A DNA stretch of 64,000 nucleotides from Desulforamulus ruminis DSM 2154 (GTDB lineage: Bacteria > Bacillota > Desulfotomaculia > Desulfotomaculales > Desulfotomaculaceae), in the NCBI RefSeq assembly GCF_000215085.1, contig NC_015589.1:496001-560000 (forward strand), given 5' to 3'. Shown here one piece after another: positions 1 to 64,000 of the stretch. The notes beneath the pieces were generated by a model that saw only the letters and a program-made list of their open reading frames with translations, searched no databases and was not told the DNA's origin. The number at the start of each line of letters is the position of its first letter. Positions within the stretch are counted from its first letter, which is position 1. A program made the position numbers and the translations under genes.

Positions 1-2
1 AA

Positions 3-227
3 GGAACCGGCCATTGCGTTATTGTAATGGATATGGTTGAAAATAAAGCCACCCAGGAAAAATTGTTCCTGCTGGCACAGAGCTACATGCCGGCCCAGGA
101 TATTCATATACTTAAAAATCCGGAGGACGAAGATTTCAGTCCCTGGTATTCCATCCGCTTCGGAGAAAAATTGATCACACCGGAGTGGAGTTTTTACCCG
201 GACCAGTTAATGCGATTTGCGGATTAA
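3..227 (+). CDS. C-terminal end of a DUF4846-like protein (partial)
   Basis: The reading frame is open to the left edge, so the start lies outside the window; 74 residues are visible. They contain the stretches HCVIVMDMVEN, LLAQSYMPAQDIHILKN, SPWYS and ITPEWSFYPDQL, which I recall as the conserved end of the DUF4846 family, a family without an established role. An internal ATG at 27 exists, but the frame clearly continues upstream of it, so it is not taken as the start. The family call is from memory of motifs only. Confidence 0.6.
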   Translation, partial: GTGHCVIVMDMVENKATQEKLFLLAQSYMPAQDIHILKNPEDEDFSPWYSIRFGEKLITPEWSFYPDQLMRFAD

Positions 228-254
228 GGCGGGAAGTTAGGAAACTACTAAAGG

Positions 255-352
255 AACAGAACACGGATTCAACGGATGATACGGATTTGCGGATTTAAAA
301 TACAGATGAAAAATTCGTGTAAATTCGTGCAAATCTGTAAAATCCGTGTTTC
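255..352. repeat. CGGAT-rich palindromic repeat, copy 1
   Basis: The left arm starts with GAACACGGATT and carries further CGGAT units about ten bases apart. The right arm ends with AATCCGTGTTT, the complement of the left end. Relatives are at 5272-5374 and 61768-61861. Intergenic, no coding potential. Confidence 0.7.
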
Positions 353-367
353 ATTTTTTATTTTTTA

Positions 368-426
368 GAAGAAGAGGGATTGTTGCAGAAAGAACATCGT
401 TCGTTTTGCCATAATCCCTTTTCTTC
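368..426. terminator. Long-loop hairpin after repeat copy 1
   Basis: A 14-bp stem with one G-T pair joins 368-381 and 413-426 around a 31-base loop. Followed by an AT-rich stretch on both strands. It may end the DUF4846-like transcript. The right arm is preceded by GTTTTGCC, as in the hairpin at 5396-5441. Confidence 0.45.
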
Positions 427-468
427 ATTATTAAAAAACAGGACGAAGTACGGTTATTTTTTAAGGTT

Positions 469-502
469 AACCGTTAAAGGTAAAAAAACAACCGTTTAAG
501 GT
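469..502. promoter_or_regulatory. Twin direct repeats upstream of livK, possible operator
   Basis: AACCGTTAAAGGT (469-481) and AACCGTTTAAGGT (490-502) are direct repeats exactly 21 bases apart, i.e. two helical turns, with a further TTAAGGT at 461-467. They lie in the 455-base gap before livK. The arrangement suits a regulator binding one DNA face; the protein is unknown. Confidence 0.4.
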
Positions 503-682
503 GGAATTATTGTTAATTAGCACGGCAAAAAGTACGATATAAAACATACAATTTAATTATAAGGCCTATTTAGTATGATACGTTGCGACACGGTTGCGAT
601 ATCCCGATTCGGGGGGGGGTAGCAAAAAAGTTAATTAAAAATACAGATTATTTTGTGTTTTTTTAAAATGGAGGTGGAGAAA

Positions 683-1903
683 TTGTTTAAATTTAGGACA
701 ATAACAGCACTGGTAAGCAGCCTTCTTTTATTGGCATTTTTATTAACCGGCTGTGGCGGGGGAGCATCCCAGGATACCATTAAAATCGGGGTCATCCTAC
801 CTCTGACCGGTGGAGAAGCCATGTTTGGCACCATGGAAAAGAACTCCTTTGAAATGGCTTACGAAGAGCTTAAAGCTGCCGGAAAAACCCAAGTTCAAGG
901 CAAGGAAATCCAACTGATCTTCGAAGATGATCAAAGTAAACAGGATGTGGCCAAATCCGCTGCGGAAAAACTAATCAACCAAGATCAGGTGGCCATGTTA
1001 ACCGGCGGCTACAGCAGTGCGGTGACCAATGTGGTTGCAGCCAACGCCCAGAGCATGAATATCCCCTTTTTAATTGTCACCGGCTCTGCGGACGATATTA
1101 CCAGGCAGGGCTGGCAGTGGGTATTTAGAGGTACCGCAGCTCCGGCCAGTAAGTATACCGGTGCACTTTGGACCATGATGGAACAAGTGGTTAAACCCCA
1201 GACGGCGGCTTTAATTTATGAAAACACCGACTTTGGCTCCTCTTCCGCCAAGGGTTTTAGAGCAGAATGCGAAAAGAGGGGCATCAAGCTTGTTTTTGAC
1301 CAGTCCTATGAATCCGGGGCCATTGATTTTAAACCTATGCTGGCCAACGCTAAGAATACCAACCCCGATATGGTTTTTGCCGTTTCTTACGTTATGGATG
1401 CCGGGCTGATTGTTAAGCAAATGAAAGAGCTTGATTTCAATACCAAACTTTTTGTGGGTGGCGGAGCAGGTTACACTATGCCGGAATTTGAGGAAAACGC
1501 CGGCAGCGCCTCGGAATATATTGCTTCAACCACCCTGTGGGTACCCAACGTTACGTGGCCTGGGGCGAAAGAATACTTCACCAAGTATAAGGAGAAGTAT
1601 GGCAAAGAGCCGGATTATCACGGCGCCCAGGCCTATGCTTCCATGTATGTGGCGGTGGATGCGCTGAACAGAGCCCAGGAGCTGTCCAACACCGGTATAC
1701 AAAAGGCCCTTAAGGAAACCGATATGATGACGGTGATGGGGCCGGTAAAATTTGAAGCATGGGAAGATTATACTAATCAAAACAAACCCAATACCTATGT
1801 AGTGCAGTGGCAGAAGGGAAATCTGGAAGTGATCTGGCCGGATGAGGTAAAATCCGCTCCTTATGTATACCCCGTTCCGAACTGGAAAGACCGGACCAAT
1901 TAA
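683..1903 (+). CDS. livK: Branched-chain amino-acid-type ABC transporter substrate-binding lipoprotein
   Basis: Periplasmic-binding protein of the Leu/Ile/Val-binding family. The N-terminus is a lipoprotein signal with lipobox LLTGC, then IKIGVILPLTGGEAMFG, the standard start of a type-1 fold binding protein. The start chosen is TTG at 683, eight bases after GGAGG (670-674), giving 406 residues; ATG 668 overlaps that ribosome site and is less likely. It heads a livKHMGF set in the usual order, so it should deliver a small amphipathic ligand to LivHM. The exact ligand (amino acid, amide or urea-like compound) cannot be told. Upstream are twin direct repeats and a G9 run. Confidence 0.9.
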   Translation: MFKFRTITALVSSLLLLAFLLTGCGGGASQDTIKIGVILPLTGGEAMFGTMEKNSFEMAYEELKAAGKTQVQGKEIQLIFEDDQSKQDVAKSAAEKLINQDQVAMLTGGYSSAVTNVVAANAQSMNIPFLIVTGSADDITRQGWQWVFRGTAAPASKYTGALWTMMEQVVKPQTAALIYENTDFGSSSAKGFRAECEKRGIKLVFDQSYESGAIDFKPMLANAKNTNPDMVFAVSYVMDAGLIVKQMKELDFNTKLFVGGGAGYTMPEFEENAGSASEYIASTTLWVPNVTWPGAKEYFTKYKEKYGKEPDYHGAQAYASMYVAVDALNRAQELSNTGIQKALKETDMMTVMGPVKFEAWEDYTNQNKPNTYVVQWQKGNLEVIWPDEVKSAPYVYPVPNWKDRTN

Positions 1904-1912
1904 GGGGTCCAG

Positions 1913-1937
1913 CCGCCGGGGATCTTGTCCCCGGCGG
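1913..1937 (+). other. Stem-loop between livK and livH
   Basis: A perfect 10-bp GC-rich stem (CCGCCGGGGA and its complement) with a 5-base loop. No T-run follows, so it is more likely an mRNA stabilising or partial-termination element than a full terminator. Such an element would keep binding protein mRNA in excess over permease mRNA, as is common for ABC importers. Confidence 0.7.
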
Positions 1938-1971
1938 TTGATCCCATTACCAATGTTGGGAGGTAACCCGA

Positions 1972-2847
1972 ATGACATTATTCGGTCAAACCGTCATCTG
2001 CGGCATCCTGCTGGGGGGCATGTACGCCTTGATTGCCATCGGCATGACCCTGATCATGGGGGTTATGAAGATCATCAACATGGCCCATGGAGCCTTAGTG
2101 ATGGTTGGCATGTATGTAACCTATGTTTGTTTTAAAGAATTTGGGATCGATCCCTACCTTGGCCTGTTAGTGGCAATGCCCACCCTTTTTTTACTGGGCT
2201 GCCTGATTCAAAAATATGCTATCAACCGGCTGGTGGAAGTGGATTCAATTCTTCCTCAAAATCAGGTATTGCTTACGGTGGGAATTATGCTGGTGTTGAC
2301 AGAAACAGCCCGCTTAATGTTTAAATCAGACTACCGCTCGGTTGCCACGGGCTACTCATCCAAAACCCTCTACTTTGCGGATATGTCCATTAGTGTGGCC
2401 ATGGTTATTGGTTTTATCATTGCCATGGCGTTAACGCTGCTGCTGCACCTGTTTTTAACCAAGACAGACCTCGGCAAGTCCATTCGGGCCACCGCCCAGG
2501 ACCGGGATGCCGCTGTATATATGGGTGTTAATTCTTCAAAAATTACCATGATTACCTTTGGTATTGGCGCTGCTTTAGCCGCTGCCGGAGGGTCCCTGCT
2601 GCTGCCTTTGTTTTACCTGTGGCCGGATATTGGCCAGTTATTCACCACCAAATCCTTTATTATTACCATTTTGGGCGGCATGGGCAGTACGGTGGGGGCC
2701 ATTGTGGGGGGCGTCACCCTCGGCATTGCGGAATCCTTGGGTGCCACTTATATCTCCATGGGCTATAAAGATATTGTCGGGCTGGTGATCTTTATCGTGG
2801 TACTGCTGTTCCTGCCCGGCGGGTTCAGGAGTTTAGCAAAGAGGTGA
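1972..2847 (+). CDS. livH: Branched-chain amino-acid-type ABC transporter permease LivH
   Basis: Integral membrane permease, 291 residues with about eight hydrophobic segments. The N-terminal TVICGILLGGMYALIAIGM and the later LGGMGSTVGAIVGG stretch are typical of LivH-type permeases. ATG 1972 is preceded by GGGAGGT at proper spacing. The stop codon overlaps the ribosome site of livM, so the pair is translationally coupled. It should form a heterodimeric channel with LivM, powered by LivG and LivF. Confidence 0.92.
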   Translation: MTLFGQTVICGILLGGMYALIAIGMTLIMGVMKIINMAHGALVMVGMYVTYVCFKEFGIDPYLGLLVAMPTLFLLGCLIQKYAINRLVEVDSILPQNQVLLTVGIMLVLTETARLMFKSDYRSVATGYSSKTLYFADMSISVAMVIGFIIAMALTLLLHLFLTKTDLGKSIRATAQDRDAAVYMGVNSSKITMITFGIGAALAAAGGSLLLPLFYLWPDIGQLFTTKSFIITILGGMGSTVGAIVGGVTLGIAESLGATYISMGYKDIVGLVIFIVVLLFLPGGFRSLAKR

Positions 2848-2853
2848 GTCGTG

Positions 2854-3831
2854 ATGAAAAACAAAAAGATTCTCTTATCCATCGGAGTATTTGTACTGGC
2901 GGCCTTGATACCGCTGGTGCTTAAAGTTCCTTATCACCTGCATATTTTGAATCTGATTATTATCTGGGCCATCCTGGGAACCGCCTGGAATATCCTTGGC
3001 GGCTATGCGGGTCAGATTTCCTTTGGCCACGCGGCATTTTTTGGTCTGGGAGCCTATACGGCCGGTTTGTTAAAGCTGCACCTGGGCATCTCTCCCTGGT
3101 GGGGCATGCTCCTGGGCCCCCTGGTGGCCACCATTGTTTCATTACCCATCGGGTTTATTTGTTTCCGGCTCCGTGGCCCCTATTTTGCTCTGGCCATGCT
3201 TTCCCTGGGGGAAATTTTTCGGCTGCTGTTTACAAACCTGCAGAGTTTTACCAATGGGGCTAAGGGTATTTTAATCATGCCGGCCGTTATCTCCAAAGTT
3301 TTTTATTTTTATGTAGGGTTGGGCATTTTGGCACTGACCATTTTAGTCACCTATCTCCTTGTCAATTCCAAAATCGGCTATTATTTAGTCTCCATTCGAG
3401 AAGACCAGGATGCCGCTACCTCTCTGGGCATACCCACAACCCTTTACAAAAATCTGGCCTTAATTCCCAGCGCTTTTATTACCGGCCTGGCCGGAGCTTT
3501 TTATATGAATTATGTGGCTTTTATTGATCCACGGATTGTTTTCTCCCTGCCCAACGTTTCCATTATGCTCATCCTGGTGGTGATGCTGGGAGGGCCCGCC
3601 ACCATCTGGGGACCAACCATCGGGGCAGTCATTTATATTTCCCTGGGGGAATTGTTCCGGGCTACTTTGGGCTCGGCCAATGTGCTGGTCTTTGGTCTGC
3701 TGGTGTGCATTATTATTTTGTTTGTGCCCAATGGCATTGCCGGTGAGATGGAGCGTGTCAAAAGCTGGCTCCAGCGCAGGAAAATTGATGTTCCAGGAGG
3801 TGAAAAGGATGAGCTTCTTCGCAGCCAATAA
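2854..3831 (+). CDS. livM: Branched-chain amino-acid-type ABC transporter permease LivM
   Basis: Second permease of the importer, 325 residues, strongly hydrophobic. It contains ILGGYAGQISFGHAAFFGLGAY and a loop with SIREDQDAATSLGI, the EAA-like coupling region of LivM proteins. ATG 2854 has AGGTG (2842-2846) upstream; GTG 2851 is an alternative start. The 3' end overlaps livG by 23 bases. Confidence 0.92.
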   Translation: MKNKKILLSIGVFVLAALIPLVLKVPYHLHILNLIIIWAILGTAWNILGGYAGQISFGHAAFFGLGAYTAGLLKLHLGISPWWGMLLGPLVATIVSLPIGFICFRLRGPYFALAMLSLGEIFRLLFTNLQSFTNGAKGILIMPAVISKVFYFYVGLGILALTILVTYLLVNSKIGYYLVSIREDQDAATSLGIPTTLYKNLALIPSAFITGLAGAFYMNYVAFIDPRIVFSLPNVSIMLILVVMLGGPATIWGPTIGAVIYISLGELFRATLGSANVLVFGLLVCIIILFVPNGIAGEMERVKSWLQRRKIDVPGGEKDELLRSQ

Positions 3832-4534
3832 TCTGGTTAAGCAGTTTGGCGGGTTGACGGCGGTAGCAAACTTGAATTTTACCGTGAATCAAGGGGAAAT
3901 ATTCGGTATTATTGGTCCTAACGGTTCCGGAAAAACAACGGTATTTAATTTAATCAGCCGATTCTTTCCTTTAACCTCTGGAGAGATTTATTTTAAGGGA
4001 AAAAGGATTGATACACTGCCCGCCCATAAAATCTGTCAGGTGGGCATCGGCAGGACCTTCCAGGTGGTAAAGCCGCTAAAACGGATGAGTGTGCTTGATA
4101 ACGTAATGGCCGGGGCCTTTCTCAGAACAAGCCAGGTTGGCAAGGCCAGAGCGAAAGCAAAGGAGATTGTTCATTTTTGTGGTTTAGAGCCTTATAAAGA
4201 CTTTGAGGCCAAGAGCCTGCCCATTCCCCTGCGCAAAAGACTGGAAATTGCCAGAGCCCTGGCTACCGAACCGGAACTTTTGCTGCTGGATGAAACCTGT
4301 GCCGGGTTAAATCCCAAGGAATCGGAGGAAGCGATTCTATTAATCAGAAAAATTCGGGAAGCCGGGGTGACCATCATTATTGTTGAACATTTAATGAAAG
4401 TGATGATGGGCATTTCGGACCGGATTTTGGCCATTAATTTTGGCGGGCAGATTACCACTGGAGCCCCCAAAGAAGTGGCCGGACACCCTGAAGTTATTAA
4501 AGCATATTTAGGTGATGCCTATGCTCAAGGTTAA
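3809..4534 (+). CDS. livG: Branched-chain amino-acid-type ABC transporter ATPase LivG
   Basis: ATP-binding subunit, 241 residues. Walker A is GPNGSGKTT, the Q-loop region reads GRTFQ, and Walker B is LLLLDETCAGLNPKE. The signature motif is atypical: LPIPLRKRLEIARAL stands where LSGGQ is expected. ATG 3809 is inside the livM 3' end, with AGGAGGTG seven bases before it; longer in-frame starts from 3680 would only overlap livM more. Works with LivF on the cytoplasmic face. Confidence 0.9.
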   Translation: MSFFAANNLVKQFGGLTAVANLNFTVNQGEIFGIIGPNGSGKTTVFNLISRFFPLTSGEIYFKGKRIDTLPAHKICQVGIGRTFQVVKPLKRMSVLDNVMAGAFLRTSQVGKARAKAKEIVHFCGLEPYKDFEAKSLPIPLRKRLEIARALATEPELLLLDETCAGLNPKESEEAILLIRKIREAGVTIIIVEHLMKVMMGISDRILAINFGGQITTGAPKEVAGHPEVIKAYLGDAYAQG

Positions 4535-5225
4535 TCATATTGATGTTTCCTATAAGGAACTGCAGGTACTGTGGGGTGTTTCCTTTGAAGTTCATGAGGG
4601 AGAACTGGTGGTGCTGCTGGGTTCCAACGGCACCGGCAAGACGACCACCCTCAATGCCATTTCAGGCCTTCTGCCTAAAGATAAGGGAAGCATTCATTTT
4701 ATGGGGCAGGATATTACCCGTATACCGGGCTATAAAGTGGCCGGATATGGCATTATTCACGTTCCGGAAGGCCGGCGGCTGTTTCCGGAAATGACGGTCA
4801 TGGAAAATCTGGAAATGGGTTCCCTTTTCCCGGAGGCCAAAGGGAAAAGGAAAGAGACCCTGCGCAGGGTCTTTGATTTGTTTCCTATTTTGGAAGAGAA
4901 GAAGAACCAGGAGGCCGGCAAGTTAAGCGGCGGGCAGCAGCAGATGGTGGCCATCGGCAGAGGGCTGATGGCTCTACCCAAGCTGCTTATCTTAGACGAG
5001 CCCTCCCTGGGTTTGGCCCCGGTACTGGTACAGCAAATCTTTGATTTCGTCAAAGAAATCAATAACCAGGGGGTTACGGTTTTGTTAGTGGAACAAAACG
5101 TAGGCCAGACCTTAAAGCTTTGCCATCGGGCCTATGTTTTGGAAAACGGGAGAATTACCCTGGAGGGGAGCGGGCAACAGCTTCTGAAAAACGAACATGT
5201 TAAAGAAGCTTATTTAGGTATTTAA
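4521..5225 (+). CDS. livF: Branched-chain amino-acid-type ABC transporter ATPase LivF
   Basis: Second ATPase, 234 residues. Walker A GSNGTGKTT, signature LSGGQQQMVAIGRGL, Walker B LLILDEPSLGLAP. ATG 4521 gives the typical MLKVNHIDVSY start and has AGGTGA five bases upstream; it overlaps the end of livG by 14 bases. GTG 4512 and ATG 4515 are alternatives. Last gene of the operon; the CGGAT repeat copy 2 follows. Confidence 0.9.
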   Translation: MLKVNHIDVSYKELQVLWGVSFEVHEGELVVLLGSNGTGKTTTLNAISGLLPKDKGSIHFMGQDITRIPGYKVAGYGIIHVPEGRRLFPEMTVMENLEMGSLFPEAKGKRKETLRRVFDLFPILEEKKNQEAGKLSGGQQQMVAIGRGLMALPKLLILDEPSLGLAPVLVQQIFDFVKEINNQGVTVLLVEQNVGQTLKLCHRAYVLENGRITLEGSGQQLLKNEHVKEAYLGI

Positions 5226-5271
5226 TCTCGATGAAACATTAAAAATGGCAGATAACCCAGGCTAATAAAAA

Positions 5272-5374
5272 ATAGAACGCGGATTTTACGGATTTCCGCG
5301 GATTCTCACGGATTTTAAATTTTTAATTAAAATCCGCGTAAATCCGTATCACCCGTTCAATCCGCGTTCTATTT
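5272..5374. repeat. CGGAT-rich palindromic repeat, copy 2
   Basis: The most regular copy. The left arm has GAACGCGGAT followed by three more CGGAT units at ten-base steps, and the right arm ends ATCCGCGTTC, its complement. The two arms form a roughly 45-bp imperfect palindrome with an AT-rich centre. It lies between livF and the converging gene at 5446. Confidence 0.75.
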
Positions 5375-5395
5375 CTCTTTTTATTTTTGGACAAT

Positions 5396-5441
5396 AAAGG
5401 GCTGTGCAATCCAACCATTCCGGGTTTTGCCACAGCTCCTT
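5396..5441 (-). terminator. Hairpin terminator of the minus-strand phosphatase-like gene
   Basis: An 11-bp stem with two imperfect pairs encloses a 24-base loop; on the minus strand it is followed by TTTATT. It sits five bases after the stop of the minus-strand gene. Its loop shares the motif TGGCAAAAC (minus strand) with the hairpin at 368-426. Confidence 0.55.
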
Positions 5442-5445
5442 CTAC

Positions 5446-7701
5446 CTAAATGGAATTTTGACTCGTTTTATCGCTTGGGACCAGATTAAGCAAAAGCAGG
5501 GTAAAGATCGGATAAATAATGGCGGTTGCCGCGGCGATAATCCCGGCGTCATTGGTGAACAGAGCCACCGCGGCGCCAAATAAAGCGGCATAACAACCGT
5601 TTAGTATATCGGGTGTTCTTTTGCGGATGTGTTCCAGGAAATCAAACTGGAATTTAAACATTAAAAGCATTAGAAAGATGGAAGCCACCAGCATGCCGCT
5701 CCAATAGGAGTAACGCATTAACCGGAAGTCCATCTCCAGTTTACGGATGATGATGTCCAGCATGCTGGACAAGCCGCCGGTTTGAATCTCCTGAACCGCA
5801 CGGCCGATATGGGTACGGGAGCCGCCCAGAAAATCAGCCAGTGAAATGAACAGCATCACCGCCAGGACCGAGGCGGCCACCATAAATAATTGTTTTTTAC
5901 CGGTTGGCAGCCCCAGAGACAGCCAGAGCAAAGTAACAAAAGCCGCTGTTACCGAGATGGAGGCACCGCCTTTGGAACCCAGACCGGGATAGACCATCAC
6001 GAATAAAACGCCCAACATCATGGCTGCCACCAGAACAAGCCGTCCCTTGAACTGTTTGATATTCATGAAAGCGGCTGCCCCCAGGGTGGCCGCCCCAATC
6101 ACCGCCCCCATCAGTTCATTGCCGATGCCGTAGAAACGGGCTCCGTACTGGGGGTCATACCCCAAGGGTGAATTGAGGATTAGGTTTGCACCCAGGAATA
6201 AATCCGTAAACAGCAGGGCAATGAAGGCGGCGCAAACCGCTACCATAGCGTGGGAAAGACTTTTATTGCGGGCCAGCCGGTGCAGCAGAACAGTTAGGAC
6301 AAAAGTAATTAAGATCAGAGCCATGAAGGATTGAGCCACCGTCAGGGCACCCAGACCGGCCATGGCCAGCAGTCCCAGGGGCAGGGTAAGGATGGCCAGG
6401 TAATTATAAAGCAGGATCTTTTTTAGAATCCGGGAATAGTCATGATTAAACAGACGAAGGATGAACATCACCAGAGAAAGGGCCAATACCCCTAAAATGT
6501 AAGAAGCAACCGTGCTGAGAACCGGTACCCGGCGCAGGGTGTTTTGCACCAGCTTTTCCTGAGCCTGACTTAAGTATTGGAGATAGCTTCCGGTTTCAGC
6601 GGAGATACCCTTCATGGGCTGCCCGATCATTTCCTCGGAAACGGCCAGGCCCAGGGAATGCAGCACTGTTGCGGCCACGTCTGTGTTGGTTACAATACCC
6701 GGACGATGGGTTGTGCCCGAGGTAAGAAGACCTTTTTCAATGCCCGGACCGGCGAAGATCAGGGGTGTCAAGGTATTGCCCTGGGCTTTATTTGCTTCCG
6801 AAGGGGTGGGGGTCAGCACCATGAGGTAATCCTGCTCCAGGTTGATGACCTGCAGCAGTTCTCCTAGAAAATGATCCGCCCTATGTAAGGCTGAGTAAAG
6901 TTGTCTTTCCGCCATGGGTTTACTAATGCTGGAGGAGTAAGCGGCGGCCCGGGAGGTATCGCCGAAATCCACCACCAATACCGGACTTTGGGTATAATAT
7001 TGTTTTAAAAGCTTTAATAACTTCTCTTCATCGGTACGAATACCGAAGGGCGCCTGGCGGTCGGCAGTAAGAATATCGCCGGAAACAACCCCATAGTCCA
7101 CCCGGCCGTTGCCGTCCATCAACAAAGCGGCAGCCTGTCGCCCGTAGGTATAGCGGGGCAGGTTTGTTTCCTCCGAGGGCAGGTCGGAGTTGCCCAAGAC
7201 GGCGGTCTTTAATCCGGCCTCATGTAAAGCGTCCCCCAAGGCGCCAATGCGCACCTCGTAATGCTTGTCTTTATTCATATTTTTCATTTGTTCGGCGGAC
7301 AGGTTTACAACCTGATAGGCATGAATATCCCGGATGTTGTTGCGGCGCTGGTAAATATCGGCCACAAGCTGTCCGTTGATGGTCTCCCGGGTATTAAAGG
7401 ACTGGGCGGCTCCCGGAGAACCAATGGCCCGGCTGCCTGAACCAATGGTGGTAAAAGCGTTGTCGGCAGTCTGACTGCCGCCGGTGGTGGTGTTCATTAA
7501 GCCAATGGCCCCGTTTTTTTGTATCAGGGCTTGAAAATGCGCCAGATCCGGATGGTCAAGGTTATTTAAACTGATCTGGTCCACAACCAGGATGATAAAG
7601 TGCCGGGTGGGGCCGGTTTGGGCATAAGCAGGCTGCAGTTGACTCATAAAAATAAGAGCAAATAGGATCAACAGAAGAATTTTATGGATTTTATTGGTCA
7701 T
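5446..7701 (-). CDS. Exported alkaline-phosphatase-superfamily-like domain fused to a polytopic membrane domain
   Basis: 751 residues. A signal peptide (about 1-28, ending PAYAQ) is followed by an extracytoplasmic domain of about 360 residues. That domain opens HFIILVVDQISLNNLDHPDL and has TTTGGSQTADNAFTTIGSGSRA, a pattern like the metal-binding Asp and nucleophile regions of alkaline-phosphatase/phosphodiesterase enzymes. A later TPTPSEANKAQGNTLTPLIFAG segment resembles the distal metal-binding part. From about residue 395 there are ten or so membrane segments. I do not know a characterised homologue. A role in cell-envelope polymer metabolism is a guess. The start ATG has a modest upstream site; the gene stands alone, convergent to livF. 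Confidence 0.6.
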   Translation of the reverse strand: MTNKIHKILLLILFALIFMSQLQPAYAQTGPTRHFIILVVDQISLNNLDHPDLAHFQALIQKNGAIGLMNTTTGGSQTADNAFTTIGSGSRAIGSPGAAQSFNTRETINGQLVADIYQRRNNIRDIHAYQVVNLSAEQMKNMNKDKHYEVRIGALGDALHEAGLKTAVLGNSDLPSEETNLPRYTYGRQAAALLMDGNGRVDYGVVSGDILTADRQAPFGIRTDEEKLLKLLKQYYTQSPVLVVDFGDTSRAAAYSSSISKPMAERQLYSALHRADHFLGELLQVINLEQDYLMVLTPTPSEANKAQGNTLTPLIFAGPGIEKGLLTSGTTHRPGIVTNTDVAATVLHSLGLAVSEEMIGQPMKGISAETGSYLQYLSQAQEKLVQNTLRRVPVLSTVASYILGVLALSLVMFILRLFNHDYSRILKKILLYNYLAILTLPLGLLAMAGLGALTVAQSFMALILITFVLTVLLHRLARNKSLSHAMVAVCAAFIALLFTDLFLGANLILNSPLGYDPQYGARFYGIGNELMGAVIGAATLGAAAFMNIKQFKGRLVLVAAMMLGVLFVMVYPGLGSKGGASISVTAAFVTLLWLSLGLPTGKKQLFMVAASVLAVMLFISLADFLGGSRTHIGRAVQEIQTGGLSSMLDIIIRKLEMDFRLMRYSYWSGMLVASIFLMLLMFKFQFDFLEHIRKRTPDILNGCYAALFGAAVALFTNDAGIIAAATAIIYPIFTLLLLNLVPSDKTSQNSI

Positions 7702-7883
7702 TGATTTTCACCATTCTGTAATATTCTTTGTAAAACACAATGCCATTTTAGCAAAAAAAGGAAGTGGTGTCCAACGAAATCATTTTTGTCCTGTAAACCC
7801 TTTGACTTTAAGGTTGCTTTTATGGGAAGGTGAATTATAATTAATAATTAGTTAGTCTATGTAGAATGGAAGGATGGTAAATT

Positions 7884-9446
7884 ATGGGAATTTCTGTTTT
7901 TTTAACCTTGTTGCCAATTTTAGCCATTGCCTTTTTGATGGTGAAGAAACAAATGGCGGCCGATCGCAGCGGTATGGTAGGTTGGATCTTAATGGTTGTC
8001 ATTGCCCTTTTCTTCTTCAACACCTCGCTGGAAGTCAGCCTTCGGGCCAGCCTGGCGGGCCTCATTTCTTCTTTTCCCGTTTCCATTATGGTACTTGCCT
8101 CTATTTTTCAAATTACCTTTATGCAGGCCACCGGCGCCTTGCAAAGAATTGTGATTTTTATAAAAACCCTGGCGCCTACGGATAAGGTTGCGCAGATTAT
8201 GCTGCTCAACGTCGGAGCCGGGACCCTTCTGGTATCCATTGGGGCTACGCCCATATCCATTTTGCCGCCGATTCTGGTGGCCATGGGCTATTCCACCTTT
8301 GTGGCGGTTGCCCTTCCGGCCATTGGCTATGATGCTTTATGCACCTTTGCCCTGCTGGGAGCGCCGCTGGTGGTTTTTGCCGATTTAACCGGCACACCCC
8401 TGGTGGAGTCGGCTCAGGTATTTGCCAAGTTTTTGCCGGTGATTTCCACCTTGATTGGCTTTGGTATGCTGTGGATCGTGGGGCGGTTTAAATTAATGAA
8501 GGAAGGATTTATTCCTTGTATTCTGGCCGGGGTCACCAACGGGGGCGCCGCCATTGCCATGAGCCACATTCCTTTTCTGAAATCCGGCGTGGTGCTGACC
8601 GGCGTGGTGGCGGGTGCCTGCACCATTCTGGTGATGCTGGTTTATTTAAAAATCACCGGACAGCCCATCATTGACAGGTCCAATTTATCCCGGGAAGACC
8701 TGCGGCTGGAGAAGCAAATGTCCCTGGCCAGAGCCCTTTCCCCATGGTTGATTTTAATTTCCATTTTATTAGTTCTAAATTTCTGCCAACCTTTGTTTGA
8801 TCTGCTGTTTAACAAGGTGCCCATGGCGGTTTCCTTCATCCCCGGTCAGGAGATTAAAACAAGGATGCTGTGGAACGCCTATACCTGGGTGTTTATCAGT
8901 ACAATTTTAGCAGCGGTTTTTATCAAGCCATCGGGCAAAGCCATAAAAGAAACCTGGAACAAATGGGTGCAGCGGGCGCCCAGACCCACCCTGGCGGCAG
9001 CCATTTTCTTTGCCATCGCTTTTGTAATGAATAATTCAGGCATGCAAAACCAGGGTGAAGTATGGAAGATCACCGAAGCAAGCTCAAACATGATTGCTGT
9101 TCTAGCCCAGGCTTCGGCTGCAACCTTTGGTTCCCTGTATCCCTTTGCCAGCAGTTTCCTGGGATTATTCGGAGGCTTTGTCAGTGGCAGCGAGGCCTCC
9201 ACCATCGCCATGTTTACCAAATACCACTTGTTGACCTCTAAAATGCTGCATGTAGATCCTTTAATCGTTATTGCCGCTACTGCCATTGGCGGCGGGCTGG
9301 CCAGTGTAATATCGCCGGCCAAGCTGCAAAATGCCGCCGCCACTATTGATGCGTTAGGCATAGAAAGTCAAGTGATTAAAACGGCTTTTATCATTTCCAT
9401 TCTTTTAACCACTGCTTCAGCCATCATGGCCATGTTATTTATATAA
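7884..9446 (+). CDS. lctP: L-lactate permease family transporter
   Basis: 520 residues, about 12-13 hydrophobic segments, matching the LctP family in length and in stretches such as GTLLVSIGATPISILPPILVAMG, ALLGAPLVVFADLTGTPL and GLFGGFVSGSEASTIAMF. The family imports lactate or glycolate with protons. ATG 7884 is preceded by AAGGATGG at about seven bases. It is monocistronic, ending at a shared terminator with the convergent dedA gene. No lactate dehydrogenase gene is adjacent. Confidence 0.88.
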   Translation: MGISVFLTLLPILAIAFLMVKKQMAADRSGMVGWILMVVIALFFFNTSLEVSLRASLAGLISSFPVSIMVLASIFQITFMQATGALQRIVIFIKTLAPTDKVAQIMLLNVGAGTLLVSIGATPISILPPILVAMGYSTFVAVALPAIGYDALCTFALLGAPLVVFADLTGTPLVESAQVFAKFLPVISTLIGFGMLWIVGRFKLMKEGFIPCILAGVTNGGAAIAMSHIPFLKSGVVLTGVVAGACTILVMLVYLKITGQPIIDRSNLSREDLRLEKQMSLARALSPWLILISILLVLNFCQPLFDLLFNKVPMAVSFIPGQEIKTRMLWNAYTWVFISTILAAVFIKPSGKAIKETWNKWVQRAPRPTLAAAIFFAIAFVMNNSGMQNQGEVWKITEASSNMIAVLAQASAATFGSLYPFASSFLGLFGGFVSGSEASTIAMFTKYHLLTSKMLHVDPLIVIAATAIGGGLASVISPAKLQNAAATIDALGIESQVIKTAFIISILLTTASAIMAMLFI

Positions 9447-9450
9447 AGAA

Positions 9451-9485
9451 AAGGTAGTGGCGTGTGCCACTACCTTTCGGCTTTT
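9451..9485. terminator. Bidirectional terminator between lctP and dedA
   Basis: A perfect 11-bp stem (AAGGTAGTGGC and its complement) with loop GTGT. The plus side runs into TCGGCTTTT and the minus side into TTCTTTATAT. Confidence 0.85.
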
Positions 9486-10128
9486 AAGACCGGGGATGTT
9501 TCCGTGTATCCTGAAGTTCGGGTTTGCGTGTGCTTTTGTATAGAAAATAGCCAATGGCTAAAAGGATTAGAGCCACAATGGAGTAGCTTATGGGCCGGGT
9601 GTAGGCTTCCACGATGTGCCAGTTTTTTCCTAACTTTAATCCCAGGTAGGTTAAAGCCATATTCCAGGGGATGCAGCCTGTAAAAGTTAAAATAAAAAAT
9701 TTGCCAAAGTTCATCCGGGCAATGCCCGCCGGCAGGGAAATAAAGGTACGGATAACCGGTAAATTGCGGCCAAAAAACACAGCCCGTCCCCCATAACGGT
9801 TAAACCATACGTCTGCTTTTTCCATATGCTTGACATTAATGAAAAAATACCTGCCGTATTGGCAGACAAAGGCCCGTCCTCCGCTGGCGCCGATCCAGTA
9901 GGTGATCACAGAACCCACTATATTGCCTAAAACCCCGGCTGCTACCACATACCAGTAGTTAAACTTGCCCAGTGCCACTAAAAAACCGCCAAAAAGCATG
10001 ATAACTTCACTGGGCAGCGGAATGCAGGCACTTTCAATCACCATACCGATAAAAATGCCCCAATAATGAAAGGTTTCGATTAAAGTAATCGCTAAATCGC
10101 TAAAGTAATGGATTAGTTGCTGCAACAC
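9484..10128 (-). CDS. DedA family membrane protein
   Basis: About 214 residues with the family hallmarks: GIFIGMVIESACIPLPSEVIM, an FFGRNLPVIRTFISLPAGIARM segment with the conserved FxRxxPxxR pattern, and hydrophobic helices at the C-terminus. DedA proteins support envelope homeostasis, including lipid-carrier recycling and proton-motive force. The GTG at 10128 follows TGAGGT at a good distance; ATG 10143 or 10197 would add residues but lack a ribosome site. Confidence 0.85.
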   Translation of the reverse strand: MLQQLIHYFSDLAITLIETFHYWGIFIGMVIESACIPLPSEVIMLFGGFLVALGKFNYWYVVAAGVLGNIVGSVITYWIGASGGRAFVCQYGRYFFINVKHMEKADVWFNRYGGRAVFFGRNLPVIRTFISLPAGIARMNFGKFFILTFTGCIPWNMALTYLGLKLGKNWHIVEAYTRPISYSIVALILLAIGYFLYKSTRKPELQDTRKHPRS

Positions 10129-10344
10129 GGTGACCTCACTCATTTTTGGAAATAAATTGGCATTCTTTGTATTATACCATTTTTTAATCAAGGGCACGAT
10201 TAAATTACCGTTAAAAATTTCTGAGGCTTGGGTTAAATCAAATTAAATCGTTTTTAATTTGCTGTACAATAACAAATCCTATTGCTTTTCCCGGCCGGTG
10301 CGCCTAAAATAGGTTTTATTCATTAAAGTTTGGAGTAATGGCTT

Positions 10345-11289
10345 ATGAAACTGGAGCAACAGAACGAACAAGTTACAGAAATGGCGGCCACTGCCGGCGC
10401 CTATGTGTTGTGGGGAATTTTACCGGTTTATTGGAAGCTGGTTGAACAGGTGCCCTCCCACGAGATCTTGGCCCACCGAATTTTATGGTCCTTCTTTTTT
10501 ACGGCCTTTCTTTTGCTCGGAACCCAAAAAATAAATTCCTTTATTCAAGAAACCCGGGAAATGATTGCTCAGCCCAAAAAATTCCTAGTGATTGTCGCGG
10601 CTTCATTCCTCATCAGCGCCAACTGGTTTATTTATATCTGGGCGGTTAACAACAATCGCATCATTGAAACCAGCCTGGGTTACTATATCAATCCCCTGGT
10701 CAGCGTTTTGCTGGGGATTATTGTTTTCAAGGAGAAACTCTCTTTTTGGCAAAAGGTGTCCTTTGGGCTGGCAGCCATAGGTGTATGCAATATGACCCTG
10801 CATTTTGGGGCCATTCCCTGGGTGGCATTGTTATTAGCCGGGAGTTTCGGCCTCTACGGGTTATTTAAAAAAATGGCCACCCTGGGGGCCATAACCGGCA
10901 TTACCCTGGAAACCCTGATCATCTCCCCCCTGGCCTTGCTTTACTTAAGTTATTTGTACAGAAACGGCACCGGGGCCTTCGGCTTGGATGACCCGGTTAC
11001 TTCCGGATTTTTAATGGGGGCCGGGATTGTCACCGCGGTGCCGCTTATTTTATTTTCCAGCGGCGCTAAACGGCTTCCTTTATCCATCCTTGGTTTCTTG
11101 CAATATATTGCTCCCACCATTGCCCTGATTTTAGGCGTTTTTGTCTATCATGAACGGTTTACCGGTGTCCATCTGGTCTCCTTCGCCTTCATTTGGCTTG
11201 CTTTGACCGTTTTTTCGCTGGCCAGAACAAAGCCCTTTGTGCAATTTGAATCCATGTTGATAAAGAAAGTTGCTGTGCAAAACAAATGA
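10345..11289 (+). CDS. rarD: EamA/RarD family permease
   Basis: 314 residues, ten predicted membrane helices. It has AGAYVLWGILPVYWK, HRILWSFFFTA, NWFIYIWAVNNNRIIETSLGYYINPL and the closing LGFLQYIAPTIALILGVFVYHE, which are diagnostic of the RarD subfamily of drug/metabolite exporters. Substrate unknown; E. coli RarD is loosely tied to chloramphenicol resistance. ATG 10345 follows GGAG nine bases upstream. Monocistronic with its own terminator. Confidence 0.9.
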   Translation: MKLEQQNEQVTEMAATAGAYVLWGILPVYWKLVEQVPSHEILAHRILWSFFFTAFLLLGTQKINSFIQETREMIAQPKKFLVIVAASFLISANWFIYIWAVNNNRIIETSLGYYINPLVSVLLGIIVFKEKLSFWQKVSFGLAAIGVCNMTLHFGAIPWVALLLAGSFGLYGLFKKMATLGAITGITLETLIISPLALLYLSYLYRNGTGAFGLDDPVTSGFLMGAGIVTAVPLILFSSGAKRLPLSILGFLQYIAPTIALILGVFVYHERFTGVHLVSFAFIWLALTVFSLARTKPFVQFESMLIKKVAVQNK

Positions 11290-11295
11290 TTCCAG

Positions 11296-11330
11296 CATAG
11301 AAACACCCCAAGAGGGTGTTTCTGCTATTT
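11296..11330 (+). terminator. Terminator after rarD
   Basis: A 10-bp perfect stem (AGAAACACCC and its complement) with a 5-base loop, followed by GCTATTTTATT. Confidence 0.8.
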
Positions 11331-11497
11331 TATTACTTGATTCTCCGGAATTTTTCAACGTCCCTTTCCTGAATGTCACATTTTAGTGACACTCTTCGGT
11401 TGGTTTTGACAAAGGCCGATACTTGGAATTACTATAGAAACAGAAACACTTTTGAGGAGTCGGAAAAATAAAAAGAGTGCCCGGGGAGGGAAAAACC

Positions 11498-12196
11498 ATG
11501 AGCCCGCTGCGTATCTTAGTGGTTGACGATGAAGATAAAATTCGCCAGGTCATCAGCATTTATTTAAAAAATGAAGGCTACATGGTAGGGGAAGCCATGG
11601 ATGGGGAAGAGGCCTTGAAAAAATACCGGTCGGAACCCTGGGATTTGATTGTTCTGGACGTAATGATGCCTAAAATGGACGGAATTTCGGTATGCCGTGA
11701 AATTCGCAAGACTTCCCAAATACCCATTATCATGCTAACCGCTAAAAATGAAGAGGTGGACCGTATTTTAGGCCTGGAGTTCGGAGCGGACGATTATATG
11801 GGCAAACCCTTCAGTCCCCGGGAACTGGTAGCCCGTATCAAAGCGGTTATGCGGCGTATGGAGGCCGGCAGCCCGGCAGGAGAACCGGTGCTGAATTTTC
11901 CGGGTATGCGCATGAACTTAATGACCCGGGAAGTATTGTTAATGGATAAACCGGTGACTTTAACTCCCCGGGAATTTGAACTGTTATCCCTTTTGGCCAG
12001 AAATCCCGGCTGGTCCTTTACCCGGGAGCAGCTTTTGGAACGGGTATGGGGCTTTGACTACTACGGTGACCTGAGAACGGTAGATACCCACATTAACCGT
12101 CTGCGGGATAAATTAAAGGTTCCCGGCGCTCCTTCCTATATCGGGACCGTATGGGGAGTGGGTTATAAATTTGAGGTGAAACATGAGGCTGAATAA
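11498..12196 (+). CDS. OmpR/PhoB-type response regulator, possibly metal-responsive
   Basis: 232 residues. The receiver domain (about 1-115) has acidic pocket Asp10/Asp11, phosphoacceptor Asp54 in LIVLDVMMP and Lys in GKPFSPRELVARI. A winged-helix DNA-binding domain (about 135-230) has LTPREFELLSLLARNPG and VDTHINRLRDKL. ATG 11498 is preceded by GGGGAGGG; an in-frame GTG at 11477 lies before that site. It overlaps the kinase gene by 14 bases. The likely targets are the His-rich protein and Fe-S membrane protein just downstream. Confidence 0.92.
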   Translation: MSPLRILVVDDEDKIRQVISIYLKNEGYMVGEAMDGEEALKKYRSEPWDLIVLDVMMPKMDGISVCREIRKTSQIPIIMLTAKNEEVDRILGLEFGADDYMGKPFSPRELVARIKAVMRRMEAGSPAGEPVLNFPGMRMNLMTREVLLMDKPVTLTPREFELLSLLARNPGWSFTREQLLERVWGFDYYGDLRTVDTHINRLRDKLKVPGAPSYIGTVWGVGYKFEVKHEAE

Positions 12197-13652
12197 TATT
12201 GTTACTAAGCTATGGGTGATTATGACCATTCTGGTGCTGATCATTATTGGTGTGGCCGGTTTTGCCCAGACCCGCTTTATGGAAGAGCTTTACTATCAGC
12301 AGCAGGCCAGTCAAATGATTTCTCTGAGCACCAAGATTGCCGATATTGCCAAGACTGAAGAAGATCCGGAGGAATTGGATCGTATGGTGAAGCTGATTGC
12401 CGGACTGCATGACGCCAATGTAATGATCCTGGACAGCAGGGGAATTGTTATGCACTGCCAGGGCTTGGGGGTCAGTACCAAGAACATGACTATGGACATG
12501 AACAATCCCCATCATGGAATGCTGAGCATGCACGATCTGATGCAGTTATTCAATGGTCAGGTAATCGTTCACAAGGGAAATAATCCCTATTTTAAAACCG
12601 ATGTTCTATCGGTGGCCACTCCCATTGCGGATCCGGATAACAAGGCCAGGGCGGTCATCATTCATGCACCCCTGCAGCCTCTGGCGGAGCAATTAAGACA
12701 CTTACAGATGCTGATTATTTATGCCGCGGTTGGAGGAATTGTTTTGGCCGCCCTTTTAAGCCTGGTTTTTTCACGGTTGATCACCAAACCCTTAATTAAA
12801 ATGAATCAGGTTGCTTTGGAGATGGCCGGGGGCAACTATCAAAATAAAATAAAGATTGAATCCCACGATGAAATCGGTTTGTTAGCCAATTCTTTGAATA
12901 CCCTTTCCGACCGGCTGCAGGAGAAAATCCGGCAACTGGAGGCCCAGGAGCAGATTCGACGGGAATTTGTTACCAATGTAGCCCACGAGATCAAGACCCC
13001 CCTGACCATTATGCAAGGCTTTACGGAGACCATGCTGGACGGGCTGGCGAGAAATGAACAGGAAACAACGGAATACCTCAACAACATTTTAGATGAAATC
13101 ACCCGGCTGAAAAGGCTGGTCAGCGAAGTGCTGGATTTGAAGAAAATGGAAGAGGGGCATTTTGATTTTGACCAGGAGCCCTGTAACTTAAAAGATATTC
13201 TTGAGCGGGTAAGCATTAAACTAGCTCAGCTCATGGAGCAAAAGGAAATATCCCTGGTCATGAACCTGGAAAAACATCTGCCTCTGGTGACTTGCAACAG
13301 CGATCGTATGGAGCGGGTTTTTATTAATTTAATGGATAACGCCATCCGGCATACACCCGCCGGCGGGAAAATAACGGTTCATGTCAATAGCAAGGGCCAC
13401 CAGGTACACATTCAGATCCATGATACGGGCTCAGGGATAGCTCCCCAGGATCTGCCGCTCATTTGGGAGAGGTTTTATAAAGGGGATAAGTCCAGAAGCA
13501 GGTCCCAGGGCAGCACAGGCCTGGGGCTGGCTATTGTTAAAAGAATTCTGGAGTCCCATGGTGGAGAGATTGAGGTACAAAGCAAATTAAACGAAGGGAC
13601 CACTTTCGACATCCTGCTACCGGTGAATCCATGTTCCATCTCCGGAAAATAA
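12183..13652 (+). CDS. Sensor histidine kinase with a Met/His-rich extracytoplasmic segment
   Basis: 489 residues. One N-terminal membrane helix (about 9-29), an extracytoplasmic domain, a second helix (about 178-200), HAMP, a dimerisation domain with VAHEIKTPL, and an ATPase domain with the N-box NLMDNAIRH and GTGLGLAIVKRI-like G-box. Residues about 90-120 contain MHCQG, NMTMDMNNPHHGMLSMHD: clusters of Met, His and one Cys as seen in proteins that bind Cu(I) or Ag(I). I infer, without proof, that it senses a soft metal. Partner of the regulator at 11498. Confidence 0.88.
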   Translation: MRLNNIVTKLWVIMTILVLIIIGVAGFAQTRFMEELYYQQQASQMISLSTKIADIAKTEEDPEELDRMVKLIAGLHDANVMILDSRGIVMHCQGLGVSTKNMTMDMNNPHHGMLSMHDLMQLFNGQVIVHKGNNPYFKTDVLSVATPIADPDNKARAVIIHAPLQPLAEQLRHLQMLIIYAAVGGIVLAALLSLVFSRLITKPLIKMNQVALEMAGGNYQNKIKIESHDEIGLLANSLNTLSDRLQEKIRQLEAQEQIRREFVTNVAHEIKTPLTIMQGFTETMLDGLARNEQETTEYLNNILDEITRLKRLVSEVLDLKKMEEGHFDFDQEPCNLKDILERVSIKLAQLMEQKEISLVMNLEKHLPLVTCNSDRMERVFINLMDNAIRHTPAGGKITVHVNSKGHQVHIQIHDTGSGIAPQDLPLIWERFYKGDKSRSRSQGSTGLGLAIVKRILESHGGEIEVQSKLNEGTTFDILLPVNPCSISGK

Positions 13653-13745
13653 AGAAATATCACAAAAATGTGTTGCTTTTGTAACAGGGGTGTGAACTTT
13701 TATCCTTATCCTAAATCTAGTTCTGGCGGACAGGGGTGGTTCACA

Positions 13746-13772
13746 ATGGAAAAATTTATTTTATTTAAATAA
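13746..13772 (+). CDS. Possible leader peptide of 8 residues
   Basis: ATG 13746 with AGGGGTGG (13732-13739) six bases before it encodes MEKFILFK and stops at 13772. The stop codon directly abuts the terminator stem starting at 13773. A ribosome pausing at this stop would cover the stem. It may be chance; see findings. Confidence 0.3.
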   Translation: MEKFILFK

Positions 13773-13806
13773 GGAAGCTCCCCAGAAGCGGGGAGCTTCC
13801 TCTTTG
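13773..13806 (+). terminator. Terminator/attenuator before the His-rich gene
   Basis: An 11-bp perfect stem (GGAAGCTCCCC and complement), 6-base loop, followed by TCTTTGC. The T-run is short. It lies between the two-component genes and the His-rich protein gene. Confidence 0.7.
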
Positions 13807-13833
13807 CAGAAAAATTTTGAAAGGGTGAGAAAA

Positions 13834-14208
13834 GTGAGACCAAAGGTCTTTGTGGGTATCATAACCTTTATTTTAATGGCTCTATTGGTTCAAGGCAGTA
13901 TTGGCTGGGCGGACGGTGGAGGGGATCCTCATGCCGGGCACGATATGAGCACCATGGATCATTCCGGCGGCAGCCATAACCTTCAGGAGAGTGAGGACCA
14001 CTCACAGCATAGTACAGTGCCGGACAACCCACCGGCAGGTTTCTCCGGTACCCATGAACAGGGGCATGATGGACATGGTCAAGAAACACCTCAGACCGAG
14101 GCTCCCCCCAACTGGACTTTACTTTACGGTTTTGGGGCACTTAACCTGCTGGTGATCCTAACGGCTTTTATTATGAAAAAGACAAGCGCGGGAAACGGGG
14201 TGAACTAG
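13834..14208 (+). CDS. Exported histidine-rich, membrane-anchored protein (probable metal binder)
   Basis: 124 residues from GTG 13834 (AAGGGTGA just upstream; TTG 13804 is inside the terminator region). A signal or anchor helix (about 6-24) is followed by a low-complexity middle with HAGHDMSTMDHSGGSH, SEDHSQHS and HEQGHDGHGQE. A C-terminal helix (about 95-115) ends in positively charged residues. No enzyme motif. The His/Met content fits periplasm-facing copper, silver, nickel or zinc binding. It abuts the Fe-S protein gene and mirrors the Met/His-rich loop of the upstream kinase. Confidence 0.65.
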   Translation: MRPKVFVGIITFILMALLVQGSIGWADGGGDPHAGHDMSTMDHSGGSHNLQESEDHSQHSTVPDNPPAGFSGTHEQGHDGHGQETPQTEAPPNWTLLYGFGALNLLVILTAFIMKKTSAGNGVN

Positions 14209-15549
14209 ATGAATGAGCAAACCAAGGGCAGTCAATGGCTGAAAAATATACTAAAAAGCAAATGGTATCCGGGAATTTTCCAGTGGCCAACCGCCATTGT
14301 TTTTATCATTATCATGTATGAACTATTGATTGGCATCCCGGTGGCTCACGACAACTTTGGCACCGCCATGACCTGGGTTCTCTGGTGGCCCATCATTCCA
14401 TTAATCTTTCTGCTGGTAGGCCGTTTCTGGTGTGCCATTTGCCCCTTTGCCACTTTGAGCGATCTAATACAAAAATGGGTGGGCAACAACCGGCCGGTAC
14501 CCAAGTTTTTAAAAAGATACGGCATATGGATCATTGACATCTTTTTTATTCTCATCACCTGGGCCGATCATGTTTTCGGCATTGTGGAATCTCCCAGGGG
14601 GTCCGGGGTGCTGATGCTGCTGATTATAACCGGTGTTGTGGCTGCCGGAGCTTTTTTTGAGCGCAGAACCTGGTGCCGTTACCTGTGCTTTTTAGGCGGG
14701 CTGGCGGGAAACTACTCCCGGGCGGGTGCTCTGGAGTTAAGGGGCACACCGGAAAAATGCTCCCAATGCACGGTTTTTGCTTGCTTTAAAGGCAGTGAAA
14801 AAGCACCGGGCTGCCCCATGTTTGAATTTCCCAAAACCATGGATAATAACGCCCGCTGTAACTTCTGCGGACATTGCGTGAAAAACTGTCCCAATGATTC
14901 CATCAGTATATCCGCCCGTATTCCTTCCAAAGAATTATGGTTTATTCGCAAACCCAAGCTGGAAGAATCTTTCCTGGCCATTGTCATCATGGGGATTGTT
15001 TTTGTACAGAACATTACCATGCTGGAAATCGGAATGAAGGCCCAGGAATGGCTGGAGAGAATACTGGGCATCAGCAACTATGCGGTTACTTTTACGGTAA
15101 CCTTCCTGGTAGCCATGGCCATTCCCATTTTGTTGTTGGTTTTAACTAGTTGGATTGCTTCTCTAAAAAATGCAGAATCCGTTACCTTGAATTTTACCCG
15201 GTTTGGTTATATGCTGATTCCCTTGGACTTGGCCGGACATCTGGCGCACAATTTATTCCACCTGCTGGCGGAGGGAAAATCCGTGTTTTATACCTTCCTG
15301 GCCTTATTTGGAAGGCAAACCGGTGATGCAGCCACCGCCCTGGTGAGCATGGAAACCATTCAAATATTACAATTCACCCTGCTGAGTCTTGGGACCTTGG
15401 CTTCCGTCTATACAGCCTACCGTATTGCCAAGACCAGCTATACCGGGAACCGGGTGATGGGATCTTTTATCCCCTTTGCCCTGCTGGTTCTGCTTCTGGC
15501 TGCATTGAATATATACCTGTTCCTGCTGCCCATGACGCACCGGATGTGA
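14209..15549 (+). CDS. NapH/NosR-like polytopic membrane protein with 4Fe-4S clusters
   Basis: 446 residues. Membrane helices at about 22-42, 58-75, 105-122 and 130-150 surround CAICPFATLSDLIQK and CRYLCFLGGLAGNYSRA, cysteine motifs of the NapH/NosR/CcoG group. A cytosolic part has CSQCTVFACFKG and CNFCGHCVKNCPNDSISIS, for two cubane clusters. Further helices follow. Such proteins move electrons between the quinone pool and exported or cytosolic partners. ATG 14209 is one base after the previous stop codon. Together with the His-rich gene it looks like a metal-linked redox module. Its exact partner is unknown. Confidence 0.75.
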   Translation: MNEQTKGSQWLKNILKSKWYPGIFQWPTAIVFIIIMYELLIGIPVAHDNFGTAMTWVLWWPIIPLIFLLVGRFWCAICPFATLSDLIQKWVGNNRPVPKFLKRYGIWIIDIFFILITWADHVFGIVESPRGSGVLMLLIITGVVAAGAFFERRTWCRYLCFLGGLAGNYSRAGALELRGTPEKCSQCTVFACFKGSEKAPGCPMFEFPKTMDNNARCNFCGHCVKNCPNDSISISARIPSKELWFIRKPKLEESFLAIVIMGIVFVQNITMLEIGMKAQEWLERILGISNYAVTFTVTFLVAMAIPILLLVLTSWIASLKNAESVTLNFTRFGYMLIPLDLAGHLAHNLFHLLAEGKSVFYTFLALFGRQTGDAATALVSMETIQILQFTLLSLGTLASVYTAYRIAKTSYTGNRVMGSFIPFALLVLLLAALNIYLFLLPMTHRM

Positions 15550-15554
15550 TTCAT

Positions 15555-15671
15555 AAAACAGAAAATCCTGCCAATCAGCCTCCGGAACTTTACCGGGGGC
15601 TGTTGTTTGCCCGAACCGGTGTATGCTTTTCCGGGGCCGGAACCGCATCGCTCTGTTTTCTTTACTTTTTT
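15555..15671. terminator. Structured intergenic region, likely terminator
   Basis: Outer arms AAAACAGA (15555) and TCTGTTTT (15652) enclose a GC-rich hairpin (CAGCC-CCGG paired with CCGG-GGCTG, 15576-15602). A T-rich tail follows at 15659-15671. Confidence 0.4.
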
Positions 15672-15719
15672 AATAAATTTGATATATAATCATATTAGAA
15701 TCGCAGGTGGTGATTTGAA

Positions 15720-16046
15720 GTGAATGAGAAAATATCGGAACTAAAATCAGATATATTTAAAGCCATTGCCCACCCGACAAGAATTCGGATTTTGGAATTG
15801 TTGAAAGACGGGGAAGCGTGCGTTTGCGATATTTTTGAAGAATTAAACGTAGAACAGGCCAATACCTCGCAGCATCTGGCAGTTTTAAAAAAGCAGGACA
15901 TTTTACAGAGCAGGAAGGAAGGTCTGCGGGTCATTTACAGCATTAAGTATCCGGAAATTATAGAATTGCTGGAAGTTATGGATAAAATTCTAGTGAAGCA
16001 AGCCAATGAGACGTTACAAACCTTTCGCGGCATCACCGCCAAATAG
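15720..16046 (+). CDS. ArsR/SmtB family metalloregulator
   Basis: 108 residues from GTG 15720 with GCAGGTGGTG upstream. It has the family winged helix: FKAIAHPTRIRILELLKDGEACVCDIFEELNVEQANTSQHLAVLKKQDIL (about 10-60). The CVCD pair at the start of helix 3 is the thiolate site typical of ArsR-type sensors of As(III), Sb(III) or Cd/Pb. Such repressors leave DNA when metal binds. No arsenic resistance gene is adjacent; targets may be the Fe-S/His-rich operon upstream or genes elsewhere. Confidence 0.88.
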   Translation: MNEKISELKSDIFKAIAHPTRIRILELLKDGEACVCDIFEELNVEQANTSQHLAVLKKQDILQSRKEGLRVIYSIKYPEIIELLEVMDKILVKQANETLQTFRGITAK

Positions 16047-16099
16047 TTTTAGAGACTCTCTTTAGGGGCAGTTCACAAAAAAGCATTGATTTCACAGGA

Positions 16100-16138
16100 G
16101 ACGATGCGGCCGGAAGGCTGCACCGTTTCTTTTTTCTG
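16100..16138 (+). terminator. Terminator after the ArsR gene
   Basis: An imperfect 14-bp stem (GAGACGATGCGGCC against GGCTGCACCGTTTC) with loop GGAA, followed by TTTTTTCTG. Confidence 0.75.
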
Positions 16139-16167
16139 TATAATCATCTTGTTTGAAGAATAGGAAA

Positions 16168-16197
16168 AACCGACAATCCATTTAGACTGTCGGTTCA
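16168..16197 (-). terminator. Terminator of the minus-strand ABC operon
   Basis: An 8-bp stem AACCGACA/TGTCGGTT; on the minus strand it is followed by TTTTTCC. It lies 20 bases beyond the permease stop. Confidence 0.75.
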
Positions 16198-16217
16198 TTC
16201 TGTTTGCTATGATCCTT

Positions 16218-18626
16218 TTACAGGGACCCGATAACTTCCGATACCCCTTGTGCTTTGATGCGCTTTAGCGGGCCGATAATAGAAACCGCCGTCACCAGCA
16301 GAAGGACTATTAATATTAACCCAATTTGCAATGAAGGCAATTTCCATAGGATATGGAACTCCGACAGGAATTTTTCAATAAGCGTCTTTTGCAAGGCGAT
16401 GCCCAAAATACATCCGGAAATATATCCTGCCAGACTGTAGGTGAGGGCTTCCGTTAAAACCATTCGGTCAAGCTGTGTGCCGGACATGCCCACCGCCCGC
16501 ATGATTCCCAAATACCGGGTTTTAGCCGCCACGCTGGTATTCATGGTATTGATGATATTTAAAACACTGATTAAAGCAATTACCGCAACAAACCCATATA
16601 CAAAAACAGCCATTGTTAAAAAGGTCTGGTCCGTTTCCGTATTTTTCTGACGCTGGTCATTAAGGGAAACCGAGGGACCGATCATGTTTTTGATTTCCCT
16701 TACCGTATGCTCCTGTCCCGACTTGTCCAGTTGAAGGTTGATCGCCTGAAAGGTTGATTCTCCCGTTAATTCGGTGAACAGCTTCTCGGTTGTGACAAAG
16801 GTGGTCAGGGCAAGCCGGGAGCTGCTGAAAGGAAGAGAGCGCAGGATGGCCATGACCGTCATCTCCTTTGTTCCACCGGGTGTTTGGATATAGACTTTAT
16901 CTCCTAGTTGCAGGGTAGTGGTTTCAAAAGTAGCGTTATTCCTCAAATGGGTGACAATGGCGATGACTCCGTTTTGTTCATTGAGTTTTTCCTCTGAGAG
17001 CTCTCCGTCAAGCAAATCCCTTTCCGCCCATTGAAGCTGGTTTTTGTCATAGGATATGAGCCAGGATTTTTCCGGCGGGACGAACAGTCCGTTATCGGTT
17101 TCCGTAATGCCTCCCATGATTTCTTTATAGGAATTGGTTAGTCTTGAAGCGTCAAAGGTGGCCTCCACATAGCTGAACATGTTGCCGTAGGTTTTTCTTA
17201 CACCATCCAGAGCCGCGGTTTTTTTATATAAACCGGTGCTTAGACCTTGTTCGGAGGTCAGTGTAATGTCCGGCGTATAAGGTTTTGTGGTTTTCATTGA
17301 CGAGTGCATAAAATCAATGAATACCTGAAAACCCAAAAACATGGCGATGCTGATGGCAATGGAACAGGACATGAGAAAAAGTGTTTTCTTTTTGATAAGG
17401 GCATTGTTTACACCCATGGCCAATTCCGCATCAAACAGCTTCATCAAAAGCCCTTGCTTTTTCTTTTTCGATATTTTGAACTCATTGCTTCCCGTCACCG
17501 CATTGACAGGGGATACCCTGGCAGCTTTTCTGGCAGGCAGGGAAGAAGCGATGGACACAGTGAGAAATCCGATTACTATACCGGCGAGGATTCCCGCTAT
17601 ACTGATATGAAACAACGGAAAATTAGAAAAAAGATTACTGTTATAAAATTTCAGGATGGCCGAGCATACAAAAGCAATCAGCATTCCGGCAACTACTCCC
17701 ATGGGAATTGCCTGCAAAGTAATATACAGCCCTTCTCTTTTCACCAACCTTTTAATTTGGGACTGGGACGCGCCGATACATCTTAAAAGTCCGAACTGCC
17801 GTACCCGTTCCATCACCGAAAGATTGAAGGTATTATAAATCATGACCACTCCGGCAATCAGGACAATGCAGAACAAAACCGCGCCGGTGGCATATAGGCT
17901 TATAGCTCTGTTGCTTGTGCCATACCCCATAATCGCCAGCAGTCTTTCGTTGCGTTCGATTTGCCCATCCTTTAGGTTCAGGCTGGTTTGCATGGCCTTT
18001 TGCGCCTTGTTGATGTTCACCCCGTCTTTGAACTCAATAATGAAAAAGTTCGATTTTTCCGTATGCACCACATTGGCTCCGGCAATGGATAAATGAACGC
18101 CCGGTGTGCCCGCCGCCTTTGTAATGCCATAGTCGCCGTAAATACCGCTGACGGTAAACTCCTTTGTCGAGCTGTCTGCGAATGTGATATTTGCCCTATC
18201 TCCCACTTTGAGATGAAGGCTTGCCGCCGCCCATTCTTCCAGCAGCATTTCATTTTCCGCAACCGGATATTTACCATCGATCAATTCAACATGGAAGTTG
18301 GGCGCTAAATTCTCATCCATTGCCACCAATCTGCATTCTTTTCCACTCAAGGTTCCCCTTGGGAAAGAGATATAGCTGCCGGCGTTTTGCACATCCACAC
18401 GGCTGGCAATGGATTGCTTGTCTTCAGCGGTGGCGTCCGTTACAGCCAAATGATAATTGCCATAATCATAGACGACCTGCTCTTTCTCAAATTGTAGAAA
18501 AAAATCCAGCATGGAGAAAATGCCGGTAACGAGAGCCACGGCTATGGCCACGCTGGTGATAACCAGTCTTGTTTTCTTTTGATGGGTTTTCAGGTATTTG
18601 GGAACAAGGGTCAGATAGCTTTTCAT
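16218..18626 (-). CDS. FtsX-type ABC transporter permease (two MacB/FtsX domains)
   Basis: 802 residues. An N-terminal helix (about 20-42), an extracytoplasmic domain, three helices around 245-380, a linker, another N-terminal-type helix near 425, a second extracytoplasmic domain, and three terminal helices. This duplicated layout is that of MacB/FtsX-domain exporters of peptides or lipoproteins in Gram-positives. Stretches such as VMERVRQFGLLRCIGASQSQI and TRYLGIMRAVGMSGTQL are the conserved coupling helices. Its ATG overlaps the ATPase stop codon, so the pair is coupled. With its ATPase and two-component genes it resembles antimicrobial-peptide-responsive modules; substrate unknown. Confidence 0.85.
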   Translation of the reverse strand: MKSYLTLVPKYLKTHQKKTRLVITSVAIAVALVTGIFSMLDFFLQFEKEQVVYDYGNYHLAVTDATAEDKQSIASRVDVQNAGSYISFPRGTLSGKECRLVAMDENLAPNFHVELIDGKYPVAENEMLLEEWAAASLHLKVGDRANITFADSSTKEFTVSGIYGDYGITKAAGTPGVHLSIAGANVVHTEKSNFFIIEFKDGVNINKAQKAMQTSLNLKDGQIERNERLLAIMGYGTSNRAISLYATGAVLFCIVLIAGVVMIYNTFNLSVMERVRQFGLLRCIGASQSQIKRLVKREGLYITLQAIPMGVVAGMLIAFVCSAILKFYNSNLFSNFPLFHISIAGILAGIVIGFLTVSIASSLPARKAARVSPVNAVTGSNEFKISKKKKQGLLMKLFDAELAMGVNNALIKKKTLFLMSCSIAISIAMFLGFQVFIDFMHSSMKTTKPYTPDITLTSEQGLSTGLYKKTAALDGVRKTYGNMFSYVEATFDASRLTNSYKEIMGGITETDNGLFVPPEKSWLISYDKNQLQWAERDLLDGELSEEKLNEQNGVIAIVTHLRNNATFETTTLQLGDKVYIQTPGGTKEMTVMAILRSLPFSSSRLALTTFVTTEKLFTELTGESTFQAINLQLDKSGQEHTVREIKNMIGPSVSLNDQRQKNTETDQTFLTMAVFVYGFVAVIALISVLNIINTMNTSVAAKTRYLGIMRAVGMSGTQLDRMVLTEALTYSLAGYISGCILGIALQKTLIEKFLSEFHILWKLPSLQIGLILIVLLLVTAVSIIGPLKRIKAQGVSEVIGSL

Positions 18627-19306
18627 TGTTCCGTCCCTCCCAAATCGGTCACCTTTCCGTCTTCAACGCCCAGCACGCGGTCGGCAAGGGAGGCGTAGCT
18701 TTGATTGTGCGTAATCATAAGCAGTGTTTGTTTATACCTTTCAACGGACAGCTTCATAAGGCTGATAACCTCCTGACTGTTTTTGCTGTCCAGATTTCCG
18801 GTGGGTTCGTCTGCCAGAATAAGGGCGGGTTTGGTTGCCAAAGCCCGTCCGATGGCCACGCGCTGCTGCTGACCGCCCGAAAGCTGATTGGGCAGATGAT
18901 GCTTTCTGTCCGTTAGGCCCAATATGCCCAGCAGTTCGTCAATGTAATTTTGATCGGGTTTTCTATAGTCTAAAAGTAGTGGCAGAATTACGTTTTCTTC
19001 CACGTTGAGTTCCGGCACCAAATTATACGCCTGAAAGATAAAGCCGATATTTCGTCTGCGAAAAACCGATAATTCCTTTTCCTTCATAGTAAAAAGATCC
19101 TTGCCGTCCAAGAATACCCTGCCGGATGTGGGTGTATCCAATCCGCCCAGCAGATTGAGCAAGGTACTTTTCCCGGAGCCGGAAGGCCCTACGATGACAA
19201 CAAATTCTCCTTTGGAAACGGAAAAGGACGCATTTTTTAAAGCGTCTACTTTCAGGTCGCCCGTTCCATAGGTTTTACATAAATCTTTTACCGTTAATAT
19301 ATCCAA
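18623..19306 (-). CDS. ABC transporter ATPase (LolD/MacB type)
   Basis: About 227 residues. Walker [20 protein letters not shown]-loop [12 protein letters not shown], signature [15 protein letters not shown], Walker [17 protein letters not shown] and H-loop MITHN. These are the MacB/LolD-type motifs that partner FtsX-type permeases. TTG 19306 lies six bases after AGGGGGTG, which makes it a better start than GTG 19315 inside that site. Coupled to the permease by an ATGA overlap. Confidence 0.9.
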
Positions 19307-19372
19307 TAAAAACACCCCCTTTTGTTTAATGAGATGATAGCATTGGCATCTTACTCTCAGGTGAATTCCGCC

Positions 19373-20617
19373 TTACAGATTTGTAAGCTTGGGAAAGGTA
19401 AGGCGAAAAGCCGTGCCTTTTCCCGGCTTGCTTTCAACGGTAATGGAACCGCCGTGTTTTTCTATAATCGCTTTGGACAGAGTCAGTCCGATTCCGATCC
19501 CTTGCCGTTCCTTTGAAAATCTGCTCCTGTAAAACCGCTTGAAAATATGATGGATATCCTCGGAATGGATACCCGTTCCATTATCTGTAATGGTGATGGT
19601 AGTTAAAATACTTGTTTCAGCACAGTGTATTTCAATCTTATCTTTGGCCTTAGTGTGATCCAGCGCATTTTTGATGATATTGCTGACAGCTTCCAGCAGC
19701 CATTCCTCATCAAAGTTCATGGTAATGTTTTTGCTGCAGACCAGCCGGATTTCCTTGTTCTCCAATTCAGCCCGGGTGTGAAAACCTTTTATTGTATCCT
19801 CCAGAAACTCTTTTATCTGGTGGTTTTCTTTTTCCAATTTTATGGTGCCGGCATCCAACCTTGCCAGCTTGAGCAGATTTTGAATCAGCACTTCCATCCG
19901 GGTTAGTTCACGCTCACTTTTTGATGCAAATTCATCCACAACTTCATTTCCGGCCTGCTCATTTTGTATAATTTCATTGTACATTTTCAGCGCGGCAAGA
20001 GGGGTTTTCAATTGATGGGAGATATCGGAAATCGTATCCTTTAGAAATTGCCGGCGATGTTTTTCATTGTCAATGTGTGTGGTGAGAGAGGTTGCCATTC
20101 CATTAACCATTGAAAAGAACTGCGCTAGGCTTCCTTCGCTCTTGTCATCTAAACGTATGCGCGTATTTCCATCCATAAAGGCCCGAATATCTTCATTGGC
20201 CTTTTCAATGATTTGATTTTGGCGCAGCAGAAATAACAACAGTACCGCGAGTATAATAAATGAAAAAGACAGAGAGAAAACGAAAAACACTAGGGTATAT
20301 TTTTGCTGAAATGCCTGCACCTCTGGAAACAAATGCGTCTGTGCAGCGGAGGTATATCCTGCGGCCTGTAATAACGCACGGCCTGCTTGTGCCTGGCTGC
20401 CGGTTTTTTCCACAGTAAATGCTTTTGCAATCTGTGACGGCTCTATTCCCTTTTCAAGCAGGTAACCGGCCAGGCGATGATCGTGTGCAACCATGTTTTG
20501 CTTGTAATCACCGGAAATAAATATTGCAGTAAACTGCCCGAAGGCCATCATCAAGAGAAGGATAGAAGCCATGGCCAGAAGCAGCAGGTTTGCTTCCCGA
20601 TTTGCCAAGATTTTCAT
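19373..20617 (-). CDS. Sensor histidine kinase of the ABC-exporter module
   Basis: 414 residues. Helix at about 10-32, an extracytoplasmic domain of about 80 residues, helix at about 115-138, a HAMP-like linker, dimerisation motif DISHQLKTPLAALKMY, N-box EAVSNIIKNALDH, and ATP-lid region GIGIGLTLSKAIIEKHGG. It ends FRLTFPKLTNL. The regulator gene is ten bases upstream. The compact sensor domain differs from the very short loop of BceS-type kinases, so direct ligand sensing is possible. Confidence 0.9.
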   Translation of the reverse strand: MKILANREANLLLLAMASILLLMMAFGQFTAIFISGDYKQNMVAHDHRLAGYLLEKGIEPSQIAKAFTVEKTGSQAQAGRALLQAAGYTSAAQTHLFPEVQAFQQKYTLVFFVFSLSFSFIILAVLLLFLLRQNQIIEKANEDIRAFMDGNTRIRLDDKSEGSLAQFFSMVNGMATSLTTHIDNEKHRRQFLKDTISDISHQLKTPLAALKMYNEIIQNEQAGNEVVDEFASKSERELTRMEVLIQNLLKLARLDAGTIKLEKENHQIKEFLEDTIKGFHTRAELENKEIRLVCSKNITMNFDEEWLLEAVSNIIKNALDHTKAKDKIEIHCAETSILTTITITDNGTGIHSEDIHHIFKRFYRSRFSKERQGIGIGLTLSKAIIEKHGGSITVESKPGKGTAFRLTFPKLTNL

Positions 20618-20627
20618 ATTTACACCC

Positions 20628-21317
20628 TCACTTTACAACGTTCCATTTATAGCCTAACCTCCGCATAGTCAACAAAAATACAGGATTTTCAGGATGATCC
20701 TCGATCTTGCTGCGCAACCGGCGAACATATACCGACAAAGTATTGTCATCTACAAAGCTGCCTTCATTGTCCCATAGCCTGTCCAGTATGATTTGCCTGG
20801 TTAAAACCGTATTGGGATTTTGCATTAAAAGACACAACAGCCGATATTCAGCGGTGGTAAGCTCAATCTCGCTATTTTCTTTGAACACGCGATTTTCTGC
20901 CAGCCTGACTGTGATCCCATTGGAAACAAGCTCTGTCTGAGCCCCGGCCGATAACTTGGCCCGGCGCAGAAGGGCGTTAATTCTTGCTATCAGTTCATTC
21001 AGTTTAAAAGGTTTTGTTATGTAGTCGTCAGCGCCCATATCCAGACCCTTGACGATACAAACTTCCTCATCCGAAGCGGTTAGAAAGATAATGGGTACCG
21101 AAGACCACTGACGTACTCTTTGGCATATTTCATAGCCGCTGCCGTCCGGCAGCGTTAAATCAAGAATCAGCAAATTATGGCTGCGATTTTCAATCATTGC
21201 CTGTGCCTCCCGCACCGTTCTGGCAATATCTACGTGATAGCCGCTTTTTTTAAGGGAAAATTCCAACCCGTCAATCAGGCTCAAATCGTCCTCCACTAAA
21301 AGAATATTATTATTCAT
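20628..21317 (-). CDS. OmpR-type response regulator of the ABC-exporter module
   Basis: 229 residues from ATG 21317, which follows a perfect AAGGAGG; the longer frame to 21362 contains that site and is rejected. Receiver with acidic Asp10/Asp11, phosphoacceptor Asp53 in LLILDLTLPDG and Lys in TKPFKLNEL. The winged helix has LTTAEYRLLCLLMQNPN and TLSVYVRRLRSKI. It is the first gene of a four-gene minus-strand set and should control the exporter. Confidence 0.92.
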   Translation of the reverse strand: MNNNILLVEDDLSLIDGLEFSLKKSGYHVDIARTVREAQAMIENRSHNLLILDLTLPDGSGYEICQRVRQWSSVPIIFLTASDEEVCIVKGLDMGADDYITKPFKLNELIARINALLRRAKLSAGAQTELVSNGITVRLAENRVFKENSEIELTTAEYRLLCLLMQNPNTVLTRQIILDRLWDNEGSFVDDNTLSVYVRRLRSKIEDHPENPVFLLTMRRLGYKWNVVK

Positions 21318-21469
21318 TTTGTTTCGCCTCCTTCTTTCCGTCATCCATGGTTTTTTCCGCATCTCCGGGTTTTAGCCCGGAAGGACCAAGCGGGGGGCGC
21401 TATCTTTCCTGTTTTCTTCCACTAGGGTTTTGTATCCTGCCATGCACCGGATCGATGTTAGGTTATGGC

Positions 21470-21514
21470 AAAAGCACCTGTCGAATTCCTTTCGAGCAGG
21501 TGCTTTTAAGTGTG
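21470..21514. terminator. Strong hairpin near the tRNA gene
   Basis: AAAAGCACCTG (21470-21480) pairs with CAGGTGCTTTT, with an inner TCGAA/TTCGA extension. T-rich sequence on both strands. On the minus strand it lies 54 bases after the tRNA 3' end, so it probably terminates the tRNA transcript. Confidence 0.75.
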
Positions 21515-21567
21515 ATTTTTACTTTTGTCAATGACCAGGAATGTTAGAACAATGTTCCCGGCGGATA

Positions 21568-21663
21568 TGGAGGGGAGAAGTCGGAATCGAACCGGACTCC
21601 AGCCTGGTTCTCAGGCTGGCTCATGGGTTTGCAGCCCATAGGGGGACCATCCCCGTTCTCCCC
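21568..21663 (-). tRNA. SelC-like tRNA-Cys(GCA), tRNA-ReC type, with encoded CCA
   Basis: Read on the minus strand, the 96-base gene has an 8-bp acceptor stem (GGGGAGAA/TTCTCCCC), not the usual 7, then T73 and CCA. The D arm is short and GC-rich with GG in its loop (GGGG-ATGGT-CCCC). The anticodon stem ATGGG/CCCAT holds loop CTGCAAA, so the anticodon is GCA (Cys). A long variable arm has a perfect 8-bp stem CCAGCCTG/CAGGCTGG with loop AGAAC. The T loop is TTCGATT; its stem makes five pairs only if one C is bulged. The long arm and 8-bp acceptor are tRNA-Sec features, while GCA and U73 are CysRS identity elements. This combination defines the tRNA-ReC group, reported for D. nigrificans to decode UGA with Cys through SelB. 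Confidence 0.85.
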
Positions 21664-21681
21664 GGATTTAAGATTTATTTT

Positions 21682-21710
21682 ATCATAAAAATGGTTATCT
21701 GTTATATGAA
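21682..21710 (-). promoter_or_regulatory. Candidate promoter of the tRNA gene
   Basis: On the minus strand TTCATA and TATGAT are separated by exactly 17 bases, with TATGAT ending about 19 bases before the mature tRNA 5' end. The rest of 21664-21968 is AT-rich and noncoding. Confidence 0.45.
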
Positions 21711-21968
21711 TTATTTTCATATTTGCCAAATGGTCGGGAGGATTGGACAATGTGATTTTTTAATGTTAGCCATTAGTCCCCGGCAGCCAAAGCGATAAAT
21801 TACTTATTTTTATGAAAAAGCCAGTACCCCTAAATAATTATCATAGTTCAGGCAGATACTATTATAAATAGGTACATCTTTGAACAAGTATTCTGGACTT
21901 TATATGGAGAGAAAAGTATAATAAATGTATATAATATTTTGCATATTATGATTACGAGGGCGCTTTCC

Positions 21969-22379
21969 ATGAGTCAAGGACTGGTATCAAGCTTGTTTAT
22001 GGCTTGTAAAAAAATGCAAATGGATTTTCAGTGTCAGGCGGCCCAAATTGGCTTAGATGCTGCTCCTTATGCCGCTCTGCAGAAATTATGGCGGCAGGAT
22101 GGCGTAACCATAACGGAACTGGGAGAAAAGCTTTTTTTAAAGGCCAGTACCATTACATCGCTCATCGACAGGATGGAACGGGATGGATTGGTGCAGCGGC
22201 AAAGGGACGAGGAAGACAGACGGGTGGTTAAAATCTATCTTACAACCAGGGCTCGCAATTTGAAAGGCAAATTCCCTCGTTTTGAAGAACACTGTATTGA
22301 AAAAATAAAACCTCATTTTACTCAGGAAGAAATTCAGACCTTGACACAGCTTTTAAATAGATTGGAAGAATCCCTTTGA
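21969..22379 (+). CDS. MarR family transcriptional regulator
   Basis: 136 residues. The winged-helix core reads LWRQDGVTITELGEKLFLKASTITSLIDRMERDGLVQRQRDEEDRRVVKIYLT in pieces (about 38-90), the classical MarR helix and beta-wing with D-D-R-R. ATG 21969 follows CGAGGG at eight bases; ATG 21939 and 21948 lack a site. The next gene, an FAD dehydrogenase, is separated by a terminator. Ligand unknown. Confidence 0.88.
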   Translation: MSQGLVSSLFMACKKMQMDFQCQAAQIGLDAAPYAALQKLWRQDGVTITELGEKLFLKASTITSLIDRMERDGLVQRQRDEEDRRVVKIYLTTRARNLKGKFPRFEEHCIEKIKPHFTQEEIQTLTQLLNRLEESL

Positions 22380-22416
22380 GGGATCACTTTTAATGAAGCA
22401 AGGCAAAAGACACGAA

Positions 22417-22452
22417 AGGCATCACCGGCCCAGGGTGATGCCTAAGCTTTTA
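22417..22452 (+). terminator. Terminator after the marR-type gene
   Basis: AGGCATCACC pairs perfectly with GGTGATGCCT, followed by AAGCTTTTATAT. Confidence 0.8.
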
Positions 22453-22559
22453 TATCGGGCAGTATAAGTTTTTTTAATTTCATTTATTTCCTATTGAAAA
22501 ATAAGCTTTGGTAGTTCATAATTAATCTGTTTGTTTAATTGTAAGGGGAGGTGCAGGGT

Positions 22560-23996
22560 ATGAAAAAATATGATGTCATTGTAATCGGAGCCGGACCGGC
22601 GGGTATTTTTACCTGCTATGAACTGGCCTGCAAAGCACCCGATCTAAAAGTTTTATTGGTGGATAAAGGACGGGATATTTATAAACGGGACTGTCCCATA
22701 TTGCAAAAGAAGATTACCAAGTGTCCTCCACCGACCCAGAAAAAAGATTATGCCGGTTGTCTGCCCGCTTGCTCGATTACCAACGGTTTTGGCGGTGCAG
22801 GGGCTTATTCGGACGGAAAGTTTAATATTACAACGGAATTTGGCGGATGGATGACAGACTATCTACCCCCCTCCAAAGTATTGGATTTAATTCAGTATGT
22901 GGACAGCATTAATTTGAAGCATGGGGCCAAATCCGTGACCACCGACCCTTTAACCCCCGCTGTCAAAGAAATTGAAAAGCGGGGTCTGGGCGCCGGTTTA
23001 AAACTGCTGCGGGCCCAGGTAAGACACTTGGGAACCGAGCAGAACCTGGAAATACTGAAGAGTATTTTTGATTTTCTTAAAGATCGTGTGGATATGCTGT
23101 TTGCAACCGAAGTGGAGGATATACTTACGGTCATGGAGGGCGGCCAGCATAACCTCTGCGGGATTGTTACCAAAAATCATGATGAATTCTTTGCGCAAAA
23201 GGTGGTGGCTGTTCCCGGCCGGGACGGCTCCGAATGGTTGTCCGGTATTCTTAAAAAACACGGTTTGGAAGTGACCAGCAATCAGGTGGACGTGGGTGTG
23301 CGTGTTGAGACTTTGAATGCCATTATGGAGGAAATCAACGAACATCTGTATGAAGGAAAATTTATCTTCCGGACCTCGGTGGGCACTACGGTAAGGACTT
23401 TTTGCAGCAATCCGGCGGGCTATGTGGTAATTGAGAACCACAGCGGGGTGATGCTGGCCAATGGACACGCCTACAAGGATAAAAATCTTGGCAGCGACAA
23501 TACAAACTTTGCTTTGCTGGTGTCTCATAAATTTTCCTATCCATTTAATAAGCCCATTGAATATGCTAAATCCATCTCCCGGTTGGCCAATGATTTATCA
23601 AACGGCAGCGTGTTGGTCCAACGCTTCGGGGATCTTATGAAAGGCTGCCGGTCTACGCACAAACGGATTCGGGTTGGATTCGTCGAACCCACCCTGAAAG
23701 AGGCTGAACCGGGGGATCTGAGTCTGGCTCTTCCTTACAATACCTTAAAGAGCATTATTGAAATGATTGAAGCTCTGGATAAAGTTACACCGGGTATTGC
23801 CTCGGAACACACCCTGCTCTACGGGATTGAGGCCAAATTTTACTCCGCCCGTCCTAAATTAACCCCTACCTTTGAAACTGAAATCAATGGACTGTATGCC
23901 GGGGGTGACGGTGCCGGTATCACCCGTGGACTGGCCCAGGCCGGTGCCTGCGGTGTAGCCATTGCCCGGGATATTATGGAAAAAATACAGCATTAA
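22560..23996 (+). CDS. Uncharacterised FAD-dependent dehydrogenase (COG2509-like)
   Basis: 478 residues. The N-terminal dinucleotide-binding motif is VIVIGAGPAGIFTCYEL, followed by an acidic strand end (LLVDKGRD). There is a cysteine-containing insert (CPILQKKITKCPP, CLPACSI) and the family stretch NGFGGAGAYSDGKFN. The C-terminus NGLYAGGDGAGITRGLAQAGACGV is the second FAD contact. ATG 22560 follows GGGGAGGTG. The family has no established reaction. It stands alone with its own terminator. Confidence 0.85.
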   Translation: MKKYDVIVIGAGPAGIFTCYELACKAPDLKVLLVDKGRDIYKRDCPILQKKITKCPPPTQKKDYAGCLPACSITNGFGGAGAYSDGKFNITTEFGGWMTDYLPPSKVLDLIQYVDSINLKHGAKSVTTDPLTPAVKEIEKRGLGAGLKLLRAQVRHLGTEQNLEILKSIFDFLKDRVDMLFATEVEDILTVMEGGQHNLCGIVTKNHDEFFAQKVVAVPGRDGSEWLSGILKKHGLEVTSNQVDVGVRVETLNAIMEEINEHLYEGKFIFRTSVGTTVRTFCSNPAGYVVIENHSGVMLANGHAYKDKNLGSDNTNFALLVSHKFSYPFNKPIEYAKSISRLANDLSNGSVLVQRFGDLMKGCRSTHKRIRVGFVEPTLKEAEPGDLSLALPYNTLKSIIEMIEALDKVTPGIASEHTLLYGIEAKFYSARPKLTPTFETEINGLYAGGDGAGITRGLAQAGACGVAIARDIMEKIQH

Positions 23997-24003
23997 AAAT
24001 TCG

Positions 24004-24040
24004 TTGCCCCTCTGAAGACTGAACTTCAGGGGGGTTATTT
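24004..24040 (+). terminator. Terminator after the FAD dehydrogenase
   Basis: CCCCTCTGAAG pairs with CTTCAGGGG (one bulge), followed by GGTTATTTATC. Confidence 0.7.
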
Positions 24041-24138
24041 ATCATAATGATTAAGATTGAGAACGAGGTATGAATTTTAACCCTACGCAACATATTTTAT
24101 AGAAAGAATAACCTTCTTATATTTTTTGGAGGACTAAG

Positions 24139-25086
24139 ATGATCCAGATACTACAGGTTCTCGGGGATGGCCAGGTGAAATTTGATGTTTTAAACCATAA
24201 AATAAACTTTACAGAGGCCAAATGGTTTTGGGTAGATTTCTCTGCTCCAAACGCAGAAGAAGTCCAATCTCTGTCTGATGTATTTGGCTTTCATCCGCTG
24301 GCCATTGAAGATTGCTTATACGGACTGCAAAGGCCCAAGGTGGATGATTACGGAGATTATCGTTTTTTTGTTTTGCATACCCTTTCCTGTATTGGAGTGA
24401 AGCTTGAAGAGGTTGATTTATTTCAAGGCAAAAACTATATTGTTACTTTTCATAATCATGCTGATCCGGCCATAGAAAGAATTTGGGAGCAGTTAAAACA
24501 AAACCCACAGAAATTGGAAAAAGGCCTAGACTACATGTTATATCTGGTGGTGGACAGTCTGGTAGATCAATATTTTCCGCTATTCCTTAAGATAAGTGAT
24601 GAATTGGAACGGCTGGAGGCTGAATATTTTCAACAGTTAAGTCATAGAAAAATTAAACGTATTTTTAAGATTCGCCGGGAATTGCTTACCTTAAGAAGGT
24701 CTTTAGAACCTTTAAAGGATGTAATCAAACAAATTTTACACCCGGAAGAGGATATATGGAAATCAAAGCATAATGTGTTCTTTCGTGATATTCTTGATAA
24801 CCTCACGAGATTTGTGGAGATGACGGAGGTTTACCGGCATATGGGGTTAGATTTGATTGAGAGTCATGCCTCTCTAAATTCCCAGAGAATAAACAGGGTT
24901 ATGGTCACACTTACAGTTATAACTACAATTTTTATGCCTTTAACATTTATTGCAGGTATTTACGGCATGAATTTTGACTATATGCCTGAACTTCGCTGGA
25001 AATACGGTTATTTTTTGTCGCTGCTGTTGATGGGAACGCTGGCCGGTGGAATGATTTTATGGTTTAAACGGAAAGGTTGGTTTTAG
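24139..25086 (+). CDS. corA: CorA-type divalent metal ion transporter
   Basis: 315 residues. A large soluble N-terminal domain is followed by two C-terminal helices. The pore signature GMN is present in YGMNFDYMPEL after the first helix (LTVITTIFMPLTFIAGI), and the last residues are basic (KRKGW). CorA forms a homopentameric Mg2+ channel that may also pass Co2+ or Ni2+. ATG 24139 follows TTTTGGAGG. Monocistronic. Confidence 0.93.
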   Translation: MIQILQVLGDGQVKFDVLNHKINFTEAKWFWVDFSAPNAEEVQSLSDVFGFHPLAIEDCLYGLQRPKVDDYGDYRFFVLHTLSCIGVKLEEVDLFQGKNYIVTFHNHADPAIERIWEQLKQNPQKLEKGLDYMLYLVVDSLVDQYFPLFLKISDELERLEAEYFQQLSHRKIKRIFKIRRELLTLRRSLEPLKDVIKQILHPEEDIWKSKHNVFFRDILDNLTRFVEMTEVYRHMGLDLIESHASLNSQRINRVMVTLTVITTIFMPLTFIAGIYGMNFDYMPELRWKYGYFLSLLLMGTLAGGMILWFKRKGWF

Positions 25087-25219
25087 TAGGTGTGACGGCA
25101 AAAAAGTCATTTGTATAATAGAATTGATTATTCCCTAACGAGGGTATAAGATTAATCTCATAATAATCTTTACTTAAATAGGATCAATCCCTTCATCGGC
25201 CAACAACAGAGGTGGCATT

Positions 25220-26122
25220 GTGAAAAAAGCAATGATTTTTAATATCCAGAAATTTTGTATTCATGACGGTCCCGGTATAAGAACAACGGTTTTTTTTAAA
25301 GGATGTCCCTTGAGCTGCCTGTGGTGTCACAATCCGGAGAGCCAGAACTTCAGCAAAGAGATTTTTTATCATCCGGAAAAGTGCACCCAATGTGGACGGT
25401 GTTTGGCAAAATGCAAACAAGGGGCCATCCGGCGCCAGGGAGAAATTCTGGTGCAGGATCGCCAGAAGTGCGTTGCTTGCGGGGAATGCACGGATTTTTG
25501 CAGCCATAACACCCGGGAAATCGCCGGAAGAGAATATAGCCTTCATGAACTGCTGGCGGAAATCGAAAAGGACCGCCCCTTCTATGAGCAATCCAAGGGC
25601 GGTGTCACTCTATCGGGCGGTGAGGCCCTGTGCCAAATTGATTTCGTGGCAGATTTAGTAAAGGCCTGCCAAAAAAGGGGTATTTCTGTGGCCGTGGATA
25701 CCTGTGGACAGGTTCCTTTTAGCAGTTTTGAGAGGATCCTGGATTTTGTGGACATCTTTCTTTACGATATAAAAATCATGGACCCGGTCCTTCATGAAAA
25801 ATATATCGGGCAGAGCAACCGCCTCATTCTCGAGAACCTTTGCAGGCTGGTTGAAAGGGGCGCCAGAATCAATTTGAGGCTGCCTTTGATTGAAGGAGTG
25901 AATACCCAGGACGAAAATATCCGAGAGGTTATCGCTTTTATTAAGGGGATGAACCTTCCTTTGATTCATTTGCTGCCTTATCACGATACGGGTAAGAGCA
26001 AATATCTCCGTTTAAATAGGGAACATCCCGGACCATTGCTGAAAAGACCATCGGATGAAAGGCTGGAGCAAATTAAGAGCCTGTTTGAGGCCAGTCAGTT
26101 TAAAGTAAAGATCGGAGGTTGA
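25220..26122 (+). CDS. Glycyl-radical-enzyme activating protein (radical SAM)
   Basis: 300 residues. The SAM-cluster motif is Cys29-x3-Cys33-x2-Cys36 (GCPLSCLWC, then HNPES), preceded by FCIHDGPGIRTTVF. An inserted ferredoxin-like domain with two 4Fe-4S sites follows (CTQCGRCLAKC and CVACGECTDFC), and then GGVTLSGGEAL for SAM binding. The GTG start at 25220 has GAGGTG upstream. It ends four bases before the glycyl-radical enzyme gene, so it almost surely installs that enzyme's glycyl radical. Confidence 0.92.
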   Translation: MKKAMIFNIQKFCIHDGPGIRTTVFFKGCPLSCLWCHNPESQNFSKEIFYHPEKCTQCGRCLAKCKQGAIRRQGEILVQDRQKCVACGECTDFCSHNTREIAGREYSLHELLAEIEKDRPFYEQSKGGVTLSGGEALCQIDFVADLVKACQKRGISVAVDTCGQVPFSSFERILDFVDIFLYDIKIMDPVLHEKYIGQSNRLILENLCRLVERGARINLRLPLIEGVNTQDENIREVIAFIKGMNLPLIHLLPYHDTGKSKYLRLNREHPGPLLKRPSDERLEQIKSLFEASQFKVKIGG

Positions 26123-26126
26123 TTGT

Positions 26127-28499
26127 ATGGAGAGGGGCATGAATGAAAGAATCCGAAAGCTGAGGCGGCAAAGTGTGACGGTAGAACCCACCATTTCCTT
26201 GGAAAGGGCTTTGCTGGTTACCGAAGCCTATGAAAAATATCATGGAACAGTGGAAACCCCGGTATTGCGTGCCTTAACCTTTAAGCACATCCTGGAAAAC
26301 AAAACCCTTTGCATCAATGAAGGCGAGTTGATTGTGGGCGAAAAGGGGGAAGGGCCCCAGTCGGCCCCGACCTACCCGGAATTGTGCTGCCACACCCTTG
26401 AAGATTTTGCAATTATGAACAACCGCGAAAAAATTTCCTTTAAAACGAATGATCAAGACCGGAAAATACAAGAGGAAAGAATTATCCCTTACTGGCAGAA
26501 CCGTTCTTTGAGAAAAGCCATCTTCGGTCATATGTCCCCGGAGTGGGTTGATTGTTACGAAAGCGGTATTTTCACCGAGTTTATGGAACAAAGATCTCCG
26601 GGACATACCGTAGGAGATGGTAAAATTTATCAGAAGGGCTTTTTGGATTTTAAGCAGGATATTCAGAAGGCTTTAGATACCTTGGATTTTCTCAACGATG
26701 AACAGGCCTATGAGAAAAAGAGCCAGTTGGAAGCGATGAAAATAAGCTGTGAAGCCATCATTCGTTTTGGCCAGCGTTATGCCCAATATGCCCGAGAGCT
26801 TGCGGAGAAGGAAAAGGACCCTGGGCGTAAAGCCGAGCTGCTGACCATTGCAGCCAATTGTGATGTGGTCCCGGCCCGGAAACCGGAGACCTTTGCCCAG
26901 GCCATTCAGATGTATTGGTTTGTTCATATCGGCGTTACCACGGAATTAAATAACTGGGATTCCTTCAGCCCCGGACGGTTGGACCAGCATCTGCACCCTT
27001 TCTATACAAAAGAGATGGAGGCAGGAACCCTTACGGAAGACCAGGCCAAAGAATTGCTGCAATGCCTGTGGATCAAATTTAATAACCAACCGGCTCCTCC
27101 CAAGGTGGGAATTACCTTAAAGGAAAGCGGCACCTATACGGACTTCGCCAATATTAACAGCGGCGGTGTAAAACCGGATGGCTCCGACGGGGTCAATGAC
27201 GTAACCTACCTGATCCTGGATACCATGGATGAGTTAAAGCTGCTTCAACCCAGTTCCAATGTTCAGATCAGCCGTAAATCACCGCATCGGTTTGTTAAAA
27301 GGGCCTGCGAAATTTCCCGGAAGGGCTGGGGGCAGCCGGCCATGTATAATACCGATGCCATTATCCAGGAATTGCTGCGGGCAGGCAAGGACATTGTGGA
27401 TGCCAGGGAGGGCGGAGCCAGCGGCTGTGTGGAAACTGGGGCTTTTGGCAAAGAAGCTTATATTTTAACCGGTTATTTAAACCTGCCTAAAATTTTGGAA
27501 CTTACTTTAAATAACGGGTTTGACCAGTTTCTGGGTAAGCAGTTGGGATTACAGACCGGCCATGCTACCGACTATCTAAGCTATGAAGCCTTATTTGAGG
27601 CCTTTACCCGGCAGCTTCAGTACTTTGTGGATATAAAGATCAAGGGCAATCATATTATTGAAAAAATTTATGCCACTCAGATGCCCTGTCCCTTCCTGTC
27701 CGTGATTATCAACGACTGTATTGAGAAGGGGATGGACTATAACGCCGGGGGCGCCCGGTACAATACCTCTTACATTCAGGGTGTGGGCATTGGTACCCTG
27801 ACGGACTGCCTTTCAGCCCTCCGATACAATGTCTTTGAGCAAAAAAGATTTACCATGCAGGAACTGATGGCAGCCATGGAGGCTAATTTTGTCGGCTATG
27901 ACTATATCCATAATCTTGTGCTGAATAAAACCCCGAAATATGGCAACGATGACGATGCGGCGGATCAACTCATGGTTGATGCTTTTAACGCCTTTTATCA
28001 TAGCGTGAACGGCAGAAGGAACATGAGGGGAGGGACCTACCGTATTGACATGCTTCCCACCACCTGCCATGTTTATTTTGGTTCGGTGATGGGAGCCAGT
28101 CCCAACGGAAGGCTGGCGGCAAAGCCTCTCTCCGAAGGGATTTCCCCGGAGCAGGGTTCCGACAGGCAGGGACCTACGGCGGTCATTAAATCGGCGGCTA
28201 AGATGGATCACCTGCGCACCGGGGGAACACTGCTGAATCAAAAATTCAGCCCCGCAGTGGTGGCTGGAGATGAAGGGCTTGAAAACATGGTTTCCCTGGT
28301 GAGAACTTATTTTACCATGGACGGTCATCATATTCAGTTTAACGTCATTGACCGGAAAACCCTGCTGGAGGCCCAGAAACGTCCCGAGGAATATAAGGAT
28401 TTAATTGTAAGAGTGGCCGGGTATAGCGACTACTTCCACAATCTCAGCAAAGAATTGCAGGATGAGATTATTGCCAGAACGGAACAGAAATTTAACTGA
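26127..28499 (+). CDS. hypD: Glycyl radical enzyme, trans-4-hydroxy-L-proline dehydratase type
   Basis: 790 residues. The active-site loop is GCVETGAFGKEAY with Cys434 and Glu436, and the glycyl radical loop RVAGYSDYF has Gly765. As I recall, those positions equal the catalytic residues of Clostridioides difficile HypD, and GCVETG fits HypD better than the GCVEP of choline lyase or GCVSP of diol dehydratase. The reaction would be hydroxyproline to pyrroline-5-carboxylate (P5C) plus water. The activase gene is four bases upstream. No proC follows, but a P5C dehydrogenase gene lies at 58.7 kb. The exact substrate is inferred. Confidence 0.8.
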   Translation: MERGMNERIRKLRRQSVTVEPTISLERALLVTEAYEKYHGTVETPVLRALTFKHILENKTLCINEGELIVGEKGEGPQSAPTYPELCCHTLEDFAIMNNREKISFKTNDQDRKIQEERIIPYWQNRSLRKAIFGHMSPEWVDCYESGIFTEFMEQRSPGHTVGDGKIYQKGFLDFKQDIQKALDTLDFLNDEQAYEKKSQLEAMKISCEAIIRFGQRYAQYARELAEKEKDPGRKAELLTIAANCDVVPARKPETFAQAIQMYWFVHIGVTTELNNWDSFSPGRLDQHLHPFYTKEMEAGTLTEDQAKELLQCLWIKFNNQPAPPKVGITLKESGTYTDFANINSGGVKPDGSDGVNDVTYLILDTMDELKLLQPSSNVQISRKSPHRFVKRACEISRKGWGQPAMYNTDAIIQELLRAGKDIVDAREGGASGCVETGAFGKEAYILTGYLNLPKILELTLNNGFDQFLGKQLGLQTGHATDYLSYEALFEAFTRQLQYFVDIKIKGNHIIEKIYATQMPCPFLSVIINDCIEKGMDYNAGGARYNTSYIQGVGIGTLTDCLSALRYNVFEQKRFTMQELMAAMEANFVGYDYIHNLVLNKTPKYGNDDDAADQLMVDAFNAFYHSVNGRRNMRGGTYRIDMLPTTCHVYFGSVMGASPNGRLAAKPLSEGISPEQGSDRQGPTAVIKSAAKMDHLRTGGTLLNQKFSPAVVAGDEGLENMVSLVRTYFTMDGHHIQFNVIDRKTLLEAQKRPEEYKDLIVRVAGYSDYFHNLSKELQDEIIARTEQKFN

Positions 28500-28538
28500 C
28501 GGTCTTAAAATGAGCTTATAGAAGGAGGAAGTCCAACT

Positions 28539-28793
28539 TTGAGCGGGCTAAAGAAGCTTCCTAATATTGGAGAAATATTGGAAGAGAAACTAAAAAAGGC
28601 CGGTATTCATTGCCCGGAGGACCTCATTAATCTTGGCAGCAGAGAGGCTTTCAGGCGGCTTAGAAACTATGACGGGGATGGCTGTTATAACATGTTGTGC
28701 GCTCTGGAAGGGGCTATCCAGGGGGTACGGTGGCATTACCTGTCGGAAAAAGACAAGAGGTCTTTGAAGGAATTTTATATGTCATTAAAATAA
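28539..28793 (+). CDS. TfoX C-terminal-domain protein
   Basis: 84 residues from TTG 28539, ten bases after AAGGAGG. LKKLPNIGEILEEKLKKAGI is a helix-hairpin-helix-like start, then DGCYNMLCALEGAIQGVRWHYL and KRSLKEFY, matching the stand-alone C-terminal domain of TfoX/Sxy. Function is unknown outside competence regulation. It sits 40 bases after hypD and ends at a terminator, so it may be co-transcribed. Confidence 0.75.
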   Translation: MSGLKKLPNIGEILEEKLKKAGIHCPEDLINLGSREAFRRLRNYDGDGCYNMLCALEGAIQGVRWHYLSEKDKRSLKEFYMSLK

Positions 28794-28806
28794 TCGGATG
28801 CTGTTT

Positions 28807-28852
28807 AAGAATTTCCTTTTTGCCTTGTTTGGCGAAAAGGATTTCTTATTTT
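28807..28852 (+). terminator. Terminator after the TfoX-C gene
   Basis: AAGAATTTCCTTTTTGCC pairs with GGCGAAAAGGATTTCTT (one bulge, short loop), followed by ATTTTATT. Confidence 0.8.
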
Positions 28853-29029
28853 ATTCAAGGTCTATTCCTCAGGTAATTTGTAATCTTTATGTAATAAATT
28901 AAAATATTTTCTTGGAAGGAATTTATGGTTATAACATGGTAATAATAGGGAGGAAAAATATTCTAAACGGCCAGACCGACAGCAGATATTACTGTCATTG
29001 CATGACCGTATTTGTAGGAGGTCAAAAAA

Positions 29030-30217
29030 ATGAAAAAGGCCATTGTTAAAAACCTGTTTAACCAAATGGAGAACGCCAATTTTGAGGTAACCTTTTGGGA
29101 TGGGGAAGTCGTACAGTACGGAGAAAAGGAGCCGCGGATAAAAATCATCTTTCATAAACCCCTCCCCTTAAGTCTTGATCTAAAGGACCCCATATTGGCT
29201 ATGGGTGAGGCTTACATGGAAGGCATCTGGGATTACGAAGGGGAATTGGAAGAGATCTTCCGTATGGTGGATAACAACGAGCATAAATTTAAGCCCAATG
29301 GTATTGCTAAGAATATTGGTGGATTGGTTAAGGCTTTAAACCATTCGGCGGAGAAGTTAAAACAAAAGGAAAATATCCAACATCATTATGATCTGGGGAA
29401 TGATTTCTTTGGCTTGTGGCTGGATGAAACCCTAAGCTATTCCTGCGCTTATTTTAAAAGCGAAAAAGACACTCTGTACCAAGCGCAAATCAATAAGATT
29501 GATCATATTTTAAAAAAGCTTCAGTTAAAGCCGGGGGAACGTTTACTCGATATCGGCTGCGGCTGGGGCTGGCTTATCATTAGGGCCGCACAGCAGTATC
29601 AGGTAAAGGCTCTGGGAATCACGCTCAGCAGCCAGCAATACGAGGCGGTCTTACAAAGAATTAAAGAGGAACAGTTGGAGCATTTGGTTGACGTAAAGCT
29701 GATTAGCTACCTCGATCTTTTAAACACGGATTACCGGTTTGAAAAGATTGTTAGCGTGGGCATGTTTGAACACGTAGGCCAAGGAAATCTTCATAAATAT
29801 ATGGAAAAGATAAACGAACTGCTGGTGCCCGGCGGACTGTCCCTGCTGCATACCATTACAGGATTAACCGAGCAGCCGGTGAATAACTGGATTAAAAAAT
29901 ATATTTTCCCGGGAGGATACATCCCCTCCCTGCGGGAAATTATCTGGATGCTGCCGGAGCATCGTTTTCACTTATTGCATACGGAGAGTTTAAGAATGCA
30001 TTACGCCAAAACCCTGGATCACTGGTATGGTAACTTCAGCCAGTGGCGGGATTTAATCGCTGAAAAGATGGGTGAGAAATTTGTCCGAATGTGGGGGCTG
30101 TATTTAAATGGTTGTGCCGCCTCCTTCAGAGTTTCCGGCCTGGATATTTACCAGTTTTTGTTTTCTAAGGGACTCAATAACCAACTTCCTTTAGAATACA
30201 GCTATATTTATAAATAA
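29030..30217 (+). CDS. cfa: Cyclopropane-fatty-acyl-phospholipid synthase family methyltransferase
   Basis: 395 residues. The SAM-binding motif is LLDIGCGWGWLIIRAAQ. Upstream is YDLGNDFFGLWLDETLSYSCAYF and downstream the bicarbonate/active-site region VGMFEHVGQGN and PGGYIPSL, all typical of Cfa. It methylenates unsaturated acyl chains in membrane lipids from SAM. ATG 29030 follows GTAGGAGGT. The 237 bases upstream are AT-rich and carry no other gene. Confidence 0.92.
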   Translation: MKKAIVKNLFNQMENANFEVTFWDGEVVQYGEKEPRIKIIFHKPLPLSLDLKDPILAMGEAYMEGIWDYEGELEEIFRMVDNNEHKFKPNGIAKNIGGLVKALNHSAEKLKQKENIQHHYDLGNDFFGLWLDETLSYSCAYFKSEKDTLYQAQINKIDHILKKLQLKPGERLLDIGCGWGWLIIRAAQQYQVKALGITLSSQQYEAVLQRIKEEQLEHLVDVKLISYLDLLNTDYRFEKIVSVGMFEHVGQGNLHKYMEKINELLVPGGLSLLHTITGLTEQPVNNWIKKYIFPGGYIPSLREIIWMLPEHRFHLLHTESLRMHYAKTLDHWYGNFSQWRDLIAEKMGEKFVRMWGLYLNGCAASFRVSGLDIYQFLFSKGLNNQLPLEYSYIYK

Positions 30218-30237
30218 ATAAATTGCTTTATAATAAA

Positions 30238-30273
30238 AGTCCTGTTGCGTGAATGCAGCAGGATTTTTTATTT
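30238..30273 (+). terminator. Terminator after cfa
   Basis: CCTGTTGC pairs with GCAGCAGG across a 6-base loop and is followed by ATTTTTTATTTT. Confidence 0.85.
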
Positions 30274-30352
30274 TGTAAGTCATGGGATAATATGTCAAAA
30301 AACATAAAAATTACATACTCTGAAGGAATAAATCAAATTAAAGGAGTGTATT

Positions 30353-30691
30353 TTGGTGCTGAAATTACTTCAGGCCTACAAAGGCCAGCAAGTAGTCATT
30401 GAATTGCTCAATGGCCAAAAGCTTAGCGGCAATGTTGCAGATATGGATACGCTTTATCTTCGGCTGGAAACGGATGAAGGGGTTGGCATGGTTAATATTT
30501 CGTCCATTGCTGTTTTTTGGGAACCACTAAATTCTTCATCAAGTCAGGCGGATCAGTTACGAGCCGGGGAATATCCAAAGGATCAAAATCCTATCGGCAT
30601 TGTAGGACCTGGATACGGACAACAAGCGCAGCCATGTAACTTCCCATTTCAATATCATCACCCTGGTTATGCCTATTTCCATAATAAATAG
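30353..30691 (+). CDS. Small protein with SM-like fold, possibly spore-coat related
   Basis: 112 residues, starting at TTG 30353 or GTG 30356 after AAGGAG. Residues about 5-55 (YKGQQVVIELLNGQKLSGNVADMD, LYLRLETDEG, VNISSIAVFWEP) look like an SM/Hfq-like beta barrel. The tail is rich in Gly, Gln, Pro, Tyr and His (PGYGQQAQPCNFPFQYHHPGY split here), as in coat-associated proteins of spore formers. The role is inferred from composition only. Confidence 0.55.
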   Translation: MVLKLLQAYKGQQVVIELLNGQKLSGNVADMDTLYLRLETDEGVGMVNISSIAVFWEPLNSSSSQADQLRAGEYPKDQNPIGIVGPGYGQQAQPCNFPFQYHHPGYAYFHNK

Positions 30692-30724
30692 TTATAACAG
30701 GTTTTCATGTAAAAGAAAAGACGG

Positions 30725-30768
30725 TTCCAAACAACCGGGTTGTAAGGAATCGTCTTTTGCCAATACTA
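30725..30768. terminator. Bidirectional terminator
   Basis: AAAAGACGGTTCC pairs with GGAATCGTCTTTT, with an inner AACAACC/GGTTGT-type extension. It separates the SM-like gene (+) from the DUF1540 gene (-). Confidence 0.75.
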
Positions 30769-30793
30769 CCTAAATTTTAGCTGGGATTTTACA

Positions 30794-31045
30794 TTAGGAC
30801 ATTCTTGTTACATTGTCCACGGTTGTCTTTCCGGAGCCTTTGGCCACATAGGTTTTACAGCAAGTATCCATGCAACTGCCTGCGCTTGCCGGAGTAAGTT
30901 GGGTAGCCATAGCAGCATCAATTTTATCGGTTTGAGAGGATCCGAACTGATCGGTGGCTACCAAAATTTCATTGGCTTCGCATTTGTTTCCCTGAGCCCA
31001 GTAATGGCAATCGTTTACAATGCAGTGAATATGTTGGTTCATCAT
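30794..31045 (-). CDS. DUF1540 domain protein
   Basis: 83 residues. The N-terminal IHCIVNDCHYWAQGNKCEANEILV has the Cys-x4-Cys...Cys pattern of DUF1540, and CMDTCCKTYV near residues 58-67 supplies more cysteines. Such small Cys-rich proteins are common in spore-forming Firmicutes and probably bind a metal; function unknown. The start has GAAGGGA seven bases upstream. The 282 bases between this gene and hydC hold both divergent promoters. Confidence 0.8.
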   Translation of the reverse strand: MMNQHIHCIVNDCHYWAQGNKCEANEILVATDQFGSSQTDKIDAAMATQLTPASAGSCMDTCCKTYVAKGSGKTTVDNVTRMS

Positions 31046-31327
31046 TTCACATTCCCTTCTATTTTAATTTTATTTCCTGGATTATTGTTTGCAGTAGGAT
31101 AAAAAATATTCCTGATTTTGTTAACCAATATTGCTGAAGAGGACCACCTTTCCCAGACTTAAGCTAGAAAATAAAAATGGTTTTTAAAAATAATTTAGAA
31201 ATTAACGCTTGGTTAAAGCTAAAAGGTTTGCTAAGAGAAGATATAAAAAGGATTTTTGTAAAGCTCAACTGCATTATCTGCTTGTTTTAGGAGAAGCTAA
31301 AAATTAATTCATGTCGGAGGTGATGGG

Positions 31328-31891
31328 GTGCTTTTGGAAGGCGATGCAAAAAAAGAAAAATTTCGCCAACTGGATAAAGTTCTGGCGGTTTATGGACGGG
31401 ACCCGGAGCAATTAATCCGGGTTTTACAAAGGGCACAGGATATTTTTGGCTATCTGCCTGAAGAAGTACAAGCCTATATATCACATAAAATGGATATCCC
31501 GGTCAGTGCCGTCAATGGTGTGGTTACCTTTTACGCTCTTTTCTCAACGGAGCCCCGGGGCGAAGTGAACGTAAATGTTTGCCTGGGAACGGCCTGTTAT
31601 GTTCAGGGGGCGCAGAAAATCTATGAGGGGTTCCGGGAGCAATTGGGAATTCGGGATGGCAATAATACCGAGGACATGCAGTTTACCGTTCGCAGCAGCC
31701 GCTGTATCGGCGCCTGTGGCTTAGCCCCGGTGATCACCGTAAACGAAGATGTCCACGGCAAAGTAACTGCAAAGGACGTGGCCAAACTGATCCGTAAACA
31801 TAGAAAGAAAGAAGCGGCAGGTGAGGAAAATGAGGCTGGAGAACGTAACGGATCTGGAGAATATCAAGGCCCGCCGCCTACCGGACCTTAA
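31328..31891 (+). CDS. hydC: [FeFe] hydrogenase HydC/NuoE-like [2Fe-2S] subunit
   Basis: 187 residues from GTG 31328, seven bases after GGAGG. The thioredoxin-like [2Fe-2S] fold is shown by VNVCLGTACYVQGAQ and SSRCIGACGLAPVITVN, which supply four cysteines. The last 20 or so residues are hydrophilic and overlap hydB. It transfers electrons between HydB and HydA in the NAD(P)-linked or electron-bifurcating hydrogenase. Confidence 0.9.
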   Translation: MLLEGDAKKEKFRQLDKVLAVYGRDPEQLIRVLQRAQDIFGYLPEEVQAYISHKMDIPVSAVNGVVTFYALFSTEPRGEVNVNVCLGTACYVQGAQKIYEGFREQLGIRDGNNTEDMQFTVRSSRCIGACGLAPVITVNEDVHGKVTAKDVAKLIRKHRKKEAAGEENEAGERNGSGEYQGPPPTGP

Positions 31892-33767
31892 TGTTCGTTT
31901 AGGTCTTGCTCCGGAAGCCGGTTACCAAGTTTTGTACTGCACAGGGACCGGATGCTCCTCCGGTGGCAGTGGTCCTGTTATTGAAGCACTGGGTGCCGAG
32001 ATAAAAAAACAGAGTTTGCAGGATAAGATACGGATTTTTAAAACCGGCTGTTTTGGCTTCTGCAAAATGGGTCCGGTTCTGCTGGTTCACCCGGGACAAA
32101 TTTTTTACTGTCTGGTACATGAAAAAGATGTGGGGGAGTTAGTGGAACGGCATTTTAAGGAAGGAAAGACAGTGGCAAGACTGCTTTATAAGGAACCGGG
32201 CAAGGACGATGTTTATACTCAGATGAAGGAAATTCCTTTCTTCCATGCCCAAAAGCGGATTGCACTTAGAAACTGCGGCCTAATTAATCCTGAGGACATT
32301 GAGGAATATATTGCTAACGACGGTTATTTTGCTCTTTATGACGTATTACATCATAAAACTCCTGAACAGGTCATTGACGTCATCCGGCAATCCGGATTGA
32401 GGGGCCGGGGAGGAGGGGGCTTTCCCTCCGGGCAAAAATGGACCTTTACCGCCCAGGCGGAAGGTTCTCCTAAGTATGTGGTTTGTAATGCCGATGAAGG
32501 GGATCCGGGTGCTTTTATGGACCGCAGCATTTTGGAGGGAGACCCCCACAGTGTGCTGGAGGCGATGACCATAGCGGGCTACAGTATTGGGGGCAGCCGG
32601 GGTATTATTTACGTCCGGGCGGAATACCCCATTGCCATCAAACGCCTGGAGCTGGCCATTGAGCAGGCCCGGCAAGCCGGACTGCTGGGCAGCAATATTT
32701 TGGCAAGTGATTTTTCCTTTGATATTGAACTTCGCCTGGGCGCCGGAGCCTTTGTTTGCGGGGAGGAAACAGCCCTGCTGAAGTCGGCCATGGGAGAACG
32801 GGGAGAGCCTCGGCCCAGGCCGCCTTTTCCGGCAGTATGCGGCTTTCGCAACAAGCCCACCCTGTTAAATAATGTGGAGACCTATGCCAATGTCCCCATC
32901 ATTTTGCGCCAGGGCTGGGAATGGTACAGCAAGCTGGGAACAGAAAAAAGTAAAGGGACAAAAGTTTTTTCTATCGCCGGAAAGATTAACAATACCGGTT
33001 TGATTGAGGTGCCCATGGGGACCACCCTGCAAACCATTATTTATGATATTGGCGGGGGTATCCCCGGGGGTAAAAAATTGAAAGCGGTACAAACCGGGGG
33101 ACCTTCGGGCGGGGTCATACCGGCCCAACTGCTGAACACGCCCATTGATTACGAGTCCCTGGCCCAGGTGGGTTCCATGATGGGCTCCGGTGGCTTAATT
33201 GTAATGGATGAAACCGACTGTATGGTGGATATTGCCAAGTTCTATCTGGAATTCAGTCAGGAGGAATCCTGCGGTAAGTGTACACCCTGCCGGGTGGGTA
33301 CCAAACGCATGCTGGAAATTATGGAGAGAATCACCCGGGGACAGGGGGAAATGGAAGACTTGGCTGAATTGGAGGAATTGGCCCGGGATATTAAGGACGC
33401 AGCCCTGTGCGGTTTGGGCCAGACGGCGCCCAACCCGGTATTGTCCACACTGCGTTACTTCCGGGACGAATACATTGCCCATGTTCGGGATAAAACCTGT
33501 CCCGCCGGTGTCTGCCGGGAGCTGACGGATTTTGTGGTAGACCCTGAGAAATGTATTTCCTGCGGTCTTTGTGCCAAGGCTTGTGGCGTTGCAGCCGTGC
33601 GGGGGGAAAAGAAAGGGCCTTATTATATTGACCGTCAAAAGTGTATTAAATGCGGATCCTGCCAGGCCCGCTGCCCCAAGGATGCCATTTTTAAGACTGC
33701 CATGGGAGGTGAAGGAATCAATGCCAGCAAACCGGGAGACAACTGGACCGCATACCCTACCGCCTGA
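31830..33767 (+). CDS. hydB: [FeFe] hydrogenase HydB/NuoF-like flavin subunit
   Basis: 645 residues from ATG 31830. Order of domains: [2Fe-2S] thioredoxin-like (CTGTGCSSGG, about 35-120), FMN/NADH domain (GRGGGGFPSGQKWTF and GAGAFVCGEETALL, about 195-360), SLBB, NuoF 4Fe-4S (ESCGKCTPCRVGTKR, about 480), and a C-terminal 2[4Fe-4S] ferredoxin (CISCGLCAKAC, CIKCGSCQARCP). This extended form is found in HydB/HndC of bifurcating enzymes, which oxidise NADH together with reduced ferredoxin to make H2, or run in reverse. The gene overlaps both neighbours. Confidence 0.92.
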   Translation: MRLENVTDLENIKARRLPDLNVRLGLAPEAGYQVLYCTGTGCSSGGSGPVIEALGAEIKKQSLQDKIRIFKTGCFGFCKMGPVLLVHPGQIFYCLVHEKDVGELVERHFKEGKTVARLLYKEPGKDDVYTQMKEIPFFHAQKRIALRNCGLINPEDIEEYIANDGYFALYDVLHHKTPEQVIDVIRQSGLRGRGGGGFPSGQKWTFTAQAEGSPKYVVCNADEGDPGAFMDRSILEGDPHSVLEAMTIAGYSIGGSRGIIYVRAEYPIAIKRLELAIEQARQAGLLGSNILASDFSFDIELRLGAGAFVCGEETALLKSAMGERGEPRPRPPFPAVCGFRNKPTLLNNVETYANVPIILRQGWEWYSKLGTEKSKGTKVFSIAGKINNTGLIEVPMGTTLQTIIYDIGGGIPGGKKLKAVQTGGPSGGVIPAQLLNTPIDYESLAQVGSMMGSGGLIVMDETDCMVDIAKFYLEFSQEESCGKCTPCRVGTKRMLEIMERITRGQGEMEDLAELEELARDIKDAALCGLGQTAPNPVLSTLRYFRDEYIAHVRDKTCPAGVCRELTDFVVDPEKCISCGLCAKACGVAAVRGEKKGPYYIDRQKCIKCGSCQARCPKDAIFKTAMGGEGINASKPGDNWTAYPTA

Positions 33768-35625
33768 GCGGCCGGTGGGTCAGCCCCCTGTGGAGCTTAC
33801 GGGGGAACGGATTACCATGTATATCAACGATGAAGCCGTTCAGGTGGATAAGGGAACCAATGTATTGGAAGCCTGCCGGACCAACGGCTATGATATTCCC
33901 AGTTTATGTTATATCCGGGACATCAACACCGCCGGTTCCTGCCGGGTCTGCATTGTTGAAATTGAAGGCAGCCGCAACCTGCAGGCCGCCTGTGTTTATC
34001 CGGTGGCAGAAGGATTAAAGGTACATACCAGTACACCCAGGGTTCGCCGGGCCAGAAGGCGGGTGGTGGAGTTGCTCCTTTCCGAGCACAACCGGGAATG
34101 CACCACCTGCGTCCGGAGTACCAACTGTGAACTGCAGGCCCTGGCCCATAAAGTAGGCGCCCGGCAGGGGAAATTAGGAACCCAGCTTCGCCATGATTGT
34201 AAAATTGTCAATAATCCCTTTATCACCAGGGACTATAGTAAGTGTATCAAGTGCCGCCGCTGCGAGGCGGTGTGCAAAAATATGCAGGGAATCGGGGTTT
34301 ATTCGGCTCTGAACCGGGGGTATGACACCGTGATCGCCCCGGCCTTTGAGCGAAACTTATCGGAAGTGGCCTGCATTGCCTGCGGTCAGTGTGTTCTGGC
34401 CTGCCCCACAGCTTCCCTCACCGAGCGGTCCTACATCGAAGAAGTGTGGCAGGCCCTTGGGGACCCGGACAAGCATGTGGTGGTGCAGACAGCGCCGGCC
34501 ATACAGGTCAGCATAGGCGAAGAGTTTGATTTGCCGGTGGGCACGGTGGTTTCCGAAAAAATGGCCGCGGCTCTTCGGCGTCTGGGTTTTGACAGTGTTT
34601 TTTCCACAGATTTTGCTGCGGATATGACCATCATGGAAGAGGCCGGCGAGTTGCTGCAGAGGATGGAAAAGGGTGGACCGCTGCCCCTGATTTCCTCCTG
34701 CAGCCCAGGCTGGATTAAGCTTTGTGAGCATTTTTATCCGGAATTTATCCACCATCTTTCAAGCTGTAAATCCCCTATGGAAATGTTCGGTGCTTTGGCC
34801 AAGACCTATTACGCGCAAAAGAAAGGAATTGGTCCAAAGGATATGGTGGTGGTGGGGGTGATGCCCTGTACAGCCAAGAAATTTGAAGCAGCCCGGCCGG
34901 AAATGAAAACCTACGGTTTTCAGGATGTGGATTATGTTTTAACCACCCGGGAGTTGGCCCGGATGATTAAAGAGGCTGATTTGGATCTGAGGAAAATGCC
35001 CGAAGAAAGCTTCGATCAGCCCCTGGGCCTTTCCTCCGGAGCAGCCAATATTTTTGCCGCCACCGGCGGGGTGATGGAAGCGGCCATTCGCACGGCCCTG
35101 GCACTCACCGGAGGAAAAGAGATGGGCCGGCTGGAGTTTAAGGAATTGCGCGGCATCCGGGGAGTCAAAGAAGCGGAGTTGGAATTAAAGGGACAAAAAA
35201 TTCGCCTGGCTGTGGCCCATGGAACCAGCAATGCCCGAAAACTTATGGAAAGATTAAAGCGGGGTGAACAGTTCCATTTCATTGAAATTATGGCCTGTGC
35301 CGGCGGATGTGTGGGCGGCGGCGGTCAGCCTGTGACCCGTGATCCGGAAAAGCCTGAACTGACCTTGGAACATCGGAGCCAGCGGGCCAAAGGTCTCTAT
35401 GCCCTGGACCTGGGCAAGGAACTGCGACGGTCCCACGAAAACAAGGCCGTACTGCAGGTTTACGAAGAGTTTTTGGGGGAACCTATGAGCAAAAAAGCCA
35501 AAGAAATCCTGCACACCCGTTATACCGCCCGGGGCAAGCTGCCAGGTTTTAATTTTGAGCAACAGGAAAAAGCCCAAGGGATCAAAGAAGTACCGCTGGG
35601 TAATCTGCCGGGACTACTGCACTAG
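33721..35625 (+). CDS. hydA: [FeFe] hydrogenase catalytic subunit HydA
   Basis: 634 residues from ATG 33721, which follows GGGAGGTG; longer frames reach back into hydB and are rejected. N-terminal NuoG-like [2Fe-2S] domain (LCYIRDINTAGSCRVC), the His-Cys3 cluster region, two 4Fe-4S sites (CIKCRRCEAVC and CIACGQCVLACP). The H-cluster motifs are all present: SSCSPGWIKL, GVMPCTAKKFEA and MACAGGCVGGGGQP. The small C-terminal domain is complete. Catalyses H2 formation or uptake in the cytoplasm. Confidence 0.95.
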   Translation: MPANRETTGPHTLPPERPVGQPPVELTGERITMYINDEAVQVDKGTNVLEACRTNGYDIPSLCYIRDINTAGSCRVCIVEIEGSRNLQAACVYPVAEGLKVHTSTPRVRRARRRVVELLLSEHNRECTTCVRSTNCELQALAHKVGARQGKLGTQLRHDCKIVNNPFITRDYSKCIKCRRCEAVCKNMQGIGVYSALNRGYDTVIAPAFERNLSEVACIACGQCVLACPTASLTERSYIEEVWQALGDPDKHVVVQTAPAIQVSIGEEFDLPVGTVVSEKMAAALRRLGFDSVFSTDFAADMTIMEEAGELLQRMEKGGPLPLISSCSPGWIKLCEHFYPEFIHHLSSCKSPMEMFGALAKTYYAQKKGIGPKDMVVVGVMPCTAKKFEAARPEMKTYGFQDVDYVLTTRELARMIKEADLDLRKMPEESFDQPLGLSSGAANIFAATGGVMEAAIRTALALTGGKEMGRLEFKELRGIRGVKEAELELKGQKIRLAVAHGTSNARKLMERLKRGEQFHFIEIMACAGGCVGGGGQPVTRDPEKPELTLEHRSQRAKGLYALDLGKELRRSHENKAVLQVYEEFLGEPMSKKAKEILHTRYTARGKLPGFNFEQQEKAQGIKEVPLGNLPGLLH

Positions 35626-35662
35626 GGCTTTCTTCTTGAATTAAAAATAATCTTGCTGCCCA

Positions 35663-36556
35663 ATGAAAAAAGTATTAGATTTATGGAAAGAAGTTAAACA
35701 GGGGCTGAGAAGGATGATTGCCAAGAAGCCCAGGGAGCAAGTAAAACTTTGGAGTCTGCCTCACCTTAAGGATACAGAACTGCTGTATGCAAACTACGTA
35801 ACCCAGTCCTTTGCCAAGCATGCCCATGATGGTTTCGCCATCGGCGTAATAAAAAAGGGAGCTTTAAAATTTTTTTACCGCGGGGAGCACCTTATTGCCT
35901 CACCGGGCTGCATTAACCTGGCTGTACCCGGTGAGGCCCACAACGGGTGGGCGGCCAGTCCCGCAGGGTGGACATACCGCATGTTTTACCTTCCCCCGGC
36001 TTTACTGGAGCAGGCAGCTTCTCAAATGGTGGGCCGGCCTAAGGGCCTACCCTTTTTTCAACCCGGTGTCATCCAGGACCCATTGCTGGCAGGTCTGATT
36101 CAAGAGCTCCATTTTCTACTGGAAGATCCGGGTACTCCTCTGCTGGAGCAAGAATCCCGACTGCTGTGGATGTTGACGCTATTGATTGCCCGTCATGCGG
36201 ATAAACGTTTTCCTCTTCCCAGGATAGGAAAGGAACGTCAGGCCATAGGGCGTGCCAGGGAACATATAGAGACCTGCTATGCTGAGGATCTAACTCTGCA
36301 ACATCTTGCTGCAGTGGCTCATCTTAGTTCCTTTCATTTTATGCGAATTTTTCATCATGAAGTGGGCCTGCCTCCCCACGCCTATCTTACACAGATTCGG
36401 GTTAAACGGGCCAAGGATCTTCTAAAAAGAGGCCTGCCCATATCCCGTGTGGCCTTGGAGACGGGTTTTGCGGATCAAAGCCATCTTACCCGGCAGTTTA
36501 AACGGGTTGTGGGCGTGACTCCGGGCCAATACAGCAAGATTGTACAAGACCGGTAA
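35663..36556 (+). CDS. AraC family transcriptional regulator
   Basis: 297 residues. An N-terminal cupin-like sensing domain (HAHDGFAIGVI, VPGEAHNG) is followed by two helix-turn-helix motifs at about 195-290, including LQHLAAVAHLSSFHFMRIF and ISRVALETGFADQSHLTRQFKRVVGVTPGQYS. The ATG 35663 has no clear ribosome site; ATG 35714 is an alternative after GGGGCTGAGAAGG. It lies 37 bases after hydA, but its target is not evident. Confidence 0.88.
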   Translation: MKKVLDLWKEVKQGLRRMIAKKPREQVKLWSLPHLKDTELLYANYVTQSFAKHAHDGFAIGVIKKGALKFFYRGEHLIASPGCINLAVPGEAHNGWAASPAGWTYRMFYLPPALLEQAASQMVGRPKGLPFFQPGVIQDPLLAGLIQELHFLLEDPGTPLLEQESRLLWMLTLLIARHADKRFPLPRIGKERQAIGRAREHIETCYAEDLTLQHLAAVAHLSSFHFMRIFHHEVGLPPHAYLTQIRVKRAKDLLKRGLPISRVALETGFADQSHLTRQFKRVVGVTPGQYSKIVQDR

Positions 36557-36612
36557 TCCCCCGTTGATTACAATGCAGGTATGGTGATCCATTTAAAAGG
36601 GAGGCTATACCT

Positions 36613-37110
36613 GTGATACGCAAATGCACCCAAAGGGAATTTGAGGTCATTTACTCCATTATTAACGAGGCCTCGCAGGCATACAAAGGGGTCATTCCTG
36701 TGAACTGCTGGCAGGAACCTTATATGTCAAGGGAAGAACTGCGGCGTGAGATGGCAGAAGGAGTCCGGTTCTGGGGGTACGAGCTGGACGGCCAACTGGC
36801 TGGAGTGATGGGCAGCCAACAGGTTTGGGACGTAACCCTGATAAGGCATGCCTACGTTCGAGTGGATAAACAAAAGCAGGGTATTGGCGGTCAACTGCTA
36901 TCCTTTCTTTGCGCGCAAACCCGCCGTCCCGTTTTAATCGGCACCTGGGCCGATGCCTTCTGGGCTGTGGACTTTTACCGGAAGCATGGTTTCCGCATGG
37001 TTTCTGCTGCGGAAAAGGATCGGTTGCTGAGAAAATACTGGTCTATCCCCGAAGGACAGAGGAAAACTTCCGTGGTATTAGGAGATGTAAAATATTTTTC
37101 TTCCACCTGA
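36613..37110 (+). CDS. GNAT family N-acetyltransferase
   Basis: 165 residues from GTG 36613 with GGGAGG upstream. The acetyl-CoA loop is VRVDKQKQGIGGQLLSFL (Q/R-x-x-G-x-G/A), and FYRKHGFRMV near the C-terminus is the usual GNAT beta6-helix region. Acceptor substrate unknown. Ends at a perfect bidirectional terminator. Confidence 0.85.
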   Translation: MIRKCTQREFEVIYSIINEASQAYKGVIPVNCWQEPYMSREELRREMAEGVRFWGYELDGQLAGVMGSQQVWDVTLIRHAYVRVDKQKQGIGGQLLSFLCAQTRRPVLIGTWADAFWAVDFYRKHGFRMVSAAEKDRLLRKYWSIPEGQRKTSVVLGDVKYFSST

Positions 37111-37144
37111 AGCATAAACACCCCCGGACGGGGGTGTTTATGCT
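37111..37144. terminator. Bidirectional terminator, 15-bp perfect stem
   Basis: AGCATAAACACCCCC pairs perfectly with its complement across loop GGAC. T-rich on the plus side (TATTCTCAATTTC). It separates the GNAT gene and the convergent tupA-like gene. Confidence 0.85.
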
Positions 37145-37156
37145 TATTCTCAATTT

Positions 37157-38032
37157 CTATTTACCGGCGTCAGGGAAGAACAGGGGCTCACCGTATTTAT
37201 CTACACCAAACTTGCCGATCATTTCCTGGGTTTCCTTAGCAATCATGAAATCAACAAAGGCCTTGCCGCCTTCAGCGTTTACTTTACTAAATTTCTCGGG
37301 ATTTACATTCATAACGTGATAAATATTTAACAGGGATTTGTCGCCCTGCAGCAGGATGGCCAGTTTTATATTGTTCTTCTGTGCCAGGTAGGTGGCCCGG
37401 TCAGCTAAAGTATAGCCCTGCTTTTCAGAAGCTATATTGAGCGTTTGTCCCATCCCGGAGCCGGCTTCCTGATACCACTGCTGTCCCTTGGGATCCAGGC
37501 CCGCTTCTTTCCAAATTTCCAATTCCTTTTTATGAGTACCGGAGTCATCACCGCGGGAAACAAAAATCGCGCCCTTGTCATAAATCTTCTTCATGGCTTC
37601 CGCAGTGGTCTTGGCTTCTTTAATACCGGCGGGGTCATTTTCGGGTCCGACCAAGATAAAATCATTATGCATTACTAAGGAATAATTGAGGCCTACACCG
37701 CTGTCCACCAGTGCCTTTTCAGAGGCAGGAGCGTGAACCAGTAGAACGTCGGCTTCGCCCTTTTCACCCATGGCCAGGGCGGCACCGGTACCAACAGCGA
37801 TAATTTTTAAAGTATAACCGGTCTGCTTTTCAAATTCAGGCTGCAGAACATCCAGAAGACCGCTGTCCTGGGTGCTGGTGGTGGTGGCTAGAATAACATC
37901 TTTAACCGCAACGTTTTTTGGTTCTTCTTTTTTCGGCTCTTCCTTGGGAGCCGCTTGCTGGCAACCGGCAAATACCAGCATGACCATGGTTAATAACAAA
38001 GCGATAAAAATCCGAGCATTGAGCTTCTTCAT
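37157..38032 (-). CDS. tupA: Tungstate-binding lipoprotein (TupA-like)
   Basis: 291 residues from ATG 38032, preceded by GGGAGGT. Lipoprotein signal with lipobox VFAGC, a charged Lys/Glu/Pro linker, then ILATTTSTQDSGLLDVLQP, the signature start of TupA proteins. SRGDDSGTHKKELEIW and GYTLADRATYL are further TupA hallmarks. TupA binds tungstate tightly and hands it to TupBC, but no tupB or tupC lies in the window. It is downstream of a second binding protein, both behind a Moco-family riboswitch. Confidence 0.9.
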   Translation of the reverse strand: MKKLNARIFIALLLTMVMLVFAGCQQAAPKEEPKKEEPKNVAVKDVILATTTSTQDSGLLDVLQPEFEKQTGYTLKIIAVGTGAALAMGEKGEADVLLVHAPASEKALVDSGVGLNYSLVMHNDFILVGPENDPAGIKEAKTTAEAMKKIYDKGAIFVSRGDDSGTHKKELEIWKEAGLDPKGQQWYQEAGSGMGQTLNIASEKQGYTLADRATYLAQKNNIKLAILLQGDKSLLNIYHVMNVNPEKFSKVNAEGGKAFVDFMIAKETQEMIGKFGVDKYGEPLFFPDAGK

Positions 38033-38048
38033 TGATGTAACCTCCCGG

Positions 38049-38978
38049 TTATAATTTTTCGCCATCCCCGGCGTTGGGGAAGAACAGGGACTCACCATAT
38101 TTTTCCTTGCCAAATTCTTTAATGATGGTTTGTCCTTCTTGACTGGTTGCAAATTCTACAAATTTTAAAGCCAGTTCATTTTTTGCGGAGGGAAATTTCT
38201 CAGGATTAACAGGAATTAGCGTAATGTAGTTCAGGAGTGCCTCATCCTTTTCTACCAGGACTTGCAGGTTGATTTCTGTTTTTAGCGTCAGGTAGGTAGC
38301 CCGGTCTATAAGTGTGTAGGCTTTTTGTTCATCGGTGTATTTGAGCGTTTTAGCGTTGCCCTCGGTGCCTTTTTCATAAATCTTATACCACAAGCCTTCC
38401 GGCTTGATTCCCGCAGCCTGCCAAAGCTCCTTTTCCTTTACGTGGGTCCCGGAATTATCGCCCCGGGTGATAAAAAGGATTTGTGACTGGGCAATTTTTT
38501 GCAAGGCCTCGGTAGCACTCTTCATGCCCCTAATCTGGGCTGGATCCTCCGGCGGTCCCATGATGATAAAATCATTGTACATCAAGGGGATCCGCCTGGT
38601 ACCATAGCCCTCGGCGACAAATTTTTCTTCCAATGCCTTGGCATGAACCATCACTAAATCAACGTTTCCGCTTTGACCGATTTTTAAAGCCTCACCGGTT
38701 CCCGCCCCCAGGTGGCGCATTTTAATTCCGGTTTTCTTTTCAAAGGCTTCTTCTAAAACGCCAACAATACCGGCATCAATGGGACCAATGGTAGAAGCCA
38801 TTAAGAGTTGCTCCTGAGACTGATTTTTTTCTGCCGCATTGTTGGTTTCCCTGGCCTGCTGACCGCTGCAGCCTGTTGCCAGAACGAGAACAAATACCAG
38901 AAAAATCATGGCATGATAAATGTACCCTTCTTTTAGCAACCTTTTCCTTCCTCTCTCCAGTAGCTTGACCATTTGCAA
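38049..38978 (-). CDS. Second TupA-like extracytoplasmic binding lipoprotein
   Basis: About 309 residues from TTG 38978; TTG 38939 after GAGGAAGG is an equally good start and would give a compact lipoprotein signal ending VLATGC. The fold is shared with the downstream tupA (TRGDNSGTHVKEKELW, AYTLIDRATYL, EKYGESLFFPNAG). The ligand motif TTTSTQDSGL is replaced by ASTIGPIDAGI, so it may prefer another ligand. First gene after the riboswitch at 39005-39172. Confidence 0.8.
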   Translation of the reverse strand: MQMVKLLERGRKRLLKEGYIYHAMIFLVFVLVLATGCSGQQARETNNAAEKNQSQEQLLMASTIGPIDAGIVGVLEEAFEKKTGIKMRHLGAGTGEALKIGQSGNVDLVMVHAKALEEKFVAEGYGTRRIPLMYNDFIIMGPPEDPAQIRGMKSATEALQKIAQSQILFITRGDNSGTHVKEKELWQAAGIKPEGLWYKIYEKGTEGNAKTLKYTDEQKAYTLIDRATYLTLKTEINLQVLVEKDEALLNYITLIPVNPEKFPSAKNELALKFVEFATSQEGQTIIKEFGKEKYGESLFFPNAGDGEKL

Positions 38979-39004
38979 ATAATTTTAGTTTTGCTTTCAC
39001 CTCC

Positions 39005-39172
39005 CAAGAAAAACGGAAACCGTGTACTGTAATGAAAGGAACAGTACACGGTTTCGTTAACCGTTTTATACTCTCCTTTCCGCACCGGGAGGCCTGTCCG
39101 TTTCCAGACAAACCCTATCGGCTTATAACCCTTAAAAAGTTTTAGATCGTAGGTTTATAAGCTCGGAGAAAG
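39005..39172 (-). promoter_or_regulatory. Moco/Tuco-family riboswitch with terminator (R2), upstream of the TupA-like pair
   Basis: Read on the minus strand: CTCCGAG (39162-39168), a P3 hairpin GCTTATAAACC/GGGTTATAAGC, the conserved AGGGTTTGTCTGGAAAC core stem-loop, GGCCTCCCGGTG and GGAAAGGAG (39073-39081), which pairs back to CTCC. A terminator follows: 15-bp perfect stem at 39016-39030/39041-39055 plus CGTTTTT. Presence of P3 suggests the molybdenum-cofactor rather than the tungsten-cofactor subtype, but the downstream genes are tungstate-type. Confidence 0.9.
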
Positions 39173-39264
39173 TATTTACTTTATTAATCATTCTGTTAAA
39201 AATTAACTCATAATACAAATATTCTGTTTAAAAGACAGGATTCCTTTATGAATTCTATGGTGCA

Positions 39265-39315
39265 ATAAATATTCCTTCGACATATTATGGCATTATTTTT
39301 TAAAGGAATATTTAT
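39265..39315. promoter_or_regulatory. 13-bp AT-rich inverted repeat between divergent riboswitches
   Basis: ATAAATATTCCTT (39265-39277) and its perfect complement (39303-39315) are separated by 25 bases in the region between the R2 and R1 leaders, where the divergent promoters must be. Possible operator; regulator unknown. Confidence 0.35.
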
Positions 39316-39354
39316 ACTACCGTAGAAATTAGGTGTAGAAATGAAGGTGAGATT

Positions 39355-39453
39355 TTGAAGAAAGGGCCAAAGGGTTCTGATAGGAATCTCGCCGTTTCAT
39401 TTTGGGACAAGGGCTCATACTGGAACAGTACAATGGCCACGGTTCGTCAATGA
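39355..39453 (+). CDS. Possible 32-residue small protein
   Basis: TTG 39355 with GAAGGTGAG (39343-39351) upstream opens MKKGPKGSDRNLAV and ends YWNSTMATVRQ. It lies between R2 and R1. The ribosome site is good, but the length is within chance and I recognise no family. It could be a relic. Confidence 0.3.
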   Translation: MKKGPKGSDRNLAVSFWDKGSYWNSTMATVRQ

Positions 39454-39523
39454 TTGTACCAATAACGAACAGATTTCATTGGCATATTTTTTGCTATTGT
39501 ATATTCAATACAACAAGTTCATT

Positions 39524-39680
39524 TGCTCCGAGCTTTATCATCTAAGGCAAAGCTATGATGATGGAGCCGATAGGGTTTGTCTGGAAACCGGCAGGCCTCC
39601 CGTGTGGAAAGGAGTAGCGCATTTTACCTGGTTTTAAACCAGGGTGCTGACGACTCTTTTCAGCACCCTGGTTTTTTGCG
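39524..39680 (+). promoter_or_regulatory. Moco/Tuco-family riboswitch with terminator (R1), upstream of the MoeA-like gene
   Basis: CTCCGAG (39526-39532), P3 hairpin GCTTTATCATC/GATGATGGAGC, core AGGGTTTGTCTGGAAACC, GGCCTCCCGTGTGGAAAGGAG ending at 39614. The platform has a terminator, 11-bp stem CCAGGGTGCTG/CAGCACCCTGG plus TTTTTT (39639-39677), and a competing hairpin CCTGG-TTTTAAA-CCAGG (39628-39643). So ligand-bound aptamer would favour termination or the reverse through a simple switch. Confidence 0.92.
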
Positions 39681-39698
39681 TAGAAAGGGGATATTGTC

Positions 39699-40724
39699 AT
39701 GAAGATTGTTCCGGTTCAAGAAGCTGTAGGAATGGTACTTTGCCATGATATTACCCAAATCGTGCCGGACAAGTTTAAAGGCCGGGCTTTTAAAAAAGGA
39801 CATATTGTACAAAGGGAAGATATCCCCAGGCTGCTGGATATCGGCAAAGAAAATCTCTATGTATGGGAAATCAATCAGGATCTGCTGCATGAAGACGATG
39901 CCGCCCTGCGGATTGCCAGGGCAGCGGCCGGCAGCGGCATAAAATTGACGGAGCCCCGGGAGGGGAAAGTCAATTTGGTGGCTGAAGGCATGGGATTGCT
40001 TAAGGTCAATACTGATGGCCTATACCGTATCAATGAGATGGAAGAAGTAATGTTTGCTACACTGCATACCAATCAAATTGTTTATGAAGATAAAATTCTA
40101 GCGGGTACCCGAATCATTCCCTTGGTTATTCAGGAGAAAAAAATTCGCAATATTGAAACTTTATGTGCCTTGAACTACCCTATTGTAGAAATAAAGCCTT
40201 TTAAATCGCTTAAAGTCGGCGTGGTAACCACCGGCAGTGAAGTATACCACGGACGTATTCAAGATAAATTCGGACCGGTGGTGGCGAAAAAGGTTGAATC
40301 CTGGGGCAGTTATGTTTTTAGACAGATTTTTGTGCCGGACAGCACAGAGAGGATTGCTGAAGCAATCAATACCTTACTTCGAGAGGGGGCTGAGATGGTT
40401 ACCGTTACCGGAGGAATGTCCGTGGATCCGGATGATTTGACTCCTGCAGGGATTAAAGCGGCTGGTGGTCGCATTGTTACCTACGGTGCGCCTACATTGC
40501 CGGGAGCCATGTTTATGGTAGCCTACATCGGGAATGTACCGGTGCTGGGTCTGCCCGGATGTGTTATGTATCACGGGAGCAGTATTTTTGACCTGGTGGT
40601 GCCGCGCATTTTGGCGGGGGAGGAAATAACCCGCAAGGACATCATTGCCTTGGGGCACGGCGGGCTTTGCGTAAAATGTACCCCATGCAGATACCCGGAT
40701 TGTGGTTTTGGTAAAGGTGGTTAA
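39699..40724 (+). CDS. MoeA-like molybdopterin-binding protein
   Basis: 341 residues. The central MoCF-type domain has VGVVTTGSEVYHGRIQDKFG, VTVTGGMSVDPDDLTP and VPVLGLPGCVMYH, matching the molybdopterin-binding domain of MoeA/MogA proteins. The N-terminal part is shorter than in MoeA, and the C-terminus ends with a Cys-rich LCVKCTPCRYPDCGFG. Probably involved in metal insertion or handling for the Mo hydroxylase 72 bases downstream. ATG 39699 follows AAAGGGG. Controlled by riboswitch R1. Confidence 0.85.
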   Translation: MKIVPVQEAVGMVLCHDITQIVPDKFKGRAFKKGHIVQREDIPRLLDIGKENLYVWEINQDLLHEDDAALRIARAAAGSGIKLTEPREGKVNLVAEGMGLLKVNTDGLYRINEMEEVMFATLHTNQIVYEDKILAGTRIIPLVIQEKKIRNIETLCALNYPIVEIKPFKSLKVGVVTTGSEVYHGRIQDKFGPVVAKKVESWGSYVFRQIFVPDSTERIAEAINTLLREGAEMVTVTGGMSVDPDDLTPAGIKAAGGRIVTYGAPTLPGAMFMVAYIGNVPVLGLPGCVMYHGSSIFDLVVPRILAGEEITRKDIIALGHGGLCVKCTPCRYPDCGFGKGG

Positions 40725-40796
40725 AAGTATAAACCATTATTTTGGCCTACAAGGAAGTGTAGGTACTAGATTAGGAATTGAGAAAGGGGAGGGAAA

Positions 40797-43520
40797 ATGC
40801 TTAAAAAAGTTATTTACCTCAATGGAGTAAGCCGCTCATTAATCGTCAGTCCGGAAGCACTGCTGTCGGATGTAATTCGTAAGCAATTGCATCTAACCGG
40901 AACCAAGGTTGGTTGTGGTCAAGGTCAGTGTGGAGCCTGCTCGGTGATTATGGACGGGAAGGTCATCCGGTCCTGCGTGACCAAAATGAAAAGGGTTCCG
41001 GAAGGAGCCAGTATTACCACCATCGAGGGTCTGGGAACTCCGGATAATCTTCATGCCTTGCAACTGGCCTGGGCTGTTCACGGCGGCGCCCAGTGCGGTT
41101 TTTGCAGCCCCGGCTTTATTGTCTCAGCCAAGGGGCTTTTGGATCAAAACGCCAATCCTACCAGGCAAGAGGTGCGGGATTGGTTCCAGAAGCATAGAAA
41201 CGTTTGCCGCTGCACCGGTTATGTGCCTTTAGTTGATGCGGTGATGGATGCCGCCCGTGTTCTGCGCGGGGAAATCACCAAACAAGAATTAGCGTACAAA
41301 TTGCCGGAAGACGGTAAAATCTGGGGAAGCAAATACCCCCGTCCCACAGCCATTGCCAAAGTGACCGGCACCTGTGATTACGGTGCGGATCTCGGCATCA
41401 AGATGCCTTGCGGTACCCTACATTTAAAATTGGTTCAGGCCACGGTGTCTCATGCCAATATTCTTTCCATTGACACTTCCGAGGCTGAAAAAATGCCCGG
41501 CGTTTATAAAGTAATTACCCATAAGGATGTAATCGGGAAAAACCGCATTACCGGTCTGATTACCTTCCCCACCAACAAGGGCGATGGTTGGGACAGACCT
41601 ATCCTGTGCGATGAAAAGGTCTTCCAGTTTGGCGATGCCATCGCCATTGTGGCCGCAGACACCGAGGAAAACGCCCAGGCGGCGGTGGAAAAGGTAAAGG
41701 TCGAGCTTGAAATCCTGCCGGCTTATATGAGTGCCCCGGCAGCCATGGCGGACGATGCCATTGAGATTCACCCCGGCACGCCCAACGTCTATTTTGAACA
41801 AAAGATCGCTAAGGGCGAGGACACCAAAGAATACATGGAAAAAGCCGCCTATGTGGTGGAAGGCGAAAACTTTTATGTAGGACGTCAGCCTCACCTGCCC
41901 ATTGAGCCGGATGTTGGACTGGCTTATTTCGATGAAGAAGGTCGCTTGACCATCCATTCCAAGAGTATCGGTCTGGGCCTGCATGCGGCCATGATTGCGC
42001 CCGGCATTGGTATTGAACTGGAGAAATTAAGAATGATCCAGAATCCTGCCGGCGGTACCTTCGGCTACAAATTCAGTCCCACCATCGAAGCCTTGCTGGG
42101 GGTTGCCGCTCTGGCCACGGGCAAACCCGTCTACCTGAACTTCAATTACTACCAGCAAATTACCTATACCGGTAAGCGGTCACCTTTCTTTATGAACCTG
42201 AAATACGGTGCGGATAAAGACGGCAAGATTTTGGCCATGGAAAGTGAATGGACGGTAGACCATGGTCCCTACTCGGAGTTCGGGGATCTGCTGACCCTGC
42301 GGGGAGCCCAGTTCATTGGCGCCGGCTACGGCATACCCAATATTCGCGGTATTGGCCGCACGGTCTGCACCAACCATGCCTGGGGTTCCGCCTTCCGTGG
42401 CTACGGTTCACCCCAAAGCTTGTTTGCTTCCGAGTTGCTGATGGATATGCTGGCGGAGAAAATGGGGATGGATCCCCTGGAACTGCGCTACAAAAATGTT
42501 TACCGTCCCGGAGATACCCAGCCCAGCGGCAGCCCTCCGGAAGTATTTAGCCTGCCGGAACTGATTGATACCATTCGGCCCAAGTATCTGGAGGCCAAGG
42601 AAAGAGCGAAAAAGGAATCTACCCCCGAGAAGAAACGGGGTGTCGGGGTGTCCATCGGCGTATACGGCTGCGGTTTGGATGGCCCCGATGGCGCGGAAGC
42701 CTGGGCCGAACTGACCAAGGAAGGCGTCACCATCTTTACCTGCTGGCATGATCATGGCCAAGGAGCGGATATCGGTTGCCTGTCTACCGCCCATGAGGCC
42801 TTGCGGCCGGCGGGCATTAAGCCGCAAGACATCAAATTGGTACTAAATGATACCGGAGTTTGCCCGGACGGTGGTCCGGCCGGCGGCAGCCGTTCCCAGG
42901 TTCTGGTAGGCAATGCCATTAAAGCCAGTTGCGATCTGCTGGTGGCAGCCATGAAGAAAGCCGACGGCACTTATAAAACCTATGATGAGATGGTCGCTGA
43001 AGGAACTCCGCTGAAATATGTAGGAAAGTGGGCCGCTCCCTGCAAAGAATGTGATGAAAACGCTCAAGGCAATCCCTTCCCCACCTACATGTACGGTGTA
43101 TTCCTGGCTGAGGTTGAAGTGGATACCAAGACCGGTAAAACTCAGGTGGTGAAAATGACGCTGGCCGCGGACCCGGGTAAGATCGGCAACAAGCTGGCTG
43201 TGGACGGCCAGATTTACGGCGGACTGGCCCAGGGCATTGGTTTAGCCCTTAGTGAGGATTTTGAAGATCTGAAGAAACATACCACCATGGCCAACTGCGG
43301 TATCCCTTATATTAAGGATATTCCCGACGCCCTTGAGATTCTCTATGTAGAAACTCCCAGGGAATTGGGACCCCATGGAGCCTCCGGAGTGGGTGAATTG
43401 CCGTTAACCTCTCCTCATGTGGCCATTACCAACGCCATTTACAATGCCTGCGGGGTACGCATTACCCAACTTCCGGCTTTGCCCGAGAAGGTGCTGGCGG
43501 GGTTGAATGCTCTTAAATAA
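40797..43520 (+). CDS. mop: Molybdenum aldehyde oxidoreductase (Mop type, xanthine oxidase family)
   Basis: 907 residues, the same length as Desulfovibrio gigas Mop by recollection. The first [2Fe-2S] domain has Cys40, 45 and 48 (GCGQGQCGAC), the second has QCGFCSPGF and CRCTGY. The Mo-binding half follows, with GVGE near residue 867 as the catalytic glutamate. It oxidises aldehydes to acids using molybdopterin cytosine dinucleotide, without FAD. ATG 40797 follows AAAGGGGAGGG. The next gene starts 143 bases later after a terminator. Regulated with the upstream gene by R1. The natural aldehyde is unknown. Confidence 0.93.
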   Translation: MLKKVIYLNGVSRSLIVSPEALLSDVIRKQLHLTGTKVGCGQGQCGACSVIMDGKVIRSCVTKMKRVPEGASITTIEGLGTPDNLHALQLAWAVHGGAQCGFCSPGFIVSAKGLLDQNANPTRQEVRDWFQKHRNVCRCTGYVPLVDAVMDAARVLRGEITKQELAYKLPEDGKIWGSKYPRPTAIAKVTGTCDYGADLGIKMPCGTLHLKLVQATVSHANILSIDTSEAEKMPGVYKVITHKDVIGKNRITGLITFPTNKGDGWDRPILCDEKVFQFGDAIAIVAADTEENAQAAVEKVKVELEILPAYMSAPAAMADDAIEIHPGTPNVYFEQKIAKGEDTKEYMEKAAYVVEGENFYVGRQPHLPIEPDVGLAYFDEEGRLTIHSKSIGLGLHAAMIAPGIGIELEKLRMIQNPAGGTFGYKFSPTIEALLGVAALATGKPVYLNFNYYQQITYTGKRSPFFMNLKYGADKDGKILAMESEWTVDHGPYSEFGDLLTLRGAQFIGAGYGIPNIRGIGRTVCTNHAWGSAFRGYGSPQSLFASELLMDMLAEKMGMDPLELRYKNVYRPGDTQPSGSPPEVFSLPELIDTIRPKYLEAKERAKKESTPEKKRGVGVSIGVYGCGLDGPDGAEAWAELTKEGVTIFTCWHDHGQGADIGCLSTAHEALRPAGIKPQDIKLVLNDTGVCPDGGPAGGSRSQVLVGNAIKASCDLLVAAMKKADGTYKTYDEMVAEGTPLKYVGKWAAPCKECDENAQGNPFPTYMYGVFLAEVEVDTKTGKTQVVKMTLAADPGKIGNKLAVDGQIYGGLAQGIGLALSEDFEDLKKHTTMANCGIPYIKDIPDALEILYVETPRELGPHGASGVGELPLTSPHVAITNAIYNACGVRITQLPALPEKVLAGLNALK

Positions 43521-43575
43521 AGGTTAAAAATAATCATCTATACTAAATGATTTAAAGGATACAAATGCAAAATAA

Positions 43576-43624
43576 GGCTTCCGCTGCGCCAATAGGCTTG
43601 GCGGAAGCCAAGTTTTCTTTTTTA
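43576..43624 (+). terminator. Terminator after mop
   Basis: GGCTTCCGC pairs with GCGGAAGCC across a 16-base loop, followed by AAGTTTTCTTTTTT. It may be leaky, so that the maturation genes get some read-through. Confidence 0.8.
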
Positions 43625-43662
43625 GTTTTCTGCGAGAGAGAAGATGAATGGGGTGGGGGAGT

Positions 43663-45987
43663 ATGGAACAAAAGGAACTGAGGGAACTGGAGGACAAGTG
43701 TATTCAGGAACATCCCCCGGCTTGCACCGCCGCCTGTCCGATTCATGTGGACGCCAGGAGTTTTATAGCCCAAATGGCTAAAGGGGATTTTATTGCGGCT
43801 TATAAAATTATGCAAAAAACCATGCCTTTTCCCGGTATCCTGAGCAGAATCTGCGACCACCCCTGTCAGGATTTCTGTAAGCGCAAGGAGGCTGGAGATC
43901 CTATAGCCATTGCTGCTCTGGAAAAGGCCTGCGTTCAAATTACTGACGCCGGCCCCGCCAAAATGATGGCGCTGCCCAAGAAAAATAAGAAGGTAGCGGT
44001 TGCGGGGTCCGGTTTAAGCGGTTTAACCGTAGCCTTTGACCTGGCTAAAAAGGGCTATTGGGTGGTTATTTTTGAAGCCGGGGAGCGCCTGGGGGGCCGT
44101 CTGTGGGAAATTTCCGAGGACTACCTGCCGCCTCAAGTCATTACCGATGAATTGGCGATTTTAAATAAACTGGGTGTGGAAGTCCTTTTAAATAAAGAGG
44201 TTGGCAAAGATATTGCGCTGACCACCCTGTGTAAGGAATATGATGCCGTTTACCTGGGTTTAGGGGCCGAAGGGCATTCCTTTGATTTGCAAAGCGATGA
44301 CCAGGGAAAAATTGAGGTGGACCCGGTCACCTTTGCCACCAGCCGGGAGGGGGTTTTTGCCGGCGGCGGACTGCGGGCCGCCGGGGAACGCTATTCCCCC
44401 GTTGGATCGGTGGCCGACGGAAGGCGGGCCGCCATCTCCATAGACCGCTATTTACAGGGGGTATCCCTTACTGCCTCCCGGGATCATGAAGGTCCCTTTA
44501 CCACCCGCCTGTACACCAATGTGGGGGGGGTAGAACCGCTGGCGGCGGTTCCCATGGTCCACCCGGGGCAGTTTTACACCCGGCACGAAGCCATGCAGGA
44601 AGCCGATCGCTGTCTGCAGTGCCAATGCCTGGAGTGTGTCAAAGTTTGCGACTATTTGGCTCACTATAAAGGTTATCCTAAAAGATATCTGCGGGAGATT
44701 TACAATAACGAATCCATTGTTAAAGGGATACATCATGCCAATAAAATGATTAATTCCTGCAGCTTGTGCGGACTCTGCGCCGAGGTCTGCCCTCAGGGAT
44801 TGAATATGGGAGAAGTGATTAAAAGCGCCCGGGAGAGAATGGTGGCAAGGGGTAAAATGCCTCCTTCGGCCCATGATTTTCCCCTGCGGGATATGGAGTT
44901 CAGCAACAGCAAGAAATTTGCTCTGACCCGAAACCAGCCCGGCACAGGGAGCAGCCGGTACCTGTTTTTTCCCGGCTGTCAGTTGAGCGCCTCTTCTCCG
45001 GATCATATGGAGAAGGTTTATACTTATCTGGGGGAAAAGCTTGACGGTGGAGTGGGACTTATGCTGCGATGCTGCGGTGCTCCGGCGGAATGGGTCGGCC
45101 AAAAGGACCTTTTTCAGGCCGGTATACAGGAAATTGTAAAGCAATGGCAGGAAATGGATAGACCCCGGGTGATTGTAGCCTGTTCCAGTTGCTATCATAT
45201 CTATAAGACTTATTTGCCGGAAATCAATCTTCTGTCCCTGTGGGAGATCTATCACGAATTCGGGCTGCCGGAGTTACCGGACAGGGATTTTGGCCGTCTG
45301 GCCATCCATGACGCCTGTACCACCAGACACGAAAAGACCATTCATGACAGTGTCCGAGGGCTTTTGCAGCAGATGAACTGCCCAATCGAAGAGCTACCCC
45401 TAAGCCGGGAAACGGCCCAGTGCTGCGGTTTTGGAGGCCTCATGGCCTTTGCCAATCCTGAACTGGCCAAAGAGGTAACCCAACGGGTCACGGAAGAAAG
45501 CGATGCGGACTATGTTACCTACTGTGCCATGTGTAGGGACCGGTTTGCCGCCAGAGGCAAGCCCGCGCTGCATCTGCTGGATTTAATTTATGGCGGGGAT
45601 GCAAAGGATCCGTCCCTGCGCCAAGGACCAAGCTATTCCCAAAGGCGGGAAAACCGGGCCCGATTAAAAAATAAACTGCTGAAAGAGGTATGGAGAGAGA
45701 CCGTGGCCGAGGAAAAAGGATACCAGACCATTCCATTAATCATTTCCGAAAAGATTCGAGAGCTCATGGAAGATAGACTGATTTTAGTTGAAGATCTTCA
45801 GCGAGTCATTGAGTTCGCAGAACGGACAGGCAAGAAAATGTATCACCACCAAACCGGTCATTTTCTGGCCTACTACAAGCCGGTCAGTGTTACTTACTGG
45901 GTGGAATACACTCCCCGGAAAGATGGCTTTGTGGTCCATAATACCTATTGTCATAGAATGGAGATTATGGAGGAAGCGGAAGCATGA
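43663..45987 (+). CDS. Flavin-dependent pyridine-nucleotide oxidoreductase with Fe-S dicluster and CCG domains
   Basis: 774 residues from ATG 43663 after GGTGGGGGAG. N-terminal Cys region like glutamate synthase small subunit (CTAACPIHVDARSF, CDHPCQDFCKR), FAD motif VAVAGSGLSGLTVAFDLAKKG (about 110-140), 4Fe-4S dicluster (CLQCQCLECVKVCDY; CSLCGLCAEVCPQG), two HdrD-like CCG domains (LRCCGAPAEWVG and QCCGFGGLMAF), and a C-terminal unit. It matches the family called pyridine nucleotide-disulfide oxidoreductase/dicluster-binding protein next to mop in Desulfovibrio (DVU_1558 position). I infer that it passes electrons from the aldehyde oxidoreductase to a quinone/thiol carrier or NAD(P). Confidence 0.85.
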   Translation: MEQKELRELEDKCIQEHPPACTAACPIHVDARSFIAQMAKGDFIAAYKIMQKTMPFPGILSRICDHPCQDFCKRKEAGDPIAIAALEKACVQITDAGPAKMMALPKKNKKVAVAGSGLSGLTVAFDLAKKGYWVVIFEAGERLGGRLWEISEDYLPPQVITDELAILNKLGVEVLLNKEVGKDIALTTLCKEYDAVYLGLGAEGHSFDLQSDDQGKIEVDPVTFATSREGVFAGGGLRAAGERYSPVGSVADGRRAAISIDRYLQGVSLTASRDHEGPFTTRLYTNVGGVEPLAAVPMVHPGQFYTRHEAMQEADRCLQCQCLECVKVCDYLAHYKGYPKRYLREIYNNESIVKGIHHANKMINSCSLCGLCAEVCPQGLNMGEVIKSARERMVARGKMPPSAHDFPLRDMEFSNSKKFALTRNQPGTGSSRYLFFPGCQLSASSPDHMEKVYTYLGEKLDGGVGLMLRCCGAPAEWVGQKDLFQAGIQEIVKQWQEMDRPRVIVACSSCYHIYKTYLPEINLLSLWEIYHEFGLPELPDRDFGRLAIHDACTTRHEKTIHDSVRGLLQQMNCPIEELPLSRETAQCCGFGGLMAFANPELAKEVTQRVTEESDADYVTYCAMCRDRFAARGKPALHLLDLIYGGDAKDPSLRQGPSYSQRRENRARLKNKLLKEVWRETVAEEKGYQTIPLIISEKIRELMEDRLILVEDLQRVIEFAERTGKKMYHHQTGHFLAYYKPVSVTYWVEYTPRKDGFVVHNTYCHRMEIMEEAEA

Positions 45988-46196
45988 AGCAGGTACAGAA
46001 TCAACCGGAGCAAAAGAACTGGGAATGTGTGAAATGCGGGGTGTTCATGGAGCGGGGCAAAGTGAATATCAGCTATATGGGCAGCCAATTCCCCGTGGAA
46101 CTGTTGAAGTGCCCTAAATGCGGCCTTGTTTTCATACCCGAAGAACTGGTACTGGGAAAGATGGCCGAGGTGGAGAAATCCTTGGAGGATAAATAG
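45984..46196 (+). CDS. Small double-CxxC protein (DVU_1557-type redox protein)
   Basis: 70 residues. Two CxxC knuckles at Cys15/Cys18 (CVKCG) and Cys43/Cys46 (CPKCG) with hydrophobic strands between form a zinc-ribbon or rubredoxin-like unit. The start overlaps the stop of the previous gene (ATGA). It matches the gene placed between the oxidoreductase and methyltransferase in the Desulfovibrio cluster. Likely metal-binding; electron carrier or scaffold role is not shown. Confidence 0.75.
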   Translation: MKQVQNQPEQKNWECVKCGVFMERGKVNISYMGSQFPVELLKCPKCGLVFIPEELVLGKMAEVEKSLEDK

Positions 46197-46221
46197 CTGG
46201 ACCCTGGGGGGAGGAGAAATC

Positions 46222-46968
46222 ATGTTCACTGGGGAGAAATGCCGAGTTTATGAAGGCAGTGCCCTGCGCCAGGCCACCGGGGAAATCATTCGCCCCGGGG
46301 GATTTACCTTAACGGACCGGGCCGTTGGCTTCTGTGATTTTCGCCCCGGAGCCTCTGTACTGGACGTGGGTTGCGGCACCGGCGCCACGGTGGAGCACTT
46401 AATAAACCAATATCAGCTTAAGGCCGCCGGGGTTGATCCATCGGCGCTGCTGCTGGAACTTGGGCGGCGGCGAAACCCGGAGCTGTCTTTGATACAGGCC
46501 CAGGGGGAAAGTTTGCCCTTCCGGACTGGAGAAATGGAGGGCATTTTTGCCGAGTGTACACTATCGGTAATGGAGGATGTGGAACAGACTTTGCGGGAGT
46601 GTCACCGTGTTTTGCAGTCTGAAGGGTGGTTGATTGTAACGGATGTTTATGCCCGCCATGCGGAAGTCATCGGGGACTTGCGCAGTCTGCCTCTGGCCAG
46701 TTGCCTGACCGGAGCCATGTCCCGCCAGGGAGTGGAGGAAAAACTTCATCAGGCGGGCTTTCAAAGGGTCCTATGGGAAGATCATTCTCAAGTATTGAAA
46801 GATTTGGTCATCCAGTTAATTATGACCCACGGTTCCCTGGAGAACTTTTGGAGTAAAGCCAGTTCCGGAACAGCGGATGGCCGGTGGCTGCAACAGGTGA
46901 TCGCAAAATCCAAACCGGGGTATTTCTTATTAATTGCCCGCAAGAAGGGGGAGGGGCCTCATGTCTGA
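46222..46968 (+). CDS. trsM: Class I SAM-dependent methyltransferase (TrsM/DVU_1556-type)
   Basis: 248 residues from ATG 46222 after GGGGAGGAG. SAM motif I is VLDVGCGTGATVEHL; LPFRTGEMEGIFAECTLSVMEDV is the post-motif acidic region. The C-terminus ends GYFLLIARKKGEGPH. It lies between a CxxC protein and a C_GCAxxG_C_C protein, all with overlapping or adjacent ends. Gene name is by neighbourhood and memory of the Trs naming; the methylated target is unknown. Confidence 0.75.
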   Translation: MFTGEKCRVYEGSALRQATGEIIRPGGFTLTDRAVGFCDFRPGASVLDVGCGTGATVEHLINQYQLKAAGVDPSALLLELGRRRNPELSLIQAQGESLPFRTGEMEGIFAECTLSVMEDVEQTLRECHRVLQSEGWLIVTDVYARHAEVIGDLRSLPLASCLTGAMSRQGVEEKLHQAGFQRVLWEDHSQVLKDLVIQLIMTHGSLENFWSKASSGTADGRWLQQVIAKSKPGYFLLIARKKGEGPHV

Positions 46969-47413
46969 ACAAATGTTTCGCATGTTTGAACTGGCGCAAC
47001 AGGGCTTTTACTGCAGCCAGATTTTGCTGTTGTTGGGCCTGGAAGCCCAGGGTAAGGATAATCCGGATTTAATCAGAGCCATGTCCGGTTTAGCAGGGGG
47101 GTTGGGTTTTTCCGGCCAGACCTGCGGGGCTCTGACCGGCGGCGCCTGTTTACTGGGGTTATATGCCGGCAAAGGAACGCCCGGGGAAAATGAGCATCCC
47201 CGTTTTCAAATCATGGTGAATGAATTGGTGGACTGGTTTAAGGAAGAAGTGGGAAGTTCCTGTGGAGGAATTAACTGCGAGGATATTTTAGGTGAAGATC
47301 TTCAGTATAAAGTGGTGTCGGTTCAATGCGGCAATATTGTGAGCAGCACCTATGAAAAGGTCCGGGAGATTCTAATCAATAACGAAATTGATTTCGACGA
47401 GGCCCGGGAATGA
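46961..47413 (+). CDS. C_GCAxxG_C_C family protein (DVU_1555-type)
   Basis: 150 residues, ATG 46961 after GGGGGAGGGG. The family pattern is present: GFYCSQILL, TCGALTGGACLLGLYAG, SCGGINCEDIL and QCGNIV. Spaced cysteines suggest a redox-active or cluster-binding protein. It overlaps trsM by 8 bases and the radical SAM gene by 4. Related proteins often accompany redox enzymes; direct function unknown. Confidence 0.82.
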   Translation: MSEQMFRMFELAQQGFYCSQILLLLGLEAQGKDNPDLIRAMSGLAGGLGFSGQTCGALTGGACLLGLYAGKGTPGENEHPRFQIMVNELVDWFKEEVGSSCGGINCEDILGEDLQYKVVSVQCGNIVSSTYEKVREILINNEIDFDEARE

Positions 47414-48816
47414 GGGGTGAAGGAACTTCCCTGGACCGCACCGAAAGTCTTTGTCCCCGGTGCCTTAAAAGGATCCCCGCGGAGAAGGTGATGCGGGGGG
47501 ACAAAATCTATCTGGTCAAAAGCTGTCCCGAGCATGGCTCCTTTGAAGCGATACTCTGGCGCGGGCAGCCGGACTATCTCTCCTGGATCAGACCGAAAGT
47601 TCCTTCCCAGCCCAAAATTTGTTTTACCCAGGTGGAAAAGGGATGTCCCTTTGACTGCGGTCTTTGTCCCGGACACCGGCAGCATAGCTGTACGGTTTTG
47701 CTGGAGGTAACCCAGCGCTGCAATCTCACCTGCCCTCTTTGTTTTGCCGATGCGGGCCGTGAACCGGCCCGAGATCCCAGTCTGGAAAAGATCGGGGACT
47801 GGTATAAAACCATTCTGGCAGCCGGCGGGCCCTATAACCTTCAACTGTCCGGGGGAGAACCCACCTTAAGGGATGATCTGCCCGAGATTATCGACCTAGG
47901 GCGTTCCATGGGCTATTCTTTTATTCAGCTTAACACCAACGGTTTACGTTTAGCTGCGGAGGCCGCCTATGTTAAAAAGCTGAAGGATGCCGGATTAACC
48001 TCGGTATTTCTGCAATTTGACGGGACTGAGGACGATATTTACCAAAAATTAAGAGGCAGGCCCCTGGTTAAAGAAAAAATGCTGGCCATTAAACATTGTG
48101 CCGAGTACAACCTGGGAGTGATTCTGGTGCCAACTTTAGTGCCGGGGGTCAATGTCCATAATATAGGGGCCATTATTGAACGGGCCCTGGATTATCTGCC
48201 CATTGTGCGGGGTGTGCATTTCCAGCCGGTCAGCTATTTCGGGCGCTACCCCAAAGCGCCCGGAGAGGAAGACCGCATTACCATTCCCGAGGTGATCCGG
48301 GAAATTGCCGGGCAGAGCAAAGGACGTATCAAGACGGAGAATTTTAAACCGCCGGGATGCGAAAATTCCCTTTGTTCCTTCCACGGCAACTTTGTACTGA
48401 TGCCGGGGGGGGAACTCCGGTCCTGGTCCAAACATGTGGCCAAGAGCTGCTGCGGCAAGCCGGAAATAGCTGAAGAGGGGGCCAGGAAAGCCCGGAACTT
48501 TGTCGCTGCACACTGGTCCGCGCCCCGGGTGACCACCGTTGCCAATGTTGGCGGCCATGAGGAAGGTTTTGCCCTGTGGGATGCTTTCCTGGAGCGGATC
48601 CGCACGCACTCCTTCAGTATTTCCGGCATGGCTTTTCAGGATGTTTGGAATCTGGACCTGGAACGGTTAAGGGACTGCTGCATTCATGTACTGTCTCCCC
48701 AGGGTAAACTGATCCCTTTCTGTGCCTACAATTTAACCGATCCTTTGGGGCGGCCTCTATACCGAGACAGGAGGTCCGGTCATGGAAATAACACCTTTAC
48801 ACCGTTGGATTGCTGA
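47410..48816 (+). CDS. trsS: Radical SAM protein of the TrsS type (Cys form)
   Basis: 468 residues. Before the SAM domain come CPRCLKRIP and CPFDCGLCPGH; the cluster motif is CNLTCPLC (about 105), followed by LQLSGGEPTLR. A C-terminal region has CENSLCSFHG, SCCGKP, DCCIHV and FCAYNL. I recall this as the family NCBI calls radical SAM (seleno)protein TrsS, in which some members carry selenocysteine. All codons here are Cys (TGT/TGC); no in-frame TGA is present. Its substrate is unknown. Overlaps both neighbours. Confidence 0.75.
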   Translation: MRGEGTSLDRTESLCPRCLKRIPAEKVMRGDKIYLVKSCPEHGSFEAILWRGQPDYLSWIRPKVPSQPKICFTQVEKGCPFDCGLCPGHRQHSCTVLLEVTQRCNLTCPLCFADAGREPARDPSLEKIGDWYKTILAAGGPYNLQLSGGEPTLRDDLPEIIDLGRSMGYSFIQLNTNGLRLAAEAAYVKKLKDAGLTSVFLQFDGTEDDIYQKLRGRPLVKEKMLAIKHCAEYNLGVILVPTLVPGVNVHNIGAIIERALDYLPIVRGVHFQPVSYFGRYPKAPGEEDRITIPEVIREIAGQSKGRIKTENFKPPGCENSLCSFHGNFVLMPGGELRSWSKHVAKSCCGKPEIAEEGARKARNFVAAHWSAPRVTTVANVGGHEEGFALWDAFLERIRTHSFSISGMAFQDVWNLDLERLRDCCIHVLSPQGKLIPFCAYNLTDPLGRPLYRDRRSGHGNNTFTPLDC

Positions 48817-50119
48817 TAAGATAGGGGTAACCGGGGCCCATTTAACCAAAGCAAGACTTGAAGCATACCAGCTTGGAAAATTACAGGAAACCCTTCAACT
48901 GGCTCGCAACCACAGCGTCTTTTACCGGAAATCCCTGGCCGGTTTGCCCGGGGAGAACATTTCCAGCCTGGCAGAGCTAACCCGACTGCCTTTCACCACG
49001 GCAGAGGACCTTCATCAAAACCCGCTGCAATTTCTTTGTGTTTCCCAGGATCAAATTGACCGGGTGGTGACCCTGCAGACTTCAGGAACTACCGGGGAGC
49101 CGAAAAGGCTGTACTTTACCCGGGAGGATCAAGGGCTGACCATCGATTTTTTTCAGCAGGGCATGTCCACCCTGGTGAACCCCGGGGACAAAGTGCTGAT
49201 TCTGCTGCCGGGCGAACGGCCCGGCAGTGTTGGCGATCTGTTGGTAAGGGGGTTGCAGCAAATGGGAGCCAAAGGCATCCCCCACGGGCTGGTTCGGAAG
49301 CCGGGCCGAACCCTGGAGATCCTAAAAAAAGAAGAGATTGATGCTCTGGTGGGTATTCCCACCCAGGTGCTTTCCTTGGCCCGGTACCAGGAGCAGGGAG
49401 GCCGGTTGCCGGTTAAACTGAAGAGTGTCCTGTTAAGTACCGATCATGTTCCCCGGGCCATTATCCATGAACTGGAGCGTAGTTGGGGATGCCGGGTATT
49501 CAATCATTACGGGATGACGGAAATGGGCCTGGGGGGCGGAGTGGAGTGTGAGGCCCGGGCCGGCTGTCATCTAAGGGAAGCGGATCTTTATTTTGAAATC
49601 ATTGATTCAAAGACTAAGGAGCCACTTCCCCAGGGGGAGACCGGTGAAATTGTTTTTACCACCCTGACCCGGAAAGGGATGCCCTTAATCCGCTATCGTA
49701 CCGGCGATCAGGGCCGGTTTATTTCCGAGCCCTGTCCCTGCGGCACCTCTTTAAAAAGGTTGGAACTTGTGAAGGGCCGTCTGGAAGGCGAACGGCGGCT
49801 AACAGGTGGCGTCATAACCATGGAAGACCTAGATGAAGCGCTCTTTCCACTGGAAGACCTTACGGATTTCCAAGCGGTAATACTTCGTCAAGAAGGATCG
49901 GAAAAACTGCAAATTAAGGTTAAACTAGCGGCGGGGTGTAACCGTGATCTCCTGGAGGAGAAGATTTACCGGGCTTTGGAAACCATTCCCCTTATCAAGA
50001 TGGCCCTGCAGCAGGGGAAGCTGGGAATTGTACCGGGAATTTTGGAGCAAGAGGGCTCCGGAGAAGTTCGGGCTGTAAAAAGGAGCATTATAGACAGGAG
50101 AGGATGGGAAGAAAGATGA
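48782..50119 (+). CDS. AMP-dependent CoA ligase, PaaK-like (DVU_1553-type)
   Basis: 445 residues from ATG 48782 after AGGAGGT. The adenylation loop is LQTSGTTGEPKRLYF, then NHYGMTEMGLGGG and RYRTGDQGRF, typical of phenylacetate-CoA-ligase-like enzymes. A small C-terminal domain follows. It could activate a carboxylic acid made by the aldehyde oxidoreductase, or load an acyl group on a cluster component. It overlaps trsS by 35 bases and xdhC by 4. Confidence 0.85.
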   Translation: MEITPLHRWIADKIGVTGAHLTKARLEAYQLGKLQETLQLARNHSVFYRKSLAGLPGENISSLAELTRLPFTTAEDLHQNPLQFLCVSQDQIDRVVTLQTSGTTGEPKRLYFTREDQGLTIDFFQQGMSTLVNPGDKVLILLPGERPGSVGDLLVRGLQQMGAKGIPHGLVRKPGRTLEILKKEEIDALVGIPTQVLSLARYQEQGGRLPVKLKSVLLSTDHVPRAIIHELERSWGCRVFNHYGMTEMGLGGGVECEARAGCHLREADLYFEIIDSKTKEPLPQGETGEIVFTTLTRKGMPLIRYRTGDQGRFISEPCPCGTSLKRLELVKGRLEGERRLTGGVITMEDLDEALFPLEDLTDFQAVILRQEGSEKLQIKVKLAAGCNRDLLEEKIYRALETIPLIKMALQQGKLGIVPGILEQEGSGEVRAVKRSIIDRRGWEER

Positions 50120-51162
50120 TGAAGAAGCTGTACCGGAGCGCTTGGCAACTTATAAAAAATGGGGAGTGTTTTGTGCAGGCCACCGTCTTAACCCAGTCAG
50201 GCTCCTCCCCAAGGACTGCCGGAGCGAAAATGATTGTCCGGCAGGATCAATCCATTGTAGGAACCATTGGCGGCGGCCTGGTGGAAGCCGAGGTTCAAAA
50301 AATGGCCCAGGATATTTTTGAGACAAAGGAATCCATCATTCGCCAGTTTAATCTCACAGGAGCCCAGTCCGGAGAAATGGGTATGATTTGCGGTGGCAAA
50401 ATGGAAATCCTGGTGGAATACCTGGATGCGGCGGACCCCCTGCTGCACACCCTTTACCAGGACATTATCAAGGCCATTGAAACCGGGGAAAAGACGGTTT
50501 TAGTGACGCCTCTGTCCCAGAGAAAAAAGGATCAGGGGGCGGAAGCTTTTCTGATTAAAAACACCGGTTCCATCACCGGGCTTTTTAACGGCCCTGCTGC
50601 ATGGCTGGAAAGGCTGGCGGGGGCGGCCAAGGGAAAATATCCCCGGGTGGTTGTCCTGGAAGAAAACCGTTTTTTATTGGAACCCATCAACACCTACGGC
50701 ACGGTTTATATTTTTGGCGCCGGTCATGTATCCCAAAAACTGGCATTGCTCACCAGCATGGTGGATTTTGTAACCGTGATTTTGGATGATCGGGCGGCAT
50801 TTGCCAACCGGGAACGTTTTCCAACCGCCGACCGTGTAGTGGTATTGGAAAACTTTGAACAGGCCTTTACAAACCTGGGGATTAATGAAGAAAGCTATGT
50901 GGTGATTGTGACCCGGGGACATGCCCATGATCAAACCGTATTGGCCCAGGCTTTAAAAACCACTGCCTGTTATATTGGTATGATCGGCAGCCAGAAGAAG
51001 CGGGATACCCTTTACCGGGCCTTAAAGAAGCAAGGGTTTTCCGCCGAGGAATTGGCCAAGGTCTATGCTCCCATTGGATTGGACATTGACGCGGAAACAC
51101 CGGAGGAAATTGCCGTCAGTATAACCGCGGAGCTGATCAAAGTAAGGGCGGGGCAGAATTGA
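50116..51162 (+). CDS. xdhC: XdhC/CoxI family molybdenum hydroxylase maturation factor
   Basis: 348 residues. The N-terminal CoxI-like domain has GSSPRTAGAKMIVR and GTIGGGLVEAEV; a central MICGGKMEIL motif follows. The C-terminal Rossmann-like domain has YIFGAGHVSQKLALL and VIVTRGHAHDQTVL. XdhC proteins bind the Mo cofactor and help add the terminal sulfur before insertion in the hydroxylase. ATG 50116 overlaps the ligase stop (ATGA); an ATG at 50104 is too close to the GGAG site. Confidence 0.92.
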   Translation: MMKKLYRSAWQLIKNGECFVQATVLTQSGSSPRTAGAKMIVRQDQSIVGTIGGGLVEAEVQKMAQDIFETKESIIRQFNLTGAQSGEMGMICGGKMEILVEYLDAADPLLHTLYQDIIKAIETGEKTVLVTPLSQRKKDQGAEAFLIKNTGSITGLFNGPAAWLERLAGAAKGKYPRVVVLEENRFLLEPINTYGTVYIFGAGHVSQKLALLTSMVDFVTVILDDRAAFANRERFPTADRVVVLENFEQAFTNLGINEESYVVIVTRGHAHDQTVLAQALKTTACYIGMIGSQKKRDTLYRALKKQGFSAEELAKVYAPIGLDIDAETPEEIAVSITAELIKVRAGQN

Positions 51163-52286
51163 CGGGCACTGCGGCGAACCTTGCCGCCCTGGTCTTGGCA
51201 GCGGGGTTTTCCAGCCGCATGGGCCGCTTAAAATCCCTGTTGCCTTTAGGCGAGGCTACAGTGATTGAAAGATCCATTGGGAGCTTTCTGGAGGCAGGCG
51301 TTCAGGACGTCCGGGTGGTACTGGGGCACCGGTCCGAGGAAATTGCCCGGGTACTGGAAGCATCCGGGGTAACCACAATTATGAACCATGAGTATGAAGA
51401 GGGGATGTATTCCTCCATAAGAGCTGCCGTCCGTAGTTTGGAACCGAAAGTGGAAGCCTTTTTTCTGCTGCCGGGGGATCTGCCGTTGGTGCGCTGGCAA
51501 ACCGTGCAGCACCTAACTACGATTTTCGCAGAGAGCGGCAAAAGGATTATCTATCCCTGTTTTAATGGAGAGCGGGGTCATCCGCCCATTATTTCCACCC
51601 GCTATGCCCAGCATATTCTCTCCTGGCATGGGGAGGGAGGACTCAGAGCCCTGCTGAACCAATACGAAGATGACGCCCTGGATATTGAAATCGCAGACCC
51701 GGGGGTGCTGCTGGATATGGACACTCCGGAGGACTATCAAAGAGCGGTACAATGGTTTAAAAGGGGATATGTTCCTGCGGTTCAGGAATGTATGGATCTT
51801 TTAGAGGAATTAAAGGTTGACGGACGAATTGTGGAGCACGGCCGAGCGGTGGCACAGCTTGCCCGGAAATGGGCAATGATGTTGAACCAATGCGGGTGCA
51901 GGCTGAATCTTGACTTAATTCAAGCCGCGGGGCTGCTGCATGACCTGGCCAAAGGGAAGCCGGACCACGCCCGGGTGGGGGCCGATACACTCCGGGAACG
52001 AGGTTATCATGCGGTGGCTGAAATTGTTGCCGGGCATATGGACCTGGGACCGGAGGCGGATGCTGCCATTGATGAAAGAGCCATCCTTTTCTTAGCCGAC
52101 AAAATGGTGCAAGGAGTCCGGAGGATCCCCCTGGAGGAACGGTTTCAGGAGAAGCAAAAACGGTTTGCCGCAGAACCGGAAATATTGAAGAATATAAACC
52201 GCAGATTAAATCATGCCCTTGCAATCAAAGCAAGAATTGAAAATCTTCTGGGTTTTACCATTGAAACCATGGAACCACGAGGATAA
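51159..52286 (+). CDS. MocA-like nucleotidyltransferase fused to an HD domain (DVU_1551-type)
   Basis: 375 residues from TTG 51159, which overlaps the xdhC stop (TTGA). Residues about 8-190: LVLAAGFSSRMGRLKSLLPL and LLPGDLPLV, the NTP-binding loops of MobA/MocA enzymes, here expected to attach CMP to molybdopterin. Residues about 215-350: an HD domain with GLLHDLAKGKPDHARVG and ADKMVQG. The fusion suggests nucleotidyl transfer coupled to phosphohydrolysis or regulation. It is located between xdhC and a histidine phosphatase gene. Confidence 0.88.
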   Translation: MTGTAANLAALVLAAGFSSRMGRLKSLLPLGEATVIERSIGSFLEAGVQDVRVVLGHRSEEIARVLEASGVTTIMNHEYEEGMYSSIRAAVRSLEPKVEAFFLLPGDLPLVRWQTVQHLTTIFAESGKRIIYPCFNGERGHPPIISTRYAQHILSWHGEGGLRALLNQYEDDALDIEIADPGVLLDMDTPEDYQRAVQWFKRGYVPAVQECMDLLEELKVDGRIVEHGRAVAQLARKWAMMLNQCGCRLNLDLIQAAGLLHDLAKGKPDHARVGADTLRERGYHAVAEIVAGHMDLGPEADAAIDERAILFLADKMVQGVRRIPLEERFQEKQKRFAAEPEILKNINRRLNHALAIKARIENLLGFTIETMEPRG

Positions 52287-52303
52287 ACAAAAGGGGATAA
52301 GCT

Positions 52304-52918
52304 ATGGAACCCAGGCTAATTTATTTGATCCGCCACGGAATGATTGCTGTCAATGGCAGCAAACGTTTTATTGGACAGATTGACCTGCCCCTCAATGAAG
52401 AAGGAATCAATCAGGCCAAGCGTCTGCGGCAGGAACTAAGCTGTATCCGGTTCAGCAACATATACTGCAGTGACTTACAGCGTTCCGTACAGACGGCGGA
52501 AATCATTGCCGCCAAACATGGCCTCCAGCCTGTCATTTGCCCGGAACTGAGAGAGATCCGTTTGGGAGAATGGGAAGGCCGCTCCTTTGAAGAGATCAAC
52601 CGGAAGTATCCGGAAGAGTTTAAAGCCCGGGGCAGAGACATTGTCAACTATCAACCTCCCGGAGGGGAAAGTTTTGCCCATTGCAACCAAAGGATTTTGG
52701 ACAAGTTGGAGGAAATACTCGGTTCCACCTCAGGAAATATTTTAATTACAGGGCATGCCGGGGTGAACCGGTTAATTCTCTGCCGGGTGATGGGAATGCC
52801 TATACAAAACCTTTTTCGTGTCTGCCAGGATTACGGTTGTTTAAATTTAATTCTCTACGGAAATTTTGGTTATCGGCTAAAAAAACTAAATCAGGTATAC
52901 AGGATGATTCCTGTTTAA
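52304..52918 (+). CDS. Histidine phosphatase family protein, active-site complete
   Basis: 204 residues. The catalytic motif is LIRHGM (His about 11), with SDLQRSVQTAEII for the substrate arginine, LREIRLGEWEGRSFEEI for the proton donor and ITGHAGVNRLI for the second His. This is the CobC/phosphoglycerate-mutase-like branch. In this setting it may dephosphorylate a cofactor intermediate; that is inference. ATG 52304 follows AAAGGGG. Last gene of the run starting at 43663. Confidence 0.88.
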   Translation: MEPRLIYLIRHGMIAVNGSKRFIGQIDLPLNEEGINQAKRLRQELSCIRFSNIYCSDLQRSVQTAEIIAAKHGLQPVICPELREIRLGEWEGRSFEEINRKYPEEFKARGRDIVNYQPPGGESFAHCNQRILDKLEEILGSTSGNILITGHAGVNRLILCRVMGMPIQNLFRVCQDYGCLNLILYGNFGYRLKKLNQVYRMIPV

Positions 52919-53141
52919 AGAGATTAAGAGGGATTTAAGCTTTTATGTAGAATAATCTTAGTTATAGTTCGATAATTATTTGATAGAAATAGCGTTCTAA
53001 AGATTTACTTTACCATCCTCTTAGGGACGTACATATGATCATGAATCTGAAGTATACAAAATAATACGCTGACTTTTATTGACGATGGGTGTTGATTTGT
53101 ATATCTTTATAAAAAAGGGCTGTGTGGTTGTTAACTGCCGG

Positions 53142-53316
53142 CTATCTTCCGAGTTGCTGTTCCTAAAGCACTTCTTTTGTGCCATGGAACGGTATACCGG
53201 GGCAATGAGCGGCCCAAAGGGTTTAAAAGGGAAACCTTTAAGCCTCCCTGATGGAAAGGAAGCAAAGAATTTTTTGTTAGCGTCAATGTAAGCCGCTGTT
53301 TTGACAGCGGTTTTTT
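53142..53316 (+). promoter_or_regulatory. Divergent Moco/Tuco-family riboswitch with terminator (R3)
   Basis: CTTCCGAG (53144-53151), a long P3 region with TTGC/GCAA and GTTCC/GGAAC pairings, core AGGGTTTAAAAGGGAAACC, CCTCCCTGATGGAAAGGAAG (53241-53260). The terminator CCGCTG-TTTTGA-CAGCGG plus TTTTTT is at 53291-53314. The sequence is closely related to R4. It precedes the dead phosphatase, ModA-like and TOBE genes. The rest of 52919-53141 is AT-rich with a TTGACG at 53079. Confidence 0.8.
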
Positions 53317-53378
53317 GTTTTTATATCAGGCAGAGATCTTTTGTTGTGCAAATAACAGACGATAAGCAGGGAGAAAAA

Positions 53379-53993
53379 ATGGAACAGCGGTTAATTTACA
53401 TAATAAGAAACGGAGAGACCAATCCTAGAGGGAACGGGTTTTTTTTAGGTCAAACCGATTGGCCGTTAAGCGAAGAAGGGATAAAACAGGCGGAGCGTCT
53501 GCGGCAGGAACTGAGTTGCGTGCGTATTTCTCATATTTTCTGCAGTGATCTGCAGCGTTCTTTAAAAACAGCCCAAATGATTGCTGAAAAACAAAAAATA
53601 AACCCGGTGGCCCGCAAGGAGCTCCGGGAAATCAATCTTGGGGAATGGGATGGCCGCTCATTTGAAGAGATTAAAAGAAAATATCCTACAGAATTTAAAA
53701 ATCGCGGCAAGGATATTGAAAACTACCGGCCTCCCGGGGGAGAAAGTTTTGCTGATTGCAGCCATCGGGCAGTGACGGCCTATCATGAAATTCTCAATGG
53801 GACCAAAGGGAATCTCGTCATTACAGGACATGCCGGAATTAACCGGGTGATACTGTGTCATCTGCTGGATATCCCCTTAAAGAGTTTGTTTAAAATTACC
53901 CAGGACTACGGCTGTTTGAATCTCATATGGTACGGAAGTTTTGGTTACCGGCTGAGGGTATTTAACCGCATATTCAGGCGGGTACCCTATTAA
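53379..53993 (+). CDS. Histidine phosphatase paralogue lacking the catalytic histidine
   Basis: 204 residues from ATG 53379 after AGGGAG. It is a close paralogue of the gene at 52304 over the whole length. The RHG triad is changed to RNG (IIRNGET): codon AAC for Asn where the phospho-accepting His belongs. The second His (ITGHAGINRVI), the Arg and Glu regions are kept. I infer a protein that binds but does not turn over its substrate, perhaps a sensor or chaperone. Behind riboswitch R3. Confidence 0.85.
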   Translation: MEQRLIYIIRNGETNPRGNGFFLGQTDWPLSEEGIKQAERLRQELSCVRISHIFCSDLQRSLKTAQMIAEKQKINPVARKELREINLGEWDGRSFEEIKRKYPTEFKNRGKDIENYRPPGGESFADCSHRAVTAYHEILNGTKGNLVITGHAGINRVILCHLLDIPLKSLFKITQDYGCLNLIWYGSFGYRLRVFNRIFRRVPY

Positions 53994-54012
53994 TTAGTAG
54001 GGGGGATCATCG

Positions 54013-54791
54013 ATGACAGCCCAAAATAAAATACAGTTGCAGCGGCCATGGTTCTCCGGAATGCGCTGATGGACATCAGAAAAATGTTTATGGAAAAGAA
54101 CAGCGGCCTTGATATTGCCGTTGAATTCGGTCCTTCAGGAGTTTTAAGCAGAAACATTGAAAAGGGCCAGGCGGTAGATCTTTTTATCTCTGCGGGACAA
54201 AAAGAAATAGACCGGTTGGCAGATAAAGGGTTCATTCTGCCTGATTCCCGGAAAAGTCTGGTGGGCAATCAAATGGTGGTCATGCTGAAAAAGGGCTTGA
54301 CCATGAATTATCTGGCCGATTTAACTACCGATCAATTTAGAAACATCGTCCTGCCCTTTCCAGATAAAGCGCCCTCCGGCAGATATGCCAAGGAGATGCT
54401 GATTCGCCTGGGTCTATGGGATGTCTTGACTGAAAAACAATATTTTGTTGATGACGTGAAACAGGTAGTTGAGGCCGTAGCCGGTGGAGAGGCCGATGCG
54501 GGATTTGCCTGGTATGCCGATATACAAGCAACACCCGGTTTGGACTATTATCGAATCCCCCAGGCCGCCTATGAGCCGGTTATGGTTACCGCAGCCCTCC
54601 CTTTATATGCTGAAAAAAATATTTCGGCTAAAAAGTTTTTGGAATATATTGCTTCGGAGGAAGGAATAATAACCCTTGAAAAGTATGGGTTTACCAGGCC
54701 GGAACAGGGGCAGGGCGCAAAAAGGCCCCATATCCTTTGGAAGTTCCTTACGCCCTCCTATGAGGACGATTTTGTAAATGCATTGCTTTAA
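54013..54791 (+). pseudogene. Leaderless ModA-like binding protein, apparently frameshifted near its start
   Basis: From 54030 the frame encodes NTVAAAMVLRNALMDIRKMF, then GPSGVLSRNIEKGQAVDLFISAG, SGRYAKEML and EADAGFAWYADI, the full ModA fold. The only start with a ribosome site (AGGGGGG) is ATG 54013, which reads MTAQNKIQLQ in another frame and stops at 54067-54069. One extra A in the A-run at 54028-54031 would join both frames to MTAQNKNTVAAAMVL. Either a base is lost or translation begins at ATG 54048 in the ModA core. No signal peptide exists in either case, so the product would be cytoplasmic. Confidence 0.65.
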
Positions 54792-54813
54792 ATAAAGCGA
54801 AGGAGTGGTAAAA

Positions 54814-55020
54814 ATGCAGCTCAGCACCCGCAATTTATTGAAGGGCCGGATTAAGACCATTAAATCCGATACGGTTTCCTCTGAAGTGGTTATGGACATC
54901 GGCGGTCCGGAGATCTGTGCCTTGATTACAACAGGGTCTGTCAACCGGATGGGATTAAAAGAGGGTGATGAAGTTGTGGCTATGGTTAAAGCAACTTCTG
55001 TTATGATTATGAAAGAATAG
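54814..55020 (+). CDS. mop: Single TOBE-domain molybdate-binding protein (molbindin)
   Basis: 68 residues from ATG 54814 after AAGGAG. LSTRNLLKGRIKTIKSDTVSSEVVMDIG and GLKEGDEVVAMVKATSVMI are the TOBE/Mop signature. Molbindins bind molybdate or tungstate between subunits and serve for storage or sensing. It lies in the R3 transcript. The ModC protein in the next operon lacks its own TOBE domain, so this protein could substitute. Confidence 0.9.
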   Translation: MQLSTRNLLKGRIKTIKSDTVSSEVVMDIGGPEICALITTGSVNRMGLKEGDEVVAMVKATSVMIMKE

Positions 55021-55080
55021 TGCCATTACTTATTATATAAAAGATATTCATATCCATAATATGACCTTGGTGTTTGTTTT

Positions 55081-55203
55081 TGCATTTATATTTATGATGC
55101 ATATAGCAAACATTTTTTTGTTGCATCTATAATCATGGCGCACTTAGCCTTTGTTTTATTTCTGCATTTATGCTTGCGACGCATATAGTAAATATTTTGT
55201 ATA
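55081..55203. repeat. Three tandem 41-bp repeats upstream of modABC
   Basis: TGCATTTAT (55081), TGCATCTAT (55122) and TGCATTTAT (55163) recur at exactly 41 bases. Each is followed by a spacer and GCATATAG or GCGCACTTAG. The third unit ends over a TATACT that could be the -10 box (55200-55205). The arrangement suits an operator array on one DNA face. No ORF. Confidence 0.75.
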
Positions 55204-55299
55204 CTATTGTCTAATGTGTTGCTTTAAAGTGAATTTTTTGTTATTTTATTAAGTAAGTAATGTTGAAATTTTGTATAAATATTGCGGTCAGGCGGTTGG

Positions 55300-55482
55300 T
55301 TACTTTCTGACCGGCTTTTGAGCAGATGTTCCTAAAGCATGGCCAGGGGATATTTGTCGGGCAATGCGGCCCAAAGGATCTGAACGGAAACGTTGATCCC
55401 TTCCTTTCAAGAAAGGAAGACAATAGCATACTTTTTAGCGCCAATGAAGTGCCGCTGCCAGAAAATGCAGCGGTTTTTTATT
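55300..55482 (+). promoter_or_regulatory. Divergent Moco/Tuco-family riboswitch with terminator (R4), upstream of modABC
   Basis: It aligns with R3: GTTCCTAAAGCA, GGGCAATG, GCGGCCCAAAGG, GGAAAC core and the linker before the terminator are shared. The core hairpin is GGATCTGAAC-GGAAAC-GTTGATCC, and the last aptamer helix is CTTCCTTTC-AA-GAAAGGAAG. The CTCCGAG box is degenerate (CTTTTGAG, 55315). Terminator CCGCTGC/GCAGCGG plus TTTTTTATTTTTT at 55452-55486. Confidence 0.7.
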
Positions 55483-55611
55483 TTTTAAGATTAGCACTGA
55501 TTTCTTGTGTCTGCGCAGGTAATAAACAGGCTGCCGACGGTAGATGAAAGGATGTGATATTTGAAGGCTCGGCTGTTCATTCTATATTTAAAGATGACGG
55601 GAGGAGAAAAA

Positions 55612-56415
55612 ATGAAAAGAAAAATAGTGGTATGGCTGGCGGTGATGATGTTAACCCTTTTGGTTATCACCGGCTGCGGTGGACAGAAAGAAAATAACGA
55701 TGCAAATTCAAATGCGCAAGTGGAACCTGTTGATCTGACCATATCGGCAGCCGCCAGCCTAAAGGATGCTGCGGAAGAATTAAAGGGTATTTATGCGAAA
55801 CAACATACGGAGGTAGCTATTACTTATAATTTTGGCGCATCGGGCACCTTGCAAAAACAAATTGAAGAAGGGGCTCCGGCCGACCTGTTTATTTCTGCCG
55901 GCAAAAGCCAAATGGATGCGCTGGCCGAAAAAGGCTTGATTGTGGAGGGTTCCCGTAAGGACCTGCTGGGCAACGATTTGGTATTGGTAGCCGGAAAAGA
56001 CAGCCAGATTGCCAGCTTTGAGGATCTGGCCAAACCGGAAGTAGGTAAGATCGGCATTGGCACCCCTGAGTCTGTTCCCGCAGGGAAATACGCTCAGGAA
56101 GCTTTGACCAACCTGCAGCTTTGGGATAAACTTCAGCCTAAGCTGGTATTGGCCAAGGATGTGCGTCAGGTGTTGACTTATGTGGAAAGCGGTAATGCGG
56201 ATGCCGGTCTGGTTTATCGTTCCGATGCGCTGATCAGCCAGGAGGTTAAAGTGGTTGCTGCCGCCCCGGAAGACTCCCATAAACCCATTGTGTATCCCAT
56301 GGCCATTCTTAAAGACACCAAACAGCAAAAAGCTGTAGAGGATTTTGCAGCTTTCCTGTCCAGCGATGAGGCAGCCCAGGTATTTGAAAAATATGGTTTT
56401 AAACCAATAAAGTAA
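55612..56415 (+). CDS. modA: Molybdate ABC transporter substrate-binding lipoprotein
   Basis: 267 residues from ATG 55612 after GGGAGG. Lipoprotein signal with lipobox VITGC, then LTISAAASLKDAAEELK, FGASGTLQKQIEEGAPADLFISAG and VPAGKYAQEAL, the oxyanion-binding motifs of ModA. Captures molybdate (or tungstate) outside the membrane. First gene of modABC, behind R4. Confidence 0.93.
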   Translation: MKRKIVVWLAVMMLTLLVITGCGGQKENNDANSNAQVEPVDLTISAAASLKDAAEELKGIYAKQHTEVAITYNFGASGTLQKQIEEGAPADLFISAGKSQMDALAEKGLIVEGSRKDLLGNDLVLVAGKDSQIASFEDLAKPEVGKIGIGTPESVPAGKYAQEALTNLQLWDKLQPKLVLAKDVRQVLTYVESGNADAGLVYRSDALISQEVKVVAAAPEDSHKPIVYPMAILKDTKQQKAVEDFAAFLSSDEAAQVFEKYGFKPIK

Positions 56416-56430
56416 CCCTATGGTATTAAG

Positions 56431-57102
56431 ATGTTTATAGAACTGTCTGACTGGTCTCCTGTATTACTTTCCTTAAAAACGGCACTCATCGCAGTCATTA
56501 TTGTCATCCTCTTCGGGCTGCCTCTGTCCCGCCTTATGGCCAGATGGGAGTTCCCCGGAAAAGACTTACTGGAAGCGGCCATTACCTTGCCCATGGTGCT
56601 GCCGCCTTCGGTGATTGGTTACGGCCTGCTTATGCTGATTGGTAAGAACGGATTTCTGGGTAAAATCCTGGCCAATATGGGAATTTCTTTAATCTTCACC
56701 TGGTGGGCGGCTGTTTTAGCTGCTACCGTGGTAGCTTTCCCGTTAATGTACCAGAGTGCCAAAGCTGCGTTTAAAAGTGTAGACGTAAATTATGAGAAAG
56801 CCGCCAGGACCCTGGGAGCCGGTGAGGTAAGAATATTTCTTACCATCACCCTCCCCCTGGCCTGGCCGGGAATTGTAGCCGGATTGGTGCTCTCCTTTGC
56901 CCGGGCTTTGGGTGAATTTGGCGCTACACTAATGGTGGCGGGAAACATCCCGGGAAAAACCTCCACCATCCCGGTGGCCATTTTCTTTGCAGTGGACGCC
57001 GGAGACGACGCTACCGCCAGAACCCTGGTGGCCATTGTAACGGTATTTAGTTTCTTAGTTATTTTCTGGGTTAACCGGTGGGCTAAAAGGCAAAATTATT
57101 AA
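56431..57102 (+). CDS. modB: Molybdate ABC transporter permease
   Basis: 223 residues, five or six helices. TLPMVLPPSVIGYGLL and the coupling loop ARTLGAGEVRIFLTITLPLAWPGI, followed by ARALGEFGATLMVAGN, are diagnostic of ModB. Begins 15 bases after modA; forms the homodimeric channel with ModC. Confidence 0.95.
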   Translation: MFIELSDWSPVLLSLKTALIAVIIVILFGLPLSRLMARWEFPGKDLLEAAITLPMVLPPSVIGYGLLMLIGKNGFLGKILANMGISLIFTWWAAVLAATVVAFPLMYQSAKAAFKSVDVNYEKAARTLGAGEVRIFLTITLPLAWPGIVAGLVLSFARALGEFGATLMVAGNIPGKTSTIPVAIFFAVDAGDDATARTLVAIVTVFSFLVIFWVNRWAKRQNY

Positions 57103-57116
57103 AGTACGGTGATGTA

Positions 57117-57806
57117 ATGTTGGAAGCCTCTATTAACAAAAAACTTTGGCACTTTAACTTACAAGTTGAACTAAAAGTCAGCAACCAGATTGTCGTGCTG
57201 TGGGGTCCTTCCGGTTCCGGAAAAACAACGGTTTTACACTGCCTGGCGGGTTTGCGCAACCCTTCATCCGGTTTTGTTAAAATAAATAATCAGGTGGTTT
57301 TTTCCTCCGAGGAAAAAATCAATATTCCCACAAGGCTTAGAAATATCGGCTACCTTTTTCAGGACTATGCTTTATTCCCCCATATGACGGTAAAGAAAAA
57401 TGTTTTATACGGACTTAACAGTACCAAGAAGAAAACGGCAAAAACCCTGGACCCTTTAGAACTGCTTAATTCCTTTGGGGTAGGACATCTCATGGACCGC
57501 TATCCAAGGCAGCTCTCCGGGGGAGAAAGGCAGCGGGTGGCCCTGGCCAGGGCTTTGGCGGTTCAGCCCCGATTGTTGTTGTTGGATGAACCCCTCAGCG
57601 CCTTAGATAAAGAAACCAGGTTAAATTTAAGACAGGAGCTTAAAAATCTGCACCGTCAATGGAAAATCCCTTTTGTTCTGGTAACCCACGACGAGGAAGA
57701 AGCAAAATTTTTAGGGGATCAGATTATTTCCATGGAAAAGGGAGAGGTAAAAGAATTATTAAGATGCCGGAGTGTTGCCACAACATTTCCGTCTAAAGAT
57801 TTGTAA
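57117..57806 (+). CDS. modC: Molybdate ABC transporter ATPase, without TOBE domain
   Basis: 229 residues, much shorter than the usual ModC of about 350. Walker A GPSGSGKTT, signature LSGGERQRVALARAL, Walker B LLLLDEPLSALD and H-loop LVTHD are complete. The C-terminal TOBE (molybdate-binding regulatory) domain is absent. The separate molbindin at 54814 may supply this function. ATG 57117 has GGTGATG upstream, a weak site. Confidence 0.9.
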   Translation: MLEASINKKLWHFNLQVELKVSNQIVVLWGPSGSGKTTVLHCLAGLRNPSSGFVKINNQVVFSSEEKINIPTRLRNIGYLFQDYALFPHMTVKKNVLYGLNSTKKKTAKTLDPLELLNSFGVGHLMDRYPRQLSGGERQRVALARALAVQPRLLLLDEPLSALDKETRLNLRQELKNLHRQWKIPFVLVTHDEEEAKFLGDQIISMEKGEVKELLRCRSVATTFPSKDL

Positions 57807-57899
57807 TAAACGATCCACATAAAAAATAATTTGTATTTTAATTTTACAAAGAGGATTAATGCAATCCATGTAGAATAAACTATAAATAAGCTCAACGAA

Positions 57900-58042
57900 T
57901 TACCTCCGAGCCTTGGAACCTGGGATGGCAGATTATGGTTCCCAGGCCCATAGGGTTTATCTGGAAACGGGTAAGCCTCCCGTGCGGAAAGGATGGTAAG
58001 TGTTTTTCTTGTGTCTTTTACCGCACCTCGTGCGGTTTTTTA
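57900..58042 (+). promoter_or_regulatory. Moco-family riboswitch with terminator (R5), first of a tandem pair
   Basis: CCTCCGAG (57903-57910), P3 hairpin CCTTGGAACC/GGTTCCCAGG, core AGGGTTTATCTGGAAACGGG, CCTCCCGTGCGGAAAGGA ending at 57993. TACC/GGTA close the outer helix. The terminator is CCGCAC-CTC-GTGCGG plus TTTTTT at 58021-58041. The best match in the window to the Moco consensus as I remember it. Confidence 0.92.
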
Positions 58043-58054
58043 ATTTAATATAAT

Positions 58055-58219
58055 TTTCTCCGAGCCATCCTACCTAAAACATTTATGTCAAGGTATTTTG
58101 GCCGTTAGGGTTAATCTGGAAATGGATTAGCCTCCCTGTTGGAAAGGAGAGCATTTTCCCGCCTGTTATCTACAGGCTGGTTTGTGTTGCTTTCCTGAAA
58201 AACACGAACCAGCCCTGTT
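58055..58219 (+). promoter_or_regulatory. Moco-family riboswitch (R6), second of a tandem pair
   Basis: CTCCGAG (58058-58064), P3 with GCCA/TGGC and TACCT/AGGTA pairings around an internal loop, core AGGGTTAATCTGGAAATGG, CCTCCCTGTTGGAAAGGAG ending at 58149. The platform has two overlapping hairpins: GCCTGT/ACAGGC (58161-58177) and GGCTGGTTTGTGTT paired with AACACGAACCAGCC (58175-58214). They cannot coexist. No U-tract follows, so it may control translation or RNA stability. Confidence 0.85.
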
Positions 58220-58241
58220 GATTAAGAAAGGCGGTTGGCCT

Positions 58242-58634
58242 ATGGAAAGGTTTGGCAAGCTACTGGTTTCATTTTATCCTGGGGAAGCCATTGGTTATTA
58301 TAGTGAGGGAGAAGGGGAAATCCGTGCCATTGCCATGGCGTTGGGCGGTTTCTTTGAGCGAGTTTTTGACATGTATTTGGAATTTTCCCAGATGGCTGAT
58401 GAAGGGTGGCTGGTCAGAGATGAAAGGCTATTTGGCCAAAGGGGGATGGTCGTTTCTTTTTATTATCCAACAGGGATGCCGGTAGCTGCCGGGCGGCAGC
58501 AAATCATCAATCGTCTTCTTTACACTTATTTGGATTCCCCGGTATATCCCAGGCCCGGAATTTATGTAGTTCAATATAAGAAGAATTACAAGCTGATTTA
58601 CAGGTACCAGACCAAGATGCAAAACAGAGCGTAA
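58242..58634 (+). CDS. Unknown 130-residue protein behind the tandem riboswitches
   Basis: From ATG 58242, seven bases after AAAGGCGG. A soluble alpha/beta-looking protein beginning MERFGKLLVSFYPGEAIGYY, with GGFFERVFDMYLEFSQMADEGW and a basic, Tyr-rich end (YKKNYKLIYRYQTKM). No signal, no Cys, no motif known to me. Its place directly after two Moco-family riboswitches and 51 bases before rocA links it to molybdenum/tungsten cofactor control. Confidence 0.7.
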   Translation: MERFGKLLVSFYPGEAIGYYSEGEGEIRAIAMALGGFFERVFDMYLEFSQMADEGWLVRDERLFGQRGMVVSFYYPTGMPVAAGRQQIINRLLYTYLDSPVYPRPGIYVVQYKKNYKLIYRYQTKMQNRA

Positions 58635-58684
58635 GTACTGTTGCGGTTTGGCCACACTATTAACAATATAGACGGGGTGAATAA

Positions 58685-60232
58685 ATGCTAACAGATTACA
58701 AAAATGAACCTTTTTTAGATTTTAGCAATGAAAAGGTGGCAGACAGTTTTAAGAAGGCACTGCAAGAAGTGAAAGCTAAATTAGGCAGCCGTTATCCCCT
58801 TATTATTAACGGCAAAGCCGTTGAGACCGGTGAAGAAGTTATTTCCCTCAATCCTTCAGCCTCGGATCAGGTGGTTGGCTATGTAGCCAAGGCATCCCTG
58901 CAGGAGGCTAAATTGGCTCTGGAAAGTGCCCAGGAGGCCTTTGCCAGATGGTCCAGAGTAAAGCCTGAGGAGAGGGCCCGCTATCTTTTTAAGGCTGCGG
59001 CGATTATGAGAAGAAGAAAGATGGAACTGTCCGCCTGGATGGTTTTTGAAGCCGGTAAAAACTGGGCCGAAGCAGACGGGGATACGGCCGAAGCCATTGA
59101 CTTTTTAGAGTTTTACGGCCGGGAGATGTGCCGTCTGGCAGAACCGCAGCCCCTGGTGCGGATTTTCGGTGAAGACAACAGACTGAAATATATACCGCTG
59201 GGTGTAGGGTTAGTAATTCCTCCCTGGAATTTCCCCCTGGCCATCATGGCGGGCATGACCGCTGCCGCCATTGTGACAGGGAATACGGTGGTGCTTAAGC
59301 CCGCCAGCAATACTCCTGTTATTGCAGCTAAATTTATTGAAATCCTTCAGGAAGCCGGTTTGCCCGACGGAGTGGTGAATTACTTGCCCGGCAGCGGGGG
59401 AGCCATTGGAGACTATCTTGTGAGCAGTCCCCAAATTCGTTTTATTAATTTTACCGGTTCCAAGGAAGTGGGATTAAGAATTAGCGAATTGGCAGCCAAA
59501 ATGGTCCCTGGACAGAAGGCTATAAAACGGGTCGTGGCGGAAATGGGCGGCAAGGATGCCATCATTGTGGACAGCAGTTCCGACTTAGAAGAAGCGGCGG
59601 CGGCTATTGTTGCATCTGCTTTTGGCTTCCAGGGACAGAAATGTTCTGCTTGCTCCCGGGCCATTATTTTAGATGACGTTTATGATCGGATTGTGGAGTT
59701 AGTCATTGATAAAACCAAAAAACTGACCGTGGGACCGGCCGTAGATAATTATCCGGTAGGACCGGTGACGGACAGTAATTCTTTGAAGAGAATTAAATCC
59801 TATATTGAAATCGGGAAAAAAGAAGGTACCCTGCAGGTGGGTGGAGAGACCCTGGAGCATATGGGCGGTTATTTTGTACAGCCCACGGTGATCACGGATG
59901 TTCCCCCCAATGCCACCATTGCTCAGGAGGAAATCTTTGGTCCTGTACTGGCGGTTATCCGGGCGAAGGATTTTAGCCACGCTCTGGATATTGCCAATGG
60001 CACCGAATATGGTCTTACGGGATCGGTATTTTCCCGGAACCGGGCCAACCTGGAAAGAGCTGCCCGGGAATTTCACGTAGGCAACCTTTATTTTAACCGC
60101 AAGTGCACCGGTGCTCTGGTGGGAGTCCATCCCTTTGGCGGCTTTAACATGTCCGGCACCGATTCCAAGGCTGGGGGCAGGGATTATCTGTTATTGTTTA
60201 GCCAAGCCAAAGCCATATCTGAAAAATACTAA
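58685..60232 (+). CDS. rocA: L-glutamate gamma-semialdehyde (P5C) dehydrogenase-like aldehyde dehydrogenase
   Basis: 515 residues, the length of RocA/PruA-type enzymes. The NAD-binding region has VIPPWNFPLAIMAGMTAAAIVTGNTVVLKPAS, the catalytic Glu is in VVAEMGGKDAIIVD, and the catalytic Cys in GFQGQKCSACSR. The C-terminus VGVHPFGGFNMSGTDSKAGG is shared with P5C dehydrogenases. It would oxidise P5C/glutamate semialdehyde to glutamate with NAD. ATG 58685 follows ACGGGGTGAA. Relation to HypD at 26 kb is plausible. A metal-cofactor-free aldehyde dehydrogenase under Moco-type riboswitches is notable. Confidence 0.85.
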   Translation: MLTDYKNEPFLDFSNEKVADSFKKALQEVKAKLGSRYPLIINGKAVETGEEVISLNPSASDQVVGYVAKASLQEAKLALESAQEAFARWSRVKPEERARYLFKAAAIMRRRKMELSAWMVFEAGKNWAEADGDTAEAIDFLEFYGREMCRLAEPQPLVRIFGEDNRLKYIPLGVGLVIPPWNFPLAIMAGMTAAAIVTGNTVVLKPASNTPVIAAKFIEILQEAGLPDGVVNYLPGSGGAIGDYLVSSPQIRFINFTGSKEVGLRISELAAKMVPGQKAIKRVVAEMGGKDAIIVDSSSDLEEAAAAIVASAFGFQGQKCSACSRAIILDDVYDRIVELVIDKTKKLTVGPAVDNYPVGPVTDSNSLKRIKSYIEIGKKEGTLQVGGETLEHMGGYFVQPTVITDVPPNATIAQEEIFGPVLAVIRAKDFSHALDIANGTEYGLTGSVFSRNRANLERAAREFHVGNLYFNRKCTGALVGVHPFGGFNMSGTDSKAGGRDYLLLFSQAKAISEKY

Positions 60233-60246
60233 TCCAGGACTCTTAG

Positions 60247-60705
60247 ATGGAAGCCAATGACGAACTGCAAAGCTTTCTTGTCCTTGTGGAGAGGAGCCTT
60301 CGCTCCTCGGATGATTGGCTGGAAAGAGAAATCATCTTTGCCTGTGCGGCAGGCGTCTGTGGGGCCTATTACAAACTAGGCTTTGCACTCAATGAACAAC
60401 AAATTTTAGTTTTGGCAGCAAGGTTATTTCGCTATTACACCGAGACCTTAAGGAAGTCTCCCTACCTGGAGCGATTGACGAAGGCTTCCTTTGATCACGG
60501 GATGTTTACGGCAACCTTATCCAATGTATGCTTCTTGCCTGAGCCGGTGAAGGATCTACCGGAATTAAATGGGGTGTTTCCCGGTGTGGCTCAGCATGTT
60601 TTAGACAGCGTCATGTTCCGGACGCTGGAGGAAATTGTACTTGAACAGATCATTAACAGTTTTATAAGCTTTCGGAACAGTCGATCTGAAAAAGTACTCC
60701 AATAA
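60247..60705 (+). CDS. Unknown 152-residue protein after rocA
   Basis: A mostly helical soluble protein with segments LEREIIFACAAGVCGAYYKLGFAL, LAARLFRYYTETL and LEEIVLEQIINSFISF. No family recognised. ATG 60247 starts 14 bases after the rocA stop, and a terminator follows, so it is the last gene of the R5/R6 unit. It has three cysteines but no metal motif. Confidence 0.65.
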   Translation: MEANDELQSFLVLVERSLRSSDDWLEREIIFACAAGVCGAYYKLGFALNEQQILVLAARLFRYYTETLRKSPYLERLTKASFDHGMFTATLSNVCFLPEPVKDLPELNGVFPGVAQHVLDSVMFRTLEEIVLEQIINSFISFRNSRSEKVLQ

Positions 60706-60742
60706 CGTTATTTTTTATTGTAATGTATATAAATCGCGCCTG

Positions 60743-60774
60743 CCCCCTGGTTAAGCCCCAGGGGGACTTTTTTT
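60743..60774 (+). terminator. Terminator of the orf130-rocA-orf152 unit
   Basis: CCCCCTGG pairs perfectly with CCAGGGGG across a 7-base loop and is followed by ACTTTTTTT. Confidence 0.88.
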
Positions 60775-60785
60775 CGGTAACCGGT

Positions 60786-61067
60786 TTAATTCATAGAATG
60801 TTCGGAGGATGCCTCATAGGTGGAATGTTGTGAATTATATTGATTGACCTCTTCATACTGATTTAACAGGTCCGTTTGTGCCGAGGATTTGGCCACTTGA
60901 TCCCGGATGACGGCAATATGTTTTTCTTCTGCCTTGGCCAGGTCGGCAAAGAGCGCGGCCATGTTTTCGTTGTGGCTGTCCTGGGCTTCTCTCATGTATC
61001 GTACATACTGGATAAGAGCCTGTTCTTTCTGGTGTAAAGCTTCTGTTAAATGACTTAGCGTATGCAT
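60786..61067 (-). CDS. Small helical protein with ferritin-like helix pair
   Basis: 93 residues from ATG 61067 with AAGGAGG upstream. LTEALHQKEQALIQYVRYMREAQD and MAALFADLAKAEEKHIAVIRDQV form two amphipathic helices with E-x2-H, like half of a rubrerythrin four-helix bundle. The C-terminal tail is polar (Asn, Gln, Ser, Tyr). The spacing suggests a rubrerythrin or coat-type relative that may dimerise to bind iron. Located beside a full ferritin-like gene. Confidence 0.6.
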   Translation of the reverse strand: MHTLSHLTEALHQKEQALIQYVRYMREAQDSHNENMAALFADLAKAEEKHIAVIRDQVAKSSAQTDLLNQYEEVNQYNSQHSTYEASSEHSMN

Positions 61068-61166
61068 GATTTCCTCCTTTCTTTCTTTTAATGTTGCTTT
61101 CCGAGTAATTTTTTATGCGTAATGATTTTCATCACCGCAAGATCACTTCAAGGGGAGGGAAGGTAT

Positions 61167-61661
61167 TTATGCAGGAGAAAATCCTTGTTTACTCCACCAT
61201 TCATCCCAGGCAAAATCATAGGCTTCTTCCAGCGCCTGATAGTGCTGGCCTTCCCACTGAGCCAGCTCTAGATACAGCCTTCTGGCATGATCATTGTTTG
61301 TTTTTTGAGCCGCCTCTTTATAAAACTCTATGGAGGCCTCCTCCATCATAACGCCCACGGACAGGGCGGATACCAGTAAAGAAGGAGATTCCTTGGAGAG
61401 CTTAGCCGGATCAAAGATTACCGGAACTCCGGGTTGGAAGGAAATATCGGGACAGTTTACGTTGTTGCTTTGCACAGAGTCATAAAGACTTCGTAGATAT
61501 TGCTCATGCTTTTTCTCTTCTTCAGCCAGACTGAGGAAAATTTCTTTTACTTCCTGAACATCTGCCTTCTCCGCAGCCATTTGATAAAACTGCTGGCCTT
61601 CATGCTCATTTAAGATGGCTGATTTAATATTCGATAATTCCTCCGAGCAACCAGTTGTCAT
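61167..61661 (-). CDS. Rubrerythrin/ferritin-like di-iron protein
   Basis: 164 residues. Two helix pairs carry iron-ligand motifs: LNEHEGQQFY and LAEEEKKHEQYL, then VMMEEASIEFY and LAQWEGQHYQAL. They fit a four-helix di-iron bundle as in rubrerythrin, without a rubredoxin domain. Likely roles are peroxide reduction or iron handling in an anaerobe. ATG 61661 is preceded by TAGGGGGTA (minus strand). Confidence 0.85.
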   Translation of the reverse strand: MTTGCSEELSNIKSAILNEHEGQQFYQMAAEKADVQEVKEIFLSLAEEEKKHEQYLRSLYDSVQSNNVNCPDISFQPGVPVIFDPAKLSKESPSLLVSALSVGVMMEEASIEFYKEAAQKTNNDHARRLYLELAQWEGQHYQALEEAYDFAWDEWWSKQGFSPA

Positions 61662-61767
61662 TTTCTATACCCCCTAAGACTTTTTCCTAGTGTAACAATA
61701 AAATAAGACAAATATCTATTACACAGATGAAAAAAGTCTTAACTAACTCCTAATAAAAAAAATCAAA

Positions 61768-61861
61768 AAATCCGTGCCAATAGATGGAAATCCGAAATCC
61801 ATGTTCAAAGCAAGAGAACGGAACACGGATTTTACGGATTAAACGGATGGACACGGATTTA
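61768..61861. repeat. CGGAT-rich palindromic repeat, copy 3 (arms inside out)
   Basis: The left arm begins AATCCGTGCC and ends ATCCATGTTC; the right arm begins GAACACGGATT and has four CGGAT units. Here the GAAC ends face the centre, whereas in copies 1 and 2 they are at the outside. It lies in the 337-base gap 61662-61998, which otherwise holds only a weak AAGACTTTTT/AAAAAAGTCTT dyad and no gene. Confidence 0.7.
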
Positions 61862-61998
61862 AAAAATCTTTTTGTTTAAAAGTTCATTCTTACTGAAACG
61901 TTTTTTAAATCTTTAACTTGCTTAGAAATTCTACTTTTTAATAGATTGCTCTCTTTAGTAAATGTGGCATTAAATCTTTTTATCCATAGAGGACTTAA

Positions 61999-62784
61999 CT
62001 AAAACTTACCTAAAAATTGTGCCGCCAGAATTCCTACGCCCAGAATCCATACATAGATAGAGAAAATTTTTAAAGAACCCCGCTGGAGAATCACCAGCAT
62101 CCACTTAACAGCGATATAACCGAAAAGGGCGGCGGCAATAGTTCCGGCAAGCAAAGGGAGAAATCCGATGGATTCGGCCTGCCCGCCCACCAATTTAGCG
62201 CTTTGCAGCACCACGGCCCCCAGAATGGCCGGCAAAGATAAAAGGAAGGAAAAACGGGCGGCAGCTTGTTTGTTAATACCCCGGAACAAGGCGCCGGCAA
62301 TGGTCAACCCGGACCGGGAAATGGCCGGAAGGATGGCCGCACCCTGCAAGGTCCCCACGATAAACGCATCAAAGAAGGAAATTTGTTCAATACTCTTGGT
62401 CCCTTGTTTTTTCACGTTGTCCGCCACCCAGAGGATGATGCCGGTAGCTAAAAATTCCCATCCCACCGTGACTCCTGTTTTGGAAATTTCCTCAAAAAAA
62501 TCCTCAAAGGTTAGACCAATGATGGCGGTTGGAATGGTGCCCACCAGAATCAAAAGGGTCAGCTTGCTGAAGGGATTTTTAATCATATAGATAATATCCT
62601 GCCAGAAAATAACCACCACGGCCAAGAGGGTTCCCAGATGCAGCATAGTATCCAGAAATAAACCTGCTTCGGAGAGGCCCATCAATTTTCTGCCTAACAA
62701 CAAATGGCCGGTACTGCTCACCGGCAGAAACTCGGTTAACCCCTGAACAGCTCCCAGTATGACAGCTTTAAAAAATTCTTCCAT
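61999..62784 (-). CDS. uppP: Undecaprenyl-diphosphate phosphatase (UppP/BacA)
   Basis: 261 residues, about eight helices. VQGLTEFLPVSSTGHLLLG has the catalytic Glu and Ser/His set; a second motif AAILPAISRSGLTIAGAL is the PRSG-like loop, here with ISRSG. It hydrolyses undecaprenyl diphosphate to recycle the cell-wall lipid carrier and can give bacitracin resistance. The start is preceded by GGAGGGTAA on the minus strand. Confidence 0.95.
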   Translation of the reverse strand: MEEFFKAVILGAVQGLTEFLPVSSTGHLLLGRKLMGLSEAGLFLDTMLHLGTLLAVVVIFWQDIIYMIKNPFSKLTLLILVGTIPTAIIGLTFEDFFEEISKTGVTVGWEFLATGIILWVADNVKKQGTKSIEQISFFDAFIVGTLQGAAILPAISRSGLTIAGALFRGINKQAAARFSFLLSLPAILGAVVLQSAKLVGGQAESIGFLPLLAGTIAAALFGYIAVKWMLVILQRGSLKIFSIYVWILGVGILAAQFLGKF

Positions 62785-63006
62785 AATTACCCTCCGGTAT
62801 CAATAGTCTGTTTCAAAAAACAACCCTATTATAACAAAAAAAGTATACCCATAGCTTAAAATATTTAATTTTTCTAAGATCATGGGCATCTAAGCCCCAT
62901 ATACTGGAGGTTATTAAAGAAAAGGACGTTTTATGCTTGTTCCCGGCAGCCGGTTAACATCCTGGCTTTTACCCATGGGAGGCCATATTTATAAGGGGTA
63001 CGCCTC

Positions 63007-63699
63007 TTATAAATGGAAAAAGAGGTAAAGGAGCAGTAAAAGAACCGGTTGGTGTATGAGGTAGATGATCAGTGAATGTTGCCCGGCTGAAACCAGTAAA
63101 GAATTATTCAGGGTAAAGGGGAAAAGACTTTGTTTAGCCGCATACTTCCATCTGCTGAAGGCCACGCCGTAAAGAAAGAGACCGAACCACGGAAAAAGGG
63201 GATAAAAGTCCACCGAATAAAAATCTTCTGTTACAAGTCCCAGGGGGAACAGAAAATTAACCGGGACGTTTATGCCGGATAGATACCGTCCGGACAAGAT
63301 AATCAAAGTTGCCATAAAAAATAAAATCAGCGGTTTTATATGCTTAAACAGGGGATATAAAAGGATACTAACGCCTAGAAAGTGAAGGATACCGAATACA
63401 ATGTTCGAGCCCGGTACGGCCACAGCGGTGGTCAGAGTAATAACAAATCCCAGGAACAGGAGGATAACCCCCCGTTTCAAATTATTTTTACTTAGGGAAC
63501 TGCTGATACCGGCAATAAAAATAAACAAACAGGCTGCGGCTTTGCCGGTATAATAAATGATGCCTTGTTCATAGTGAATCTGTACGTCATAAAATGCTGC
63601 CAGATCGTACATGAAGTGAAAAAAGACCATCAGCAGGATGGCGATACCCCGAAAAAAATCCAGTTCCCAGATACGAGAAGGATTCTTTCCATTTAGCAT
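63007..63699 (-). CDS. HGSNAT/DUF1624-like membrane acyltransferase
   Basis: 230 residues from ATG 63699 after GAAGGT; a longer frame to 63798 has no site. WELDFFRGIAILLMVFFHFMYDL at the N-terminus is the acyltransferase helix with the conserved Arg and His, followed by six or so helices and SLIIYLIHQPVLLLL at the end. The family is annotated as heparan-alpha-glucosaminide N-acetyltransferase-like, but in bacteria the acceptor is unknown, probably an envelope sugar. Confidence 0.8.
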   Translation of the reverse strand: MLNGKNPSRIWELDFFRGIAILLMVFFHFMYDLAAFYDVQIHYEQGIIYYTGKAAACLFIFIAGISSSLSKNNLKRGVILLFLGFVITLTTAVAVPGSNIVFGILHFLGVSILLYPLFKHIKPLILFFMATLIILSGRYLSGINVPVNFLFPLGLVTEDFYSVDFYPLFPWFGLFLYGVAFSRWKYAAKQSLFPFTLNNSLLVSAGQHSLIIYLIHQPVLLLLLYLFFHL

Positions 63700-63824
63700 A
63701 GATTTACCTTCTTTACAAAAACAGGTTATTATGCTAACTATAATTGTTAGAATGCGGAAAATCAATGTCCGGGTGGAGGAAATTGCTTTAAACAGCATAA
63801 AGAAACGGCGGGAGGGGCAGCAAC

Positions 63825-63998
63825 CTAGTTAATTTGCAGGGTTTCTACCAGATAATCATGGAGCCGCTCAAAGAGGAATCCCACGCCAAACCACAGGGGC
63901 GCCATATCCAGCCGGATAAGCCCGCCCACCTGCCAGGGGGAAGACCCGGAATAGTCCCAGGGAATGGCTCCTGTTAGGACCTTAATGAGGGCTCCGGT
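63825..63998 (-). CDS. C-terminal end of a CmpB-type putative ABC transporter membrane protein (partial)
   Basis: The frame runs off the right edge. The visible part reads GAIPWDYSGSSPWQVGGL, then IRLDMAPLWFGVGFLFERLHDYL, ending TLQIN. PWDYS and GGLIRLDMAPLWF fit the family PF06541 (ABC_trans_CmpB) as I recall it. Function of the family is not established. Confidence 0.65.
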   Translation of the reverse strand, partial: TGALIKVLTGAIPWDYSGSSPWQVGGLIRLDMAPLWFGVGFLFERLHDYLVETLQIN

Positions 63999-64000
63999 GC

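Follow-up and report, generated by a model that had tools for sequence, protein, structure and literature searches.

A gene cassette beside a molybdenum aldehyde oxidoreductase of Desulforamulus ruminis that may build, and pass electrons to, a sulfur-based carrier

The aldehyde oxidoreductase of Desulfovibrio (Mop) is among the best-studied molybdenum hydroxylases, and its structures have been solved. Flavodoxin was proposed as its electron-transfer partner in D. gigas, and proteins for external electron transfer have been reported to act together with Mop. The group of enzymes to which the D. desulfuricans crystal structure (1DGJ) belongs carries ordinary MCD. As far as the published work on these aldehyde oxidoreductases (AORs) can be searched, the operon that accompanies their relatives, trs, is absent from it. 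The genes themselves have been modelled in NCBIfam as the trs or DVU_1551-1559 set (NF045645, NF045646 and NF045663-NF045669, of equivalog or exception type), in entries that give names but no mechanism. D. vulgaris Hildenborough, a strain amenable to laboratory work, carries the set, and the literature found on DVU_1551-1559 consists of proteomics mentions of DVU_1559 and one table entry for the radical SAM protein TrsS. The 2026 selenoproteome review that holds this entry also reports Sec forms of TrsS.

Here we analyze the trs locus of D. ruminis DSM 2154 within a stretch of 64,000 nucleotides (the window). The locus holds the same proteins as the NCBIfam set, with Mop adjacent, and each of the eight trs proteins, like Mop, scores above the curated cut-off of its own model; the phosphatase has no such dedicated model. 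The family calls of the preliminary description, including the XdhC- and MocA-type assignments, were thus right and are now sharpened. It also spoke of an uncharacterized system, which holds for the function, as this is undescribed, but not for the gene set, which had been noticed in the curated NCBI models and in the 2026 review. Versions without Mop, the deletion of the NAD(P) domain and paralogues linked to selD are new relative to the NCBIfam names.

Window Mop (40797–43520; this and all other features below lie on the + strand) is a single-chain enzyme with two [2Fe-2S] clusters and no FAD domain (NF045668, 1702.9 bits; cut-off 1100). It belongs over its full length to the same family as the AORs of D. 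gigas (1SIJ, 1467 bits) and D. desulfuricans (1DGJ, 1411 bits), and no feature sets it apart from them. Its upstream neighbor, which also adjoins Mop in many other loci, encodes a MoeA-like, molybdopterin-binding (MoCF_biosynth) protein (39699–40724; Pfam PF00994, 79.3 bits).

Downstream of mop lie nine co-directional open reading frames (43663–52918). The six overlapping junctions described earlier are all exact, namely Hub/Zr (−4 bp), MT/CGC (−8), CGC/TrsS (−4), TrsS/Lig (−35), Lig/XdhC (−4) and XdhC/NTP (−4), while gaps of +25 and +17 bp separate Zr from MT and NTP from the phosphatase. Such overlaps suggest translational coupling; they do not show a ratio, and the earlier claim of an obligatory fixed ratio goes too far. 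The 142-bp gap between mop and Hub, absent from that account, contains a terminator-like hairpin followed by a T-tract (43576–43625; hairpin 43576–43609, −27.2 kcal/mol, z −4.2). As a whole, the scan for promoter and terminator patterns did not rise above chance, and this hairpin alone stood out once folded; among 61 mop-Hub gaps from other loci, 36 hold comparable hairpins, a count made without a shuffle control. Because the hairpin separates mop from the trs genes, the level of Mop probably differs from that of the trs proteins, and a terminator-like hairpin of its own behind mop is what would be expected if the remaining proteins were needed in smaller amounts.

The first gene of the operon encodes the Hub (43663–45987; NF045663, 1113 bits), which joins a GltD-type [4Fe-4S]/FAD N-terminus, a 4Fe-4S dicluster, two HdrB-type CCG motifs and a C-terminal domain. 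With GltD and NfnL, the NAD(P)H oxidoreductases, it shares the Fe-S/FAD part but differs in that the NAD(P)-binding Rossmann domain is deleted, both in the window and in all 85 full hubs linked to Mop. The NAD(P) segment is intact in hubs that stand beside a TfrA/SdhA-type flavoprotein, where NF009410 matches across the whole GltD part (455 bits); both hubs that have the segment are closely related and hence represent a single evolutionary event. With HdrB and HdrD the Hub shares a pair of complete CX~31-35CC...CXXC motifs adjoining a dicluster, and the ten CCG cysteines are invariant across 63 loci; it differs from them by the added GltD-type FAD part and C-terminal domain and by the lack of an HdrD equivalog match, and a coenzyme M or B pathway is absent here. 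The thiol:fumarate reductase TfrAB is a further system close to it, although the window has no TfrA. The 88-residue C-terminal domain (Ctd, 45721–45984), which is separate in loci without Mop, is new: it matches no Pfam family and has no sequence relative in the PDB, and a fold search with its confident model (pLDDT 91) gave nothing significant, the best hit being a HigB2-type toxin fold (E 0.039) that we take as chance. It was consequently not assigned to any known domain.

TrsS (DVU_1554 type; 47410–48816; NF045646, 707.4 bits, cut-off 490) is a radical SAM enzyme related to the tetraether lipid synthase Tes (MJ0619, PDB 7TOL), to which it scores 298.8 bits and its AlphaFold model reaches a TM of 0.77. 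The C-terminal cluster of Tes forms a C-S intermediate (PMC9433317). When the metal-ligand positions given for Tes in the same paper are mapped onto TrsS, the rubredoxin site (C15-X2-C18-X20-C39-X2-H42), the [Fe4S4]N ligands (C79/C83/C86 plus H89), the radical SAM CX3CX2C motif (C104/C108/C111) and the labile Met of the C-terminal cluster (M407) are all kept. TrsS differs from Tes in that less sequence separates its SAM domain from the domain of the C-terminal cluster, and in two extra invariant cysteines, C94 and C322. It also lies below the Tes model cut-off (353.2 vs 450 bits), and at the position of Tyr459, conserved in archaeal Tes, it has V, T, I, A, N or E and never Tyr (90 of 90 motif-matched sequences; 37 were not scored); on these two grounds TrsS was rejected as a tetraether lipid synthase. 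A selenoprotein was likewise rejected for the loci examined, as no internal in-frame TGA (Sec) occurs within their aligned TrsS region; the TGA or TAA near the ends of the paralogous TrsS′ in G047 and G071 are ordinary stops preceding the MT′ gene.

Two proteins with conserved cysteines, Zr and CGC, also belong to the set. Zr (DVU_1557 family; 45984–46196; NF045645, 102.2 bits, cut-off 60) is a 70-residue CxxC...CxxC protein of zinc-ribbon or rubredoxin-like type, and its free C-terminus is exactly EDK in 104 of 109 homologues. CGC (DVU_1555 family; 46961–47413; NF045669, 192.9 bits, cut-off 103) is a putative redox protein with the C-GCAxxG-C-C pattern; its Cys18, 55, 106 and 123 are at least 99% conserved, and it has no PDB relative by sequence. 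MT (DVU_1556 family; 46222–46968; NF045667, 262.4 bits, cut-off 155) is a partly ArsM-like SAM methyltransferase that falls below the cut-off for arsenite methyltransferase (NF008823, 54.6 vs 263 bits). Its Cys112, present in 106 of 106 sequences, and Cys161, in 80%, lie near the metalloid-binding cysteines of ArsM by residue offset rather than by exact alignment. Lig (DVU_1553 family; 48782–50119; NF045666, 501.2 bits, cut-off 300) is a PaaK-like adenylate-forming ligase with conserved adenylation motifs; it scores 141 bits against the phenylacetate-CoA ligase 4R1L but stays below the PaaK equivalog cut-off (TIGR02155, 134.1 vs 646 bits). The distal genes encode an XdhC-type aldehyde oxidoreductase maturation factor (50116–51162; NF045664, 445.4 bits, cut-off 350), NTP, a MocA-like nucleotidyltransferase fused to an HD domain (DVU_1551 family; 51159–52286; NF045665, 456 bits, cut-off 315; Pfam NTP_transf_3 and HD), and Pase, a CobC-like histidine phosphatase (52304–52918; PF00300; TIGR03162, 179.8 bits, cut-off 162.9), which is a recurrent neighbor of NTP found in 37 of 80 named loci.

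Across genomes the set is strongly tied to Mop. TrsS and Mop occur together in 29 of 150 Bacillota genomes and singly in 4; among 297 genomes of Desulfobacterota type the counts are 24 and 9. TrsS, Lig, MT and Hub track one another and Mop (Fisher p ~1e-24 to 1e-27), Lig is found in the same genomes as TrsS (25 of 25), and loci from three phyla repeat this gene order. Co-occurrence of the families with mop, which had been laid down in advance as the test of the proposed system, is thus strongly borne out. An exclusive link to Mop is not, because a core of Ctd, Zr, MT, TrsS, Lig and often CGC, inherited as a unit, persists beside three other oxidoreductase types where Mop, XdhC, NTP and Pase are gone. 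These partners are fumarate-reductase-like, formate-dehydrogenase-like or 2-hydroxyacyl-CoA-dehydratase-like enzymes; no single alternative is common to all Mop-less loci, which have at least three different partners, and at least two partner changes are forced on the TrsS tree. Ctd and Zr accompany the core in every class examined. One Mop-less operon pairs an HdrD-like chain with SdhB-like and TfrA-like subunits, resembling thiol:fumarate reductase. In the formate-dehydrogenase-like class the core is kept but the sequenced stretch encodes no CCG protein, so an HdrB site does not accompany the core everywhere. Mop-less operons also contain an acyl-CoA ligase, an enoyl-CoA hydratase, a 3-hydroxyacyl-CoA dehydrogenase and an OYE enzyme; a TRAP transporter with a corrinoid protein and a RACo-like activase; or HGD-D with an activase. 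A cysteine desulfurase of EF2568 type is encoded in Sporomusa-type loci, the TrsS′/MT′ paralogue pair adjoins selD in six of seven loci, and a Fe-type alcohol dehydrogenase stands beside the Desulfosporosinus operons.

The explanation we favor, tentatively, from these sequence comparisons is that electrons from the aldehyde reach, by way of the Hub, a thiol/disulfide carrier that Lig, TrsS and MT build, with XdhC and MocA-HD maturing the Mo cofactor. The sulfur- and selenium-related neighbors, the cysteine desulfurase and SelD, also speak for it, as does the lack of a convincing membrane helix in any product of the operon. It can be said fairly safely that Mop would replace NAD(P)H as the electron partner of the Hub in Mop-linked operons, and that electrons would run from the aldehyde to Mo, the [2Fe-2S] clusters, the Fe-S/FAD part of the Hub and a predicted noncubane [4Fe-4S] site. 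Plausibly, this site would reduce or form the disulfide of a dedicated thiol carrier, either small or bound to Zr or CGC. More speculatively, Lig may activate a carboxylic acid or a carboxylate group on a protein, TrsS may form a C-S bond via its C-terminal auxiliary cluster, as Tes does at an intermediate stage, and the ArsM-like MT may act on the thiol so formed. XdhC and MocA-HD would mature the MCD cofactor and insert it into Mop, probably with the assistance of the phosphatase. The sequences show that the core swaps oxidoreductase partners, and the trs cassette would then be a transferable electron-acceptor module. The preliminary description had proposed that methyltransferase, radical SAM enzyme and ligase synthesize a product working with Mop; its "cofactor or thiol carrier" remains the best direction, and the module is indeed separable and biosynthetic-looking, but an exclusive link to Mop is not supported. 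The carrier itself is hypothetical, as are the acid and the product. A working analogy is the sHdr system with its lipoate-binding protein, described in PMC10332631 as an Hdr-like complex whose thiol carrier is built by dedicated enzymes for radical SAM sulfur insertion and ligation; it differs in that no lipoyl domain and no LipA or LipS are among the Pfam and NCBIfam matches of the operon, and TrsS comes from another radical SAM family. In a more specific version, which we consider doubtful, trs would make a new thiol or selenol electron carrier of anaerobic bacteria that does the work of the CoM/CoB pair, TrsS would be a Tes-family enzyme stopping at the C-S or C-Se bond, and swappable oxidoreductases (Mo aldehyde oxidoreductase, fumarate-reductase-like, formate-dehydrogenase-like and double-cubane types) would deliver electrons to the carrier via the HdrB-type site.

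The near-perfect co-occurrence with Mop could also mean that the whole operon serves Mop maturation, with TrsS, MT, Lig, CGC and Zr completing or repairing the Mo site or its S/Se ligand on electrons from the Hub. The shared operon of XdhC, MocA-HD and MoeA, the cysteine desulfurase of the Sporomusa-type operons and the SelD gene next to the paralogous radical SAM/MT pair agree with this. We nevertheless regard it as unlikely, as at least three settings retain the core in the absence of Mop, XdhC or NTP, and in some genomes the copies of Mop and Hub outnumber those of TrsS. In addition, a complete trs operon encodes another Mop that matches 1DGJ with 1920 bits, and 1DGJ belongs to the ordinary-MCD group, which argues against a visible modification of Mop; the earlier suggestion of a modified Mop or Mop cofactor is contradicted by this close relative and was dropped.

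A catabolic module, in which Mop oxidizes an aldehyde, Lig makes the CoA ester of the acid, TrsS and MT rework the carbon skeleton or a methyl group and the Hub disposes of the electrons, seems quite improbable. The acyl-CoA, TRAP/corrinoid/RACo-like and HGD-D/activase genes of Mop-less operons, and the alcohol dehydrogenase next to those of Desulfosporosinus, would suit it, yet such genes are absent from Mop-linked operons in three phyla, and a Lig-like protein is kept even where a full acyl-CoA ligase is encoded as well. Whatever pathway surrounds it, the invariant part does not change, which a shared cofactor fits better than a shared substrate. The Hub might instead be a plain partner of Mop that delivers electrons through its Fe-S centers to ferredoxin, flavodoxin or menaquinone, while TrsS, MT, Lig, CGC and Zr modify a residue of the Hub or of Zr, for example at the Zr C-terminus. 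CCG proteins can also serve quinone reduction or mere electron transfer, which counts against a carrier, as do the external electron-transfer proteins reported for Mop and the flavodoxin proposed in D. gigas, and the related CCG proteins include the quinone-linked LdhH; the strict EDK end and the constant company of Ctd and Zr with the core point the same way. We give this low probability, since both CCG motifs are complete, which plain electron transfer does not need, a membrane partner is absent, and the four Mop-less Zr proteins without EDK still adjoin TrsS and MT.

Mop therefore travels almost obligately with a cassette of undescribed function, and the loss of the NAD(P) domain in its hubs, together with the core kept beside other enzymes, forms a natural experiment on the true electron acceptor of Mop. 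The comparison of hundreds of genomes suggests that the cassette passes the electrons of Mop to, and builds, a new sulfur-based carrier that other enzymes can use. If this is true, the Tes family would gain a new reaction with TrsS, and this new thiol or selenol compound would rank as a basic cofactor in acetogens, sulfate reducers, syntrophs and Anaerolineae.

In the host, a member of the Bacillota whose 3.97 Mb genome lies on one contig (the window being contig position 496001-560000), the gene of the single-chain molybdenum aldehyde oxidoreductase Mop (40797-43520; NF045668) is followed by nine ORFs in the same direction, the trs operon (43663-52918). The six gene overlaps listed in the preliminary description were all exact on recomputed ORF coordinates, and every operon product was assigned to a family by Pfam and NCBIfam searches. 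The histidine phosphatase (Pase) passes the CobC-like model TIGR03162, and the trs proteins each score above the cut-off of their own model (NF045663, NF045645, NF045667, NF045669, NF045646, NF045666, NF045664 and NF045665), so NCBI already handles these genes as one set. The literature found on the set was limited to DVU_1559 in proteomics tables and to a selenoproteome review that tabulates the radical SAM protein TrsS. A second histidine phosphatase, 3' of the operon (53301-53993, plus strand), resembles the copy at 52304-52918 and looks like a recent duplicate of it. The upstream flank carries two tandem TupA-like (tungstate-binding) ORFs (37157-38978, minus strand) and the downstream flank ModA/ModB/ModC-like ORFs (54048-57806, plus strand), all read from translations. 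Both flanks resemble oxyanion transport genes, and the region has the look of a Mo/W island.

TrsS and Mop co-occur strongly in both genome sets that were profiled, in the test that the preliminary description had proposed. Among 150 related genomes, 32 have a TrsS and 30 a Mop above cut-off (both in 29, TrsS only in 3, Mop only in 1); the four discordant genomes include two MAGs with a completeness of about 70%, one carrying a partial Mop, and a further genome in which TrsS is present solely as sub-cutoff pieces. On the Desulfobacterota side (297 genomes) the counts are 24, 8 and 1, and the association has a Fisher p of ~2e-26 and ~2e-27, respectively, uncorrected for phylogeny. Within the first 100 relatives, the PaaK-like ligase Lig occurs in exactly the same 25 genomes as TrsS, the SAM methyltransferase MT in 24 and the flavin/Fe-S protein Hub in 21 of them, while the XdhC type is less tightly linked (21 of 25, plus one TrsS-free genome). 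The order Mop-Hub-Zr-MT-CGC-TrsS-Lig, where Zr is a zinc-ribbon/rubredoxin-like protein and CGC the C-GCAxxG-C-C protein, is shared by 80 named loci in Chloroflexota, Desulfobacterota and Bacillota (among them Clostridium ljungdahlii, C. carboxidivorans, Sporomusa and Desulfosporosinus), often followed by XdhC, the nucleotidyltransferase-HD protein NTP and Pase. Disrupted orders split along modules, for example {MT, CGC, TrsS, Lig} and {MoeA, Mop, Hub, Zr} in L074. Several variants were also seen: a DUF364/DUF4213 putative heavy-metal-chelation protein in the region in nine loci (L071:5578-6300 and similar Chloroflexota), a DUF5714 protein between Lig and TrsS (L243:7251-7991, plus strand; L248 probably alike), and multiplied, decaying trs/mop copies in G040 (L244, L271, L272: six Hub matches, five Mop copies above cut-off, one frameshifted TrsS) and G087 (L269: second TrsS copy truncated).

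Of 26 genomes picked mainly because Mop was absent or distant within the retrieved region, 24 contain a Mop-family match in some part of the genome, and in 20 it is above cut-off. The Mop-less operons that were read fall into three kinds. Class A (L285-L287; L237 and L239 in part) combines a TRAP transporter, SdhB-like and TfrA-like subunits, Ctd (the C-terminal domain of Hub), Zr, MT, TrsS, Lig, an NAD(P)-hub or HdrD, a corrinoid protein and a RACo-like activase. Class B (L288-L293) has an acyl-CoA ligase, enoyl-CoA hydratase, OYE enzyme, 3-hydroxyacyl-CoA dehydrogenase, formate-dehydrogenase-like molybdopterin protein and FmdE-like protein with Ctd, Zr, MT, CGC, TrsS and Lig, and no CCG protein occurs in these stretches. 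Class H (L235, L240) has an HdrD-like protein, two or three 2-hydroxyglutaryl-CoA-dehydratase-type subunits with activase, Ctd, Zr, MT and TrsS, with Lig in L240. XdhC, NTP and Pase are absent from these Mop-less stretches. These contents define a separable core, Ctd-Zr-MT-TrsS-Lig, with CGC frequent; in a quick tree of TrsS, the Mop label has to change three times, and strongly supported branches force two of these changes.

The N-terminal part of Hub aligns to GltD/NfnL-type chains, and because the alignment to 9BOV skips from residue 288 to 446, Hub is without the NAD(P)-binding domain. A 4Fe-4S dicluster forms the middle of Hub and precedes two complete HdrB-type motifs (C439...CC470...C507xxC510 and C552...CC587...C621xxC624), with all ten motif cysteines invariant across 63 loci. 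The conserved last 88 residues, Ctd, match no Pfam family, and their confidently predicted structure gave no significant match in a fold search. In Mop-less loci, Hub is split into an HdrD-like protein of ~370 aa and a separate Ctd protein, or, in one class, takes the form of an 831-aa hub with an intact NAD(P) domain and without Ctd. The NAD(P) segment occurs in 2 of 93 full-length hubs, closely related and therefore counting as one contrast, and in 0 of 85 Mop-linked ones; we infer that, in Mop-linked hubs, Mop takes over from NAD(P)H as redox partner of the FAD.

TrsS resembles the tetraether lipid synthase Tes (7TOL) in sequence (298.8 bits) and in predicted structure (TM 0.77, E 6e-40; model pLDDT 79). 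The Tes ligands C9-X2-C12-X20-C33-X2-H36, C73/C77/C80 with a histidine, and labile Met439 (PMC9433317) correspond to C15-X2-C18-X20-C39-X2-H42, C79/C83/C86 with H89, and M407, every one of these residues being invariant in the TrsS alignment. The position of Tes Tyr459 is occupied by V427 in TrsS and, across 90 homologues, by V, T, I, A, N or E but never by Tyr. During the Tes reaction, a carbon of the substrate becomes bonded to a sulfur of the cluster as an intermediate (PMC9433317); by analogy, TrsS may stop at this C-S stage and deliver a C-S bond. In MT, Cys112 is invariant and Cys161 usual, both near, by residue offset, the ArsM cysteines that bind the metalloid. Of 109 Zr homologues, 104 terminate in -EDK and four of the other five are Mop-less; this free C-terminus, kept across phyla, suggests a recognition or attachment site. 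A paralogue pair, TrsS' (~360-385 bits) and MT' (~130-145 bits), lies with the selenophosphate synthetase SelD in 6/7 loci and a NapH-like membrane Fe-S protein in 7/7; together with a cysteine desulfurase gene within Sporomusa-type trs operons, this points to a setting of sulfur or selenium chemistry for TrsS and MT. The four-gene unit itself (selD, TrsS-like radical SAM, ArsM-like methyltransferase and NapH-like genes; L295-L299, L301, L302) is found in mostly Mop-free Bacillota genomes and may constitute an independent selenium system. Divergent lone TrsS copies adjoin a CobW-like GTPase gene (L245:8801-10078, minus strand; L246:8774-10051, plus strand) in genomes that carry a normal trs operon too.

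As an observation, the preliminary description was confirmed; its interpretation, synthesis of a product working with Mop, held in part. Mop itself as the visibly modified product is unlikely: the Mop of G365 matches the D. desulfuricans enzyme (1DGJ) along its entire length (1920 bits) and sits in a consecutive MoeA-Mop-Hub-Zr-MT-CGC-TrsS-Lig-NTP-Pase locus (L262), and published Desulfovibrio enzymes of this type have ordinary MCD and two [2Fe-2S] clusters, without FAD (PMC12316806). Mop might nevertheless have a ligand that is loosely bound or lost. Mop and the Trs proteins are probably produced in unequal amounts, as suggested by a hairpin with T-tract in the mop-Hub gap of the window (-27.2 kcal/mol, z -4.2) and by hairpins of -12 kcal/mol or better with T-rich tails in 36 of 61 other gaps, the latter counted without a shuffle control. 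An iron-containing alcohol dehydrogenase gene immediately 3' of the cassette, mostly in Desulfosporosinus loci (L083:15966-17123 and similar), is consistent with an alcohol-to-aldehyde-to-acid route via Mop.

The weakest point of the mechanism that we favor is the identity, even the existence, of a carrier, which is hypothetical. This mechanism is the best supported, if at somewhat under even chances: Mop would hand electrons to the HdrB-type Hub, which would pass them on to a dedicated thiol/disulfide carrier, likely built by TrsS, MT and Lig.
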